From positions 142,163 through 200,479 of the forward strand of contig NZ_LT797699.1 in NCBI RefSeq assembly GCF_900009135.1: 58,317 bases of DNA, read 5' to 3'. Every line of letters begins with the position of its first letter. Position 1 is the stretch's first letter. The DNA comes from Planktothrix sp. PCC 11201. GTDB taxonomy: Bacteria; Cyanobacteriota; Cyanobacteriia; Cyanobacteriales; Microcoleaceae. A program made the translations under genes and the position numbers. Shown one piece after another: positions 1 through 58,317 of the stretch. Under the pieces are notes generated by a model. The model did not search any database, was not told where the DNA came from, and saw only the letters and a list, made by a program, of their open reading frames with translations.

Positions 1-1131
1 AGGGGGGGCAGGGGGGGTTAGGGGATGCTGATCTGTTGCTTCTTTGCGAATGACTTGATTTTGTTCTAGGGCCACGGGATCGACCCAGAGAACTTTGGGG
101 GTCTGGTGTTTGTGTCCACCAGAAATAAACAGGGTGGTTTCAGCCATTCCGTAGCAGGGATAAAACGCCTCCAGTTTGAACCCACAGGGGCCAAAAATTT
201 CTGTGAACCGTTTTAAAGTGTCCCAACGCACAGGTTCGGCACCGGAAAAGGCCACATCCCAGGAACTTAAATCTAACTTTTCTAGCTTTTCAGGCGTCGC
301 TGTCCGACAAACCAAATCATAGGCAAAATTTGGCCCGCCGCTGGTGGTGGCTTGATATTCAGAAACTGCTTCTAACCAACGAAAGGGTTTTTGTACTAAA
401 GAAACAGGTGACATTAATGTTACGGGAAATTGTCCATATAAGGGTTGAATTACCCCTCCAATTAATCCCATATCGTGAAATAGGGGTAGCCAAATTAACC
501 CTTGACTATTGTTATGATGTCCAAAAGCGTTATAAATAATTGCCGAATTATGTAGAACATTTTGATGGGTAACAATTACACCTTTTGGGGTTCCCGTTGA
601 ACCAGAGGTATATTGTAAAAAAGCGATCGTATCCCCGTTAATTGACGGTTCTTGCCAGTCCGTAGGGAGGTTTTGAGAAAAAAGGTCATCGGTCGCCACC
701 CAATGTAGAGACGTGCCACGGTGCGTCCCCTCCTCCACAAAAAATTGGGTTTTCAGGTGTTCAATTAACCCTTTTGTACTTAAAATTGCCCGACATTGAG
801 AAGATTCTAAACGGGTTTGTAACTTAACAATTGCTTGGGGTGAGACAGGAGGGTTATCAGTAACGGCGATCGCACCCGCATATAAACAGCCAAAAAACGC
901 CGCAATAAATTCTAATCCCGCACTATAGGGATAAATGACTAAAACCCGATCGCCTGGGGATAAAAATGATTGTAAATAAGATGCAATTTGGACGGCTTGT
1001 TGATATAACTGTTGATAGGTCAAAGTTCCCGACTCGGTTTCTCCATCGGCTAAAAACCGATAAGCGAGTTGATCCGGTTGAGATTCGGCGCGATCGCGCA
1101 ATAAATCGACTAAATTAGAAAAATTGCTCAT
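1..1131 (-). CDS. Fatty acyl-AMP ligase (FAAL), 3' end beyond window
   Basis: This is the N-terminal 377 residues of an adenylate-forming enzyme; the frame stays open to base 1, so the C-terminus lies outside. The protein starts MSNFSNLVDLLRDRAESQPD and has the ATP-binding motif YTSGSTGTPKG near residue 175, followed by LPLFHDMGLIGG and TTSGGPNFAYDL, which are typical of fatty acyl-AMP ligases rather than acyl-CoA ligases. Family members activate a fatty acid as acyl-adenylate and pass it to an acyl carrier protein, often as the loading step of a PKS/NRPS lipopeptide pathway. It is transcribed away from the glycosyltransferase at 1181. About ten residues after VEEGTHRG come from a dispersed palindromic repeat inside the gene. 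Whether it is stand-alone or the first domain of a megasynthase cannot be seen. Confidence 0.85.
   Translation of the reverse strand, partial: MSNFSNLVDLLRDRAESQPDQLAYRFLADGETESGTLTYQQLYQQAVQIASYLQSFLSPGDRVLVIYPYSAGLEFIAAFFGCLYAGAIAVTDNPPVSPQAIVKLQTRLESSQCRAILSTKGLIEHLKTQFFVEEGTHRGTSLHWVATDDLFSQNLPTDWQEPSINGDTIAFLQYTSGSTGTPKGVIVTHQNVLHNSAIIYNAFGHHNNSQGLIWLPLFHDMGLIGGVIQPLYGQFPVTLMSPVSLVQKPFRWLEAVSEYQATTSGGPNFAYDLVCRTATPEKLEKLDLSSWDVAFSGAEPVRWDTLKRFTEIFGPCGFKLEAFYPCYGMAETTLFISGGHKHQTPKVLWVDPVALEQNQVIRKEATDQHPLTPPAPP
705..731. repeat. Dispersed GTAGAGACG palindromic element inside the FAAL gene
   Basis: The sequence GTAGAGACGTGCCACGGTGC and the following bases match the palindromic element seen in intergenic DNA at 3873-3898 and 34660-34687. 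Here it lies inside an open reading frame and is read through without a stop. Confidence 0.6.
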
Positions 1132-1141
1132 ACCTAAGATA

Positions 1142-1157
1142 GAGTCCTAAAGGACTC
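1142..1157. repeat. Short inverted repeat in a divergent intergenic region
   Basis: GAGTCCT-AA-AGGACTC is a perfect 7-bp stem in the 49-bp gap between the divergent FAAL and GT4 genes. It could be an operator or a small dispersed repeat; nothing in the sequence decides this. Confidence 0.4.
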
Positions 1158-1180
1158 ACTACGATAGAAGTACAGTTTAA

Positions 1181-2425
1181 ATGAAAATTGCCATTATTTC
1201 CTCTGGTTTTTTCCCCGTTATTGATGGTGTTACTGTTAGCGCCATGATGCGACTACAAAGGTTAAGTCAGTGGGGACATGAGGTTTTATTTTTTTGTCCC
1301 GACTATAGCACCATTGAAACTGTTTATCCCAATTGGCGAGAATATAGCGGAAACATTTTACCAGGTGTGCGAGTTTTAAATTTACCTAGTACGCCATTTT
1401 TAGGATTAGATTTTGAACGTAACCCCTCTATTACATCCTATTCTATTTTATTAAAAGAATTAGAAAAATTTCAGCCAGATTTAGTTCATGTCGATGAACC
1501 AGAAAGGCTGTTTTTTGGATTTTTTAGACGGGCTGGAATAGACTATGCTAAAAAAGCCAATATTCCCTGTATTGCGTTTTTTAGAACTTGGTTTTTATCC
1601 TACGCTGAAGATTATATTCCCTTGCCAAAATTTGCCGTTGAAATTATTAGAGAAATATTTAGAAGAATTTTTGCTTGGATTTATAACGGTTATGATGTCA
1701 CCTTATTTACCAGCAAAATCACCTATCAACTCGCCCCCCAGATGGGAATTACCAATGCAATTTACGAGAATTTAGCCGGATTTGATGCCCAACGCTTTGA
1801 TCCCAATTTAAAGGAAGAACACTTTTTTAAAACCTATTATAATTTACCCGAATTAGATGGGTTAACTAAATTAATCTTTGTGGGTCGTTTAACTCCCGAT
1901 AAGGGCTGGAATTTCACCTTAAAAACCATCGCAAAAATTGCAGAAAAAATTGATTTAGAAAAAGTGGGTTTTATTATTATTGGGGATGGACAAATGCAGG
2001 ACGAAATCATCGCAGGTTTAACAAAATTTACCCGTCATGTCTATTTCCTGGGTCGGGTGGCTTATGACCAGGTTCCGGCGGTTTATGCTAATAGCGATAT
2101 TCATATTACCACCTCAGAACGGGAATCGAGAGGATTAACCGTATTAGAAGCTTTTGCCTCGGGAATTCCAGTATTAGTTCCCCGGGCGGGAGGGTTAGTT
2201 GAAAATGTTATAGATGGGGAAAATGGATTTTTATATACCCCTAAAGATTCCGAGGATTTTACTCACAAATTAAAACAATTAATCGATGATCCTCTATTAA
2301 GAAAAACCCTAGGAAATCGCGGAATAGAATCCGTCGGAAATTACAGTTGGGATGTAGTTATTAAAAATTTAGTTGATATTTGGGAACAAAAAATTAAGGC
2401 AGCTAATCAAATATCCTCTCATTAA
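1181..2425 (+). CDS. GT4 family glycosyltransferase
   Basis: This 414-residue protein has the two-Rossmann-fold layout of GT-B retaining glycosyltransferases of family GT4. The N-terminus (MKIAIISSGFFPVIDGVTVS) carries the acceptor-side glycine loop. The C-terminal donor domain begins near LIFVGRLTPDKGWNF (about residue 228) and includes the E-x7-E type segment ESRGLTVLEAFASGIPVLVP near residue 313. The overall pattern resembles SqdX-like and lipid or exopolysaccharide mannosyl/glucosyl transferases, but the sugar and acceptor cannot be read from sequence. It is followed by an MFS exporter and a second GT4 gene on the same strand, which suggests glycan or glycolipid assembly. Confidence 0.85.
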   Translation: MKIAIISSGFFPVIDGVTVSAMMRLQRLSQWGHEVLFFCPDYSTIETVYPNWREYSGNILPGVRVLNLPSTPFLGLDFERNPSITSYSILLKELEKFQPDLVHVDEPERLFFGFFRRAGIDYAKKANIPCIAFFRTWFLSYAEDYIPLPKFAVEIIREIFRRIFAWIYNGYDVTLFTSKITYQLAPQMGITNAIYENLAGFDAQRFDPNLKEEHFFKTYYNLPELDGLTKLIFVGRLTPDKGWNFTLKTIAKIAEKIDLEKVGFIIIGDGQMQDEIIAGLTKFTRHVYFLGRVAYDQVPAVYANSDIHITTSERESRGLTVLEAFASGIPVLVPRAGGLVENVIDGENGFLYTPKDSEDFTHKLKQLIDDPLLRKTLGNRGIESVGNYSWDVVIKNLVDIWEQKIKAANQISSH

Positions 2426-2499
2426 CCTAATTTTAAATATCTTCGTGTCTTAGTACCTTTGTGTTTCTGTGCAAATCAGTTGCCTAATATTGAAATAGA

Positions 2500-2529
2500 T
2501 TGACAAATGCTCTTTACAATACTTAATAT
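2500..2529 (+). promoter_or_regulatory. Candidate promoter for the MFS gene
   Basis: TTGACA (2500-2505) is followed after 18 bp by TAATAT (2524-2529). The implied transcript start would be only about 10 bases before the ATG at 2546, so the leader would be very short; this weakens the call. Confidence 0.3.
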
Positions 2530-2545
2530 AGGCAAGCTATAACTG

Positions 2546-3868
2546 ATGAAACTGTGGGACAAAGAGCGTATGCCGACTTTTTTGCTGGTTTGGTTGGGAC
2601 AAATTGTTTCGATGTTTGGTTCCAGCTTAACCGAATTTGCCTTGGGGGTTTGGGTGTATCAAACCACAGGTTCCATTACCCAGTTTGCTCTGATTTCTGT
2701 TTGTATTCATCTTCCTAACCTGTTGATTTCCCCCCTCGCAGGGGCGGTGGTAGACCGTTCTAGTCGTCGCGGCGCGATGATTATTAACGATATTATTGCG
2801 GCGGTCGGAACGCTAATTTTAATGGGTTTGGTGTTTTCCAACCGTTTAGAAGTTTGGCATATTTATGTTGCGGTGTGCGTGAGTTCGATTTCCAATGCCT
2901 TCCAATGGCCCGCTTATATGGCCTCCATTCCCCAATTAGTTCCCCGCAATGATCTGAGTCGTGCTAATGGGATGGTGCAAGTTTCTAGGGCGATCGCTAA
3001 AATTTCTGGCCCAACGGTTGCGGGAATTTTAGTCGGGAGTATTGGCATTGGTTCAATTTTAATTATTGATTCTGGAACCTTTGTTTTAGGGTTAATTACT
3101 TTATTAATTGTACGTTTTCCCAAAGTAGAACCTTCAAAATCCCAACAAAAACCCTTAAGTTTTAACCGACTTTGGAAAGAAACTCTTTCCGCCTGGAATT
3201 ATATTCTCATCCGTCCCGGTTTAAAAAAATTATTAGGCTTTTTTGCTGTCACCTACTTTACCGAAGGAATGCTTGCTATTTTATTCTGGCCTGTGGTTTT
3301 AACCTTTGCCAGTAGTCAACAATTAGGCTTAATTCTTTCTATTAGCGGTTGTGGAATGCTCCTGGGAAGCGTGGCGGTCAGCGTTTCGGGAGGCCCTAAA
3401 AACCGGATGAAAGCAATTTTATGGTTAGTGGGTTTACAGGGTTTATGTCTGTGTTTGAGCGGGTTTAGACCTTCGATTTTCCTAGCTGGAATTGGGGGAT
3501 TTGGTTATTTATTTGCCCGGCCTTTTATTGTTAGTAGTAATCACACCATCTGGCAATCTAAAATACCCTTTGAATTACAAGGACGGATCTTTTCTTTACA
3601 AAGTGTGGTCGAGCGATCGCTTTTAATTCTATCCCATTTAACCGTTGGGCCCTTAGCTGATCGGGTTTTAGAACCCATGATGAAACCCGGTGGACTCTTA
3701 GCTGATAGTATCGGTCAAATTATTGGAGTCGGCGCGGGACGAGGAAGTGGGTTATTATTTATGTTAATTGGTATCCTCAATATTGTTGCCGCTTTAATTG
3801 CCTATCGGATGCCTCGTTTACGACGAGTTGAAAAAGAAATTCCCGATGCCATTCCCGTCATCAGTTAA
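2546..3868 (+). CDS. Major facilitator superfamily transporter
   Basis: The 440-residue protein is mostly hydrophobic, with about 12 predicted membrane segments. It has the MFS loop 2-3 signature form GAVVDRSSRR near residue 65 and an N-terminal half like the EntS/MFS_3 exporter group (WLGQIVSMFGSSLTEFALGV). Members of this group usually export small molecules such as siderophores or drugs by proton antiport in the inner membrane. The substrate is unknown. It sits between two GT4 genes on the same strand, but gaps of about 90-120 bp do not prove an operon. Confidence 0.8.
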   Translation: MKLWDKERMPTFLLVWLGQIVSMFGSSLTEFALGVWVYQTTGSITQFALISVCIHLPNLLISPLAGAVVDRSSRRGAMIINDIIAAVGTLILMGLVFSNRLEVWHIYVAVCVSSISNAFQWPAYMASIPQLVPRNDLSRANGMVQVSRAIAKISGPTVAGILVGSIGIGSILIIDSGTFVLGLITLLIVRFPKVEPSKSQQKPLSFNRLWKETLSAWNYILIRPGLKKLLGFFAVTYFTEGMLAILFWPVVLTFASSQQLGLILSISGCGMLLGSVAVSVSGGPKNRMKAILWLVGLQGLCLCLSGFRPSIFLAGIGGFGYLFARPFIVSSNHTIWQSKIPFELQGRIFSLQSVVERSLLILSHLTVGPLADRVLEPMMKPGGLLADSIGQIIGVGAGRGSGLLFMLIGILNIVAALIAYRMPRLRRVEKEIPDAIPVIS

Positions 3869-3872
3869 CAAT

Positions 3873-3898
3873 GTAGAGACGTGCCAGGACGCGTCTCT
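3873..3898. repeat. Palindromic GTAGAGACG dispersed element
   Basis: AGAGACGTGCC and GGACGCGTCTCT form an imperfect stem just after the MFS stop codon. The same element occurs at 705-731 and 34660-34687. It may also act as a transcript-end hairpin. Confidence 0.5.
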
Positions 3899-3957
3899 CT
3901 TTCAAATCTTGTAAATCTTTTAACAGGTTACTAAATACTATTAACTCTTAACTTATT

Positions 3958-5145
3958 ATGAAAATCCTACAAATTATTCCTTCAATTTCCTTAGTATATG
4001 GTGGCCCAAGTCAAATGATCCGGGGTCTGTCTGCTGCGTTAGGAAAACTGGGGGTTGAGGTGACGGTTTTAACGACTAATTCTAATGGCGATCGGGGACA
4101 ACCGCCCTTAGATGTTCCTTTGGATATTCCTGTACAGGAAAAGGGTTATCAGGTGCGCTATTTTCCCTGTTCTCCCTTTCGTCGTTATAAATTTTCTTTA
4201 GATTTATTAAACTGGCTAAAAAACCACGCCTCTGAATATGATTTAGCCCATATTCATGCCTTATTTTCTCCCGTAACTTCGGTGGCTGCAACCGTCGCCC
4301 GTTATCAAAAATTACCCTATATTTTACGCCCATTAGGAACCCTTGATCCAGCCGATTTAAACAAGAAAAAACAGTTAAAAAAACTCTATGCAGCCTTATT
4401 AGAACGTCCCAATATTGCCGGGGCGGCGGCGATTCATTTTACCAGTCAGGAAGAAGCCCGAATATCGGAACGATTTGGAGTCAAAACGAATGATTTAGTG
4501 ATTCCTTTAGGCGTAACTTTACCTGAATTAACCGAAATTCCCCAAGTAATTTTATCCCATTTAGAAATAAAGCCGAATATTCCGATTATTTTATTCTTAT
4601 CTCGAATTGAACCCAAAAAAGGACTGGATATTTTGATTCCGGCTTTAGAAAAAGTCTTAAAAACCGGATTAGAGTTTCAATTTATTTTAGCAGGTTCTAA
4701 TCCTCAAGATCCCGAATATGAGGCCAAAATCAAACAACAAATTCAACAATCTCCTTTAGGCGAAAAAACAATAATTCCCGGGTTTGTCACCGGAGAAATC
4801 AAAACCGCTTTATTAACAATAGCGGATTTATTTGTTTTACCTTCCTATTATGAAAATTTTGGCATTGCCGTCGCAGAGGCGATGGCGGTTGGTACTCCGG
4901 TGGTGATTTCCAAGGGAATTTATATTTGGGAAGATGTGGAAAAAGCCCAAGGAGGTTGGGTCGGAAATGGCAATATTGATGAAATTGCAAGTTTAATAGA
5001 AACCGCATTAACTAATCCACAGGAACGTCAACAGCGAGGATTAAATGCTCAAAATTATGCCTTAAATTATTATAGTTGGGATGCGATCGCTCAACAAATG
5101 ATTCAAGCCTATCAAGGATTAATTTCAACTTCAAGATCATTATAA
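3958..5145 (+). CDS. GT4 family glycosyltransferase
   Basis: This 395-residue GT-B glycosyltransferase has an N-terminal acceptor domain (MKILQIIPSISLVYGGPSQM, with the GGPS loop typical of exopolysaccharide GT4 enzymes) and a C-terminal nucleotide-sugar domain. The latter shows FLSRIEPKKGLDILIPAL near residue 212 and the acidic motif ENFGIAVAEAMAVGTPVVIS near residue 299. The family adds sugars to lipid-linked or surface glycans in the cytoplasm. Acceptor and donor are unknown. A heptapeptide-like PLDVPLDIPV stretch near residue 45 looks like a local insertion. Confidence 0.85.
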   Translation: MKILQIIPSISLVYGGPSQMIRGLSAALGKLGVEVTVLTTNSNGDRGQPPLDVPLDIPVQEKGYQVRYFPCSPFRRYKFSLDLLNWLKNHASEYDLAHIHALFSPVTSVAATVARYQKLPYILRPLGTLDPADLNKKKQLKKLYAALLERPNIAGAAAIHFTSQEEARISERFGVKTNDLVIPLGVTLPELTEIPQVILSHLEIKPNIPIILFLSRIEPKKGLDILIPALEKVLKTGLEFQFILAGSNPQDPEYEAKIKQQIQQSPLGEKTIIPGFVTGEIKTALLTIADLFVLPSYYENFGIAVAEAMAVGTPVVISKGIYIWEDVEKAQGGWVGNGNIDEIASLIETALTNPQERQQRGLNAQNYALNYYSWDAIAQQMIQAYQGLISTSRSL

Positions 5146-5164
5146 AGTTAGATATAAGCTCTAT

Positions 5165-5185
5165 CTTTCTATTTGTGGGAGCTAC
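5165..5185. repeat. 21-bp sequence matching the start of the methyltransferase gene at 53640
   Basis: The reverse complement of this intergenic stretch reads GTAGCTCCCACAAATAGAAA plus one G, identical to 53640-53660 just inside the methyltransferase gene. A 21-base exact match is unlikely by chance and suggests a dispersed repeat. Confidence 0.5.
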
Positions 5186-5263
5186 AAGGATCAAAAAGCG
5201 ATCGCTTTACAAAATCGGCGATCGCACGAGGGGAATTATCTTAAGAAAGACCGTGAGCAAGTC

Positions 5264-5473
5264 TTATAAAAGAGTCACATTCACTGCGGAGGGGCCTTTT
5301 GGCCCCGGTTCGGTCTCGAACTCCACAACCTGGCCTTCCTCCAGGGTTTTAAAGCTGTTGCTTTGAATAGCCGAGAAGTGCACAAAAACATCTTTAGAGC
5401 CATCCGCGGGGGCAATGAAACCAAAGCCTTTTTCTGCGTTGAACCATTTGACCTGACCTTTCATTCTAGCCAT
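5264..5473 (-). CDS. Cold-shock domain protein (copy 1)
   Basis: The 69-residue protein is a single cold-shock domain. RNP1 (KGFGFIAP) and RNP2 (VFVHFSAI) are both intact, following [13 protein letters not shown]. Such proteins bind single-stranded RNA or DNA and melt RNA secondary structure. It is a close paralogue of the gene at 5576-5785 with a 312-bp offset that also covers the 3' flank, so it arose by tandem duplication. No intrinsic terminator separates the two, so they may be co-transcribed from upstream of 5785. Confidence 0.92.
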
Positions 5474-5575
5474 GTTTTGACCTCTAGGGAATTATGATCA
5501 CCACGAACCTGTGATCGCCGACTTTGTAGAGCGATCACACGAGGGAGTTATCTAAAGAAAGACCGTGAGCAAGTC

Positions 5576-5785
5576 TTATAAAAGAATCACATTCACTGCG
5601 GAGGGGCCTTTTTGACCCTGTTCGATCTCGAATTCCACAACCTGGCCTTCAGCTAGGCTTTTAAAGCCACCGCTTTGAATAGCCGAGTGGTGGACAAAAA
5701 TATCTTTAGAGCCATCCTCGGGGGTAATGAAACCAAAGCCTTTGGAGTCGTTGAACCATTTGACCCGACCTTTCGTTTTAGCCAT
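5576..5785 (-). CDS. Cold-shock domain protein (copy 2)
   Basis: The 69-residue cold-shock domain protein has RNP1 (KGFGFITP) and RNP2 (IFVHHSAI) intact. It differs from copy 1 at scattered residues (for example [11 protein letters not shown] against [11 protein letters not shown]), so the duplication is not brand new. It lies first in transcription order. The roughly 100-bp leader up to 5887 could hold cold-responsive RNA structure, but none was worked out. Confidence 0.92.
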
Positions 5786-5887
5786 GTTTTAACCTCTAGG
5801 GAAATAAAATTAACCTCAAACCACTATTCTATAAGAGTTTGATTGAAATTTTTGGATATGTCTATTATAGTTTAGCTTACTCAAGGA

Positions 5888-6379
5888 TCAAATTTCGACA
5901 AATAAAAAAGGTCTGACTGATAAAATCATCCGATCCAATTCAGATCGATTGTGTTCAAGAAGATCATGCCCCCATAATTCATTCGTCTTCTTGGCACAAT
6001 CTTCTGCTAGAGCTTCCCCGATCCCTTCAAAACTCTTATTAGTAACTCTCCTGAGCTTCTCTGGGTTGGATTTTACTCCCAGAATAAATACTCTTTCTAT
6101 TAAATCATCTGGAATATAACTCTGCACATAACTGAATCGATCCTCCCGCTTATCAAAATCAATCAGTAAAACCATTCTTCTTTCTTGGAATTGCCTAATT
6201 TTTGGGAGATGATCATTGATAAAAGTCTCCAAAAGATTTTCCCAACCCCGATCATGGGGTAGAACTTGAATAACTGTCCCATTCACGTTTCGATTAAGAA
6301 TAAATCCATTAGCAATTTGGCGGTTCGCATCATCTTCAGGCAATATAAGAATATGGAGTAGATGCCGATTAATCCTCAT
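5888..6379 (-). CDS. TOPRIM-like partner protein of the ATPase
   Basis: This 163-residue protein has a conserved-looking acidic site at ILPEDDANRQIANGF (about residue 13) and a later DxD in VLLIDFDKRED (about residue 72). That Glu plus Asp-x-Asp arrangement is characteristic of TOPRIM-type folds, including OLD nucleases and DUF4276-like proteins. I infer a metal-dependent nuclease or related effector; the exact family is not certain. Its ATG overlaps the ATPase stop codon in an ATGA, so the two are translationally coupled and probably act as one complex. Its C-terminus RPFLFVEI is short and hydrophobic. Confidence 0.6.
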   Translation of the reverse strand: MRINRHLLHILILPEDDANRQIANGFILNRNVNGTVIQVLPHDRGWENLLETFINDHLPKIRQFQERRMVLLIDFDKREDRFSYVQSYIPDDLIERVFILGVKSNPEKLRRVTNKSFEGIGEALAEDCAKKTNELWGHDLLEHNRSELDRMILSVRPFLFVEI

Positions 6380-7500
6380 ACTTCGATATCCCCAGAAATC
6401 AAGGTATTAATTAAGTCCCCTGTAAAAGTTATATCACTGAGGGATCTAATTAAAGTCGGCTCTAAATGGCTTTTGCGATCTAGTAGAAAGGTATTTTCAT
6501 CCGAAAACTTTCGGATAGCTTCAGGATTATGGGAAGTCACCAAAATTTGCCCATTATTCTTAAATGAGCGTCGTAATGACATGACAAAATGTCCAACTTC
6601 TGATAAAGAAAGATAGTTATCAGGCTCGTCCCAGAAGCAAAAAAGCGGGCCATAGAATTTATTGGCAGCTAAAACAAAAGCACAAATGAAAAAGCATTTT
6701 TCGCCATCAGATAAGTCTTGAAAGTCAACACTCAGATTCGCATTATTGGCTTCAAATCGAACAATCATGCTTTTGGTGTCTTTGCCAATCTGTTCATTCA
6801 AAAAATCCTGAATATCAGGAATAACTTCTCGGAGATATTTGTCAACTTGTGTATAGGCTGCTGGATAGCGACTCAGTAACCCAGAAAACCACTCCCCTAA
6901 GTTTGAACCGTCTCGCTTGGGCTGTAACGTTTCGGCGTGAGAATCTCCCGTCATTAGACTGGGAATGGGAGCTAAAATAATCATTCTAGCCAGCCAAGTC
7001 TTAAAAATCCGAAGCGGATCAGTTTCCGATTGCTCCTGAATAATAGGAAGGGCAACTAAATGCCAATCTACTAGAAATTGAGCTTCACGATTTTGTGAAC
7101 TGGTGTAAAGAGTAACTTGGGCTCCTTGGCGAGAGTAAATTGGAGATCCTGAAACTAGCAATTCCTCCTCAAAAACTCGAAGCTCTTTAAATCTTTCTGG
7201 CAACTCCAAAGCCAGAACATATTTGTATAATTTTTCATTTAATAATACTTCTATTTCAAATCTGATCGGAACATCAGATCTGCCACGAGCGAAATCTTTG
7301 GGACTAATCAGCTTAATCTTTTCAAGTTCGCCCATTCTATTGACACCCCGACCAATCGTCTGAAGTATCTCTAATGCAAGGGCAATAGTTGATTTACCCG
7401 AACCATTTTTTCCAATCAAGAGGACAGATGGCATCCCTTTTATAATCAGTTCAAAGTTTTCTAAGCATCTGAAGTTATGGACATATAACCTTTGGATCAT
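6376..7500 (-). CDS. AAA/ABC-type ATPase (AAA_21-like), probable defence ATPase
   Basis: From the chosen start (MIQRLYVHNFRCLENFELII) the protein has 374 residues. It shows Walker A GKNGSGKST near residue 31, the signature LSDGEKCFF near residue 265, Walker B PLFCFWDEPD near residue 288 and the H-loop LVTSHNPEAIR. This is the layout of SMC/RecF-like ATPases of the AAA_21 or OLD type, which in many defence systems sense phage and control a nuclease partner. I prefer the ATG at 7500 because a GGAG sits about ten bases upstream and family members begin at this strand; an in-frame ATG 13 codons earlier (7539) is possible. It forms an ATGA overlap with the TOPRIM-like gene. Confidence 0.8.
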   Translation of the reverse strand: MIQRLYVHNFRCLENFELIIKGMPSVLLIGKNGSGKSTIALALEILQTIGRGVNRMGELEKIKLISPKDFARGRSDVPIRFEIEVLLNEKLYKYVLALELPERFKELRVFEEELLVSGSPIYSRQGAQVTLYTSSQNREAQFLVDWHLVALPIIQEQSETDPLRIFKTWLARMIILAPIPSLMTGDSHAETLQPKRDGSNLGEWFSGLLSRYPAAYTQVDKYLREVIPDIQDFLNEQIGKDTKSMIVRFEANNANLSVDFQDLSDGEKCFFICAFVLAANKFYGPLFCFWDEPDNYLSLSEVGHFVMSLRRSFKNNGQILVTSHNPEAIRKFSDENTFLLDRKSHLEPTLIRSLSDITFTGDLINTLISGDIEV

Positions 7501-7660
7501 GGTAAAATCACTCCACAGTATCCACAAAAATTTCAACAATACCGACGTAATCGCCCTTTCTCCATCAATCCTACATCAATTCACGGGTTGCGCCCAGATG
7601 TAGTTACAATAGGGGCAGTATATGAATGACTATTTTTACCCCTTATTGATCCCCCCAACG

Positions 7661-10510
7661 ATGCAACCGACCGATCCGACAAAATTTACAGATAAAGCCT
7701 GGGAAGCCGTGGTTAAATCCCAAGATGTGGCGCGTCGTTTTCAAAATCAGAATTTAGAAGTCGAACATCTGATCACCGCCCTGCTAGAACAAAATGGACT
7801 CGCCACTAGCCTCCTGAGTCGGGCGGGAGTCGATACGGATATTTTTAGCCAACAGTTGGAAGCCTTTACCAAACGCCAACCCAAGGTCGGACGCATCGAA
7901 CATTTATATTTAGGACAGAGCTTAGATCTGTTATTGGATAAAGCTGAAGCAGACCGTCAAGCCCTACAGGATGGTTTTATCTCCATTGAACATTTAATCC
8001 TAGCTTTCTCCGAAGATGACCGCATTGGTCGGAAACTCCTGGCCGGAGAAGCCCCCACCAGCCAACGGCCCGGACGTCCGGGTTATGATCGTCCTGGACG
8101 TTCTCCCTCCCTGCGTCCGAAATTAGAAGAAGCTATTAAAGCCATTCGCGGCAGTTCTAAAGTTGAAACCCAAAGCCCAGAAACCAGTTATGAAGCCTTA
8201 AAAAAATATGGCAAAGACTTAACAGAACTGGCGAAAGCCGGAAAACTTGATCCGGTAATTGGTCGGGATGAAGAAGTGCGGCGGGTGGTCAGTTGTTTAT
8301 CTCGCAGAACTAAAAATAATCCGGTGTTAATTGGGGAACCGGGAGTCGGAAAAACCGCGATCGCCGAAGGTTTAGCCCAACGAATTGTGAACGGAGATGT
8401 GCCAGAATCCTTAAAAAATCGCCAGTTAATTTCCTTAGATATGGGAAGTTTAATTGCTGGGGCAAAATATCGGGGAGAATTTGAAGAAAGACTGCGCTCG
8501 GTATTAAGAGAAGTCACCCACTCCGAGGGACAAATTGTATTATTTATTGATGAATTGCATACTGTTGTTGGGGCGGGTTCCGGGGGCGGTTCATCAGGAA
8601 TGGATGCCAGTAATTTACTCAAACCCATGTTAGCCCGGGGAGAATTGCGGTGTATTGGCGCTTCAACTGTTGACGAATATCGCAAACATATTGAAAAAGA
8701 TCCGGCCTTAGAACGACGGTTTCAACAGGTTTATGTGGATCAACCTTCTCCAGAAGATACTATCTCGATTTTAAGAGGATTAAAAGACCGTTACGAGCGC
8801 CATCATGGGGTAAAAATTACTGATAGTGCGTTGGTGGCAGCAGCGATGTTATCGAGTCGGTATATTAGCGATCGCTTTCTACCCGATAAAGCCATTGATG
8901 TTGTCGATGAAGCCGCCGCCCAATTAAAAATGGAAATCACCTCAAAACCCGTGGAATTAGAACAAATTGATCGGCGGGTCATGCAGTTAGAAATGGAAAA
9001 ATTATCCATAGAAGGAGAAAGTTTAGGAACCGGAGAAAGTAACCGCCGAAATGATGGCGGGGTGGCGATTCGTTTAGGCAGAATTAAGGAAGAAATCGAG
9101 AGTTTAAAAACCAAACAGGAAAAACTTGCCTCCCAATGGCAAGGGGAAAAACAACTCTTAGATAGTATTAATAAACTCAAGGAAGACGAAGAAGAATTAC
9201 GGGTACAAATTGAACAGGCAGAACGGGCCTATGATTTAAACAAAGCCGCCCAATTAAAGTATGGTCAATTGGAAGTTTTACATCAGGAACGCGAAGGCAA
9301 AGAAGCGGAATTAGTTAAGTTACAATCTCAAGGTTCTTCGATGTTGCGTGAGGAGGTCACGGAGGCCGATATCGCAGGAATTATTGCTAAATGGACGGGG
9401 ATACCCGTTAACCGTTTATTGGAGTCAGAACGGCAGAAATTACTGCGCTTAGAGAGTCATTTGCATCAACGGGTCATCGGACAACAGGAGGCGGTGGCGG
9501 CGGTTTCGGCTGCGATTAGAAGGGCGCGGGCGGGAATGAAAGATCCCGGCCGTCCGATTGGGTCTTTCCTGTTTATGGGGCCAACGGGGGTGGGAAAAAC
9601 CGAGTTGGCAAAGGCCCTAGCGGAGTTTTTGTTTGATAGCGAGGAGTCGATTATTCGGATTGATATGTCTGAATATATGGAAAAACACGCGGTTTCTCGG
9701 TTAGTGGGGGCGCCTCCGGGCTATGTGGGGTATGACGAAGGCGGTCAACTATCGGAAGCGGTGCGACGCCATCCCTACTCGGTGATTTTATTTGATGAGG
9801 TGGAAAAAGCCCATCCCGATGTGTTTAATATCCTATTACAAGTATTAGATGATGGTCGCATTACCGACTCCCAAGGAAGGACGGTAGATTTCAGAAATAC
9901 GGTTATTGTGATGACCAGTAATATTGGGGGGGAACATATTTTAGATGTGGCGGGGGATGAGTCCCGTTATGGGGAAATGGAGAAGCGAGTGATGACGGCT
10001 TTGCGATCGCATTTTCGCCCAGAATTTTTAAATCGGGTGGATGATACTATTCTATTCCATCCGTTAAGTAAAGGGGAATTACGGTATATTGTGGCAATTC
10101 AAGTTAAACGGATTCAAAGGTTATTATCAGATCAAAAAATATCGATTGAATTATCGCCTGCAACCTTAGATTATTTAGCGGATGTTGGTTATGATCCGGT
10201 CTATGGAGCCAGACCGTTAAAACGGGCGATTCAACGGGAATTGGAAAACCATATTGCCAATTTATTGTTAGAACAGAAGTTCGTCACGGAAGATACAATT
10301 TATGTGGATTATGAAGATGACAAATTAGTCTTTAATCATCAACCTTTGATTCCTAAAGCGAAAGAAGAACCGTTAATTATGAATGTTCAACCGATGAGAA
10401 AAACAATATCTGATCCGTTGGAAATGGATGTGCAACCCGTGATATTAACTACCTCTAAAACAGCAGAGGGGGATGATATTATTACGGTTGAAACCGTGAA
10501 AGATGAATAG
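7661..10510 (+). CDS. clpB: ClpB protein disaggregase
   Basis: The product is a Hsp100 family hexameric ATPase that, with DnaK, pulls apart protein aggregates. It contains the Clp N domain, nucleotide-binding domain 1 (GEPGVGKTA near residue 225), the coiled-coil middle domain (about residues 420-540) and domain 2 (GPTGVGKTE near residue 640; pore loop [13 protein letters not shown]). I place the start at [18 protein letters not shown], as in ClpB relatives; an in-frame ATG at 7622 has a GGGG upstream and cannot be excluded. Two oddities: a Gly/Pro/Arg insert ([14 protein letters not shown]) after the N domain, and a C-terminal tail of about 55 residues with the related segments MNVQPM and MDVQPV. 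It is divergent from the ATPase gene. Confidence 0.95.
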
Positions 10511-10604
10511 ATTTTGATTGAACTTGAGGGACGTTCGCTGCAACGTCTCCTAAGATTTGACTCAGCTATAATAAAAACAAGAAATTTTAATCCTTGTGAC
10601 TCCT

Positions 10605-11558
10605 ATGGTTGATATTACTATCGCGATTCCTACCTATAATGGGGCGACCCGTTTACCTGCGGTTTTAGAAAAATTGCGATCGCAAACTGGAACAGAACAA
10701 ATCAACTGGGAAATTATAATTGTTGATAATAATAGTACGGATAGTACCGCAGAATTAGTTAAAACTTATCAAGATAATTGGTCAGATATTGTTCCTTTAA
10801 AATGTGTTTTAGAAACAGAACAAGGGGCAGCCTTCGCTCGAAAACGAGCCATTAAAGAGTCGGAATCGTTATTGATTGGCTTTTTAGATGATGATACCTT
10901 ACCCGCTTTAGATTGGGTGGAAAAAGCCTATGAATTTGCTCAAAACCATCCTAAAGCTGGGGCATTTGGGAGTCAAATCCATGGGGTTTATGAAGCAGAA
11001 ACCCCTACTAATTTTAATCGGATTTCCAGTTTTTTTGCTATTACAGAACGGGGGGATAGTCCCCATTTATATGAACCCAAAATGAAGATGTTACCGCCTT
11101 CTGCGGGGTTGGTAGTCCGTTGTCAAGTTTGGTTAGAAACTGTACCAGAAGACACCTTTTTAAGTGGACGTTCTAGTCAATCTATTTTGAATAGTGAAGA
11201 CTTAGAAGCGATTATGTATATTCAAAATGCTGGGTGGGAAATTTGGTATAATTCGGAAATGCACCTCTATCATCAAATTCCTAAACAACGGTTAGAACGA
11301 GATTATTTATTGTTTTTAATGCGAAGTACGGGGTTAGCACGGCATCATATTCGGATGTTACGGTTAAAACCTTGGCAACGGCCGTTATTATTTCCCCTGG
11401 GGTTAGGAAATGATATGAGAAAGGCGATCGCTTACTATCTCAAACATCGAAAAGAATTAAAAACCGATGTGGTGGCGGCTTGTGAAATGGAGTTTTTAAA
11501 AAGCACTGTGATTAGTCCCTTTTATTTGTGGAAAACATCTTATCTAAAAAAATTATGA
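10605..11558 (+). CDS. hpsE: HpsE-like GT2 glycosyltransferase (copy 1)
   Basis: This GT2 glycosyltransferase of about 317 residues has the nucleotide-sugar start VDITIAIPTYNGATRLP, the VDNNSTDST loop and the DDD metal site in GFLDDDTLP near residue 94. It resembles HpsE of the Nostoc hormogonium polysaccharide locus, and the nearby hpsA/pseudopilin genes support that. I use the ATG at 10605, because it aligns with the start of the tandem copy; the GTG at 10596 is an alternative. A TATAAT lies at 10567-10572 but no good -35. The stop overlaps the next start as ATGA. The enzyme probably adds a sugar to exopolysaccharide at the cytoplasmic membrane. Confidence 0.75.
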   Translation: MVDITIAIPTYNGATRLPAVLEKLRSQTGTEQINWEIIIVDNNSTDSTAELVKTYQDNWSDIVPLKCVLETEQGAAFARKRAIKESESLLIGFLDDDTLPALDWVEKAYEFAQNHPKAGAFGSQIHGVYEAETPTNFNRISSFFAITERGDSPHLYEPKMKMLPPSAGLVVRCQVWLETVPEDTFLSGRSSQSILNSEDLEAIMYIQNAGWEIWYNSEMHLYHQIPKQRLERDYLLFLMRSTGLARHHIRMLRLKPWQRPLLFPLGLGNDMRKAIAYYLKHRKELKTDVVAACEMEFLKSTVISPFYLWKTSYLKKL

Positions 11559-12505
11559 TTGATTTTACCGTTGTTATTCCTACCTATAATGGTGCTAGTC
11601 GGGTTCCTGATGTGTTAGAGAAATTGCGATCGCAAACTGGAACAGAAAATATCACTTGGGAAATTATTGTTGTTGATAATAATAGTAATGATCAAACGGC
11701 TGATATAGTTCAGAATATCATTGCATCCTGGCAAGAAGTTTTCCCGCTCAAGTATGTATTTGAAGCCAAACAGGGTGCAGCTTTTGCCAGACAACGGGGA
11801 CTAGAGGAAGCTCAGGGGGAGTTAATTGGGTTTCTCGATGATGATAACTGGCCGGATGAAAATTGGGTAGCCCAAGCCCATAATTTTGCACAGCTTTATC
11901 CCCAAGCGGGCGCTTATGGCGGACAAATTCATGGAGTTTATGAAGTGCCACCCCCAGAAAATTTTAAGGCCATTGAGGGATTTTTAGCCATTCGAGAACG
12001 GGGGCCAGAACCCAACCGTTATCAACCCCAGGTGTTAAGCTTACCCCCAGGAGCAGCAATGGTGGTTAGAAAGCAGGTGTGGAGTCAAGTTGTACCCAAG
12101 CAACCTCAAATGAGTGGGAAGTTACCCGGGGGAAAAATGGTGCAAGGGGATGATTGGGAACCCTTGATGTATTTACATAAAGCAGGCTGGGAAATTTGGT
12201 ATAATCCATCTATGCACACCTATCATCAGATTCCGGCTTGGCGACTCAAACGGGATTATTTATTATCTTTGATTCATGGGTCGTGTTTATCTTTTTGTCC
12301 CTTACGAATGATTGGTGCTAAATTCTATGAAAAGCCTATAATTTTATCGCGAACTGTAGTAGGAAATAGTTACAATGCTATGCGGCATTATTTTAAATAT
12401 CAGGGTCAGCTTAAAACCAATTTAATTGCCGAGTGTCAAATGCAGATTTATTTAAGCCGAATTAGTAGTGCTTTTTATTGGATGAAGCGAAGTTTAAACC
12501 CTTAA
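11555..12505 (+). CDS. hpsE: HpsE-like GT2 glycosyltransferase (copy 2)
   Basis: This 316-residue GT2 enzyme is a tandem paralogue of the preceding gene: both share VVIPTYNGA, EKLRSQTGTE, VDNNS and the QGAAFAR segment. The DxD-like motif is GFLDDDNWPDENW. The start MIDFTVVIP at 11555 overlaps the previous stop (ATGA), so I reject the longer in-frame start at 11528. The pair shares local DNA identity near the 5' end, including a HIP1 octamer at the same place, consistent with duplication. It is the second gene of an operon that continues into the GT2 gene at 12522, 16 bp downstream. Confidence 0.75.
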   Translation: MIDFTVVIPTYNGASRVPDVLEKLRSQTGTENITWEIIVVDNNSNDQTADIVQNIIASWQEVFPLKYVFEAKQGAAFARQRGLEEAQGELIGFLDDDNWPDENWVAQAHNFAQLYPQAGAYGGQIHGVYEVPPPENFKAIEGFLAIRERGPEPNRYQPQVLSLPPGAAMVVRKQVWSQVVPKQPQMSGKLPGGKMVQGDDWEPLMYLHKAGWEIWYNPSMHTYHQIPAWRLKRDYLLSLIHGSCLSFCPLRMIGAKFYEKPIILSRTVVGNSYNAMRHYFKYQGQLKTNLIAECQMQIYLSRISSAFYWMKRSLNP

Positions 12506-12521
12506 TTATCATGATCTAATT

Positions 12522-13457
12522 ATGACTTTAATTTCTGTGATCATTCCTGTTTACAATGCAGAGCTAACAATTAAAGAAACAATTGAGTCGGTTTTAAATC
12601 AAACTTTTAAAGACTGGGAATTAATTATTATTGATGATGGATCTCAAGACTCAACAGTGAGGATAATTAGGGAAATAGAAGATTCACGAATTAGAATATT
12701 TTCTTACTCTAATGCAGGTTTAGCATCAAGTCGAAATCGAGGCATTGATCATGCTCAAGGGGAATATATTACTTTTCTGGATGCTGATGACCTATGGACT
12801 CCAGACAAATTAGAAGCGCAGTTTCAAGCATTACAAGAACATCCAGAGGCTGCTGTTGCCTATAGTTGGACAGACTATATCGATCAGTCAAGTCAATTTT
12901 TGCATTCTGGTAGACAGATTACAATAAATGGCGATGTTTATGAACATTTATTAGTTAATAATTTTTTAGAAAATGGTTCTAACCCGTTAATTCGTAAACA
13001 AGCTTTAAATCAGGTGGGAGAGTTTGATACATCTTTAAAAGCAGGAGAAGATTGGGATATGTGGCTGAGATTAGCAGCAGATTATCAATTTGTAGTAGTT
13101 ACACGCCCTCAGATTTTATATCGAGTTTCGACTGGTTCCATGTCCTCTCAAATTAAAAATCAAGAAAGAGAATGTTTAAAAGTTATTGAAAAAGCTTTTA
13201 AATTTGCTCCTGAGTCTTTACAGCCTTTAAAAAGAAAGACTTTAGCAGAACTATATAAATATCTCATGTGGAAAATTTTTCAGCAGCAGCCGAGTCATAA
13301 GCAAGGTTTGATTTTAATGGAATATCTCATTAATTATTCTACTCATGAGCCTGAATGGAAAAAAGAAATAAAATTTATCTTGATCATGTTTATAAAAAGT
13401 TTAACAACTTTAATTTTACCTTCTAGGTTTTCCCAAAAAATTCTTAAAAAAGATTAG
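12522..13457 (+). CDS. GT2 glycosyltransferase A (carries inverted-repeat arm)
   Basis: The protein is a 311-residue inverting GT-A glycosyltransferase. It has SVIIPVYNAELTIKETI at the N-terminus, IIDDGSQDST and the metal-binding DADD (FLDADDLWTPDK near residue 83), then the acceptor motif GEDWDMWLRLA near residue 177. Codons 27 to about 230 lie in a 614-bp stretch repeated almost perfectly, inverted, in the gene at 13471-14385. Only the first 26 residues and the last 80 or so differ between the two. The C-terminal tail (about residues 232-311) is helical and ends in a hydrophobic stretch, suggesting membrane association. Confidence 0.85.
   Translation: MTLISVIIPVYNAELTIKETIESVLNQTFKDWELIIIDDGSQDSTVRIIREIEDSRIRIFSYSNAGLASSRNRGIDHAQGEYITFLDADDLWTPDKLEAQFQALQEHPEAAVAYSWTDYIDQSSQFLHSGRQITINGDVYEHLLVNNFLENGSNPLIRKQALNQVGEFDTSLKAGEDWDMWLRLAADYQFVVVTRPQILYRVSTGSMSSQIKNQERECLKVIEKAFKFAPESLQPLKRKTLAELYKYLMWKIFQQQPSHKQGLILMEYLINYSTHEPEWKKEIKFILIMFIKSLTTLILPSRFSQKILKKD
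12600..13213. repeat. 614-bp inverted repeat, left arm
   Basis: This arm matches the reverse complement of 13694-14307 over 614 bases. I could spot only about two base differences (GGATCT/GGTTCT and AGG/AAG), both near the outer end. Each arm lies wholly inside a glycosyltransferase gene. The arms are separated by 480 bp holding the two different C-termini and the short convergent gap. Confidence 0.9.
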
Positions 13458-13470
13458 TTATATTAAGAAG

Positions 13471-14385
13471 TTAATTAACTGTTTTGACTTGAAAAAACAT
13501 GAGTATTATTTTAATAGTTACACTTATAATAATTTTGGGTTTTAATAATAATTCTGGTTTATATTTGCAATATTGCCATAAACAGTAGGCAGCTATTCCA
13601 GCATTCTGCCGTGAAGGAGAATCTTCAATAGCTTTAAAAGTGAGATATTTATAAAGATTTGATAAACTTAAATACTTTAAATTTTGTCGAGATTCAGGAG
13701 CAAATTTAAAAGCTTTTTCAATAACTTTTAAACATTCTCTTTCTTGATTTTTAATTTGAGAGGACATGGAACCAGTCGAAACTCGATATAAAATCTGAGG
13801 GCGTGTAACTACTACAAATTGATAATCTGCTGCTAATCTCAGCCACATATCCCAATCTTCTCCTGCTTTTAAAGATGTATCAAACTCTCCCACCTGATTT
13901 AAAGCTTGTTTACGAATTAACGGGTTAGAACCATTTTCTAAAAAATTATTAACTAATAAATGTTCATAAACATCGCCATTTATTGTAATCTGTCTACCAG
14001 AATGCAAAAATTGACTTGACTGATCGATATAGTCTGTCCAACTATAGGCAACAGCAGCCTCTGGATGTTCTTGTAATGCTTGAAACTGCGCTTCTAATTT
14101 GTCTGGAGTCCATAGGTCATCAGCATCCAGAAAAGTAATATATTCCCCTTGAGCATGATCAATGCCTCGATTTCGACTTGATGCTAAACCTGCATTAGAG
14201 TAAGAAAATATTCTAATTCGTGAATCTTCTATTTCCCTAATTATCTTCACTGTTGAGTCTTGAGAACCATCATCAATAATAATTAATTCCCAGTCTTTAA
14301 AAGTTTGTTTCAAAACTGATTCAATAGTTTTTTGAATCGTTTTTTCTCCATTATAAACGGGTATAACAACAGAAATTTTAGGCAT
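13471..14385 (-). CDS. GT2 glycosyltransferase B (carries inverted-repeat arm)
   Basis: This 304-residue GT2 enzyme starts MPKISVVIPVYNGEKTIQKT and continues with the same catalytic core as the gene at 12522 (DDGSQDST, FLDADDLWTPDK, GEDWDMWLRLA). The core proteins differ at one visible residue (TVKII against TVRII). The C-terminal 75 residues are different (YLSLSNLYKYLTFKAIEDSP and onward). It faces the 12522 gene with only 13 bp between the stop codons. It is the second gene of a two-gene operon with 14391-15377, 5 bp away. High core identity with unlike ends indicates gene conversion or inversion rather than simple duplication. Confidence 0.85.
   Translation of the reverse strand: MPKISVVIPVYNGEKTIQKTIESVLKQTFKDWELIIIDDGSQDSTVKIIREIEDSRIRIFSYSNAGLASSRNRGIDHAQGEYITFLDADDLWTPDKLEAQFQALQEHPEAAVAYSWTDYIDQSSQFLHSGRQITINGDVYEHLLVNNFLENGSNPLIRKQALNQVGEFDTSLKAGEDWDMWLRLAADYQFVVVTRPQILYRVSTGSMSSQIKNQERECLKVIEKAFKFAPESRQNLKYLSLSNLYKYLTFKAIEDSPSRQNAGIAAYCLWQYCKYKPELLLKPKIIISVTIKIILMFFQVKTVN
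13694..14307. repeat. 614-bp inverted repeat, right arm
   Basis: This is the partner of 12600-13213 in inverted orientation. Homology stops abruptly at both ends: just after the codons for QTFKDW begin on the outer side, and at APES on the inner side. Confidence 0.9.
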
Positions 14386-14390
14386 ATTTT

Positions 14391-15377
14391 TTAATTGATA
14401 TCGGTTTTAATATACATCATTAAAGCTCCAATATTAGAGATTCTACCAAATTTAGATAAAATCCATTCAGCTTGTTTTTTAGGTAAGAAAATAAATGTGG
14501 AAATTTTTAACAAAGTTCTGAAAGTAACTTTCTGACGGAGCATGGTTGGATCATTAATTAGGATATTGTATAGAAAATGCAACGCTAATAAACCCTGCTT
14601 TGGGCCCGGTTGAACTTCGAGAGCTTTAAAAGTCAGATTTTTATATATATTAGCAAGACTTCTCTTTTTTAGAGGTTTTAATGAATCAGGAACTTGGCTA
14701 AAAGCTTGTTCAATTACCTTTTTGCTACCTGCTTCTAGTTTTAACACATTAGCAGATGCTGATTCAGAGGATTGTCTATATAAGATTTGAGATTTAGGAA
14801 CAGTAATAAACTGATAATGTTTTGCTAACCTTAACCAGATATCCCAATCTTCTCCAGAAAGTAAAGACGAATCAAATTGACCTACTGCTTCTAAAGCCTG
14901 ACGACGAATTAAAGGATTAGAACCATTTTCTAAAAAATTAACCACTAACAAATAAGGATAAACATTACCATTAATGGTAACGTGACTACCTGGACGTAAG
15001 AACTGGCTTGATTCATCAATACAATCCGTCCAACTATAAGCAACAGCCGATTCCGGGTTATCCTGTAGGGCTTGATATTGAGCCTCAATCTTATCGGGTG
15101 TCCACAAATCATCTGCATCTATAAAGGCAATATATTCACCCCTAGCATGGGATATTCCTCGATTCCGACTGGTCGATTGATTCGTCTTAGCATAGGAAAA
15201 AACCTTGAGTCGAGGATCATTAATTGGGTTAACAATATCTAAAGTTGAGTCAGTGGAACCATCATTGATTATAATGAGTTCTAAATCGGAAAAAGTTTGA
15301 TTAAGCACAGATGTAACTGTTTCTCTAATCGTTTTTTCTCCATTGTACACAGGAATAATTACAGAAACTACAGGCAT
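14391..15377 (-). CDS. GT2 glycosyltransferase C
   Basis: This 328-residue GT2 enzyme is a more distant paralogue of genes A and B. It shares SVIIPVYNGEKTI, DGSTDST, FIDADDLWTPDK and GEDWDIWLRLA, but differs throughout, so it has not taken part in the recent homogenisation. It has a longer C-terminus (KKQAEWILSKFGRISNIGAL). It starts only 27 bp from the divergent sulfotransferase start at 15405, so any promoters must overlap the coding regions. It is the first gene of an operon with gene B. The substrate is unknown; a surface polysaccharide is likely from context. Confidence 0.85.
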   Translation of the reverse strand: MPVVSVIIPVYNGEKTIRETVTSVLNQTFSDLELIIINDGSTDSTLDIVNPINDPRLKVFSYAKTNQSTSRNRGISHARGEYIAFIDADDLWTPDKIEAQYQALQDNPESAVAYSWTDCIDESSQFLRPGSHVTINGNVYPYLLVVNFLENGSNPLIRRQALEAVGQFDSSLLSGEDWDIWLRLAKHYQFITVPKSQILYRQSSESASANVLKLEAGSKKVIEQAFSQVPDSLKPLKKRSLANIYKNLTFKALEVQPGPKQGLLALHFLYNILINDPTMLRQKVTFRTLLKISTFIFLPKKQAEWILSKFGRISNIGALMMYIKTDIN

Positions 15378-15404
15378 ATTTTGATCAATTAAAAGTCAAA
15401 AAAC

Positions 15405-16247
15405 ATGAAAATTAATTCATTTCAAACTTTCTTTTTAGTCGGATGTTCCCGTTCTGGAACCACCTTTTTACAAAGTCTATTAGCAGCCCATCCTCAGATT
15501 ACTTCTTTTAAAGAATCCCAGTTTTACCATTTCATGGTTCCTGTAAAATATGAACGGAAAAGATTTGCTTTAAATTTGGCTTCTCGGAAACTCAAGCCCC
15601 ATATTCAAAAGTATTTTGAACAGGATCTTAAACGCCCAGAGTTATTAAAATATTTTCCGAGTTTACCTCTGATGCGCTGGCAAAGCGATGCTTTCATCAA
15701 AACCATGAGATCTTTAACTCAGGAAGAAGGAAATCATGTTTTTTTAGAAAAAACCCCTGACCATATTTATTATATCTCCTATATTGTCAAACTCGTACCC
15801 AATGCCAAATTTATTCATATTGTTCGCAGTGGTGCGGAAGTAATTGCTTCTTTATACGAAGCTACCCATCAATACCCTGAACCTTGGGCGGGGGCGAGAA
15901 GTTTGGATGTTTGTATTGAAAACTGGTTGAAAGCCATTAAAATTACTCAAGATTACATGAACGAACCTAATCATATCGTAGTGGGTTATCAAAATCTTGT
16001 AAACAATCCTGAATCCACCTTAGAAAAACTCTGTGAGTTTATGGAACTTAATTTTGATATACAAATGTTAAATAACTATACAAAGGTGTCGGAAAAACTA
16101 ACTTTGGAACAGGCCGGAAGAACCGTTAACAATGAAATTAAAAATACGGGTTTGAAGAAGTTCTATAAAATTTTTGATGAAACTCAACAGCAGTATGTTT
16201 TGAGCCAAATTAAAAACGTCAATCTTGAATTAATCAATCAGATTTAA
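15405..16247 (+). CDS. Sulfotransferase family protein
   Basis: The 280-residue protein has the 5'-phosphosulfate binding loop GCSRSGTTFLQSLLAAHP near residue 14 and the 3'-phosphate binding segment HIVRSGAEVIASL near residue 139. Both are diagnostic of PAPS-dependent sulfotransferases. FLEKTPDHIYY precedes the second motif as in the family. Members move a sulfuryl group from PAPS to a hydroxyl or amine of a sugar, lipid or peptide. The neighbouring glycosyltransferases suggest the acceptor is a polysaccharide or glycolipid. A second, more diverged sulfotransferase lies at 50758. Confidence 0.85.
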   Translation: MKINSFQTFFLVGCSRSGTTFLQSLLAAHPQITSFKESQFYHFMVPVKYERKRFALNLASRKLKPHIQKYFEQDLKRPELLKYFPSLPLMRWQSDAFIKTMRSLTQEEGNHVFLEKTPDHIYYISYIVKLVPNAKFIHIVRSGAEVIASLYEATHQYPEPWAGARSLDVCIENWLKAIKITQDYMNEPNHIVVGYQNLVNNPESTLEKLCEFMELNFDIQMLNNYTKVSEKLTLEQAGRTVNNEIKNTGLKKFYKIFDETQQQYVLSQIKNVNLELINQI

Positions 16248-16373
16248 TTGAAAGTTAGTCAGATACGGAAATCCGAATCAACCTTGGGGCGGTGATCCAT
16301 CCCTAGTAAGGGAACGGCGATCGCACACAATCATAACATCACCATTCTATAGATACCTTAACCTGAAATCACT

Positions 16374-18353
16374 ATGACCGTACTCGAACAGGGAACCATT
16401 ACCATCCATACTGAGAATATCTTCCCGATTATCAAAAAATCCCTCTACACCGACCACGAAGTCTTCCTGCGGGAACTCGTTTCCAACGCCGTTGACGCCA
16501 TCGCTAAACTGAATATGGTGTCTCGGTCTGGGGAATACTCCGGGGATGCGGGAGAACCCGAAATCACCATCACCCTCGATAAAGAGAACAAAACCCTTGC
16601 CATTACCGATAATGGTATCGGTATGACCGCCGAGGAAGTCAAAAAATATATTAACCAAGTCGCCTTTTCCAGCGCCGAAGAATTTATCGAAAAATATCAG
16701 GCCAACTCTGACCAATCCATCATTGGCCATTTTGGTTTAGGGTTTTACTCCTCCTTCATGGTCGCCCGTCAAGTCGAAATCGATACCCTCTCCTATCAAG
16801 AGGGCTCCCAAGCGGTTCACTGGACGTGCGATGGTTCTCCGGTCTTTAAACTGGAAGACTCTGGCCGCATCCAACGGGGAACTACTATCACCCTGACTTT
16901 GATGGATGAGGAAATCGAATATACCGAACCCTCCCGCATCCGTCAACTAATTAAAACCTATTGTGATTTTATGCCCGTCCCGATTAAATTGGACGGCGAA
17001 ATCATTAACCGCCAAAAAGCACCCTGGCGGGAATCTCCTAATAACTTAACCGACGAAGATTATTTAGAACTCTATCGCTATCTCTATCCCTTCCAAGAAG
17101 AACCCCTGCTTTGGGTACATCTAAATACTGACTATCCTTTTATTGTGAATGGGATTCTTTATTTCCCCAAACTCAAGCCCGATGTGGATGTCACCCAGGG
17201 CAATATTAAACTATTCTGTAATCAGGTCTTTGTCAGTGACCACTGCGAAGATATTATTCCTAAATTCCTGATGCCTTTACGGGGGGTGATTGATAGTACG
17301 GATATTCCGTTAAATATTTCCCGCAGCGCCCTACAAAGTAATCGCACCGTCCGTAAAATTGCCGATTATGTGGCGAAAAAAGTCGCCGACCGTCTGAAAG
17401 AATTATATCGGGATAACCGCAAAGAATATATCCGTTGTTGGCAAGATATTGGTACTTTTGTTAAGTTTGGTTCCCTCAACGATGATAAGTTTAAAAAACA
17501 AGTTGAGGATATTCTGATTTGTCGTACCACCTATACCCCAGAATCTGTTAATAACGAGGAAAAAGCCGTTGATGTGCAGGTGCAAACCGAAGCCGGAGAT
17601 GTGTGGCAGGATGTCGCCGCCCAAACCCCTGAAAATACCGATGAAAAAGGTCGTTACTATACAACCTTAAGCGAATATCTCGAACGCAATAAAGAGCGCC
17701 ATGAGAATCGGGTATTTTATTGTACCGATGAAAGTAGCCAAGCCACTTATATTCAGTTACATACCAGTCAAGGATTAGAAGTTTTATTCTTCGATTCCTT
17801 TATTGATAGTCATTTTATTAGTTTCCTAGAACGGGAACACACGGATGTTAAGTTTTCCAGGGTGGATGCGGAACTAGATGACAATTTAATTGCTAAGGAT
17901 AATAGTCCTGAAATTGTTGATCCGAAAACCAATAAAACCCGCAGTGAAATCATTAAAGACCTGTTTACCGCAGCCTTGAACAAGCCTAAATTAACGATTC
18001 GGACTGAATCATTAAAATCCGAAAATACCCCGCCTGCGATGGTTTTATTACCGGAATTTATGCGACGGTTGCAGGATATGACCGCTCTGATGCAGCAACA
18101 AAAAGTTGAATTTCCTGAAGAACATATTCTGTTAATTAATACCGCCCATCCGTTGATTCAGAATTTAGTCAATTTGAGTCAAGGGGCGATTATTCAAGAG
18201 GGTGGCGAGTCACCTTCGACGGAGTTAGCAAATATGATTTGTCATCATGTCTATGATTTAGCCTTAATTGCTCAAAAAGGCTTTGATGCGGAGGGAATGA
18301 AAGACTTTGTAGAACGTTCTAATCAGGTGTTAACGCGGTTAACAACTAATTAA
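16374..18353 (+). CDS. htpG: Molecular chaperone HtpG (Hsp90)
   Basis: The 659-residue protein is bacterial Hsp90, an ATP-dependent dimeric chaperone of the cytosol. The GHKL ATP site is clear: RELVSNAVDAIAKL (about residues 33-46), DNGIGMTAEEV near residue 82 and GHFGLGFYSSFMV near residue 121. The middle domain has the catalytic Arg region NISRSALQSN near residue 313, and the C-terminal dimerisation domain is complete. In cyanobacteria HtpG supports heat tolerance and phycobilisome assembly. It lies just upstream of rpmB, with repeats and a group II intron inserted between them. Confidence 0.96.
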   Translation: MTVLEQGTITIHTENIFPIIKKSLYTDHEVFLRELVSNAVDAIAKLNMVSRSGEYSGDAGEPEITITLDKENKTLAITDNGIGMTAEEVKKYINQVAFSSAEEFIEKYQANSDQSIIGHFGLGFYSSFMVARQVEIDTLSYQEGSQAVHWTCDGSPVFKLEDSGRIQRGTTITLTLMDEEIEYTEPSRIRQLIKTYCDFMPVPIKLDGEIINRQKAPWRESPNNLTDEDYLELYRYLYPFQEEPLLWVHLNTDYPFIVNGILYFPKLKPDVDVTQGNIKLFCNQVFVSDHCEDIIPKFLMPLRGVIDSTDIPLNISRSALQSNRTVRKIADYVAKKVADRLKELYRDNRKEYIRCWQDIGTFVKFGSLNDDKFKKQVEDILICRTTYTPESVNNEEKAVDVQVQTEAGDVWQDVAAQTPENTDEKGRYYTTLSEYLERNKERHENRVFYCTDESSQATYIQLHTSQGLEVLFFDSFIDSHFISFLEREHTDVKFSRVDAELDDNLIAKDNSPEIVDPKTNKTRSEIIKDLFTAALNKPKLTIRTESLKSENTPPAMVLLPEFMRRLQDMTALMQQQKVEFPEEHILLINTAHPLIQNLVNLSQGAIIQEGGESPSTELANMICHHVYDLALIAQKGFDAEGMKDFVERSNQVLTRLTTN

Positions 18354-18388
18354 GATGACAGTAAAAAACCCCTGATGACATCTTCAGA

Positions 18389-18540
18389 TAGATCCCCCTA
18401 AATCCCCCTTGAAAAAGGGGACTTTGAGATGACAGATCCCCCTAAATCCCCCTTGAAAAAGGGGACTTTGAAACGATAGATCCCCCTTGTAGGGACTTTG
18501 AAATCCAGTTCGTTTCTCAAGGGGGGTTAGGGGAGATCTA
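18389..18540. repeat. CCCCCTAAATCCCCC dispersed repeats
   Basis: Two nearly identical units of about 45 bp (GATCCCCCTAAATCCCCCTT, then GAAAAAGGGGACTTTGA) are followed by a diverged third and an inverted piece ending GGGGGGTTAGGGGAGATC. Opposed C-rich and G-rich runs can form long hairpins. The same family fills 30222-30434. Confidence 0.8.
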
Positions 18541-19249
18541 AAACTCAAGTTAAAATCAAAGGACTTTCAAAGCGATGGGATTGTTAGAACCAAAATTCTG
18601 TATAATGGAGGTTTGGGTGCGAGACGTTCCTGCCAAAGTCTAGGAATAAAACCCGAAAACGTAAGCAGGGAGATAGGTTCAGACAATTGGTCAATGGAGT
18701 TAAAATCCACCAATAAATCCAATCAAAACCTGTCTTAACTTTAAATATGTGACCTTAAAGGAAGGTCAATCTTGGAATCAATGGTACGGATATCCGAAAT
18801 TAAAAAAAATACGGTAGCCAAACCAAAAAGATTCGGCAATTCCCACAACGCCAGACTGATTATCAAAACGTTGAAGCTGGGAATAACGGGAAATCGGGTG
18901 TAAGTCAAATGCCTAGGTAGTTCTCTAGCCAATTGCCCAAGTTTAACGCGAGTAAACATCCGTCTGAACTGTCGTAAACATTATGTAGTGAAATTGACTT
19001 GATACACTGCGTTCAAAAGAACAAGGGGAAAAGATAGAGGTCTCCAAACACCTTTATAAAAGGTAAGGTTTTTTATACAACACTTACTGAGATTCCCAAA
19101 AGTACCCCGGCAGATAGGATGAAACTAAAGGCAATAATCCCATATTTAAGGAACGTGTGCGATTCGTTTAACCTAAAATAAGCTGAAAGGCTTATGGGAC
19201 GGTTAGCCTAACTGCTTAAACAGTTAGTGACAACTGATTACATTTATGG

Positions 19250-20605
19250 GTGAACTGCCGTGCAGTAAGTCCCATCCCTCAAGTGCTGACTAGATTCGAG
19301 GGTGAAAGCTACGGGTTCAGACCTGGACGTTCAGCCCACGACGCAATGTCAAGAATCTTCCAAAGCATCAATCAAGGTGAATACTACATCCTAGATGCTG
19401 ATATCTCAAAGTGCTTTGACCAGATTAACCATAAACACCTACTGTCCAAAATTGATTGTCCATCAACAATAAAAGCCCAAATCAGACAATGGTTAAAAGC
19501 TGGAGTTATGGACAACGGCATATTTAACGCAACAGAGGCAGGCACTCCGCAAGGAGGTGTCATTAGTCCTTTACTTGCAAACATCGCACTAGATGGAATG
19601 ATTAATTTAGTTAAAAATTTCTTTCCAAAGAAACCAAATAGCAAAAATTACGCTACCACCATCAGATATGCCGATGATTTCGTGGTAATCAGTCCACAAT
19701 TAAAAATCATTCAACAGTGCCAAGCCTCCATCGAAAAATGGTTAAAACCTATAGGGTTAGAACTGAAACCAGCCAAAACCCGTATATGCCACACACTGAG
19801 AGAAATCGAAGTAAACGGCAAAAAGGTAGCACCAGGATTCGACTTTCTAGGTTGGAATTTTCGCCAATATCCAGTTGGTAAACATCATGCCAGTAAAACT
19901 GGTGGTAAAAATCCTAAATTATTAGGACTCAAAACCCTAATTAAACCTAGTAATAAGGCAATCAACGCTCACGCGAATAAGGTAAAGGAAGTGATAAAAA
20001 ACCACAAATCCTCACCCCAACACGCATTAATCAAAAACCTAAATCCGGTCATAAGAGGATGGTGCAATTATCATTCCAAAGTCGTTTCTAAAGAAACGTT
20101 CTCCTCCTTAGACCACATGACATGGCAAAGATTAAGAGCATGGACAGTCAGAAGATGCGGTAAAGCAAGTTATGGAAAACTGAAAAATTATTTCAGGAAA
20201 AACGGGAATAGTTCGTGGAACTTTGAAACCAAAGAGGGTTATAAACTATTAGCCCATCAAGATACATCTATCACCCGTCATGTAACTATAAGACCTGAAG
20301 CATCACCCTATGACGGAAACTGGACATATTGGAGTACAAGAAAAGGTACATCCTTCGATGTACCCAACAAAGTAGCGTTTCTGCTTAAAAAACAGAAAGG
20401 CAAGTGTACCTTCTGTGGACAATATTTCACCTCAGAAGACATTGCAGAAATCGACCATATCATTCCTACGTCTTTAGGCGGAAAAAATGACTATAAGAAC
20501 CTGCAATTACTACACCGCCATTGTCACGATACTAAAACGGCAACTGATGGGTCTTACAACTCAAAAGAAACCGGATGTTCTGATGATAACAGTCAACTAG
20601 ACTAG
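19250..20605 (+). CDS. ltrA: Group II intron reverse transcriptase/maturase, N-terminally truncated, with HNH domain
   Basis: The protein of about 451 residues begins directly at the RT2/RT3 region (GESYGFRPGRSAHDAM). It keeps GTPQGGVISPLLANI and the catalytic YADDFVVI, the maturase X region (IKNLNPVIRGWCNYH) and a C-terminal HNH endonuclease (CTFCGQ, EIDHIIPTSLGGKND, LLHRHCHDTK). The usual N-terminal RT0, RT1 and early RT2 blocks, roughly 100-150 residues, are missing. The only start in frame is a GTG at 19250, and upstream sequence is ribozyme. The truncation probably destroys or weakens activity; splicing may depend on a maturase from another intron copy. Confidence 0.8.
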   Translation: MNCRAVSPIPQVLTRFEGESYGFRPGRSAHDAMSRIFQSINQGEYYILDADISKCFDQINHKHLLSKIDCPSTIKAQIRQWLKAGVMDNGIFNATEAGTPQGGVISPLLANIALDGMINLVKNFFPKKPNSKNYATTIRYADDFVVISPQLKIIQQCQASIEKWLKPIGLELKPAKTRICHTLREIEVNGKKVAPGFDFLGWNFRQYPVGKHHASKTGGKNPKLLGLKTLIKPSNKAINAHANKVKEVIKNHKSSPQHALIKNLNPVIRGWCNYHSKVVSKETFSSLDHMTWQRLRAWTVRRCGKASYGKLKNYFRKNGNSSWNFETKEGYKLLAHQDTSITRHVTIRPEASPYDGNWTYWSTRKGTSFDVPNKVAFLLKKQKGKCTFCGQYFTSEDIAEIDHIIPTSLGGKNDYKNLQLLHRHCHDTKTATDGSYNSKETGCSDDNSQLD

Positions 20606-20641
20606 GAGCCGTGTGCGATGAAAGTCGCAAGCACGGTTTTG
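20606..20641 (+). ncRNA. Group II intron domain V
   Basis: GAGCCGTGTGCGATGAAAGT followed by CGCAAGCACGGTTTT folds into the short conserved hairpin with the catalytic AGC-type triad and a GAAA tetraloop. It begins one base after the reverse transcriptase stop codon. Confidence 0.88.
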
Positions 20642-20714
20642 AATGGGAGTCGGGGGTTGCAAAGCCCCCCTCGACCCCTAATACTTTTAAAACAAGAGTA
20701 AGCTGGAGTTAACC

Positions 20715-20951
20715 ATGTCTCGGATTTGTCAGTTAACGGGAAAGAGAGCCAATAACGGTATGGCTGTGTCCCACTCCCACCGTCGCACCCACAAATTGCA
20801 GGAAGCGAATTTACAGTGGAAACGGATTTGGTGGCCCCAAGGCAATCGTTTTGTCAGATTGAAACTTTCTACAAAAGCCATTAAAACCATTGAACTCAAA
20901 GGGTTACAAGCCATGGCAAAAAAAGCCGGGCTTGATTTGAACAAATTTTAA
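20715..20951 (+). CDS. rpmB: 50S ribosomal protein L28
   Basis: The 78-residue protein has the L28 start [20 protein letters not shown] and the ending [18 protein letters not shown], as in cyanobacterial bL28. It is a component of the large ribosomal subunit. A GGAG sits six bases before the ATG. The group II intron ends about 32 bp upstream, so normal expression may depend on splicing, on readthrough, or on a promoter within the intron 3' region. A strong intrinsic terminator follows at 20982. Confidence 0.96.
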
Positions 20952-20981
20952 ATGTGGCCGAACAACAGCCAAGATTTCCCC

Positions 20982-21014
20982 AGCCCCCCTAGACAACAGG
21001 GGGGCTATTTTTTG
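20982..21014 (+). terminator. Intrinsic terminator of rpmB
   Basis: AGCCCCCCT, a 7-nt loop (AGACAAC), then AGGGGGGCT and ATTTTTT form a perfect 9-bp GC-rich stem with a T-tract, about 30 bases after the rpmB stop. Confidence 0.92.
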
Positions 21015-21455
21015 GGGTCTATCTGAATTTTAGTTTTCGCGATCGCTTTTCAAAAAAAACTGGGCATTCTAATAGAGTAGAGGAGAATCCCTAAATTGTA
21101 TCCCTGACAGTCGAAAGTGTGATAGCAAGCACAACAAATCAAGAATTATTGACTGTTTTGATTTGGGCTAGAGGTTTTATTTTATCATAGGGTTAGCATC
21201 TAAGAAGTCTGCAATCCCATGGAGTTGAAGCGCGACTGAACCCGGAAAGATCCGTATTTTTACTGGAGCTATTCTGGGGGAAGAAATGCTAAAACTAAGG
21301 GTAGGGAGTTTTCCCCATATTAATACAATTTAATCCGTTCACGGTTTTACTTAATTTTGGCTTCAGGCATTATTCCCCAATACTTCCTAGTAAACGTGAA
21401 ATTTTAAACTGATTAGCCATCACAACCATTCCAATAAAAGGTTAGGTAGGCATCT
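21015..21455 (+). other. Long hpsA leader / intergenic region
   Basis: No reading frame or known RNA is recognisable in these 441 bases, which include one HIP1 octamer. The spacing suggests a long 5' leader or a distal, possibly alternative-sigma, promoter for hpsA. I looked for the c-di-GMP-I aptamer consensus and did not see it. Confidence 0.4.
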
Positions 21456-24400
21456 ATGTCACAACATCACAAAAACAAGTTCTCTAACCCCATTCTGTCT
21501 TTGTTCCGTTCGATTCGGATTGCTGTTCAACGGATGACACGGCAGACACTGCGATCACTGCTTAGAGTTTGGGTCAAAATAAACCGTCAGGGTCATTATA
21601 GTCGGGCGGGTTTTGTGTTGCCTACTGTGACCATGGTGCTGTTAGTGGTGGTGCTATTGACCATAACGATTATGCTGCGATCGATGGATCGGGCAAAAAT
21701 GGCTCAATATCGGCGGGTAGATGAACAGGTTTTACAAGCCGCAACCCCGGCATTAGATCGGGCAAAAGCAAAAATTCAACGTTTATCTTCAGCTAAAGAT
21801 CCAACACTGCCCCGTGCTACCCCATCAGACAGTGAACTATATCGAGCTTTAACAGGAAGTATTTATAGGTTAAAAGATGAAACACAACTTCAAGTTAGAT
21901 ATGCCACAGATGGTAATATTAACCTGAATGAAGATAGTGCTACTCCACCCATACCGTTAGAAGACCGGACAACAATCTCAACAGCCTGGAAGTTTCCAGT
22001 TGATACGGATAATAACGGTAAATTTGATACTTGGACAATTTACGGAGTTTACTTCCGTAACCCTATTGAGAAAAACGGCATTGTTCCTGCTAGAAACCCT
22101 TTAGATGCTCGGACTCCACCCTACACGGCGGTATCTGATATCAAATCAGGTTGTAATGTGGAAGGAACCAGTTCCAGTTTAGTGGGAGGGGGGTGGTATC
22201 CCGTTGGCAGTAAATTGAAAAAAGCAATTTTTACCTATGTTGTGAATGTTCCGATCGCAGAAGATCCAACAAACGATGCAATTACTAAATGGAATGCTGC
22301 GAAATACGGCGGTATTACAGCCGAAGCTAAAGCAACTAGTGCGGTTTCTGCCCTGGAATATCAACAAGATGTCAGCCGACTTCCCCTAGTTAATAATGCG
22401 GTGGTCTATCGAGATGATTTAGAAATGGCACCTGGGGGGGGATTAAAATTTCAATTAAATGGGCGAATTCTGACCAACAGTAGCCTGTTGGTAACTCAGT
22501 TTACCGGACTCAGATTTTATCAAGTTAGTAGCCCGGGTTCTTGTTTCTTTGAAGATCCAGAAAATAGCAAGATTATTGTTGGCGGAGAAGTGGTCAGAGG
22601 GTTTTCAGGAGGTACTACTGGTAACTTGGATGTCGATGTTGATTTATTCCAAGGAGATTTTTTAACTCCTACCGGAGCTAAAATCTCAACAGCTAATCAA
22701 ACCGTTACGGACGCAGCCCTAGACACCCTATCTAATAGCAGTGCCTACGAGACCCGTCTAAATTATTTAGTCAGTAAGGCTCCTGCTAGTTTACTAAATC
22801 AGATCACAGACCCCATTAAACGCAGTAAAGCTCTCAGAACCTATTTTGAAGACCGCACCAGAAAAGTTCCCTATAAAGAAGTTGATGTCAATGGGACAGA
22901 TACTATGCAAGATCCTCTAGTCAGTGGCACAGTTGTTAGACCTGCTGATGGTTGGATCTACCCAACTAAGCCCAATGACGGGGGAAAAATTAGCTTAGAA
23001 AATCAACGACTGAATTTATTAACCGCCAAAGGAACCTCTACGGCTGCTTATCGCATGGAAGCAAGCGAGCCCTCTGATGATGAAAAAGAAAGCAAGTTAG
23101 GTGATCGAATTCTAGCGGGGAATGGTTTACCCCTGAAATGGTATATCAACAATAAAGAGGTGAGCGGTTCAGAGCCCCAATATCTCACCAATGCTGGTAC
23201 AGCGATCAACTGGACAGTTGGTGCTGGCGGAAGCGGGACTTCCTCACAACAAAGAACCCGTCAAACCCGCATTCAAGAACTCCCCGATGTGGGTTCAACC
23301 GATCGAGATGGGTTCTGGGAAATTGTCGCGGGAACAACCCCAAAAAACCCCGATGAGCCCTATGGGGGCCTGCGGGTGGTCACAGGGGCAGGAATTTATA
23401 GCCGGAATAACTCCTTCTTACCTCCTCCTGAACTTGATGTTGATTCAGCCGGAAAAGTGATTGCGGGAGTCTATGACACCTCGACATCCGTCAAAAATCC
23501 CATCGTCTGGCCAGATACGATGCCGATGTCTGTTCCCGACAAAGCCAAAATTTTCGATAATAGTGACCTCTATGATACCGATGGCCTCACTCCTTTAACA
23601 ACCTTGATTGGAACCGCAAAAGAAGCAGGTGATGGAGGACGTTGGAAACCCCAAGATAGTGCATCTCCAACGAAAGGAGATTTACAAATGCGGGCAACGG
23701 TGGTGTATCACTATGCTCAAAGTAGTTTTTCTAAAGAACTCAGTGAAGAAGCTAATCTAAAAGGAGTTTGGACTAATGTTAAACAAACTCCCATCGCCTG
23801 TGTCAGTAACTATTATGATCCTTCAACGGCTTTAACTGCCAAGAATATGCCGACTCTGAGAGTCGATAAATTGAACGCCACCGGAAAGATTGACACAGAT
23901 CCCGCAGGACAAGTCATCACCCTACCCTGGAATACCGCAACCGGTGGTAAGTCCAATAATGGGATCGTCTATGGCCCACCTCCGGCAGAAAGCTCTTACA
24001 CCACGGCTTTGAAGAATCAAGCCGCCCTGGTTTTCCCCGATGGTAGACAGGTTAACCCCACATTAGCTTCGGCATTAGCCGCCAACCCTCGGAAGTTATC
24101 AGAACAATCGGCCATCGACGCGGCTCTGTGTGCCTATGGCATTCTCGATGGAACCCTAAAACCCTTAGCCTCTCCTCCAATTCCCCATGGGGCGATTCGA
24201 GAAACAGCCTTCTTAGATGCCCGACAAATCAAAGCCATTGAGCAGGATAAGACGACAGCTAATGCTGTTGATGAAACCTTTACCCTTAATAAAGAAGGAG
24301 GAATAAAAGGCACTTTAAGCGGAAGTGCCTACGACTTACCCTTAGAAAATCGTCAACCCCTGGAAATCCGAGCCACAATTCTGGATCTGTATCAACTGCG

Positions 24401-26903
24401 GAGCAAACAAATTGCCCAAACAACAACCGGGCCAACAAAAGGGGGTCAAGAATATCTGCTCCCCCTGAGTGGAGTTGTTTATGCCAGTCGTGAGGATGCA
24501 CTGCCCGACGAGACAGGTTCAAATACTTATGCCAGTTCAACGGACTCTTTGCTAGACCCGACGCGCCGTCCCAATGGGATTATGTTAATTAATGGCAAAT
24601 GTTTGGCACGGGATACCGCAGGCACTTGTAACCCCGCTCTCGCAGGCAATGATGAAGCAAAAATTCAAGCGATTACCCGTGAAAAGGGCCTAACCTTGGT
24701 TTCCAATCTTCCGGTCTATATTAAAGGACAGTTCAACCCCCATACGAAGGAAGAATTCAAAACAGCCCTAACTGCTGACTGGAGTAATTTCTACACCCGC
24801 GCCCCTAGTGCTGTTAACAAAACCACAGCCACCATTACCAAAGCAGACCGCAACTTAGAGGAGAATTTTGCCTGTCGTCCTGGTGATCCTCGACTGCCCG
24901 GTTGTACAACTGGGGATAATTGGCGACCAGCAACGATTCTGTCTGATTCTGTGACTGTTCTTTCGGGATCTACAACCACTGCTGCTGATACCCAAGGAAC
25001 AGCCCTAAATACGGGCTTCCGATTTGGCTTCCGCAATGAAGGAGACTTTGACCTGAGAAATAATGCCGGGGTTGCCAGGGTTGGTTATGACTTAGATGCT
25101 GATGGCAGTATTAAAGCGACATCAATAGTTAATGAATCAACCTTTGGTTTAGATTTGAATGGGAATGGAACAACTACTGATACGAATGTTAAAGAGGTAG
25201 ATATTACCGCTAAAGCAGCCAGGATGATCAATGGTTTCGATCCTTATAACAACTTTGTAACGAATGGCTTAAGCAGTGGTCTTCGTACCTTTGATACAAA
25301 TAACGATGCGATAATCAACAGTTCCGATACGGTTTATACCGATGACAACTATATAGCACTAACAGGCTTCAACAGTTCTTACTTCAATAACTTTGTCACC
25401 CCAGTTCAACGACGTTCTGCCGATTTTCCTGATTACATCATGGAAACTTGCCTCAAGTTGCCCCTTTCTGCCTGTGGGCCTCAAGATTGGGCTGTGGGAT
25501 ACAATATTGATGCAGATTACACGGATATCGATGGCAATAATAAATATGATGAACTGATTGATTATCAAAATTTTGATACGGTTTATCCCGGCAGCAGTAA
25601 CTTACTGAATAAACCTGATGGAACCAAGAAAAAAGAGTCAGAGTTAACCATTCGAGATTTGTTTAATCTTAAGAATTTACCGAACAATGATTCTTGGAAG
25701 CTAGATATTACTCAGAAAGGAACAGGTCAGTGTAAACAATTTTCAACTACTCCTAGTGGTTCAAATTTGGATAAATTTTGCCCTAATCGTTTGATTTCAG
25801 GTGGGGGATCTTATTGGAATCAGCCACAATTTCAGCGCTTTCCTCGTCGATTAGCTTTTCCACGAGATTCTCAATACAGATTGGTATTAGACAGTAATGG
25901 TCAACCTCCGATGGTGGGAGTTGCTGACCCAGGTGCTGGGGGGGGTAACGATATTTATAACGGTTCTTTAGGATGTTTTGGGATCAGTAGTGATGTTAAT
26001 CAGGATATCTATAGTTGTGCTCAACACGGTTCAGGTTCTGGCGGAAATAAATGGGAACCCCGTCGCTTGAATGATAATAAGAACTCGGTTACTACCCGTG
26101 CTTTATGGTTTAGAACCAGAAATGGTAACGTAGTAGACTACGGTGCAAACTATCCCCTGTGGTACTACGATCCTTTAAATCCGGGGACTCCCAACAAGTT
26201 ACAAACAACTGTTCAAAACCCCCTATTAGTTCCAGTTTTGCAACTTGAAATGACCACTGGAACACCAACTACCTCAACAACCAACACCAAGGCGGATCTA
26301 GGTACTAGCTGGTTGATGATTCCTGATAATGGCCCGACTGGCAATAAAGTTACACCCTATGATGTGGTTATGGGTACGGGTGATGTCCCTTCTCGGAAAA
26401 CTGGCGCAATTGGAGATTTTAATGGGGGATTACCCAACCTAGCCAGACTTCTGGAAAACTGGCAGGGGAAAACCGTTAAAGTCAGTGGCTCGTTTCTTCA
26501 ATTCCAACGCAGTAAATATGCCACTGCCCCTTTCTGGGGTGTCTTCACCACCACTGCCCAGCAGGCTCCACCAATCTTTAACACGGGCGCGCGAGTCTAC
26601 AACACATCTAGTGCTAGTGGGCAAACACCTTACTTCTCGCAACCTCAACGGAACTGGGGGTTTGATGTGGGTTTGCTCTCCCAATCTCCTGACCTATTCG
26701 CCCAAAAACTAACTACTCCTCCTTCTGGTTCCCAACCGGCGGAATATTTCCGAGAAGTGAGCCGGAGTGATGAATGGGTGAAAACACTGTTGTGTGCTAA
26801 AGAAGTGGACGATACTACTGGCCAACCCACAGCCACGAACGCTGTTCAAAATACTTCTATACGACCAACAAAATCATTCTGTAAAGATTACACAGGAGGC
26901 TAA
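21456..26903 (+). CDS. hpsA: Hormogonium polysaccharide biosynthesis protein HpsA
   Basis: The 1815-residue protein has one N-terminal membrane segment in a pilin-like context (GFVLPTVTMVLLVVVLL, about residues 52-68), like PilX/prepilin-type N-termini. A long Gly/Asn/Thr/Asp-rich extracytoplasmic body follows. In Nostoc punctiforme, HpsA is needed for hormogonium polysaccharide and gliding. The C-terminal part has EF-hand-like or dockerin-like Asp-rich stretches (DTNNDAIINSSD, DADYTDIDGNNKYDE). Four pseudopilin genes follow in the same direction, the nearest separated from the hpsA stop by one base. The role is inferred from locus similarity; no catalytic motif is visible. Confidence 0.8.
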   Translation: MSQHHKNKFSNPILSLFRSIRIAVQRMTRQTLRSLLRVWVKINRQGHYSRAGFVLPTVTMVLLVVVLLTITIMLRSMDRAKMAQYRRVDEQVLQAATPALDRAKAKIQRLSSAKDPTLPRATPSDSELYRALTGSIYRLKDETQLQVRYATDGNINLNEDSATPPIPLEDRTTISTAWKFPVDTDNNGKFDTWTIYGVYFRNPIEKNGIVPARNPLDARTPPYTAVSDIKSGCNVEGTSSSLVGGGWYPVGSKLKKAIFTYVVNVPIAEDPTNDAITKWNAAKYGGITAEAKATSAVSALEYQQDVSRLPLVNNAVVYRDDLEMAPGGGLKFQLNGRILTNSSLLVTQFTGLRFYQVSSPGSCFFEDPENSKIIVGGEVVRGFSGGTTGNLDVDVDLFQGDFLTPTGAKISTANQTVTDAALDTLSNSSAYETRLNYLVSKAPASLLNQITDPIKRSKALRTYFEDRTRKVPYKEVDVNGTDTMQDPLVSGTVVRPADGWIYPTKPNDGGKISLENQRLNLLTAKGTSTAAYRMEASEPSDDEKESKLGDRILAGNGLPLKWYINNKEVSGSEPQYLTNAGTAINWTVGAGGSGTSSQQRTRQTRIQELPDVGSTDRDGFWEIVAGTTPKNPDEPYGGLRVVTGAGIYSRNNSFLPPPELDVDSAGKVIAGVYDTSTSVKNPIVWPDTMPMSVPDKAKIFDNSDLYDTDGLTPLTTLIGTAKEAGDGGRWKPQDSASPTKGDLQMRATVVYHYAQSSFSKELSEEANLKGVWTNVKQTPIACVSNYYDPSTALTAKNMPTLRVDKLNATGKIDTDPAGQVITLPWNTATGGKSNNGIVYGPPPAESSYTTALKNQAALVFPDGRQVNPTLASALAANPRKLSEQSAIDAALCAYGILDGTLKPLASPPIPHGAIRETAFLDARQIKAIEQDKTTANAVDETFTLNKEGGIKGTLSGSAYDLPLENRQPLEIRATILDLYQLRSKQIAQTTTGPTKGGQEYLLPLSGVVYASREDALPDETGSNTYASSTDSLLDPTRRPNGIMLINGKCLARDTAGTCNPALAGNDEAKIQAITREKGLTLVSNLPVYIKGQFNPHTKEEFKTALTADWSNFYTRAPSAVNKTTATITKADRNLEENFACRPGDPRLPGCTTGDNWRPATILSDSVTVLSGSTTTAADTQGTALNTGFRFGFRNEGDFDLRNNAGVARVGYDLDADGSIKATSIVNESTFGLDLNGNGTTTDTNVKEVDITAKAARMINGFDPYNNFVTNGLSSGLRTFDTNNDAIINSSDTVYTDDNYIALTGFNSSYFNNFVTPVQRRSADFPDYIMETCLKLPLSACGPQDWAVGYNIDADYTDIDGNNKYDELIDYQNFDTVYPGSSNLLNKPDGTKKKESELTIRDLFNLKNLPNNDSWKLDITQKGTGQCKQFSTTPSGSNLDKFCPNRLISGGGSYWNQPQFQRFPRRLAFPRDSQYRLVLDSNGQPPMVGVADPGAGGGNDIYNGSLGCFGISSDVNQDIYSCAQHGSGSGGNKWEPRRLNDNKNSVTTRALWFRTRNGNVVDYGANYPLWYYDPLNPGTPNKLQTTVQNPLLVPVLQLEMTTGTPTTSTTNTKADLGTSWLMIPDNGPTGNKVTPYDVVMGTGDVPSRKTGAIGDFNGGLPNLARLLENWQGKTVKVSGSFLQFQRSKYATAPFWGVFTTTAQQAPPIFNTGARVYNTSSASGQTPYFSQPQRNWGFDVGLLSQSPDLFAQKLTTPPSGSQPAEYFREVSRSDEWVKTLLCAKEVDDTTGQPTATNAVQNTSIRPTKSFCKDYTGG

Positions 26904-26904
26904 A

Positions 26905-27567
26905 ATGAACAATCAATTTCAATTCAAGGGGGGCAGTCCCCCCACATCGGGTTACACGATCTTGGAAGGTTTAATGGCTGTGGTGGTGGTATCCGTAATG
27001 CTATTAGCAATTGGCCCAGTTATTGCCTTCTCCGTGGGAACCCGTGTTCAGGCTAAACGGGTTGAACTAGCTACCCAGGCGGCAAGAAGTTATATTGATT
27101 GGGTAAAAGCTGCTTCTGATGACAATACAGTAACGGAAAGAACGCCCAAACAAAGTGCAATTCCTGCAATTACGGCTCCAGCAACAGGTGATTTAACAGG
27201 TGATTGCACATCAAAAGATGGTTATTGTACAACAGATAAAAAATTGTACTGTGTAAATCTTGATGAAACACCAGGATGTCAAACCAATAGTCCGGTGGAT
27301 ATGGTGGTTCAACCTATCATAACTCAGGTAACTGATAATGATGTTGCTAATTCAAACAAGGGTTATCAAATGCAAGTTGGAGTTTATCGCGCTAACTCTT
27401 TTGTCGCTGGTGTAACCCTTCAACCTGCTACCAAGTCAGATAGCTTAACAACAAATGCGGTAGGCAATCGTAGTTTACCTTTAGTTGTTATCAAAACAGA
27501 AGTTTTACCGTCAGGTGCAACCTTTGACAATCTTAAAGAACGACTAAATGGTACACCTTCACCGTAA
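26905..27567 (+). CDS. hpsB: HpsB-like pseudopilin
   Basis: The 220-residue protein has a type IV prepilin-like signal: TSG followed by YTILEGLMAVVVVSVMLLAI, with Glu at +5 and a hydrophobic helix, at about residues 14-38. I choose the ATG at 26905 because AGGAGG ends five bases before it and the hpsA stop is one base upstream, so the genes are tightly coupled. The longer in-frame start inside hpsA is rejected. The globular part has four Cys (DCTSKDGYC, YCVNLDETPGC) that may form disulfides. Pseudopilins of this type likely assemble a short pseudopilus for polysaccharide secretion. Confidence 0.75.
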   Translation: MNNQFQFKGGSPPTSGYTILEGLMAVVVVSVMLLAIGPVIAFSVGTRVQAKRVELATQAARSYIDWVKAASDDNTVTERTPKQSAIPAITAPATGDLTGDCTSKDGYCTTDKKLYCVNLDETPGCQTNSPVDMVVQPIITQVTDNDVANSNKGYQMQVGVYRANSFVAGVTLQPATKSDSLTTNAVGNRSLPLVVIKTEVLPSGATFDNLKERLNGTPSP

Positions 27568-27622
27568 TATTTTGAGTGTAACTTAATTCCCCTGCTTTTC
27601 TGAAGTTAATGGAGCAATAAAA

Positions 27623-28615
27623 ATGAGTATCTTTCTAAAATTATTACTTAAACATCAAGTTAGGTCAAGTTCGGCAAAATTTGATCAAAACTATCAAGTC
27701 AAAGGCATGACGATGATAGAACTGTTAGTCGGTACAGTTATTGCTTTTATCGTGATCACTCCCTTGATGGGAATGGTGCTTGGTATGTTAAATGATGATC
27801 AACGAGAAAGTGCCAAAGCCAACACTGAAGAAGAAATCCAATCTGCATTAGATTATATTGCAGAGGATGTTAGTCAAGCTCTATATATTTATGTTCCCAA
27901 CAAACAAGAAACAACATCATCAGGAACAACTATAACTACTGATGAAATTAAAAGTCTAAAAGATAATGGTTTTTTACCGAATACTGCAAGTCCTAATAAT
28001 GAAATACCTGTTCTCGTTTTTTGGAAACGAAAAATAGTAGAAGATGCTGTTCCCGTTGATTCTACTAAACTACCTAAAGACTGTAACCCCAAACCCTACA
28101 CTCCACAAAAACAAAGGAACTGTAATGATACCTACGTTTTATCATTAGTCAGTTATCAATTGCTTCCAGGAACAGATAAAACATCAATTTGGTGTCAACC
28201 TTCAGGAACAACTTGTCCTAGTCGAATAGTTCGGTATGAAATTTCTGATGGATTAAAAAACTCTAATGGAATCTACTACAAAAAGGCTGAACTTACGACA
28301 GAACTCCAGGAGTATGCAGAAGAAAATATTACAGATTATAATAGTGGTTTTAGTCTATCTGATCCATCAAAAAATGTCACTACTAAAGCTAATTTTCCAG
28401 TAAGTCAAGTGTTAGTTAACTACATTGAAAAATTTGAACTAGATCCTAGCTCAACAAATAACTTAGCTAAATTAACAATTCAGGCAAATGCAATAAGACG
28501 TAACGACGCTAATGCAGTTTGTCCGACTGATTCTAAGATTGGTGTTAACAGTAATTCACCCTATTGTCCAAAATCATCAGTTCAATTGCGAGGCTTAAGT
28601 CGTCTAGGCAATTAG
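27623..28615 (+). CDS. hpsC: HpsC-like pseudopilin
   Basis: The 330-residue protein has a long leader of about 28 residues, then KG followed by MTMIELLVGTVIAFIVITPL, with Glu at +5 and a membrane helix. It resembles PulJ/GspJ-class minor pseudopilins in length and in the segment after the helix (SALDYIAEDVSQALYIYVP). Cys pairs occur in the C-terminal half. It is third in the hpsA operon-like array and likely sits at the tip or base of the pseudopilus. Assignment as HpsC rests on gene order. Confidence 0.7.
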   Translation: MSIFLKLLLKHQVRSSSAKFDQNYQVKGMTMIELLVGTVIAFIVITPLMGMVLGMLNDDQRESAKANTEEEIQSALDYIAEDVSQALYIYVPNKQETTSSGTTITTDEIKSLKDNGFLPNTASPNNEIPVLVFWKRKIVEDAVPVDSTKLPKDCNPKPYTPQKQRNCNDTYVLSLVSYQLLPGTDKTSIWCQPSGTTCPSRIVRYEISDGLKNSNGIYYKKAELTTELQEYAEENITDYNSGFSLSDPSKNVTTKANFPVSQVLVNYIEKFELDPSSTNNLAKLTIQANAIRRNDANAVCPTDSKIGVNSNSPYCPKSSVQLRGLSRLGN

Positions 28616-28656
28616 AACTAACTCAAAAATTATTAAATCATCAAAAAGGATTAATT

Positions 28657-29280
28657 ATGAAAACTCAACAAATATTAAATAGGCTGTTAATAAATCGCTT
28701 AAAAAAAAATCCTAATCAGATTAATCAGGGATTTACCCTGATTGAATTATTAGTTGTAGTTTTAATGATTGGTATTCTGAGTGCGATCGCGGCTCCGGGT
28801 TGGCAAGCATTTACAACCGGACAACGGATTAAAAGTGTTAATAATCAGATATCTCAAGCTATTAAAACTGCTCAAGCAGAAGCTAAGAGAAATAAATCCG
28901 ACTATGTACTAGGATTCGATCCCGCTCAAGATCCACCAAAGTATAGTATTTACAAAAAAGATACACCAGATGCTGAGAAACAATGGCAATCTTTGAGTCT
29001 TGACGGTGCAATTAAAGAGAATATGCTCAAAATTTATTCTCAAGCTGATGGTACGAAAAATAATGAAATTCCTTTTAAGTCAGATGGGACTGTAAATGTA
29101 GATGGAGATAAAATTAAACTTGCAGACACGGGTAAAAATACAGATGGTTTTAGCGTTGTTGTTTACCCTAAAGATAGTCCAAATTCTCGAAACTGCATAA
29201 TTGTACAAACGATTTTAGGAGCAACAAGAACCGCAGAAGGCACTGATCCAAAAACAGGTTGTCCACCAGAACCCAAATAG
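28657..29280 (+). CDS. GspH/FimT-type pseudopilin
   Basis: From the chosen ATG (MKTQQILNRLLINRLKK) the protein has 207 residues. QG is followed by FTLIELLVVVLMIGILSAIA, the class III signal with Glu at +5 and a GspH-like AAPGW after the helix. AAGGA lies about eight bases before the start. The in-frame start at 28564 overlaps the upstream gene and is less likely. The C-terminal half is a beta-rich GspH-like head with CIIVQTILGATR near the end, a motif also present in the next gene (CTFVSTLLGTLR). Likely part of the same pseudopilus. Confidence 0.75.
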   Translation: MKTQQILNRLLINRLKKNPNQINQGFTLIELLVVVLMIGILSAIAAPGWQAFTTGQRIKSVNNQISQAIKTAQAEAKRNKSDYVLGFDPAQDPPKYSIYKKDTPDAEKQWQSLSLDGAIKENMLKIYSQADGTKNNEIPFKSDGTVNVDGDKIKLADTGKNTDGFSVVVYPKDSPNSRNCIIVQTILGATRTAEGTDPKTGCPPEPK

Positions 29281-29563
29281 TTGAAAGAATGCGATCGCGT
29301 AGCCTCCACCCTGCAACATTGCAATTATAGCAATGGGCAAAAACTTCCTGTGTCTTGGTGGTCAAATTAAGCCTAATCTCTCTCAGGATAACAGCGTCTG
29401 CGATAACTCCGTAATGTCCACAAATTGATTAATCTTTCAACGTTCAAAATAGTTTTAAAAAATCCGTAATTCTCCCGTGGTCAGAGCCTCTGATTTTTCG
29501 CAAACTGGTAGTTAGGTTCGTTGAACAAACATAACTATTTAAGTTGAAATCAGGCGTGCTTTC
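29281..29563. other. Intergenic region between two pseudopilin genes
   Basis: The 283 bases contain one HIP1-like site and the fragment CTGTGTCTTGGTGGTC, a variant of a short dispersed motif seen at about 30150 and 30480. No gene or RNA is recognised. Confidence 0.4.
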
Positions 29564-30118
29564 ATGATCAACAAAAAAAAGACCTGCGATCGCTCCCTAA
29601 CCCCCTCTGATAGCGGATTTACCCTAATTGAACAACTAATTATTATCTCCATAATTGGTGTTCTGGGTGCCATTGCCGCCCCCAGTTGGTTAGGCTTCAT
29701 TAACCATCAGCGCCTCAATACATCCATAGACCGAATTTACTGGGCGATGCAAACCACCCGTGCAGAAGCCAAACTCAATAAAGAGACCAGGCAAATCAGC
29801 TTTCGAGATCAAAATAATACCGTGCAATGGGCAATTCATCGTCCAGATGAGACCCCCACAGAAAATCAATGGACGATCCTAGATCAAGGCGTTCAAATTG
29901 ACGAGGCAGAAACAACCCTATATCAAAATAAAACTACCAAAATCTGGAGGATGCAATTTGACCATAAAGGTCGTGCTAATGGTCAGTTAGGACGGGTGAC
30001 CGTATCCCTTCGCAATGGTAGCCCCGCCAAACGCTGCACATTCGTGTCCACCCTATTAGGAACATTAAGAATAGCCCAAAATAACCCAAAACCCAAAGAT
30101 GGGAAATATTGTTATTAA
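29564..30118 (+). CDS. GspH/FimT-type pseudopilin
   Basis: The 184-residue protein has SG followed by FTLIEQLIIISIIGVLGAIA and AAPSW, a second GspH-like pseudopilin paralogous to the one before. The ending CTFVSTLLGTLRIAQNN matches CIIVQTILGATRTAEGT of its paralogue. It is separated by 283 bp from the upstream gene, so it may have its own promoter. It is the last pseudopilin gene before the repeat region and the divergent-facing sigF. Confidence 0.75.
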   Translation: MINKKKTCDRSLTPSDSGFTLIEQLIIISIIGVLGAIAAPSWLGFINHQRLNTSIDRIYWAMQTTRAEAKLNKETRQISFRDQNNTVQWAIHRPDETPTENQWTILDQGVQIDEAETTLYQNKTTKIWRMQFDHKGRANGQLGRVTVSLRNGSPAKRCTFVSTLLGTLRIAQNNPKPKDGKYCY

Positions 30119-30221
30119 AAAAGTTGACAATAGAATTTCCTTTTCCCTTTCTTTGTGTCTTTGTGCCTTAGTGGTTATTGGTGTCAACTTAAGTAATAAT
30201 TTCATTGTTTTTATCCTAGAC

Positions 30222-30434
30222 CAGATCCCCCTAAATCCCCATTAAAAAGGGGGACTTATGAAGTACAGTTTCCCCATTTTTAAGGACTTATGAATCCAGT
30301 TCACCTATTAAAAAGGGGGACTTATGAAGTACAGTTTCCCCATTTTTAAGGACTTATGAATCCAGTTCACCCATTAAAAAGGGCGACTTATGAATCCAGT
30401 TCCCCCCTTTTTAAGGGGGGCTAGGGGGGATCTA
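30222..30434. repeat. Tandem 66-bp repeat of the CCCCCTAAATCCCC family
   Basis: Three units starting ATTAAAAAGGG at 30241, 30307 and 30373 have a 66-bp period (the third shortened). They are bounded by GATCCCCCTAAATCCCC on the left and its inverted form, GGGGGGCTAGGGGGGATC, on the right. It is the same family as 18389-18540. Confidence 0.8.
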
Positions 30435-30518
30435 CACGCCCAGAGAAAATCAGTTGAATATTTTTTTTTCCCTATTTTTTTGTGTCTTTGTGGTTCGTCA
30501 AATTGACCAATAACCCAA

Positions 30519-31292
30519 CTATTCACCACCAGACATCATTTTCTGTAAAGAACTCAACCCTTTTTTCACCCGACGAGAAACCGTCACCGAACTAATACCC
30601 AAACGTTCCGCCGTTTCCTTCTGGGTTAAATCATACAGAAACACAAACTCCAAAACCTTACGGGTTCCGTCCTCTAATTTAGCTAAAGCCTGCTGGACAC
30701 GAATTTGATCCTCTTGCGCCAACTGAAAACTCCGATAACGACCGTCAGGAACCATTTCCCCCAAACAGGTCGCCCCATCTTCCCCATCTTGAATCGGAGC
30801 ATCCAAACTCAGCACAGAACGGTTGTAGTTAGCCAGCTTCACCTCATTCCACTCATTCACAGAAATTCCTAACACCTCCGCCACTTCTCCATCCGTGGGC
30901 GGGCGCTTGAGTTCTAACTGAAGTTGTTGAATCACCTTCACCGATTGCCGTTGTAGGGTCAACCATTGACGAGGTACCCGCACTGACGGGCTTTTATCTC
31001 TTAAATAGTGCTGAATCTCTCCCCGAATATAGGGAATCGCAAAGGAACTAAAGGCATGACCTTTGGACAGGTCAAATCGCTCGATTGCACGAATCAAGCC
31101 AATACAGCCGACTTGAAGTAAATCTTCATAACTTTCCGTACACTGGTTCACCCAATGGTGTACCTCCTTACGCACCAATCCAATATTTAACTGAACAATC
31201 CGGTTGCGGATATCCTTAGAAGCAGACTGTTGATATTGGTGCAACAGTTCTAAACTTTCTCCTCTAGGGTAATTGACAACTTGAGTAGGCAT
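30519..31292 (-). CDS. sigF: RNA polymerase sigma factor SigF (group 3)
   Basis: The 257-residue sigma-70 family protein has region 2 (SYEDLLQVGCIGLIRAIERF, FSSFAIPYIRGEIQHYLRD), region 3 and region 4 (LTQKETAERLGISSVTVSRR). The length and sequence fit the SigB/F/G-like group 3 factor called SigF in cyanobacteria. In Synechocystis SigF controls pilin gene expression and motility, so its position beside pseudopilin genes is suggestive. It is convergent with the pseudopilin array, with the repeat block between. No anti-sigma gene is adjacent. Confidence 0.85.
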   Translation of the reverse strand: MPTQVVNYPRGESLELLHQYQQSASKDIRNRIVQLNIGLVRKEVHHWVNQCTESYEDLLQVGCIGLIRAIERFDLSKGHAFSSFAIPYIRGEIQHYLRDKSPSVRVPRQWLTLQRQSVKVIQQLQLELKRPPTDGEVAEVLGISVNEWNEVKLANYNRSVLSLDAPIQDGEDGATCLGEMVPDGRYRSFQLAQEDQIRVQQALAKLEDGTRKVLEFVFLYDLTQKETAERLGISSVTVSRRVKKGLSSLQKMMSGGE

Positions 31293-31766
31293 GACAAGAT
31301 CCTGCGTTGGTAGGGCTGGCTAATTAGTTCCGTATTAATCTTGACCACACTCGGCTTTAATGGGATGGGAGGTTAGAGGGCTTGCCCCAACACAGGGGGG
31401 ACTCTGAACCTATATTCAATAGTCAATGTGAGGTCGCGCTGAAGCACTAAACGAGGACTTTTAAGCCATCGGCTAGAAGCCTAGCTTTAGTAAATTTATA
31501 TACACCATTAGGGCTAATAACATACTATTGTAGCCCAACTTGCGGGGTTAACGCAAGATATTTATAGAAGTTTGATTAATATTTTTTGAAATTGGGAATT
31601 ATATATGTTCACTTAGTAAAAATACCCTCTGTTAATTCAGGAAGGCTGAGGGTTGAACCCTTACCCATCATCAGTCAGTGATTAAGTCCACAAACCGGAG
31701 ACAGGTAACTGTTGATCCCCCATTCTTCCTGGATCAAATCATGGGTTAATCTATCGATAGGTGAGC
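31293..31766. other. Intergenic region between sigF and psbO
   Basis: The 474 bases hold the sigF upstream region and the psbO 3' end. I see no convincing gene. The part near psbO contains a candidate hairpin listed separately. Confidence 0.4.
31621..31653 (-). terminator. Possible psbO transcript-end hairpin
   Basis: On the minus strand ACCCTC and GAGGGT, separated by 18 bases, are followed by ATTTTTAC. The stem is short and the site is about 115 bases past the psbO stop. Confidence 0.35.
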
Positions 31767-32603
31767 TTAGGAAGCGGCTTCAATCCGACCATAGAAGACA
31801 CCCCGAACCTTCACGTCCAAGGATTCCTTCGCACCCAAATCATCATCAGAAGGCTGTTCACTTTCAAAAATTCCAGCCACTTCTCCGGTTTCGCCGTCGA
31901 TTTTAGAAACCTGTAAAGAAATCCGACCCGCTTTGACTTTGGTATCGGCTAACTTAACATTAGCATTACTTAAATCGACTCCATCGGCGGTTGCCGGTAA
32001 AGCAACGGCGTTGTCATAGCCAGCATTCACCCCACGGGCTTTAGGATCTAAGAAGTTGGCGCCTCGATAGGAAGGAACATTAAAATCTCCCCGTAAATCG
32101 GTAGAAGTGTTAATACTGGATAATCCGGGCTGGGAACTGGCCACTAACCCTTTAACCGTGAATAAGAAAGGAACTTCTTCGCCACCTGGTAATAAAACCG
32201 TAATCGCTTGGAAATCAATCCCATCTTTTTCTTCAAAGGTGAGTTTACCATCGGAACCGACCAACAGGTTGCCGGTAATTTGATCTAAGCTATAGGTGAA
32301 TCGGGTTAATAGACGACCCGGAACAAATTCGGCTTCTTTGCGTTTGTTGGTGGGTTCTTCTTTAACAAAATAGCTGGTGGGTTGCAGACACAAACCACTG
32401 ATACTGTAGGACTTTCCACTATCAATTGGAATAGAACCCCGGGCAGTTTCTGGCAAAGTTGGACAGTTTACAGCTAATCCTGTATTTCTAATGTCATCAT
32501 AGGTCAGTAGCTTCGGATCTTTAGCCTCTGGGCCATCAGAACAAGCTGTAAGTACAGTTAAACAGATTGCTAATAGTGCAGCAACCAAAGCGCGATATCT
32601 CAT
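31767..32603 (-). CDS. psbO: Photosystem II manganese-stabilising protein PsbO
   Basis: The precursor of about 278 residues starts MRYRALVAALLAICLTVLTA, a signal peptide for transfer to the thylakoid lumen. The mature part has the conserved LTYDDIRNTGLAVNCPTL and the second Cys in SGLCLQPTSYF, forming the PsbO disulfide. GDFNVPSYRGANFLDPK and KAGRISLQVSK near the C-terminus are also family signatures. PsbO stabilises the Mn4CaO5 cluster of water oxidation. I reject an in-frame upstream start at 32639 because homologues start at MRYRAL. Confidence 0.97.
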   Translation of the reverse strand: MRYRALVAALLAICLTVLTACSDGPEAKDPKLLTYDDIRNTGLAVNCPTLPETARGSIPIDSGKSYSISGLCLQPTSYFVKEEPTNKRKEAEFVPGRLLTRFTYSLDQITGNLLVGSDGKLTFEEKDGIDFQAITVLLPGGEEVPFLFTVKGLVASSQPGLSSINTSTDLRGDFNVPSYRGANFLDPKARGVNAGYDNAVALPATADGVDLSNANVKLADTKVKAGRISLQVSKIDGETGEVAGIFESEQPSDDDLGAKESLDVKVRGVFYGRIEAAS

Positions 32604-33129
32604 TGTCAACCTCAAATATGCAAAATTGATATTTGACACTCTGCCCTGTAAAGAGAGGCAGATTCTTTAAGACTTGCTTAAAAGGGATAGTCAAATATCC
32701 CCCTAGACACTCAAAACAACTATCAAAAAGACGCTGTAATTGCGCTTACTTATACCATTTTTTGGCTTTCCGAGTCCATCACCATGCCAATTCGGTACGC
32801 TCCGCGTTTTTCCGTTGCTTGCTTGCCCTCCGGCTACAACTTTGTAGGGGCGAGGCAAGTCAGGGGTTACTCCTTAAAAAACACTTCTTCGCGTAGATGG
32901 TTATTCCTACTTGCTGCCGATATTTTATCATTTCTCATGGCAGTTAAAACTGCGGTGAGTCGTTTTTCCTCCCCAAAGCTCAATCCTCCGTGCTTCCCAA
33001 CTCCGGGTTTATTGCTCGTGACTGTTTTTGTGACGAAGTACAAATTTTTCAAGGATCAGTTAAACTACTTAAGTTAATGTTACCGATCGCTCTCTCTCAG
33101 ACGGTTGTCGGCAATGATAGATTTCAATT
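32604..33129. other. Intergenic region upstream of psbO
   Basis: These 526 bases should contain the psbO promoter on the minus strand. Short overlapping reading frames on both strands show no recognisable protein features. A G/C-rich patch at about 32790-32870 looks like dispersed repeat material. Confidence 0.35.
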
Positions 33130-33447
33130 ATGGACAATCCCACGGAATTTGATTCACAAGCTCGGTCAAATCAGCTTGAATTTTTAGCAGAAAAGGTTTT
33201 AACCTTAGCCAAAACCGCCGAAGGAAACCCTCTGGAAATTTTAGCGGTATTGAGAATTTTAGAACAGTTACACCAAGACATCCGAGAAAGTTTCTTTCAG
33301 CAATCTTTACCCGATAATCGTCAAAAACTCTATCATTTATTACGAGAGATTGAATCTAAAGGAGGTTGGCCCTATATTCCTCGGAGTTCTCTCAACTCTG
33401 TAATGGAAAATTTACAAAAGGAGTTTCCAGAATTGATGCAGGAGTAG
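33130..33447 (+). CDS. Conserved cyanobacterial hypothetical protein
   Basis: The 105-residue acidic, helical protein (MDNPTEFDSQARSNQLEFLA) has no signal peptide or membrane segment. It ends ENLQKEFPELMQE, and a GGWPYIPRSS segment near residue 77 may be a conserved turn. I do not recognise a function. It is convergent with trpF, separated by 37 bp. Confidence 0.65.
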   Translation: MDNPTEFDSQARSNQLEFLAEKVLTLAKTAEGNPLEILAVLRILEQLHQDIRESFFQQSLPDNRQKLYHLLREIESKGGWPYIPRSSLNSVMENLQKEFPELMQE

Positions 33448-33484
33448 GGATACCGATGGTGCGGGAGAGAAAAATCAAGATAGA

Positions 33485-34135
33485 TTAATGGGTTTTTAAT
33501 TCTGAGAAAAAAGCCGAAAGTGTTTGAAATAATTGACTCACTTTTACCAAATCTTTATCACCAGCAGAACGTTCAACGCCACTAGAAAGATCAATGCCAT
33601 CGGGTTTTAACTGTTGCAATGCGTCCCCAATATTATCGGGGGTTAATCCTCCGGCTAAAAACCAGGAACAGGGGGGGTAAAATTGTTTCAAAATTTGCCA
33701 GTCTAACCTTTGACCCGTCCCTCCCAACTGTTGTGGATGATAAGCATCTAATAATAGGGCATCAATATGATTAAAATAGTCTTGGGCTTGAATTAAGGTG
33801 GCTGGGGATTTAATCCGTAGGGCTTTAATCAGTTCTGTATCAGGAAGAATCTGACGCAGGCGATCGCAAAAATCGGGAGATTCATCCCCATGCAGTTGTA
33901 CACCAGTTAATCCCGTTTCCCTGACCGTTTGATAAATTTCTTCCACACTCACATTAGCAAATACACCAATGGTTTGAATCGAGTTCGGTAAATTCTCTAA
34001 AATCCGGCAAATTTGCTGCGATGTGACATAACGAGGGGAGCACCGAACACAAATAAATCCTAACATTGTCGCCCCCAGTTGGGCGATCGCACGCCCTTGA
34101 TCCGGTCGAGTAATTCCACAAATTTTAATTCGCAT
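33485..34135 (-). CDS. trpF: Phosphoribosylanthranilate isomerase
   Basis: The 216-residue TIM-barrel enzyme converts N-(5-phosphoribosyl)anthranilate to CdRP in tryptophan synthesis. The catalytic Cys is in [14 protein letters not shown] at the start, and the general acid Asp is in [16 protein letters not shown] near residue 125. The phosphate-binding [14 protein letters not shown] and GIDLSSGVE motifs are intact. Family alignment favours the ATG at 34135 over an in-frame start 15 codons upstream. It stands alone, typical for scattered cyanobacterial trp genes; trpG is also in this window. Confidence 0.95.
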
Positions 34136-34224
34136 TGATGGTCTTGAAGTTAAGTTTAAGGTCTGATTCACAGCAGACAATTCAGATCAAAATTTTACAA
34201 GAATTATATCAATCGGGTGCATTC

Positions 34225-34265
34225 TGTCTATTCCCTGTTCCCTGTTCCCTATTCCCTATTCCCTG
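34225..34265. repeat. Short tandemly repeated heptamers (ATTCCCT/GTTCCCT)
   Basis: Five consecutive 7-bp units of the form ATTCCCT or GTTCCCT lie between trpF and psaK, a typical cyanobacterial STRR. Confidence 0.75.
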
Positions 34266-34367
34266 CTATATTAACTTTTTCAACAAATTAGGAGTTTTTG
34301 GCATCAGATTTTTATAATCAATTGTTGAAATTAAGAAAATCGTAAAATTACTCAGGAGAATAGAAAC

Positions 34368-34649
34368 TTGATTTACACTTCATTACTGATGTCGATACAA
34401 AGCAACGTTCCCATCACCGTGAGTTGGTCTCCGAGTGTAGCCATTGTTATGATTATCTCTAACCTAGTGGCTATTTTCATCGGTTTCTATGCCATTTCTA
34501 AAGAAAATCGTGGCAAAGGGCCTAGTTTACCCGGTTTACCCCGGATGTTTACGGGATTTGGAATTCCCGAATTATTGGCCACCGCCAGCTTTGGACATAT
34601 TTTAGGGGCTGGGGTGATTTTAGCTTTAGGCAACGCAGGAGTTCTTTAA
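34368..34649 (+). CDS. psaK: Photosystem I reaction centre subunit PsaK
   Basis: The 93-residue protein has two membrane helices. Family features are the WSPSVAIVMIISNLVAIFIG segment and the C-terminal FGIPELLATASFGHILGAGV, which matches the PsaK signature. PsaK sits at the edge of photosystem I and helps bind antenna. I use a TTG start because CAGGAG lies nine bases upstream; an ATG at 34389 is in frame but has no ribosome binding site. A TATAAT at 34313-34318 is a possible -10, without a clear -35. Confidence 0.9.
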   Translation: MIYTSLLMSIQSNVPITVSWSPSVAIVMIISNLVAIFIGFYAISKENRGKGPSLPGLPRMFTGFGIPELLATASFGHILGAGVILALGNAGVL

Positions 34650-34659
34650 CCCACCCCTC

Positions 34660-34687
34660 GTAGAGACGCGCCATGGCACGTCTCTAC
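34660..34687. repeat. Palindromic GTAGAGACG element
   Basis: GTAGAGACGCGCC and its near-perfect complement GGCACGTCTCTAC around an AT centre form a 28-bp palindrome between psaK and the convergent gene. It may also end transcription from both sides. Confidence 0.7.
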
Positions 34688-34705
34688 ACTGGCTCCATGG
34701 CGCGA

Positions 34706-36790
34706 TTAATGAATGGGTAAAGAAGGCCCTGGAGGTGAATTAACGGAACCTGCAATCGTGATTTTGTTGCTTTCTCGTTGGGTTTGCATTTCCACCGCGA
34801 TCGCTTCAAATAAAACTTCCAAACTACTGTAGGGAATCTCTAAATCAACCGTGGTTTCAATTTGATCAAACCCATTAGGAGAAAATTCCGTTAACCAACG
34901 GGGGCCATCAACAACGGTGCGGGTTTGACGGTCAAATAGCCAAACTTTGATATAAATTCGCGGTAAACCATCGGGAAGTCTTACCCTCAGTTTAACTAAC
35001 CTTCCGGCAATAATTTCCGTTGATAAAACCTCAACTTGAGGGTCTGGAACGGGTTGATCTTCTGGCAAAACATAGGAAATTGGTTGATTGACCGCCGGGG
35101 TTTCTGGTTTAACTCCTTTGATATTTTTACGGCGGGGAAAAAATGCCCCAGGGGATTCTAAAGGTTCATCATCAACTACAATTTCTTCTAATTCCTCCTG
35201 AGCATTGATTGATTCTGGGTATGGCAAAGGTGCTGTGTCCGATGCAGTTGGATCAGAACGTTTAACAATATTAGTCGCAGCATTAAACGGAATCTCCGGT
35301 AAGGGATTAATATTAGCCCGTTTCACCCATTGTGACCATTCTTGATCACCCGCCAAAGCATTCAACCGCGACCAAAACCGATTATTTAAGTCTAAGGCTT
35401 GAAAAGCTTCTTGAACTTCTGGATCAGATTTCGGTTTAGCTATCGGGTCAATTTTTTCAATCCCATCTGTCGCCGGGATTAATTCCGATGATTCCCCTGC
35501 TAATAGGGGTGAAATTGCAGTTGATATATCTGTATAATTCGATTCCCAAGAGGGAAGAACCGTCGATGAATCCCGATCCTCAGACGATACAACACTTTGA
35601 TCCGGTTTTGGTGCAGGTTCAACTTCCCCAGTTATGGAACTAGGGCTGAATATTGGCAAATCTAGGGATGTAGCAGAGCGAGATTCCCAGCTAGAATTAT
35701 TTAGTTTGGGAGGAAGCACTGTAGTCGTTTCGGGGGTTAGGACTTCAGCCCGATTAGTGGTATCGGTCAGGTCGGGTAATTCCAGAACTCCCATATCTAA
35801 ATTAGAAAGGTCGGGGAAGTCGTCTTGATCCAATTCTGGACTAAAACCCTGATCTATAGCTTCTAAAAGATGTTCAACCTGGGTAACAATATTAAAGGAT
35901 TGAGTCGTTACCGCCACCCCATCATGGGAAAAAATCACTTCCCCTAAAATTAAACGGGTTTTACATTCAAAGGGAATATAAACTACACCGGAAAAAGCCA
36001 GAGGGAAGTCAGAGGAAGGAAGGGTTTGGTTAACCTCAAATAACGGTTCTGAGCTTTGGGGGTCGCGTAGGCGAAATTGCAATTGTCCGTCAGTCAGAAT
36101 TGGGTAAGTAGAAGATGGGGTAGGCGTTGGCAATTCTACCCGTCCCGACACGATTAAGGCTTCTCCTAAGCGGCCAACAAAGGAATCTTGCTCTAGGAAG
36201 ATGTGCAGAGCATTTAGTAACTTGTCTACAGTATCAAGAGGTTGGGGGGATGGTTGGGGAGTATCAGGAACAGCAGGCGTTAGCTGGGTTGGTTCAGGAA
36301 CAATATGGAGGCCAGAGGTAGGGAATTGTACAACGTTAGAATACTGTTCTGTAGGCGAATCAACAGCCTGGGGTGCTGCGGAGTTAATATTAGCCGTCGG
36401 GGGTTCCGTATCCCCAAAAAATTGCTCAAATTCTTCTGCTTCCGAGGGGAGAACCCGCAATTGTATGGTTTTTTTACCAACGGTTGCTAATAACCCGGAC
36501 GTTAGTTGAGGCGCACAAGAAAACTGCCAATTCCCAGGTTTAAGGGAAGTATAAGGCATGACCACCATTAAACCTTCGGCATTGGTGGTTAGTGTTCGGG
36601 TTTGAACCTGTTGGACAGGTGGAACCGCATCAAAATCTTGATAAATAATCCGAACATCAATTGAGGTGTTTGTATATCCAGACCGGGCTACCATCCGGTA
36701 GCGTCCTTCTAAAATTTCAACATCCGGGGATTCCAAGGTTAACCAACTATTGTCCCCTTCTTTTTGCAGTAGAAACTCCCAACTTGCCAT
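34706..36790 (-). CDS. Conserved cyanobacterial protein, function unknown
   Basis: The 694-residue protein starts MASWEFLLQKEGDNSWLTLE. The N-terminal 120 residues look like a beta-sandwich (VVMPYTSLKPGNWQFSC), followed by a Pro/Thr/Ser-rich linker. A second beta-rich domain lies at about 190-300, a long acidic low-complexity middle follows, and a third beta-rich domain sits near the C-terminus (VKLRVRLPDGLPRIYIKVW). There is no signal peptide, membrane helix or catalytic motif. I do not recognise a function. It is upstream of apcC in the same direction of travel, but with a repeat-rich gap of 187 bp. Confidence 0.75.
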   Translation of the reverse strand: MASWEFLLQKEGDNSWLTLESPDVEILEGRYRMVARSGYTNTSIDVRIIYQDFDAVPPVQQVQTRTLTTNAEGLMVVMPYTSLKPGNWQFSCAPQLTSGLLATVGKKTIQLRVLPSEAEEFEQFFGDTEPPTANINSAAPQAVDSPTEQYSNVVQFPTSGLHIVPEPTQLTPAVPDTPQPSPQPLDTVDKLLNALHIFLEQDSFVGRLGEALIVSGRVELPTPTPSSTYPILTDGQLQFRLRDPQSSEPLFEVNQTLPSSDFPLAFSGVVYIPFECKTRLILGEVIFSHDGVAVTTQSFNIVTQVEHLLEAIDQGFSPELDQDDFPDLSNLDMGVLELPDLTDTTNRAEVLTPETTTVLPPKLNNSSWESRSATSLDLPIFSPSSITGEVEPAPKPDQSVVSSEDRDSSTVLPSWESNYTDISTAISPLLAGESSELIPATDGIEKIDPIAKPKSDPEVQEAFQALDLNNRFWSRLNALAGDQEWSQWVKRANINPLPEIPFNAATNIVKRSDPTASDTAPLPYPESINAQEELEEIVVDDEPLESPGAFFPRRKNIKGVKPETPAVNQPISYVLPEDQPVPDPQVEVLSTEIIAGRLVKLRVRLPDGLPRIYIKVWLFDRQTRTVVDGPRWLTEFSPNGFDQIETTVDLEIPYSSLEVLFEAIAVEMQTQRESNKITIAGSVNSPPGPSLPIH

Positions 36791-36859
36791 TTCCCGCCTC
36801 TATATTAGGTGGTTTTTCGTCTCTCTAATATAATAGCGGAATTGAATTGCACCGAAACA

Positions 36860-36922
36860 ATAGGAGGCAGGAGGCAGGAGGCAGGAAGAATTAAGAATCA
36901 AGAATCAAGAATTAAGAATTAA
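36860..36922. repeat. Short tandem repeats (GGAGGCA, AGAATYA)
   Basis: About three to four GGAGGCA units are followed by about five AGAATTA/AGAATCA units. This is STRR-type DNA between apcC and the 694-residue gene. Confidence 0.75.
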
Positions 36923-36977
36923 TCTTTTTTCTTTTTTCCGGTGTTCTTTCTACCTTCTGTCCCCTGCCTCCTGTCTT

Positions 36978-37181
36978 CTACAGCAATCCGGCGTTAGTTC
37001 CGGGCTTGCCCGTTGCCAGTTCCACTTTGACAATTTTACCGCCCATTTTCATGATCCGTTGTTGTTCTTTAAACCAACTGTCATAGGGAACTAACTTAGT
37101 AAAGTAGGTATTTTGTAATTCCCGTTGGGTACGAATCCGGCTTTGGCTTGGAACACAAGCCGTTACTTTAAACATCCGCAT
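36978..37181 (-). CDS. apcC: Phycobilisome 7.8-kDa core linker ApcC
   Basis: The 67-residue protein is the small allophycocyanin core linker: MRMFKVTACVPSQSRIRTQR at the start and KIVKVELATGKPGTNAGLL at the end, as in the family. It caps the allophycocyanin trimer in the phycobilisome core and tunes energy flow. It is the last gene of apcA-apcB-apcC, 225 bp after apcB. Confidence 0.96.
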   Translation of the reverse strand: MRMFKVTACVPSQSRIRTQRELQNTYFTKLVPYDSWFKEQQRIMKMGGKIVKVELATGKPGTNAGLL

Positions 37182-37388
37182 GAGGTTCGTCTCTCCTAGG
37201 CAAATTTAACAAGTTTTACATCAATTTTAAAATGCTCAAAGGCCGGGAGTCGGGAGTCAATCCTAGCTCGCTAAAACTTATCAGGAAAAACAGACAAGCC
37301 TTTGGCGGTCTAGCATTCACTCCAGACTTCCCTGGCCTTGAAGGTCGTTTAGATTTGGGACGGGGAATCAAACTGAGTGATCACCCTC

Positions 37389-37408
37389 AAAAACCTAACC
37401 TCGGTTTT
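37389..37408 (-). terminator. Possible attenuator hairpin at the apcB-apcC boundary
   Basis: On the minus strand AAAACC-GAGGTTA-GGTTTTT lies directly at the apcB stop codon. A weak stem with a T-run could give partial termination, which would fit apcAB being needed in excess over apcC. Confidence 0.3.
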
Positions 37409-37892
37409 AGCTTAAGCCAGAGGAGATATAGTCCAAGTAAATACCCATTTCTTTGCCAGCATCAGCACCCACTAAACTAGCGGTCACTTCTTTGATGGCT
37501 TGGATGGCTTGCACGGTAGAACCGATGGGTACACCCAGGGAGTTATAGGTTTCTTTCAAACCGTTGAGAACGCGCTCATCGAGAATGGAAGGATCGCCAG
37601 CTAACATTGCATAGGTAGCATAACGCAGGTAGTAGTCTAAGTCGCGGATGCAAGCAGCATAGCGACGGGTGGTGTACATATTTCCACCAGGACGAGTCAC
37701 GTCAGAATACAGCAGAGATTTGGCTACTGCTTCTTTGACGATGCTGGCTGCGTTAGCACTAATGGTGGAAGCAGCACGAACCCGCAGTTCGCCAGTGGCG
37801 AAGTAAGCTTTTAACTTTTGCAGGGAGTTGGCATCCAGGTACTTACCCTGAACGTCAGCAGAATTAATTACGGAAGTAATGGCGTCTTGCAT
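37407..37892 (-). CDS. apcB: Allophycocyanin beta subunit
   Basis: The 161-residue phycobiliprotein starts [20 protein letters not shown]. The chromophore-binding Cys lies in [20 protein letters not shown] (about residue 81), binding phycocyanobilin. The conserved Asn of the beta type is in the [11 protein letters not shown] region. It forms (alpha-beta)3 trimers of the phycobilisome core with ApcA. It follows apcA by 68 bp in one operon. Confidence 0.97.
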
Positions 37893-37960
37893 GATTGTTC
37901 TATTTCCTTGTAGTCGCTGAATCTAGGAATCGTTTAAAAAATGTGATAAAGCGATCGGAC

Positions 37961-38446
37961 TTATGAGAGCGCACCGATCACATAGTCGAAGTAAGCTGCG
38001 GCTTCGGCTGCATCTTCACCAGATAACAGACCTGTAGCAACACTCTTCAGCGCACGAATTCCTTCGGCAACGGCTTCAACGGGAGTACCCAAAGATTTGT
38101 ACATTTCCCGAGCGCCAACAATCCCAATTTCTTCGATGGGGGTAATATCACCCGCAACGACTCCATAGGTAACCAGACGCAGGTAGTAGTCAAGGTCGCG
38201 TAAGCAAGTAGCGGTCATTTCCGGGCCATAGGCGTTACCAGCAGGGGAGACCACATCAGGGCGTTTCTGGAACAGTTGGTTTCCAGCTTCTTTGATGATC
38301 CGTTCACGGGCACCGCTCACAGTTTCGGCGATGCGCAAACGACGCTCACCAGAGGTAACAAAGGCTTTGATCCGGTCTAACTCACCAGGGCTGAGGTAAC
38401 GCGCTTCGGCGTCGGCATTAACAATGGATTTTGTGACGATACTCAT
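37961..38446 (-). CDS. apcA: Allophycocyanin alpha subunit
   Basis: The 161-residue phycobiliprotein starts [20 protein letters not shown]. The chromophore Cys is in [20 protein letters not shown] (about residue 81). It pairs with ApcB in the phycobilisome core. It is the first gene of the operon here; apcE, which precedes apcA in many cyanobacteria, is not in the upstream DNA, where a divergent thioredoxin-like gene is found. Confidence 0.97.
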
Positions 38447-39038
38447 TTTCTACAAAAGCGTTTAGCTAACGTTTTCCTGATTGACGCTCTCCCGAAACCC
38501 ATTAACTGAGTTGGAGAGCCTCATCGTTACCGATGAGCGTTCGGTGCTGGTTTAGATACAGTCTGGGTCAGGTTATGACATAGAGTGCATCTGCTTTTTG
38601 ATCCGCAATCAAATCTATCGGTTTGAGATTTCTACTGCTTCACTTCCTGCTGGTTTGTACCCTCAAAAATTTTTGAGATTTTCAGGGGACAATTCACAAG
38701 TTTGATATCTTCCACTGGCTTTTGGGCAATGGATTCCCAAACTGCTCCCCTTGGGGCTACAGTCGATGGGGTAACTGGCTTTGGACATTAATCCGCCCAA
38801 CACCGTCACTACCTATCGCTTGTATTTTCAGGCATGGAGTACACATTCTGAGCCAGATTGTAATAGTTTTTAACATTACCAACGAAATCGCGGGTTGACG
38901 GTTGAGGTGTTGACAGTTGTGATATTAGGATTTTAGAGCCGATGTCGGGTTCGTTTTCCCTTTCCTTCACTGGGCTGAAACAGACCCAAAAATGTAACAA
39001 TAGATTCTGTTTAGAATCTCAATGGCTTTCGACCTAGT
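38447..39038 (-). promoter_or_regulatory. apcA upstream region with leader hairpin
   Basis: The 592 bases between apcA and the divergent gene at 39039 should hold the strong apc promoter and a long leader. A perfect CTCATCG-TTAC-CGATGAG hairpin lies at 38520-38537, within the probable apcA leader. I could not assign a -10/-35 with confidence. Confidence 0.45.
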
Positions 39039-39656
39039 ATGCGTTTAACTCGATGGAATTCTCCCCAGTTCAATGTCCCGCCACAGTGCTTTCAGGGTTT
39101 TAGGGGTTTCAAAATCCTGCTGACTACCTTGGTGATTATTTGTGTATTATTTTTGACCATCACTCCTTCCGCACTAGCGGGTCTGGATGATGACCATTTT
39201 GATGGTAATATTTTTGCGCTGTATGCTGGGAATGGTTCCTTGGTTCCCCCGAGAGTTACCTTAACAGAATCCATGAACCAGGGTAGACCCTCATTATTAG
39301 TATTCTTTTTAGATGATAGTAAAGATTGTAAAAAATTTGTCACTACGGTATCTGAACTTCAGCGTTTTTACGGACGAGAGGCGGACTTTATTCCGGTGAA
39401 TGTGGATACCCTCTTACCCGATGCCCAAAATTCCCGCCAGGAACCGGGCTATTATTACAAAGGCTATGTTCCCCAAACCGTATTAATTAACCAATCGGGG
39501 AAAGTCGTTTTAGATAAAAAGGGACAGGTCGCCTTTGAAACCGTTGATGATGCGTTTCGCCAAGTCTTTGATTTATTGCCTCGGAATGAATCCGTAGAAT
39601 TACGACGTCGTTCTTTCAACGAATTTAACACCGAGTTAGTCCCATCCCAGAAGTAA
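39039..39656 (+). CDS. Membrane-anchored thioredoxin-fold protein
   Basis: The 205-residue protein has one N-terminal hydrophobic segment (ILLTTLVIICVLFLTITPSA, about residues 29-48), as a signal or anchor. A thioredoxin-like domain follows (LLVFFLDDSKDCKKFVTTV near residue 90, then VPQTVLINQSGKVV). The usual CxxC is reduced to one Cys (SKDC), so classical disulfide reduction is unlikely. It resembles a cyanobacterial thylakoid protein linked to photosystem I accumulation, but that assignment is from memory of the family and not proven here. It is divergent from apcA. Confidence 0.7.
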   Translation: MRLTRWNSPQFNVPPQCFQGFRGFKILLTTLVIICVLFLTITPSALAGLDDDHFDGNIFALYAGNGSLVPPRVTLTESMNQGRPSLLVFFLDDSKDCKKFVTTVSELQRFYGREADFIPVNVDTLLPDAQNSRQEPGYYYKGYVPQTVLINQSGKVVLDKKGQVAFETVDDAFRQVFDLLPRNESVELRRRSFNEFNTELVPSQK

Positions 39657-39757
39657 ATCTCTGCGGAATATAGATTCGACGGCGCGATCACTTCATAAAA
39701 TGTAACATTTTTGTTATGATCAAGTCAGTCGGTCTATTTCCCTAGCAAAATCCCCCC

Positions 39758-39940
39758 ATGAATACCCCATCAACTCCAGACCTAGAACCCCAGGACAAAC
39801 CCAAGGAACCCCAACCCAGCTATGTTAAATTAGCGATGCGGAATATGGTTCGTAAAGGCGGAAAATCCCTATTTCACTTCACTTTAACCACTATGGGTCT
39901 AGTCGGATTTCTAGTAGGAATGGCTTATCTAACTCGCTAA
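39758..39940 (+). CDS. Small membrane protein (DUF3285-like)
   Basis: The 60-residue protein has a proline-rich soluble N-terminus (DLEPQDKPKEPQPSY) and one C-terminal membrane helix (LTTMGLVGFLVGMAYLTR). It resembles a small conserved cyanobacterial family of unknown function often found beside ybeY. It lies 31 bp upstream of ybeY on the same strand, so co-transcription is likely. Confidence 0.7.
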   Translation: MNTPSTPDLEPQDKPKEPQPSYVKLAMRNMVRKGGKSLFHFTLTTMGLVGFLVGMAYLTR

Positions 39941-39971
39941 ATTCTTTAAATTCTTATTAGATTGTTTATTA

Positions 39972-40526
39972 ATGACTGTACAGGTTGAAGTTAGTATACA
40001 GGACTATTATTGGGAACAGTTAGAAAACTTAAAAAATAACACAATTCCTAATAATTCAATAGAGTCTTCTCCTCGGCAAATCGAATGTCCCTTGACGCTC
40101 GAAGAATGGGAAAATTGGTTCCAAAGTTGGTTAAATTATTTAGAGTCCTATCTTCCATTGGCATCCAGTTACGAGTTAAGCTTACGTCTTACGGATAATA
40201 CGGAGATAGAAATGTTAAATACTCAGTATCGTTCCCAAAATCAACCAACGGATGTGTTAGCCTTTGCTACATTAGAAGTCAATTGTCCCCAACCTCCAGA
40301 AGAATTTTCTTCTGAATCTCTGTATCTTGGTGATATTGTAATTTCGGTGGAAACTGCTTACCATCAAGCCCAACAACAAGGACATTCCCTAAAAATTGAG
40401 CTAGGATGGTTAGCGACTCACGGTTTACTACATCTCTTAGGTTGGGATCATCCCGATGATCAAAGTTTAACCGAAATGTTAGACCAACAACGGGTGCTCT
40501 TAAAAACAGTTGAGTTAGGGGTTTAA
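39972..40526 (+). CDS. ybeY: rRNA maturation endoribonuclease YbeY
   Basis: The 184-residue metalloprotein has the zinc-binding motif HGLLHLLGWDHPDD (HxxxHxxxxxH) near residue 154 and the upstream QNQPTDVLAFATLE segment conserved in YbeY. It acts in 16S rRNA 3'-end processing and ribosome quality control in the cytosol. The N-terminus is about 30 residues longer than in E. coli, as in other cyanobacteria. dgkA follows after a gap of about 230 bp. Confidence 0.95.
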   Translation: MTVQVEVSIQDYYWEQLENLKNNTIPNNSIESSPRQIECPLTLEEWENWFQSWLNYLESYLPLASSYELSLRLTDNTEIEMLNTQYRSQNQPTDVLAFATLEVNCPQPPEEFSSESLYLGDIVISVETAYHQAQQQGHSLKIELGWLATHGLLHLLGWDHPDDQSLTEMLDQQRVLLKTVELGV

Positions 40527-40758
40527 CAGGTAGCCTGGGTTTGGGTTAATCGAAAACGGCAATCAGACATCATAAATTCCAGAAATCATAGAAAATATAA
40601 GACAAAATAAAATCTATAATTCCTGAATTTATTGATAATTAAGGCTGTAAATTCTAGTAACTCAATCAACAAATCATCAAGAAAACTGTGATAAATTTCT
40701 CCCTATAGCAGACCTAAAATTGCTGGTCGTGATCACGTATTCAGCGAAGGATTTAGAA

Positions 40759-41274
40759 ATGAATGTAGAAAAGCCCTCCCTTTCAACATTTCCTACACCG
40801 TCAATTCCCCTTCCTCAAACAACAACCTTATCTAAGTCTAATCTTTCCGAGACTATGGGGAACAAATATGACCGAGAACTATCATGGAAAATCGCTTCTA
40901 ATTTATTAGTTAGCTTTAAATATGCTTGGACAGGAATTAGTTATGCCTTTAGAACTCAAAGAAACTTTCGGATTCATACTATCATTGGAACCCTCGCAAT
41001 TTGCCTGGGTCTTTTTTTGCAGTTAACCCGGGTGGAAATTGCCATTATTGGTCTGACCATTGGTGCGGTGATGACTATGGAATTATTGAACACCGCCATA
41101 GAATCAGTAGTTGACTTAACCGTCGGTCAGTCCTACCATGATTTAGCCCGAATTGCGAAAGATTGTGCGGCGGCGGCGGTTTTAATCTCCGCTTTAGTGG
41201 CATTATTGGTAGCTGGAATCTTACTTTTACCGCCTCTGTTCACCTGGATTCAAATTATAGTTTCAGGAGTTTAA
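40759..41274 (+). CDS. dgkA: Diacylglycerol kinase family protein
   Basis: From the chosen ATG (AAGGA ten bases upstream) the protein has 171 residues. A non-conserved N-terminal stretch of about 50 residues is followed by the DgkA core: SFKYAWTGISYAFRTQRNFR, then three membrane helices and the catalytic MELLNTAIESVVDL and KDCAAAAVLISA. The enzyme phosphorylates diacylglycerol or undecaprenol at the membrane. The in-frame TTG at 40720 is a less likely start. It is immediately followed by trpG, whose ribosome-binding site lies in the last dgkA codons. Confidence 0.9.
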   Translation: MNVEKPSLSTFPTPSIPLPQTTTLSKSNLSETMGNKYDRELSWKIASNLLVSFKYAWTGISYAFRTQRNFRIHTIIGTLAICLGLFLQLTRVEIAIIGLTIGAVMTMELLNTAIESVVDLTVGQSYHDLARIAKDCAAAAVLISALVALLVAGILLLPPLFTWIQIIVSGV

Positions 41275-41277
41275 CCC

Positions 41278-41865
41278 TTGATTATTGTTATTGATAATTA
41301 CGATAGTTTTACATACAATATTGTTCAGTATTTAGGCGAACTAGGGCAGGAATTACCGATTGCTGCTGAGGTTCAGGTATTTAGAAATGATCGGATTTCC
41401 CTAGAAGAAATTCGTCAAATGAAACCCGATGCAGTGGTGATTTCTCCAGGGCCAGGTCGTCCCGAAGATGCTGGAATTTCCCTCGAATTAATTCGGGAAT
41501 TAGGGCCAACTTTGCCTATTTTGGGCGTATGTTTAGGTCATCAAAGTATTGGTCAAGTGTTTGGGGGGAATATTATTTCTGCACCGGAACTAATGCACGG
41601 AAAAACATCTCCTATCCATCATACGGGCGTTGGTGTGTTTAAAAATTTAGAGAATCCCTTAACCGCAACTCGCTATCATAGCTTAGTGATTGAACGAGAA
41701 ACTTGTCCCGATAGTTTGGAAATTACCGCCTGGGTGGAAGATGGGACAATTATGGGGGTTCGTCATCGGGACTATCCCCACATCCAGGGGGTACAATTTC
41801 ACCCGGAAAGCGTTTTGACCCAGAATGGAAAACAACTTCTAAGAAACTTCCTAGAACGAATATAA
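41278..41865 (+). CDS. trpG: Anthranilate/aminodeoxychorismate synthase component II (glutamine amidotransferase)
   Basis: The 195-residue class I amidotransferase has the Cys nucleophile in GVCLGHQSIG near residue 79 and the His/Glu pair in GVQFHPESVLT near residue 170. DNYDSFTYNIVQYLGELG at the start is diagnostic of TrpG/PabA. It supplies ammonia from glutamine to the TrpE or PabB subunit. The start is TTG: MIIVIDNYDSF aligns with the family, and AGGAG in the end of dgkA lies about eight bases upstream. Only 3 bp separate it from dgkA. Confidence 0.93.
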   Translation: MIIVIDNYDSFTYNIVQYLGELGQELPIAAEVQVFRNDRISLEEIRQMKPDAVVISPGPGRPEDAGISLELIRELGPTLPILGVCLGHQSIGQVFGGNIISAPELMHGKTSPIHHTGVGVFKNLENPLTATRYHSLVIERETCPDSLEITAWVEDGTIMGVRHRDYPHIQGVQFHPESVLTQNGKQLLRNFLERI

Positions 41866-41902
41866 TTGTCATTTAATCCATTGATACGTCAACCTCAATA
41901 TT

Positions 41903-42706
41903 ATGAAACGGCGAAAATTAATTCAATTAACAACTACAACACTATTGACCACCTTAGCAACTGGGTTAACGTCTCAATGGCAAAATTCTTCCGCACAATC
42001 TACTTCTGAAAATACCTTAACTGTCCAATGGTTAGGACATACTTCCTTTTTATTTACCGGGGGAGGATTAAGAATTTTAGTTAATCCTTTTCGCCAAATT
42101 GGTTGTACCGCAGGTTATCGGAGTCCCCAACAATTTTCAGCCGATTTAATCTTAATTAGTAGCCGTCTTTTAGATGAGGGTGTGACCGAAGGATTTACGG
42201 GAAATCCGGCTTTATTATATGAACCTGGGGTTTATCAATTTAATGGTAATCAAATTCAAGGAATTCGCACCCTTAAAGATAGATTTAATGGCCGACAATT
42301 TGGGGTAAATGTAGCTTGGTTGTGGAAACAAGCGGGAATTAAAATTTTACATTTAGGTGGATTGGCTGGGCCATTAGGAATGGAAGAACGCATTTTAATC
42401 GGTCGTCCTGATTTAATGTTGATTCCGGTGGGAGGCGGGGCGAAATCCTATACTCCAGAAGAAGCCAAAAAAACCATTGAATTTCTCAATCCTAAAATTG
42501 TCATCCCCACCCATTATCGCACCTTGGCGGCGGATGTAGCGGCCTGTGATATCGAACCCGTTGATAATTTTTTGTCTGTGATGGCGGGAACATCAATACA
42601 AATTAAACAAACCGATACGCTGACATTAACCGCAGATAATTTACCGAAACAAGGGCCGATAATTAACGTCTTAAATTATAACTTTGATGTTACCCCTAAA
42701 AGTTAA
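41903..42706 (+). CDS. MBL-fold metallohydrolase, exported (Tat-like signal)
   Basis: The 267-residue protein begins with a twin-arginine-like signal (MKRRKLIQLTTTTLLTTLAT). The domain that follows has TVQWLGHTSFLF and the late IPTHYRTLAAD His motif of the UlaG/UPF0173-like metallo-beta-lactamase fold. The usual HxHxDH motif is missing or altered: the corresponding segment reads ILISSRLLDEG. So hydrolytic activity is uncertain. Homologues in cyanobacteria are common, function unknown. Confidence 0.7.
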   Translation: MKRRKLIQLTTTTLLTTLATGLTSQWQNSSAQSTSENTLTVQWLGHTSFLFTGGGLRILVNPFRQIGCTAGYRSPQQFSADLILISSRLLDEGVTEGFTGNPALLYEPGVYQFNGNQIQGIRTLKDRFNGRQFGVNVAWLWKQAGIKILHLGGLAGPLGMEERILIGRPDLMLIPVGGGAKSYTPEEAKKTIEFLNPKIVIPTHYRTLAADVAACDIEPVDNFLSVMAGTSIQIKQTDTLTLTADNLPKQGPIINVLNYNFDVTPKS

Positions 42707-42741
42707 CTAAAAGTCTCCATCTCTATTTGTGTTTGATAACC

Positions 42742-43299
42742 ATGATCACCATTCAAAATTACTCGAAAAAATTCATAGCTAGGTTTGTAGGTGTTGTTGG
42801 GTTGACGCTATTCGGGATTTTACCCGTTCAAGCTCAACTTTATAATTATACCTTAACAAACTCAACCCAAATTACTCAAGTTCCGGCTACAATTTCCCTC
42901 GATATTATTGATACAATAGTGAGCGCGGGTGAATTTACCATTCTAACCCAAGCGTTACAAGCGGCGGACTTAGTAGATACCATTAAAGGTGAGGGGCCAT
43001 TTACCCTATTTGCACCCACGGATAAAGCCTTTTCTGCACTGCCCCCGGGAGTTTTATCGGACTTACTGAAACCCGAAAATAAAGCCCAATTGGTCAAAAT
43101 TCTTACCTCTCATGTTGTGGCGGGAAAGGTGTTATCCACTGACCTAAAATCTGGAGAAGTCCAAACCCTAGAAGGGAATAAGATTAAGATTGAGTTAGGG
43201 ACATCCGTAAAAGTTAATAACGCCACGGTAATTAAAGCTGATGTTTTTGCTAGAAATGGTGTAATTCATGTGATTGATGCGGTGATTTTACCTGAATAA
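42742..43299 (+). CDS. Secreted fasciclin-domain protein (copy 1)
   Basis: The 185-residue protein has a signal peptide (VGVVGLTLFGILPVQAQ) and one FAS1 domain. The H1 motif FTLFAPTDKAFSALP lies near residue 92 and the H2-like ending VIKADVFARNGVIHVIDAVI is at the C-terminus. FAS1 domains mediate adhesion and surface interactions. I use the ATG at 42742, since the TTG at 42727 gives no better signal sequence. A paralogue follows 27 bp downstream. Confidence 0.85.
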   Translation: MITIQNYSKKFIARFVGVVGLTLFGILPVQAQLYNYTLTNSTQITQVPATISLDIIDTIVSAGEFTILTQALQAADLVDTIKGEGPFTLFAPTDKAFSALPPGVLSDLLKPENKAQLVKILTSHVVAGKVLSTDLKSGEVQTLEGNKIKIELGTSVKVNNATVIKADVFARNGVIHVIDAVILPE

Positions 43300-43326
43300 T
43301 TTTAATAATTTGGAGAGGATAAAACC

Positions 43327-43932
43327 ATGAAAACTTTAATAGAAAATCAAACCCAAGGCAAAAGTTTAGGAATGGTCAGTCTTTTAGGTTTATTAACATT
43401 AGGAACTATTTCCCAGGGAGTCGCAGCAGAAGTTCAAATGTCTGCTAATTCCGAACTAATTTGTCGTCAACCTAACCAAGATTTGGCTCAACTACCGATT
43501 TCTCCGAAAGTAATTCAAGGTGTAGTCGGAGATTTAGCCACGGTTATTTTATCCGATGAACGCTTTAAAATCCTAGGGATGATTTTACAATCGATTGGAT
43601 TATTGGATGCTTTAAAAAAAGGGGAATTTACTATTTTCGCACCTACGGATGAAGCCCTTGCTAAGTTACCCCAACAAATTTTAGATGCGATTCTAAAATC
43701 GCAAAACCTCAACCGATTTACCGAACTATTAGAATATCATGTCATCCCAGGTAAAGTCACAACAACGGAGTTGAAATCAGGTAAAATTAAAACTTTAGAG
43801 GGAGATTCTGTTACGATTAAGACCAAGAAAAATCAAATTAAAGTCGGAAATGCCACGATAATTGATTCTGATATTCCGGCGAGTAATGGAGTCATTCATG
43901 TTATTGATCAAATCTTAATTTTACCGAAATAA
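43327..43932 (+). CDS. Secreted fasciclin-domain protein (copy 2)
   Basis: The 201-residue protein has a signal peptide ending near SQGVAAEV and one FAS1 domain: H1 FTIFAPTDEALAKLP near residue 100 and H2 IDSDIPASNGVIHVIDQIL at the end. It is diverged from copy 1 but has the same fold and order. GGAGAGGA sits shortly before the ATG. The two are probably co-transcribed and act at the cell surface or in the periplasm. Confidence 0.85.
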   Translation: MKTLIENQTQGKSLGMVSLLGLLTLGTISQGVAAEVQMSANSELICRQPNQDLAQLPISPKVIQGVVGDLATVILSDERFKILGMILQSIGLLDALKKGEFTIFAPTDEALAKLPQQILDAILKSQNLNRFTELLEYHVIPGKVTTTELKSGKIKTLEGDSVTIKTKKNQIKVGNATIIDSDIPASNGVIHVIDQILILPK

Positions 43933-43967
43933 GCTAAAATAGTGATCAGTCGTAGGGGCGGGTTCGC

Positions 43968-44117
43968 CTTAACCTTAGATATGTACAATAAATCTACCTA
44001 AACCCGCCCCGACTTAACTTAACTTAACTTAACCTTAGATATGTACAATAAATCGACCTAAACCCGCCCCGACTTAACCTTAGATATGTACAATAAATCG
44101 ACCTAAACCCTCCCCTA
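43968..44117. repeat. Tandem repeat with core CTTAACCTTAGATATGTACA
   Basis: Three units start at 43968, 44028 and 44073. The second spacing is 45 bp; the first is 60 bp because of extra TTAAC units. Each ends in CGACCTAAACCCGCCCC or close. Further CCCGCCCCTAC / GTAGGGGC fragments, some inverted, continue to about 44335, filling the gap before the next gene. Confidence 0.8.
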
Positions 44118-44363
44118 TTACATATCCTCAAAATTAATGATCAATTGAATTAGGACTTACACAACATACAGTAGGGGCTGGTTTAGAAAGAATATCTGTG
44201 AGTATCAGAAATTTGCACGGAACCCGCCCCTACAACTGATAAACTGATGACAGATTGAGGCGAAGTGGGGCGGGTTTTTCAAGATTATCTGTGAGAAACG
44301 GAAATCAATACAGAACCCGCCCCTACAAATCCTTCTATCTACTAAATAACCAAATTTATATTT

Positions 44364-45557
44364 ATGAAATTAAGCCTTTGCATGATTGTTAAGAATGAAC
44401 AAGAAACTTTAGCAAAATGTTTAAACAGTGTTAAAGGAATTGTTGATGAAATTATTATTGTTGATACCGGGTCAACGGATAAAACCCCAAAAATTGCCCA
44501 ACAATTTGGAGCAAAAGTTCATTCCTTTAATTGGTGTGATGACTTTGCTAAAGCCAGAAATGCTGCGCTTAGTTATGCCACCGGACAGTGGATCTTAGTA
44601 TTAGACGCAGATGAAGTTTTAGCCCCTGGAATTGGGGCGCAACTCCATCAAATTATGGAAAATCGTAATTTAATTGTGGTGAACTTAATTAGACAGGAAA
44701 TCGGCGCCAGTCAGTCTCCTTATTCCTTAGTTTCTCGACTGTTTAGAAATCATCCCCAAATCTGTTTTTCCCGTCCCTATCATGCCATGGTAGATGATAG
44801 TGTTACTGAATTAATCCGCCAAAAACCGCAATGGCAAATCGGAACATTACCCCAAGTTGCTATTTTACATGAGGGATACCAAGCCGAAGCGATCGCCAAA
44901 CGGAATAAATGGCAACTGGCAAAAACATCCATGGAGCGTTACTTAGCAGAACATCCAACGGATGCCTATGCTGCGAGTAAATTGGGAGCTTTATATGTTG
45001 AAATAGGAGACTTAGAGCGGGGCATAGAACTATTAAAATTAGGATTATCTCAAGAGAGTAATGGAGAAGATGGGGTTTTATATGAACTCCATTATCATTT
45101 GGGCATAGCCTATAGCAAACAAGGACAATTTACCCTAGCCAAACAGCATTATCAAACCGCCGTTGATATTAACATCTTACCACAATTAAAGCTGGGAGCC
45201 TATAATAATTTAGGCAATATTTTCAAACAAGAAGGAGAACTAGAATCGGCAAAAATAGCCTATCAAACCGCTATAGAAATTGATCCTGGTCTAGCGATCG
45301 CCTATTATAATTTAGGCATGACCTTGAGGGCAATGGGAGCCTATCGAGAAGCGATCGCCGCCTATCAAAAAGCATTAGAATTCAATCCCAACTCAGCCGA
45401 AACCTTCCAAAATTTAGGAGTCCTCCTACTACAAATTGGGCAACTCAGCGATAGTTCGACAATGTTTAAAGCCGCCATAGAATTACACGAGCAAAATAAC
45501 TCCCCAGAAGCCCAACGTTTGCGTCAGGAACTTGGGGAAATGGGTTTTCGAGTTTGA
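44364..45557 (+). CDS. GT2 glycosyltransferase with TPR repeats
   Basis: The 397-residue protein has an N-terminal GT2 domain (MKLSLCMIVKNEQETLAKCL, VDTGSTDKT, and the metal site VLDADEVL near residue 79) like SunS/WaaE-type transferases. The C-terminal half has TPR repeats (for example YNNLGNIFKQEGELESAKIAYQ and FQNLGVLLLQIGQLSDSS). Such GT2-TPR fusions are common in cyanobacteria; the acceptor may be a protein or glycan held by the TPR part. It stands alone between the repeat array and argC. Confidence 0.85.
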   Translation: MKLSLCMIVKNEQETLAKCLNSVKGIVDEIIIVDTGSTDKTPKIAQQFGAKVHSFNWCDDFAKARNAALSYATGQWILVLDADEVLAPGIGAQLHQIMENRNLIVVNLIRQEIGASQSPYSLVSRLFRNHPQICFSRPYHAMVDDSVTELIRQKPQWQIGTLPQVAILHEGYQAEAIAKRNKWQLAKTSMERYLAEHPTDAYAASKLGALYVEIGDLERGIELLKLGLSQESNGEDGVLYELHYHLGIAYSKQGQFTLAKQHYQTAVDINILPQLKLGAYNNLGNIFKQEGELESAKIAYQTAIEIDPGLAIAYYNLGMTLRAMGAYREAIAAYQKALEFNPNSAETFQNLGVLLLQIGQLSDSSTMFKAAIELHEQNNSPEAQRLRQELGEMGFRV

Positions 45558-45653
45558 GAGATCCTAGAGAAATTCCAAAACATTTTTCCAAATTTTTCCA
45601 GAATCCGCTATCATGCAGCAAAAGTTAGGTCATTTTTCTAGGAGTTCAGTAAT

Positions 45654-46715
45654 ATGGGTAATGCAGAACGGATTCCCGTCGGTATTGTGGGAGCCTCGGG
45701 CTATGGGGGCGTGCAGTTGGTACGTTTGTTACAGGATCATCCCCTGGTCAGAATTGCCTATTTAGGCGGGGATAGTAGCGCCGGAAAACCCTTTTGTAGT
45801 CTCTATCCCCATTTGAATGAATGTGTGGATTTAGTGATCGAACCTATTGATATTGATAAAATAGCCTCTAAATGTCAAATTGTTTTTCTATCCTTACCTA
45901 ATAATTTAGCCTATACCATGGCGCCCCAATTAATAGAAAAAGGATGTAAAGTATTAGATTTATCGGCGGATTATCGATTTTCTAATTTAGACATTTATAA
46001 AAAATGGTATGGGGGAGAACGCACGGATCAAGCAATTGCCGCCACGGCCGTTTATGGCTTACCAGAATTGTATCGCGATCGCCTAGCTACGGCTCAATTA
46101 GTTGGTTGTGCGGGGTGTTATGTAACAGCAAGTTTATTAGCGATTTCTCCTCTATTAAAACAGGGATTAGTTGATCCCCATACCACAATTATTGATGCGA
46201 AATCAGGCACTTCTGGCGGGGGAAGACAGGCTAAAGTTAATATGTTATTAGCCGAAGCGGATAGTTCAATTGGGGCCTATAGTGTGGGTGGTCATCATCG
46301 CCATACCCCAGAAATTGAACAGGTTTGTAGTGACTTAGCCGGACATGATATTCTAGTCCAATTTACCCCCCATTTAATGCCTATGGTCAGGGGAATTTTA
46401 GCGACGGTTTATGCAACTTTACGAGATCCGGGGTTAGTAAGAGAAGATTTAATTACCATTTATAAAGCGTTTTATCGCAATTCTCCTTTGGTTAAAATCT
46501 TACCTGGTGGTACCTATCCCCAAACAAAATGGGCCTGTGGAACTAACCTTTGTTATTTAGGAATTGAAGTGGATCAACGCACCGGACGAGTGATCGTGAT
46601 GTCTGCTATTGATAACTTAATTAAAGGTCAGGCCGGACAAGGGGTGCAGTGTATGAATATTATGATGGGTTGGGAAGAAACCTTGGGTTTACCCCAATTG
46701 TGTTTCTATCCTTAA
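45654..46715 (+). CDS. argC: N-acetyl-gamma-glutamyl-phosphate reductase
   Basis: The 353-residue enzyme reduces N-acetylglutamyl phosphate with NADPH in arginine synthesis. The NADP loop [17 protein letters not shown] is at the start, the active-site Cys is in [12 protein letters not shown] near residue 152, and [12 protein letters not shown] is conserved near residue 218. The length is normal for the family. A diverged piece of its 3' region is repeated at 48878-48936. Confidence 0.95.
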
Positions 46716-46716
46716 G

Positions 46717-46795
46717 TCATACGTTGTTGGGCTTTAGCACAAAGATTGGAGGGCTTTAGCACAAAGATTGGAGGGCTTTAGCCCAACAACGGGAT
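46717..46795. repeat. GTTGTTGGGCTTTAG dispersed palindromic repeat, left copy
   Basis: GTTGTTGGGCTTTAGCACAA begins the element and TTTAGCCCAACAAC ends it, so the ends are inverted. The internal 24-bp unit GGGCTTTAGCACAAAGATTG plus GAGG occurs twice here and once in the right copy at 48944-48989. Confidence 0.8.
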
Positions 46796-46871
46796 TATTT
46801 TTTCGGTTTCAACTGTGTTTTCTACAATACTATATAACAATTGCACCTGAACCCCGTTTTTTCATATCTGT
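46796..46871. pseudogene. Degenerate fragment of the SDR gene 3' end
   Basis: CGGTTTCAACTGTGTTTTCT corresponds to 49003-49022 and ATTGCACCTGAACCCCGTTT, followed by TTTCATATC, corresponds to 49376-49404 in the intact SDR gene. About 320 bp between these two parts is missing. The fragment ends where the cassette promoter starts. Confidence 0.6.
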
Positions 46872-46899
46872 TGTAATATTTTTATGATTTGGCTATAAT
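46871..46899 (+). promoter_or_regulatory. Promoter of the DUF262-HEPN cassette
   Basis: TTGTAA (46871-46876), a 17-bp spacer, then TATAAT (46894-46899) match the sigma-70 consensus well. The promoter lies right at the border of the duplicated flank and 37 bp before the ATG, so the cassette carries its own promoter. Confidence 0.65.
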
Positions 46900-46935
46900 C
46901 TTAAGAATGACTGTTTCAATGAAGCGCGAGGTCTT

Positions 46936-48054
46936 ATGGTTAAAGCAATTCAGCAAGACAGAATTACTGCCGCAGAACAGCAAATTGAGGATAGAAGGCA
47001 AGAAATTGACTATGATACGAAAGACTGGACAATAGAGTTCATCGTCAATAAATACTTAGAGAAAGATGAGCAGGATGAAAGCGACATTTATGTGCCTGAG
47101 TATCAAAGAGAGTTTGTATGGGATATTAATCGTCAATCCAGATTAATTGAATCTATTATTCTCGGTTTACCTATCCCTCTACTCTTCATGGCTGAAATTA
47201 AAGAATCTGGAAGGCTAGAAATTGTTGATGGCTCTCAACGAGTTAGAACTCTTGCCGCTTTTATCACAGACAAGTTGCGATTAACTAACTTGAGAACATT
47301 AGATTCCTTGAACGGTTTTTACTTTAAAGATTTTGCACCATCACGCCAGAGAAAGTTTAATAATACTTCTCTTAGAACGATTGTTCTTTCAGACAAAGCC
47401 AATGAAGAAGTAAGAAATGATATGTTTGACCGAATCAATACCAGTAGCCTTGACCTCACTCCTATGGAGATGAGGAAAGGAGTATACAGAGGCGATTTTA
47501 TTGATTTTGTCTTTGAATGTGCAAAAAATAAAACACTGATCAAGCTCTGTCCGATTTATAGATATTTTCAGAAGAGGAATGAAGAAGCTGAACTTGTGCT
47601 AAGATTTTTTGCATTTTCAGAAACCTATCCAGATTTTTGTCTTTCTAATGTAAAAAGTTATCTCGATCTTGAGCGAATAGGAGTAGCTAGATTTCTTGAC
47701 GAATATGTGATTTGGAAAAATAACAGCTTTACAAATGAAGAAAAAAGCAAAAAACTGAATGATTTTGAGCAAATGTTGTTTTTTGTAGAAAAAACCTTCC
47801 CCAGTGGGTTCAAAAAATATCATAATTCCGATGCAACTTCGCGCCCTTACTTTGAGGCTATTTCAGTTGGTTCTCACCTCGCTCTTCAGGAAAAATCTGA
47901 TTTAGTCATTAACAGATTATGGCAAACTGGGGAGAAAAATACTCAGACAGATTCTTTCCGCATTCCTATTGGTCGCTACCAAACCCATAAGCCTGAGAAT
48001 ATGAGGCAAAGAATTGACTATGTTAAGGATAGCCTGCTTAAGGACAGTCTATGA
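46936..48054 (+). CDS. DUF262 domain protein (GmrSD-N/ParB-like)
   Basis: The 372-residue protein has the DUF262 core: YVPEYQREFVWDINRQSRLI near residue 52, SIILGLPIPLLFM, and the ParB-like catalytic-type motif EIVDGSQRVRTLAAF near residue 95. Related N-terminal domains in GmrSD type IV restriction enzymes bind nucleotides and have nuclease or NTPase roles. The common C-terminal DUF1524 HNH domain is absent; instead the gene overlaps a HEPN gene by ATGA. A GAGG lies a few bases before the start. I infer a two-component defence or toxin-type module. Confidence 0.85.
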   Translation: MVKAIQQDRITAAEQQIEDRRQEIDYDTKDWTIEFIVNKYLEKDEQDESDIYVPEYQREFVWDINRQSRLIESIILGLPIPLLFMAEIKESGRLEIVDGSQRVRTLAAFITDKLRLTNLRTLDSLNGFYFKDFAPSRQRKFNNTSLRTIVLSDKANEEVRNDMFDRINTSSLDLTPMEMRKGVYRGDFIDFVFECAKNKTLIKLCPIYRYFQKRNEEAELVLRFFAFSETYPDFCLSNVKSYLDLERIGVARFLDEYVIWKNNSFTNEEKSKKLNDFEQMLFFVEKTFPSGFKKYHNSDATSRPYFEAISVGSHLALQEKSDLVINRLWQTGEKNTQTDSFRIPIGRYQTHKPENMRQRIDYVKDSLLKDSL

Positions 48055-48797
48055 GAGATTTCATAAGGGAATTTCACAAGCGAGTAGCCGAGATTAATAA
48101 ATATTTTGAGTTAGTAGATAGGATTGAAGAACTAGGGCCTTTGTCTACGAACTCAATCATTTTTCCATCAGGTGAGTACACAGTTGATAGGGATCTTCAG
48201 AAAATCCTGAAATCCCATTGCTATTTACTTTTATACAACTTAATTGAATCTTCGATTAGGAATGGGATAATTGCAATCCATGATGCGATTTTAATGGATC
48301 AGCTAACTTACCGAGATTTAAGTGAAAAAATTCAGAAGTTATGGTTATTAAATGATCAAAGCAAAAGCTTCATAGATTCTAATATTAAAAAGGAAACTAT
48401 AGCGAATAATCTTCAAGATACAATTAGATCAGTTATAAAGGATGAAATAGTTACATTAGATCCAACTAATATTCCCATATCCGGCAACCTAGACGCTAAG
48501 ACCATCAAGAAACTTATAGATATGTATGGTTTTCACGGTAATTTAGGAGTTCCTGATAAAGACATAGATGACATCCTTAACTTTGTAGTGAGGATACGAT
48601 GCAATTTAGCTCATGGAAACGTTTCATTTTGTGACGCATCAAATCAAATTGGTTGGAAAAAGCCTGATGACAGTGCTGATGATCACAAAAGTGTATTCAG
48701 ATACTTGATTGATGATAAAGAAAAAGTAGTTAAGTATCTGACTCATCTGCTGCAAAACATTGATGATTATATTGATAATAAAAAGTATAAATTATAG
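48051..48797 (+). CDS. HEPN domain protein (MAE_28990-like), putative ribonuclease toxin
   Basis: The 248-residue mostly helical protein has the HEPN catalytic motif R-x4-H in VVRIRCNLAHGNVSF near residue 183. The N-terminal helix EFHKRVAEINKYFELVDRI resembles the MAE_28990/MAE_18760 HEPN family first noted in Microcystis. HEPN proteins are often RNA-cutting effectors in toxin-antitoxin and abortive-infection systems. The start overlaps the DUF262 stop (ATGA), indicating coupled expression. No third gene follows. Family placement is from sequence pattern only. Confidence 0.75.
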   Translation: MRDFIREFHKRVAEINKYFELVDRIEELGPLSTNSIIFPSGEYTVDRDLQKILKSHCYLLLYNLIESSIRNGIIAIHDAILMDQLTYRDLSEKIQKLWLLNDQSKSFIDSNIKKETIANNLQDTIRSVIKDEIVTLDPTNIPISGNLDAKTIKKLIDMYGFHGNLGVPDKDIDDILNFVVRIRCNLAHGNVSFCDASNQIGWKKPDDSADDHKSVFRYLIDDKEKVVKYLTHLLQNIDDYIDNKKYKL

Positions 48798-48877
48798 TAG
48801 AAGACTAGACATACTGGAAAACAGTTAATTTTCCCGTGTGTTACTACTGCTTTGCAAGTGTCAAATTAGGACTTTTG

Positions 48878-48936
48878 GAAAGCGTTTTACCGCAATTCTC
48901 CCCTAGTTAAAATCTTACCTGGCGGCACTTATCCAC
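48878..48936. pseudogene. Fragment of argC 3' region
   Basis: AAAGCGTTTTACCGCAATTC and the following 40 bases match argC at 46463-46520 with about seven differences in 60 bases. The remaining 200 bases of argC are missing, and the dispersed repeat follows directly. Confidence 0.75.
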
Positions 48937-48943
48937 ATAAATC

Positions 48944-48989
48944 GTTGTTGGGCTTTAGCACAAAGATTGGAGGGCTTTAGCCCAACAAC
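48944..48989. repeat. GTTGTTGGGCTTTAG dispersed palindromic repeat, right copy
   Basis: The same element as 46717-46795 with one internal unit, located between the argC fragment and the intact SDR gene. Confidence 0.8.
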
Positions 48990-48992
48990 AAT

Positions 48993-49772
48993 TTATTTCT
49001 TAGGTTTAAACTGTTTTTCCACTAAACTAACAATCGTATCTCTGGGGAAAAATCGAGGTAAATTCACAATAAATTGATTAGTGAATCCTCCAGTTACTAA
49101 GGTTGAAAAGTCTTTTTCTAAAGCGTTCAATGTATCCTTAACAACTTCTTCCGCCGTCGTATAATTCTGTCCGCCGGAAAAAGTTTGAGGAAATTCTGCC
49201 GCGACAAAAAAGTTAGATTCCGTAGGGCCAGGACAGACCACTAAAAGTCTCACCCCGGAGTCTTTATTTTCTGCCCATAAAGCCTCAGTAAAATTCAAAA
49301 CAAAGGCTTTTGTTCCCGCATAAACAGAACAATAGGGTAAGGGTTGATAACCGGCAATTGAAGCGATATTAACGATTGCACCCGCACCCCGTTTTTTCAT
49401 ATCAGTTAAGAATAAATGAGTCAGTTCAACTAATGCCGTAATATTTAACTGAATCATTTGCACTTGTTTAGTTAAGGGGCGATCGGCAAAGGTTCCATAA
49501 TCTCCAAATCCGGCATTATTAATTAATAAATCAATGGTTAATCCTTGTTGAGAAACTGCATCAAAAACCAATTGTGTTGCCTCTGGTTGTGTCAAATCTT
49601 GAGGAATGACATGGGCTTTAATATTATATTGCGATCGCAATTTTTCTGCCAGTTGTTCTAATTTATCTTGAGAACGGGCCACTAAAACCACATCTATTTT
49701 CCGAGATGCCAATTCCTTGGCAAACGCCGCCCCAATACCAACAGAAGCTCCTGTAATTAACGCAGTTTTCAT
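48993..49772 (-). CDS. Short-chain dehydrogenase/reductase (SDR)
   Basis: The 259-residue classical SDR has the cofactor loop TGASVGIGAAFAKEL at the start, NNAGFGDYG near residue 87, and the catalytic Ser in IVNIASIAGYQ with YAGTK (YxxxK) near residue 157. The ARSQDKL segment after beta-2 suggests NADP preference. It resembles DltE-like oxidoreductases; the substrate is unknown. A broken copy of its 3' end lies at 46796-46871 on the other side of the cassette. Confidence 0.88.
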   Translation of the reverse strand: MKTALITGASVGIGAAFAKELASRKIDVVLVARSQDKLEQLAEKLRSQYNIKAHVIPQDLTQPEATQLVFDAVSQQGLTIDLLINNAGFGDYGTFADRPLTKQVQMIQLNITALVELTHLFLTDMKKRGAGAIVNIASIAGYQPLPYCSVYAGTKAFVLNFTEALWAENKDSGVRLLVVCPGPTESNFFVAAEFPQTFSGGQNYTTAEEVVKDTLNALEKDFSTLVTGGFTNQFIVNLPRFFPRDTIVSLVEKQFKPKK

Positions 49773-49846
49773 TGATTTTCCATCCTAGAATAACTTTCTA
49801 GTTAATAATTGTATTTGGTTTCAAGGCTGGTTGACACCCACTAAAA

Positions 49847-50020
49847 ATGATTTATCTGACTTGGGAGCAGGTTGGGCGGTGGCAAACTATTGACATTGCA
49901 GATAAAATCGATGACTATGTTCTTCAGTTAGGTAGAAGGGTAAATATCGAAGTTTATGGCTTTGAACCAAATTATGTTCATCAATTCCCCCATTTGAGTA
50001 TTCCTGATTTAGCAAAATAA
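49847..50020 (+). CDS. Possible small protein of 57 residues
   Basis: An ATG frame reads MIYLTWEQVGRWQTIDIADK and ends YVHQFPHLSIPDLAK. No ribosome-binding site is obvious. Its last 40 bases overlap the convergent GNAT gene. The composition looks protein-like, but it may be the remnant of a larger gene. Confidence 0.3.
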   Translation: MIYLTWEQVGRWQTIDIADKIDDYVLQLGRRVNIEVYGFEPNYVHQFPHLSIPDLAK

Positions 50021-50718
50021 GGTTGATTTTCCGATGGGGAAACAGTATTCATAGCGGGAATTTTGGATTCATCGGGGGGAGGAAGGGGTGCTGTTAAAGG
50101 TTGGGTAATATCACGTCCAACTAATCGTTTTGATAAACGAGAAATCCGAGGATTTTGTCGCATCTGAGTTTCATTCATGCCATAAATGTGCAGATCAACA
50201 TATTCTTGACTAACCGGATTATATAAATGTTCTTTCATAATTCCTTCTAATTGAAATCCTGCGGTAATTAAAGCTGCATGGACAGGATGGTTATAACCAT
50301 AACAATAGGCATAATAGCGATGTAAATGATAGGCATTAAAAATTAAGTCTGTCATTAATAAACCCGCTTCAATCCCATAGGAAATAGAACGATATTTTTC
50401 CTCAAAAATCCCAATTAACAGTTCAGCCCTTTGATGGAGAGCACTATAGTCGGCGGCGGCAATAATTCCAATTATGCCATGATGTTTATGAATCATTAAG
50501 CATTCTAAATAACCACTTTTGGCAGGTGTTAAATAGGATCTGCTGATTAATTTTTCTCTAACTTGTTCTACGGTTTCTGCTGTATCATTTAGACGAAATA
50601 AACGCATAAACTCATAACAGGAATACATTTTTTCAAACAGAAAAGCAGCATCATCGGGAGTTGTACGTTTGAGGGTTAGAGAGCGTCCTTGATGAAGAAT
50701 GAGAGGATTAAAAGTCAT
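49981..50718 (-). CDS. GNAT family N-acetyltransferase
   Basis: The 245-residue protein has the GNAT order: RTTPDDAAFLFEKMYSCYEF at the start, GIIGIIAAADYSALHQRAEL near residue 77, then the acetyl-CoA region IFEEKYRSISYGIEAGLLMT and NHPVHAALITAGFQLEG. It resembles RimJ/RimL-type acetyltransferases. The C-terminal 45 residues form a low-complexity tail not typical of the family. The acceptor is unknown. It overlaps the small frame at 49847 at its 3' end. Confidence 0.78.
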   Translation of the reverse strand: MTFNPLILHQGRSLTLKRTTPDDAAFLFEKMYSCYEFMRLFRLNDTAETVEQVREKLISRSYLTPAKSGYLECLMIHKHHGIIGIIAAADYSALHQRAELLIGIFEEKYRSISYGIEAGLLMTDLIFNAYHLHRYYAYCYGYNHPVHAALITAGFQLEGIMKEHLYNPVSQEYVDLHIYGMNETQMRQNPRISRLSKRLVGRDITQPLTAPLPPPDESKIPAMNTVSPSENQPYFAKSGILKWGN

Positions 50719-50757
50719 AGAGTTATAGCAGAAAACAGGGAATAGTGTGACTGAAAA

Positions 50758-51579
50758 TTATAATAAACCAGGGTAAAAAGTTTGATAAAACCAAGTAAAA
50801 TTCTGTTTAATTGTGGTTTCAAAACGCTTTGGAATAGGATAATTAACTAATGGCTGATGGGAATTGTAGGGTTCTTCGACATATTTACCGAAAGACTGAG
50901 AATAATTAGATAATTCAAAATTAATTAGGGTTAAATTCGGTGTAATGGGTTGGAGGTTTAACCAGTTGAATAATTCTGTTAAGACTTCTTGAGGATTGGT
51001 CATTAAATGTTCGTAAACGACATAAAATAACCGTTCTTGTAAACTAATTTCTAAGTCTTGGATTTGTTCTAAAGCCTTGATACCTGAACCTACAATCCCT
51101 GGAGGAATGAATAATTTTTGAGCGCGTTCTGCTCTGGAAAGAGAGGCTAATTTTTCAGGAAAATCTAATAGTAATGTTTTTTGATGTTGGGTTTCTATAG
51201 CTCCATAAATTTGACCTAATTCTCTCACAAAAACTACCATTTTAAAATCAGGATCAATTAAATGAACTAACTCTAAATGCTCCAACCATTGAGGATGAAA
51301 ATTAGCAATCCAAGGTTGAGAAATCGGTTTATCCCAACCATTGATAAACCCTCTCATTCCTAAGAGAGATCGCTCCATTGTCCCCTGAAAGTCTTGATTT
51401 AGTCCGTTAATTAATTCGGGATTAGTGGTCAAAAAGTTGCGAAAGTTCAGCAGTAAGTCACAAATCGGCGATCGCAAATAATTACTCTCAATTTCAGGAT
51501 GTTGGGCTAACAGTTGACTGAAAAAAAACATCCCAGAGCAAGGGAGTCCGGTTAAATAAAGGTAACGATGATGGAGCAT
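50758..51579 (-). CDS. Sulfotransferase-like protein
   Basis: The 273-residue protein has a loop TGLPCSGMFFFSQLLAQHP near residue 10 in the place of the PAPS 5'-phosphosulfate loop, with Cys-Ser-Gly-Met replacing the usual (K/R)SGT(T/S). VVFVRELGQIYGAI near residue 115 stands for the 3'-phosphate site. The domain order and C-terminal FNWLNLQP match the sulfotransferase family, but the altered loop makes activity uncertain. It is unlike the sulfotransferase at 15405. Confidence 0.65.
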   Translation of the reverse strand: MLHHRYLYLTGLPCSGMFFFSQLLAQHPEIESNYLRSPICDLLLNFRNFLTTNPELINGLNQDFQGTMERSLLGMRGFINGWDKPISQPWIANFHPQWLEHLELVHLIDPDFKMVVFVRELGQIYGAIETQHQKTLLLDFPEKLASLSRAERAQKLFIPPGIVGSGIKALEQIQDLEISLQERLFYVVYEHLMTNPQEVLTELFNWLNLQPITPNLTLINFELSNYSQSFGKYVEEPYNSHQPLVNYPIPKRFETTIKQNFTWFYQTFYPGLL

Positions 51580-51611
51580 AAAAATTGTTGAAGTTTTCAG
51601 GAATCTTTGAA

Positions 51612-51642
51612 GAAACCCGGCTTCTTGAAGAAACCGGGTTTC
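51612..51642. repeat. GAAACCCGG/CCGGGTTTC palindrome
   Basis: GAAACCCGG and CCGGGTTTC, separated by 13 bases, form a 9-bp stem. It lies between the RTX gene end and the sulfotransferase start, and may serve as a terminator for the RTX gene or be a dispersed repeat. Confidence 0.6.
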
Positions 51643-51654
51643 AGGATTTATGCG

Positions 51655-52215
51655 TTAATTAAGGGTAAAAGAATTAGCGGTAATTGAGTTAGCAGGAACA
51701 CCAATTAAAGTGGCTAAAAGTTCATTGTTAGCTGCTACTTGAATCAAGGTATTTCCCGCCTGAGTCCCACTGCCTTGAAGGATGGTAAGCTGATTAAAAC
51801 TATAATTTTGGGTCAATTTTAACAGATCCTCACCTCCGACAAAATCTAGGATAAAATCAGCATTTTCACCCGGATTTAACATAAAGATATCTGCTCCTTG
51901 ACCCCCGATCAGCGAATCACTTCCGACTCCACCATTCAGGGTATCATTGCCTAAATCTCCTGTGATGAAATCATCCCCATTAGCTCCATCTACAAGATCG
52001 TCGCCTTGACCGCCATGAATCAGATCCTTACCGTCGCCACCATAAAGGTTATCGTTTCCTGAACCACCCGACAAGAGATCATCTCCGACATTACCAACTA
52101 ACAGGTCATTTCCAGTTTCTCCTAATACCGTATCATTGCCTAAATCACCACTGAGGGTATCGTTTCCTAAACCTCCGAAAATCAGGTCATTGTCCTTACC
52201 GCCTTGGCGGGCGCT
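51655..52215 (-). pseudogene. C-terminal RTX (Ca-binding repeat) part of a frameshifted gene
   Basis: The frame reads YSARQGGKDNDLIFGGLGND and continues through about nine GGxGxDx(I/L) nonapeptide repeats to SITANSFTLN. It is a hemolysin-type calcium-binding domain followed by a secretion-signal-like C-terminus. The repeats continue upstream of the first possible start (52074) to about 52215, where they enter the frame of the DUF4347 gene in a different phase. So this is the tail of the gene at 52182-53405, cut off by a one-base phase change. Confidence 0.75.
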
Positions 52216-53405
52216 ATAACTGTGGAACCACTGGTTTTTGTGAAGGTAATACTACTGAGAGTTTTGTCTTGGTTGGGAGCGAACTTCAGCCCGTACAGGG
52301 CGACTGTGTTAGCATCATGATAGCTGCTCCCTGTTAAATCAAAGCTCCGATCTGTCCCATCAATCAGATAGTATGTGTTAGCGGATTCGGTAATAGTGTC
52401 AAACCAGTCAGGCACATTGGCTGTGCTGGTTTGATTAGTGCCATCGCTATAGTTAAACTTTACCTCTATCCCGGCTGTACCATCTGCACTGGTGGCGAAC
52501 AGGTGGATGGCTGAATATTGACCAGATGTAATGTTGAAGGTAAAGCTGGTATTGTTGGCACTGAGAACTTTGGCGTTGTTGCCGTTACTGGTGTTACTGT
52601 AGCCGAGTTGAATTGCGGGATGGTAGGTGCTGGCGGCGAAAGAGCCGTTGTCGGGTAAACCATTACCATTAGCACCTACTTTAAAGGTGGCAAAGGACTG
52701 AGTGATTAGGGTTTCACTCGATGTGCTCATGCCGTTTTGGGTGGTGTCTGTAACTCCACCAGTGTAGTTAACAATGACATCCTCGGTGAAGATTGAGCTC
52801 ACATCGAAGTTGGCGGTTGCTAACACTCCGGCATAGCTTTCTATTGTGACTGCTGAAAAAGCTAGGGGGGTTTCAATTGACCCGATGGTTTTGTCTAATT
52901 TCCAGTTTCCTCCTAGGGCGACGTTGCCGGTTTTGTTGCTGGATGCTCCTATGTTGGCTCCAATAATTTTATTCAGGCACCTGATAAATTTTTCTCCTGT
53001 TTCTCCTGCTGCTACTTCACACCCATAAAGCAAAATATCTGCGGTTTTTGTTAGGGCTTTTCCCCACTGCTGGAGTAGACTATTAAAACTGTCTAAATTT
53101 TCCCTATTTAAAATGTCTGAACCGAGTTGTAAACTGCCCGGGCTACCGTGAGAAACTATGTGCAAGGCTTTTATATTTGACCAGCTTCTGAGTGCCTGTG
53201 TGATCTGTTCTACGCCACTACGGTCTTTTTCTAAAATGACTATTTCTGTGTTCTTGTTTGCTCCTGTGATCAAGCTTGGGTAGTTTTCTACAGAGGAGTC
53301 AATGAAAATAATTTGCTTATTTGAAGATTGAAAAGCTAGGTTAGTCTGGTTTAGTGTTTGCATTAGGATAACCCAATCTGGTTTCTTGAGTCTATCAATT
53401 TTCAA
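52182..53405 (-). CDS. DUF4347 domain protein, N-terminal part of a frameshifted RTX gene
   Basis: The 407-residue product has an N-terminal DUF4347 domain (about residues 33-190) with IVSHGSPGSLQLG and LLYGCEVAAGETG, a His/Cys pair reminiscent of the CHAT/caspase fold. A beta-rich domain with AGIEVKFNYSDGTNQ follows. The frame ends in APAKAVRTMT just where the RTX repeats begin in another phase (near 52205-52215). Full-length relatives are large secreted adhesin-like proteins with RTX tails, so this is probably a degraded or internally deleted gene; a sequencing error is the alternative. Confidence 0.7.
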   Translation of the reverse strand: MKIDRLKKPDWVILMQTLNQTNLAFQSSNKQIIFIDSSVENYPSLITGANKNTEIVILEKDRSGVEQITQALRSWSNIKALHIVSHGSPGSLQLGSDILNRENLDSFNSLLQQWGKALTKTADILLYGCEVAAGETGEKFIRCLNKIIGANIGASSNKTGNVALGGNWKLDKTIGSIETPLAFSAVTIESYAGVLATANFDVSSIFTEDVIVNYTGGVTDTTQNGMSTSSETLITQSFATFKVGANGNGLPDNGSFAASTYHPAIQLGYSNTSNGNNAKVLSANNTSFTFNITSGQYSAIHLFATSADGTAGIEVKFNYSDGTNQTSTANVPDWFDTITESANTYYLIDGTDRSFDLTGSSYHDANTVALYGLKFAPNQDKTLSSITFTKTSGSTVIAPAKAVRTMT

Positions 53406-53636
53406 TTAAACTATTAAAAATCAGAACAAATATTAATTAATTTTGTGAATTTATGTGTACTTTTATGTATTAATGTAAATTCGATGGGATGGGATGTGAT
53501 GGCGTAGCCACAACGATCATGGCGTCACGCTTAAAATAGAAAACATAAGGGCAATCAGCAAGGTGTGGATGTTCGCCTCAGTAAACTATTAATTAATTTT
53601 TTAGATTATAAAATATAAATATAGCAGTTTTCAATC

Positions 53637-55157
53637 ATGGTAGCTCCCACAAATAGAAAGCAAGATCAGTTCCAAGCCTATTACACGAATTGTCATCATA
53701 TTACCTCCTATATGGTGGGACTTCTCGAATGTAATTCTCATCTGTCTGTGCTTGAACCTTGTGCGGGTGAGGGTGTGTTTATTGACGAGTTATTAAAACA
53801 AGGATTAACTCCAGAAATTACCGCCTATGAGTTGAATATTGATGCTGTAAATCAGTTAAATATCAAATATAATTACTTAAAAAATATTGAGATTATACAT
53901 CAAGATTTTATCCTGGCAAACACTAACAAAAAATTTGATAGAGTGATTGCTAATCCACCCTATGGAGCCTATCAATCACCGGAAAAGAGAAAACAATTAA
54001 AAAAAGCATATCCTCATATATACGCCAAGGAAACCTACGGTTTATTTTTAATTCAAACGCTGGAATTATTAAAACAGGACGGACGCCTAGTTTTTATTAT
54101 TCCCGATACCTATTTATCACTCCATCAGCATCAAGGTTTGCGAAAAGAAATTATTAGTAATTATAAAATAGAATCAATCACGCTTTTTCCTTCGGATTTT
54201 TTCCCGGGTGTCAACTTTGGCTATGCGGGATTGAGTATAATATCTATTGTTAAGGAAAAACCTAATATTGATTACAATTTTCCTGTATATAATGGTCTGC
54301 ATTCACCGTCAGAGTTAACGAAATTATTAACTAATGCCAAGAAAAATTATGAACTTTGTAGACTTTCCTACCGTCAACTTATTAACAATCCATCCCAGGC
54401 TTTTTTTCTGTTTTCAAAAGACTGGATTTCTCAAGTTATGAGTTCTGATAATATGACAATAGGTGATATTTGTTTTGTGGTCACGGGTTTTTATTCGGGG
54501 AATGATGGCAAGTATTTAAGGCGATCGCCATCTGTTACTAGGGGGACTAAAAAATATGCTATTGTAGAGGATCATAGGATCTGTAAAGATGATCTTTCTA
54601 TTAATCCACCTCTGAATGGAATTAAAAATAATTGTTATTGGGTTCCGATTGTCAAGGGTGGTAATCAAAGATTCTACAAACAATCAGAATGGTTTATGGA
54701 CTGGGGGGAAGAAGCAGTTTATGATTATACAGTTACTAATAAGCAAAAAGCCAGATTTCAGAATTCGCAATTTTATTTCCGTCAGGGAATTGCTGTACCG
54801 ATGATATCATCTTCTTCAATTACGGGATCATTACTTGATGGGAGATTATTTGATCAGTCTATTGTGGGAATATTTCCCCGCCAAGATTATCAAGATTTAA
54901 TGTACTATTTACTTGGTTTTTTTAATAGCAAAATTTGTAATAATCTGATTAGAACTATTAACATAAGCACTAATAATTCTGCAAATTATATTAAGAAAAT
55001 ACCTTTGATTATACCAGGAAACTCGTTATTAGAAAAAATATCAAAAGAAGTAAAAAAGCTGGTAATATTATCTAAATCTAATGTTGTTAACGAGGAAAAT
55101 TTACAAGAATTGAATCAATACTTTTATGAGGTATATGGTGCTAAAATATCTGAATAA
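53637..55157 (+). CDS. Eco57I/TaqI-type N6-adenine DNA methyltransferase
   Basis: The 506-residue protein has AYYTNCHHITSYMVGLL (motif X region) at residues 15-31, VLEPCAGEGVFIDELL (SAM-binding motif I) near residue 39, and the catalytic NPPYGAY near residue 110. The C-terminal half (about 260-506) is a target-recognition-like region. The length is that of a methylase subunit without an N-terminal nuclease. A second methyltransferase follows. No restriction nuclease was recognised. Base 53640 onward matches 5165-5185 in inverse. Confidence 0.85.
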   Translation: MVAPTNRKQDQFQAYYTNCHHITSYMVGLLECNSHLSVLEPCAGEGVFIDELLKQGLTPEITAYELNIDAVNQLNIKYNYLKNIEIIHQDFILANTNKKFDRVIANPPYGAYQSPEKRKQLKKAYPHIYAKETYGLFLIQTLELLKQDGRLVFIIPDTYLSLHQHQGLRKEIISNYKIESITLFPSDFFPGVNFGYAGLSIISIVKEKPNIDYNFPVYNGLHSPSELTKLLTNAKKNYELCRLSYRQLINNPSQAFFLFSKDWISQVMSSDNMTIGDICFVVTGFYSGNDGKYLRRSPSVTRGTKKYAIVEDHRICKDDLSINPPLNGIKNNCYWVPIVKGGNQRFYKQSEWFMDWGEEAVYDYTVTNKQKARFQNSQFYFRQGIAVPMISSSSITGSLLDGRLFDQSIVGIFPRQDYQDLMYYLLGFFNSKICNNLIRTINISTNNSANYIKKIPLIIPGNSLLEKISKEVKKLVILSKSNVVNEENLQELNQYFYEVYGAKISE

Positions 55158-55214
55158 AAGCGATGTATATAGAAATTATTAATGGTATTATTATAAAAAT
55201 AAAATTCAATTTAA

Positions 55215-56237
<1,023 letters not shown>

Positions 56238-56390
56238 GGAGCTTTATGGAAAGTCATTTTTCAGGAGCGAATTTAAAGATCTTATTGATGTCCTAATTTC
56301 TTTGCACACTGCGATAGATATTGCTGTAATGATGTATGATGGGGTTTTAAGTTAAGTGTTGTAAAACTAGAAATTTATGGGGCATAAGCG
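56238..56390. other. Gap with possible gene remnant
   Basis: One frame reads GKSFFRSEFKDLIDVLISLH and ends MMYDGVLS before a stop at about 56355, without its own start codon. It could be the tail of a lost gene in the methyltransferase locus. The evidence is weak. Confidence 0.25.
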
Positions 56391-58187
56391 ATGAAACGCT
56401 ATATTTGTATTGCCATTGGCATTAATCAATATCAATATCTGCAACCCTTGAATTATGCCCAAAAGGATGCAGAGGCTATTTATGAATATTTGGTTGATGT
56501 TGCCGGATTTCCTCGTGATCAGAGTTTATTGCTCTGCGATCACTCGCCTCCAGTGTCGAAGATGTCTACCTATCCCAATCGGGAAAATGTTTTAGATTGG
56601 GTAGAGTCTTTCTGTAAAGAGCAACTTGGCCCGGAGGATGTCCTTTGGTTTTTCTTTAGTGGTCATGGGTTCGCCAAGGGGGGACAGGATTATCTATTAC
56701 CAATTGACGGTAACCCGACTCAGTTAGAAACAACGGGAATTCCCATTCCAAAGTTATTTGACTATTTTAAAGCCGCAGCAACCGATAAAATTTTGGTGTT
56801 GCTGGATATTAACCGCGCTCAGGGGGCGCACGCGGGGGAAAGTGTCGGAATTCAAACGGCTGAAATCGCCCGAAAATTAAAAATTCCGACGATTTTATCT
56901 TGTCAGCCCGAACAGTTGTCCAGGGAAACTTCGGCTTTGCGCCAAGGATTCTTTACTTCCGTATTATTGGAAGGGTTAAAAGCCGGACAATTTTCAACTT
57001 CAGATTCATTAATTCATGGACTGGAGAAACGTTTACCTGAAGTGACGGAACAACATTTAAGACCCCGACAAAACCCCGTATTTGCAGTTTATCCAGCCTC
57101 TAAACTCCAGCAGGTACTTTTACCTGAAAGTCGTCAGGTGGCTATTAATCTTTCCAATGGTATTAGAGAAATAAATATGGCAACTGTAGAATCTCACCAA
57201 AATGGGACTGCGACCGTATCGGAAGATCCACTGAAATTATCCCTATCCTCTGATCAAGGAAATGGAGATCGGGGTTCTGCGACAGGTGAACCCGTCGAAC
57301 CCGGAAATTTACCCCCCAATCCTCCAAATTCTGTAGTTCAGATGAACTCCCAACCGCCTGCAAGTTCAACAGAGGACACTATGACAGAAAGTTCATTTTT
57401 ACAACGGTTAATTCTTTGGAGTGGCGCAACGGCGCTGGTACTGTTGCTGGGTGTGTTTCTAACCAATAAACCGATATTTTTAGGTCAAAAAACCGCTAAG
57501 TCTTCTGTTGAGACTTCAACGGTGGTTAAAACTCCCAAACCACTGCCCGCGACCACAAAACCGGAAAGCACACCCCCGACTCCAACTCCTGCAAGTCCGG
57601 CTCAATTGTTGGATGAATCGAAACTCCTGTTAAAAGATGCTTCCGCTTCTGATTTTAGTAAGGCGATCGCCATCGTTCAACAAATTCCGGCGAGTGATCC
57701 GCAGTACAAGGAAGCCCAAGGGGATATTGAACAGTGGAGTAAAACGATCCTGGTGATTGCCCAAGGGCGCGCCCTGAGTCAAAATTGGCAAGGAGCGGTG
57801 GAGGCGATCAAGTTGCTGCCTGACGCTGATCCTGAGATTTATCAACAGGGACAAAAACAACTTCAGGAGTGGGAAGCTCAGTTAAAAATCCTGAACAATA
57901 ATCAAGGAATTATGAGCCAGGCTAAGGCTTTAATTAAGCCCGGTCAAGCCTCATCCTATAGTGATGCCATCGGTCTTGTCCAAAAAATTCCGGCGGATCA
58001 GCCTGGATATTTGGAGGCTGAGAAGTTAATCAATCAATGGTCAAATCAAATCTGGGAAATTGCTCAATCCCGGGCCAAGAAAAAGCAATATGCTAATGCT
58101 ATTGAAGCAGCTAAGTTAGTTCCCGAAAATACATCAGCCTATGATGTGGCTCAGAAAGCGATCGCTGATTGGAAAAAGAATCAGTAA
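56391..58187 (+). CDS. Caspase-like (orthocaspase-family) protein lacking the catalytic cysteine
   Basis: The 598-residue protein has an N-terminal p20 caspase fold: MKRYICIAIGINQYQYLQPL, the His motif WFFFSGHGFAKGG near residue 88, and ILVLLDINRAQGA near residue 133. There the usual D-x-C-R-S-G carries Asn in place of the catalytic Cys, so it should not be an active protease. A linker is followed by one membrane helix (LILWSGATALVLLLGVFLTN, about 341-360), a Pro/Thr-rich stretch, and three helical repeats such as ASDFSKAIAIVQQIPASDPQ. It may be a scaffold or regulator in the membrane. It lies next to two methyltransferases. Confidence 0.85.
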   Translation: MKRYICIAIGINQYQYLQPLNYAQKDAEAIYEYLVDVAGFPRDQSLLLCDHSPPVSKMSTYPNRENVLDWVESFCKEQLGPEDVLWFFFSGHGFAKGGQDYLLPIDGNPTQLETTGIPIPKLFDYFKAAATDKILVLLDINRAQGAHAGESVGIQTAEIARKLKIPTILSCQPEQLSRETSALRQGFFTSVLLEGLKAGQFSTSDSLIHGLEKRLPEVTEQHLRPRQNPVFAVYPASKLQQVLLPESRQVAINLSNGIREINMATVESHQNGTATVSEDPLKLSLSSDQGNGDRGSATGEPVEPGNLPPNPPNSVVQMNSQPPASSTEDTMTESSFLQRLILWSGATALVLLLGVFLTNKPIFLGQKTAKSSVETSTVVKTPKPLPATTKPESTPPTPTPASPAQLLDESKLLLKDASASDFSKAIAIVQQIPASDPQYKEAQGDIEQWSKTILVIAQGRALSQNWQGAVEAIKLLPDADPEIYQQGQKQLQEWEAQLKILNNNQGIMSQAKALIKPGQASSYSDAIGLVQKIPADQPGYLEAEKLINQWSNQIWEIAQSRAKKKQYANAIEAAKLVPENTSAYDVAQKAIADWKKNQ

Positions 58188-58194
58188 TTAGCAA

Positions 58195-58232
58195 TCAGTT
58201 ATCAGTCATCAGTCATCAGTCATCAGTCAATA
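58195..58232. repeat. Short tandem ATCAGTC heptamers
   Basis: About four to five copies of ATCAGTC or close variants follow the caspase-like gene. Confidence 0.7.
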
Positions 58233-58317
58233 GTTAGTATTTTAATAAGCTGTTAATTATCTAAATTTTCGAGACGATCCAAGCCAGTAAGGGGTTTCAG
58301 CCTCTAAAATATACAGT

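Follow-up and report, generated by a model that had tools for sequence, protein, structure and literature searches.

The fucosyltransferase paralogues futA and futB of Helicobacter pylori are described to exchange segments by homologous recombination and to form chimeras, which the authors have tied to glycan variants in the part of their report considered here (PMC2583950). In the pneumococcal hsdS genes (cod/Spn556II), several forms were seen, with the tyrosine recombinase PsrA driving one inversion at a 15-bp repeat and unknown recombinases driving others, and the sections of this source that concern inversion report no detectable effect of a recA deletion (PMC4948785). In Nostoc punctiforme, hpsE, hpsF and hpsG correspond to Npun_F0070, F0071 and F0072, and the deletion of hpsE-G, as far as described in the parts considered, is the source for the need of these genes in motility polysaccharide (PMC12188702, PMC10581220). 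The window analysed here, a stretch of 58,317 nucleotides from Planktothrix sp. PCC 11201, resembles the hps genes of N. punctiforme in gene content and order, with a GT2 gene following hpsE and hpsF, but it adds to the arrangement described in these excerpts an inverted chimeric gene (gene b), a further paralogue (gene c) and a sulfotransferase gene (PMC12188702, PMC10581220).

Gene content of the locus

Judged by gene content, the glycosyltransferases of the window reside in the hormogonium-polysaccharide (hps) locus of a cyanobacterium of the genus Planktothrix, since the same stretch encodes HpsP (3958..5145, plus strand; NF038295, 684 bits, cut-off 550), HpsE (10596..11558, plus strand; NF038302, 480.7 bits, cut-off 300), a second HpsE-model protein in the hpsF position (11528..12505, plus strand; NF038302, 456.7 bits, cut-off 300), HpsA (21456..26903, plus strand; NF038301, 1375 bits, cut-off 400) and the pseudopilins HpsB and HpsC (26794..28615, plus strand), with HpsB scoring 184.2 bits against NF038303 (cut-off 150) and HpsC falling with 197.3 bits just below the cut-off of 200 for NF038304. 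The glycosyltransferase group is flanked by clpB and htpG and is accompanied by a sulfotransferase-like gene (15405..16247, plus strand; PF13469). Gene a (12522..13457, plus strand), which encodes a GT2 glycosyltransferase of 311 residues (PF10111/PF00535) and follows the two HpsE-model genes, was placed as putative hpsG by its position, because the order E-F-G equals the published order of hpsE, hpsF and hpsG in N. punctiforme. Gene b (13471..14385, minus strand; 304 residues, PF10111/PF00535), which converges on gene a with a gap of 13 nt between them, and gene c (14391..15377, minus strand), located directly behind b, were placed as hpsG paralogues by similarity. Among the best 25 NCBIfam models for genes a, b and c, none reached its cut-off.

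In 50 of the 79 cyanobacterial loci that were retrieved with gene a, the order HpsE, HpsE-like and GT2 is found on one strand, and in 40 of them hpsC is located upstream of this order. Copies of the hpsG type are adjacent on the same strand in 22 loci and convergent in two (L028, L049). The second of these, from Lyngbya aestuarii BL J (L049:3387-5252), has htpG and a sulfotransferase gene as neighbours of its convergent pair, the cores of which are not homogenised (longest identical run 18 nt). Scans for promoters (18 compared to 21.6 in shuffled sequence) and terminators (6 compared to 4.1) gave counts near the shuffle level and are uninformative. Besides the hps genes, the window contains a group II intron reverse transcriptase with maturase and HNH domains (19250-20605), whose NCBIfam match covers the profile only from position 92 on, which suggests that its N-terminal part is missing, an AAA_21/RecF-like ATPase gene adjoining a gene of 163 residues with no Pfam match (5888-7539), and direct repeats at 5218-5806 (277 nt, 88%) and 30238-30416 (114 nt, 94%).

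Inverted arms within two convergent genes

The original prediction of near-identical inverted 614-bp arms, one in each GT2 gene and enclosing an unlike middle, was confirmed. The left arm (12600..13213, plus strand) covers the catalytic core of gene a, which comprises residues of about 27-231 and has a GT-A fold as judged from a predicted model and PDB matches, the right arm (13694..14307, minus strand) covers the core of gene b, and both are identical at 612 of 614 positions. One of the two mismatches (12641/14266) is silent and the other (12661/14246) exchanges Arg and Lys at residue 47, leaving a perfect run of 552 nt (12662-13213 and 13694-14245). Including weaker flanks, the inverted pair extends over 714 nt at 96% identity (12518-13231 and 13676-14389) with a spacer of 444 nt. 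Beyond the arms, the identity between a and b amounts to 74% over nt 1-80 and to 48% from nt 693 on, and within residues 1-231 the two proteins differ at nine positions, eight of which are located in the first 26 residues. Since the arms end at nt 692 of the respective gene in both cases, the tails comprise 80 residues in a and 73 in b, and the proposed length of 75-80 residues thus holds for the former but not for the latter. The inner segment (13214..13693) consists of these C-terminal parts and the 13-nt gap. Along the 466 variable sites analysed, the longest run of sites identical in a and b spans 262, a value that was reached in 0 of 10,000 permutations (permuted maximum 39). Gene c, with a nucleotide identity of about 67% to a and b over the core, lies outside the arm identity and was not homogenised.

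The pair in other genomes of the genus

We have compared ten genomes of the genus, including the genome of the window (G000) and that of Planktothrix rubescens PCC 7821 (G001). The inner segment is present in one copy each in four of them (G000, G009, G001 and G003), where it matches the window with 95% identity over 480 nt in G009, and with 96% in G001 and 94% in G003, each over 446 of 480 nt. All four contain the whole convergent pair, with genes of 936 and 915 nt separated by 13 nt (the 936-nt form of G001a being taken at the second possible start), and in all four the orientation of the pair relative to its flanking genes is identical. In the metagenome-assembled genome G006, the arms are found on two contigs that each break off at nt 695 of their gene, with no inner segment in the assembly; both contigs (L111, L112) end within one identical stretch of 278 nt, in inverted relation. 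Four genomes (G007, G008, G002 and G005) show only one close gene of the hpsG type in the vicinity of hpsE in the stretches retrieved, and G004, which is 73% complete, contains short and weak matches only.

In G003 and G001, an additional hpsG-type gene (d) is found in the neighbourhood and gene c is not present between b and htpG. The b genes of both genomes carry tails of the b type behind cores that resemble gene c, with identities to c over nt 81-692 of 84.6% for G003b and 78.6% for G001b. A clade that joins tails of the G003b/G001b type with c was rejected by the tail data (p 0.0114). The missing c in these genomes would fit a deletion between b and c as tandem neighbours.

Two further features of these neighbourhoods were observed. 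In P. rubescens PCC 7821 (L109, L110), the stretch htpG-hpsE-hpsF occurs twice, and in each of the two copies htpG is interrupted by other sequence. The gene in the hpsF position of the window (11528-12505) looks mosaic, with near full-length nucleotide matches of 90-93% in G009, G003, G002 and G005 and good matches in G001, G006, G007 and G008 that are confined to its first 450-480 nt or so (81-82%).

Probable gene conversion between the cores

The comparison of cores and tails lends good support to a recurrent, non-reciprocal (ectopic) gene conversion between the cores of a and b as the probable process at a mosaic locus. In G000, both cores are 100% identical over nt 141-692, with identities of 85-89% to type-1 cores elsewhere and of 76% to G007x. 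The tails of gene a are 94.6-97.9% identical across four genomes (94.6-97.1% in the comparisons with G000a) and the tail of G000b is 94.1% identical to its counterpart in G009, 84.5% in G003 and 85.9% in G001, whereas the a and b tails of G000 are 48% alike. Within the tract, paralogues are thus closer than orthologues, whereas outside the tract the reverse is found. Tracts of identity between a and b, with ends that differ between genomes, are present in three of the five genomes with a pair: besides G000, they extend over nt 413-609 (197 nt) in G009, together with runs of 41, 77 and 48 nt, and over nt 416-693 in G006, where at least 278 nt are identical up to the contig ends. Tail orthology is readable in G000 and G009, as the tails of G006 are absent from its assembly. 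No tract was found in G003 and G001, where a and b share no identical run of 25 nt and have cores that are about 67% alike. Upon permutation of variable sites, the observed runs were reached in 0 of 10,000 cases in G000, G009 and G006 (in the last over nt 1-693 only), and in 93 of 10,000 cases in G003 and 1179 of 10,000 in G001. In light of the identities of the flanking genes clpB (92%) and htpG (94%) between the window and G009, the a/b identity in G000 probably arose after the genomes had split. As the b cores of G003 and G001 are of another type, with about 67% identity to a, homogenisation is not universal across the pairs of the genus.

Tree-based tests point in the same direction for the tails and are less informative for the cores. 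The C-terminal data reject a clade of G000a and G000b with p 1.8e-44 in a tree that carries a long-branch warning. The core data reject the b genes as one clade with p 7.9e-84, which is caused by G003b and G001b with their c-like cores, and they reject the a genes as one clade only at p 0.0385, in both cases for groups chosen after the identities had been seen. The core tree is weakly resolved and places G000 with G006b and G009b at a support of 61/85, which does not by itself show that the b core has moved to the a side.

As a control, we scanned 84 loci (the 79 mentioned above and L107, L108, L109, L111 and L112), 28 of which gave a total of 55 hpsG-type pairs, with the pair of the window excluded and with two places counted twice (L028 equals L109 and L030 equals L111). 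The longest identical run in this set is that of the a/b pair of G009, followed by runs of 50 nt in L036 and of 35 nt. With only G009 a/b exceeding 50 nt among the 55 pairs, we rejected homogenisation as a general habit of hpsG pairs. The locus L036 (3094-8199), from a Symplocastrum metagenome-assembled genome, contains five tandem hpsG-type genes, one pair of which shows the 50-nt run and a stretch of 120 nt at 95% identity, and it may represent a similar case on a smaller scale.

Breakpoints and proposed mechanism

The boundaries of the tract in G000 provide further detail. At the outer edge, G000b and G006b differ by a single mismatch as far as about nt 85 (98.8% identity over nt 1-80), beyond which G000b is a-type, as in G009a and G003a. 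At the inner edge, at nt of about 679-692, gene a carries b-type letters and differs from G009a, G003a and G001a. Because one step does not readily give both breakpoints, we infer a minimum of two copying events that ran in opposite directions. In comparisons of 40 nt, core blocks switch partner along the gene in several genomes.

We thus favour a mechanism, to which we assign a probability of roughly 0.85, where a and b are old hpsG-type paralogues whose catalytic core was overwritten by repeated non-crossover homologous recombination. In such a process, which presumably depends on RecA, the core of a or b would be replaced by the core of its partner, and copying would halt where homology ends, with an outer limit at a conserved motif close to residue 27 and an inner limit behind residue 231, where the unlike C-terminal parts begin. 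In G000, the outer core would have been copied from a to b and the inner core edge from b to a, although these directions rest on few relatives that are mosaics themselves. The convergent layout may allow copying to persist, because a crossover between inverted copies would invert rather than delete the intervening sequence. The likely outcome would be a pair of enzymes that share their catalytic specificity but differ in their C-terminal helical parts, both taking part in the synthesis of the motility slime polysaccharide.

Core alleles in a structural context

A predicted model of gene a, with a mean pLDDT of 91.5 that is lower in the last 11 residues, is GT-A-like up to about residue 205 and continues with helices. 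The end of the arm at residue 231 falls between two of these helices (211-228 and 236-254). Nearest relatives of known structure in the PDB are the chondroitin polymerase K4CP and other bacterial glycosyltransferases. Between genomes, the cores diverge in blocks at nt 121-240 and at nt 481-540, the latter a 60-nt block with a dS of 1.46, which spans the residues at a WDMW motif that read either AGEDWD or SVADWD. The acidic region of this sequence is the putative catalytic base, as in GT2 enzymes. Genes a and b carry one form per genome, which is AGEDWD in G000 and G006 and SVADWD in G009, and it is this match of active-site alleles within each genome that is left as the interesting point of the case. 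As the blocks are too short and mosaic, we make no claim of selection from their dN/dS values.

Alternative explanations

The identity of the arms could also have arisen in other ways. A collapsed assembly, in which arms that truly differ were written twice as one consensus, has to be considered for a genome of 103 contigs, where the identity of 552 nt is longer than a usual short read. The assembly has, however, retained two mismatches near the outer arm edge, and in G009, with its 4.78-Mb contig in an assembly of about five contigs, the identical runs are broken by differences, and we regard a collapse as very unlikely. Taken by themselves, the identical cores would equally look like the product of a recent inverted duplication of one gene with a later replacement of the tails. 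Both genes, however, must predate their identity, since close orthologues of the two tails and of the b N-terminus are present in other genomes. The similarity of b to G006b over its first 80 nucleotides and of its tail to G009b contradicts a recent duplication, which in our view has next to no chance of being correct. That both genes acquired one core from a foreign source may also be considered, although it is a less simple account than copying between them.

A different question concerns the consequence of crossovers between the arms, which would flip the inner segment, exchange the tails between the operons and thereby render the cells of one culture different, a process that may coexist with conversion. 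The geometry is favourable: the long arms are inverted, separated by 480 nt and share one codon register, and by reasoning rather than computation a flip should keep both frames open. In G006, both contigs break off at the inner end of the arm, as mixed orientations or unresolved repeats would give. The orientation is nevertheless constant in the four genomes that contain the segment, an argument that is weak because long identical arms are found only in G000 and G009, and reciprocal crossovers exchange arms but do not render them identical. No flipped inner segment was found among the ten genomes of the genus (four with the segment), and no site-specific recombinase among 24 proteins of the window, some of them scanned with one library only, and a dedicated inversion system is not supported. 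Since G003 and G001, with cores that are about 67% alike, share the orientation, the present order is probably ancestral. Of the two processes named in the original prediction, conversion is therefore borne out by tracts in three genomes and orthologous tails, whereas inversion is not, as no flipped form was encountered. The proposed effect of a flip would be small, because a and b are so similar in the 231 residues preceding the tails that both states would join one and the same core to the two existing tails, with only N-terminal residues and the operon producing each tail being shifted. We consider a flip by crossover to be unlikely; as judged from sequence, an inversion switch is unproven, and a flip at low frequency within the population may occur. 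Similarly doubtful is a picture of the pair as an active generator of slime diversity, where tail flips between operons in conjunction with matched catalytic domains would cause bloom filaments to differ from each other, each being self-consistent in its active-site allele.

Discussion

Our analysis describes a clear case, in three genomes, of paralogous glycosyltransferases that are alike in their catalytic domain and unlike in their C-terminal part, and it illustrates that no switch is needed to account for a striking inverted repeat within two genes. The findings point to the hps locus of filamentous cyanobacteria as prone to recombination and a source of variation in a polysaccharide of motility and biofilms, and they lead to a testable claim on which part of the enzyme sets the choice of donor and acceptor and which its location or partners, with the tails being candidates for a role of their own. 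The homogenisation of a and b is well supported as an ordinary exchange of segments between paralogues, and is thus a known process at a new locus; in the part of the literature that we have covered, we found no earlier report of a conversion of the a/b type at the hps locus.

Among described systems, the pneumococcal hsdS genes resemble a and b in that inverted repeats in neighbouring genes permit the exchange of coding halves, but in our case we find a single orientation and no recombinase, and the repeat corresponds to the catalytic domain, differences that refer to the hsdS system as portrayed in the sections considered (PMC4948785). The aeruginosin genes share with a and b the genus Planktothrix and the diversification of a biosynthetic locus by recombination, but they serve peptide biosynthesis and, in the portions of the report considered, vary by acquired accessory enzymes and long-range recombination and not by conversion in an inverted gene pair (PMC10744761). 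As in the a/b pair, two paralogous glycosyltransferase genes exchange segments in futA/futB, where the exchange was observed between isolates from a single patient and during passage, whereas for a and b it is seen only between genomes; the convergent inverted pair with conserved gene-specific tails is a feature of a and b that the considered part of the futA/futB study does not describe (PMC2583950).
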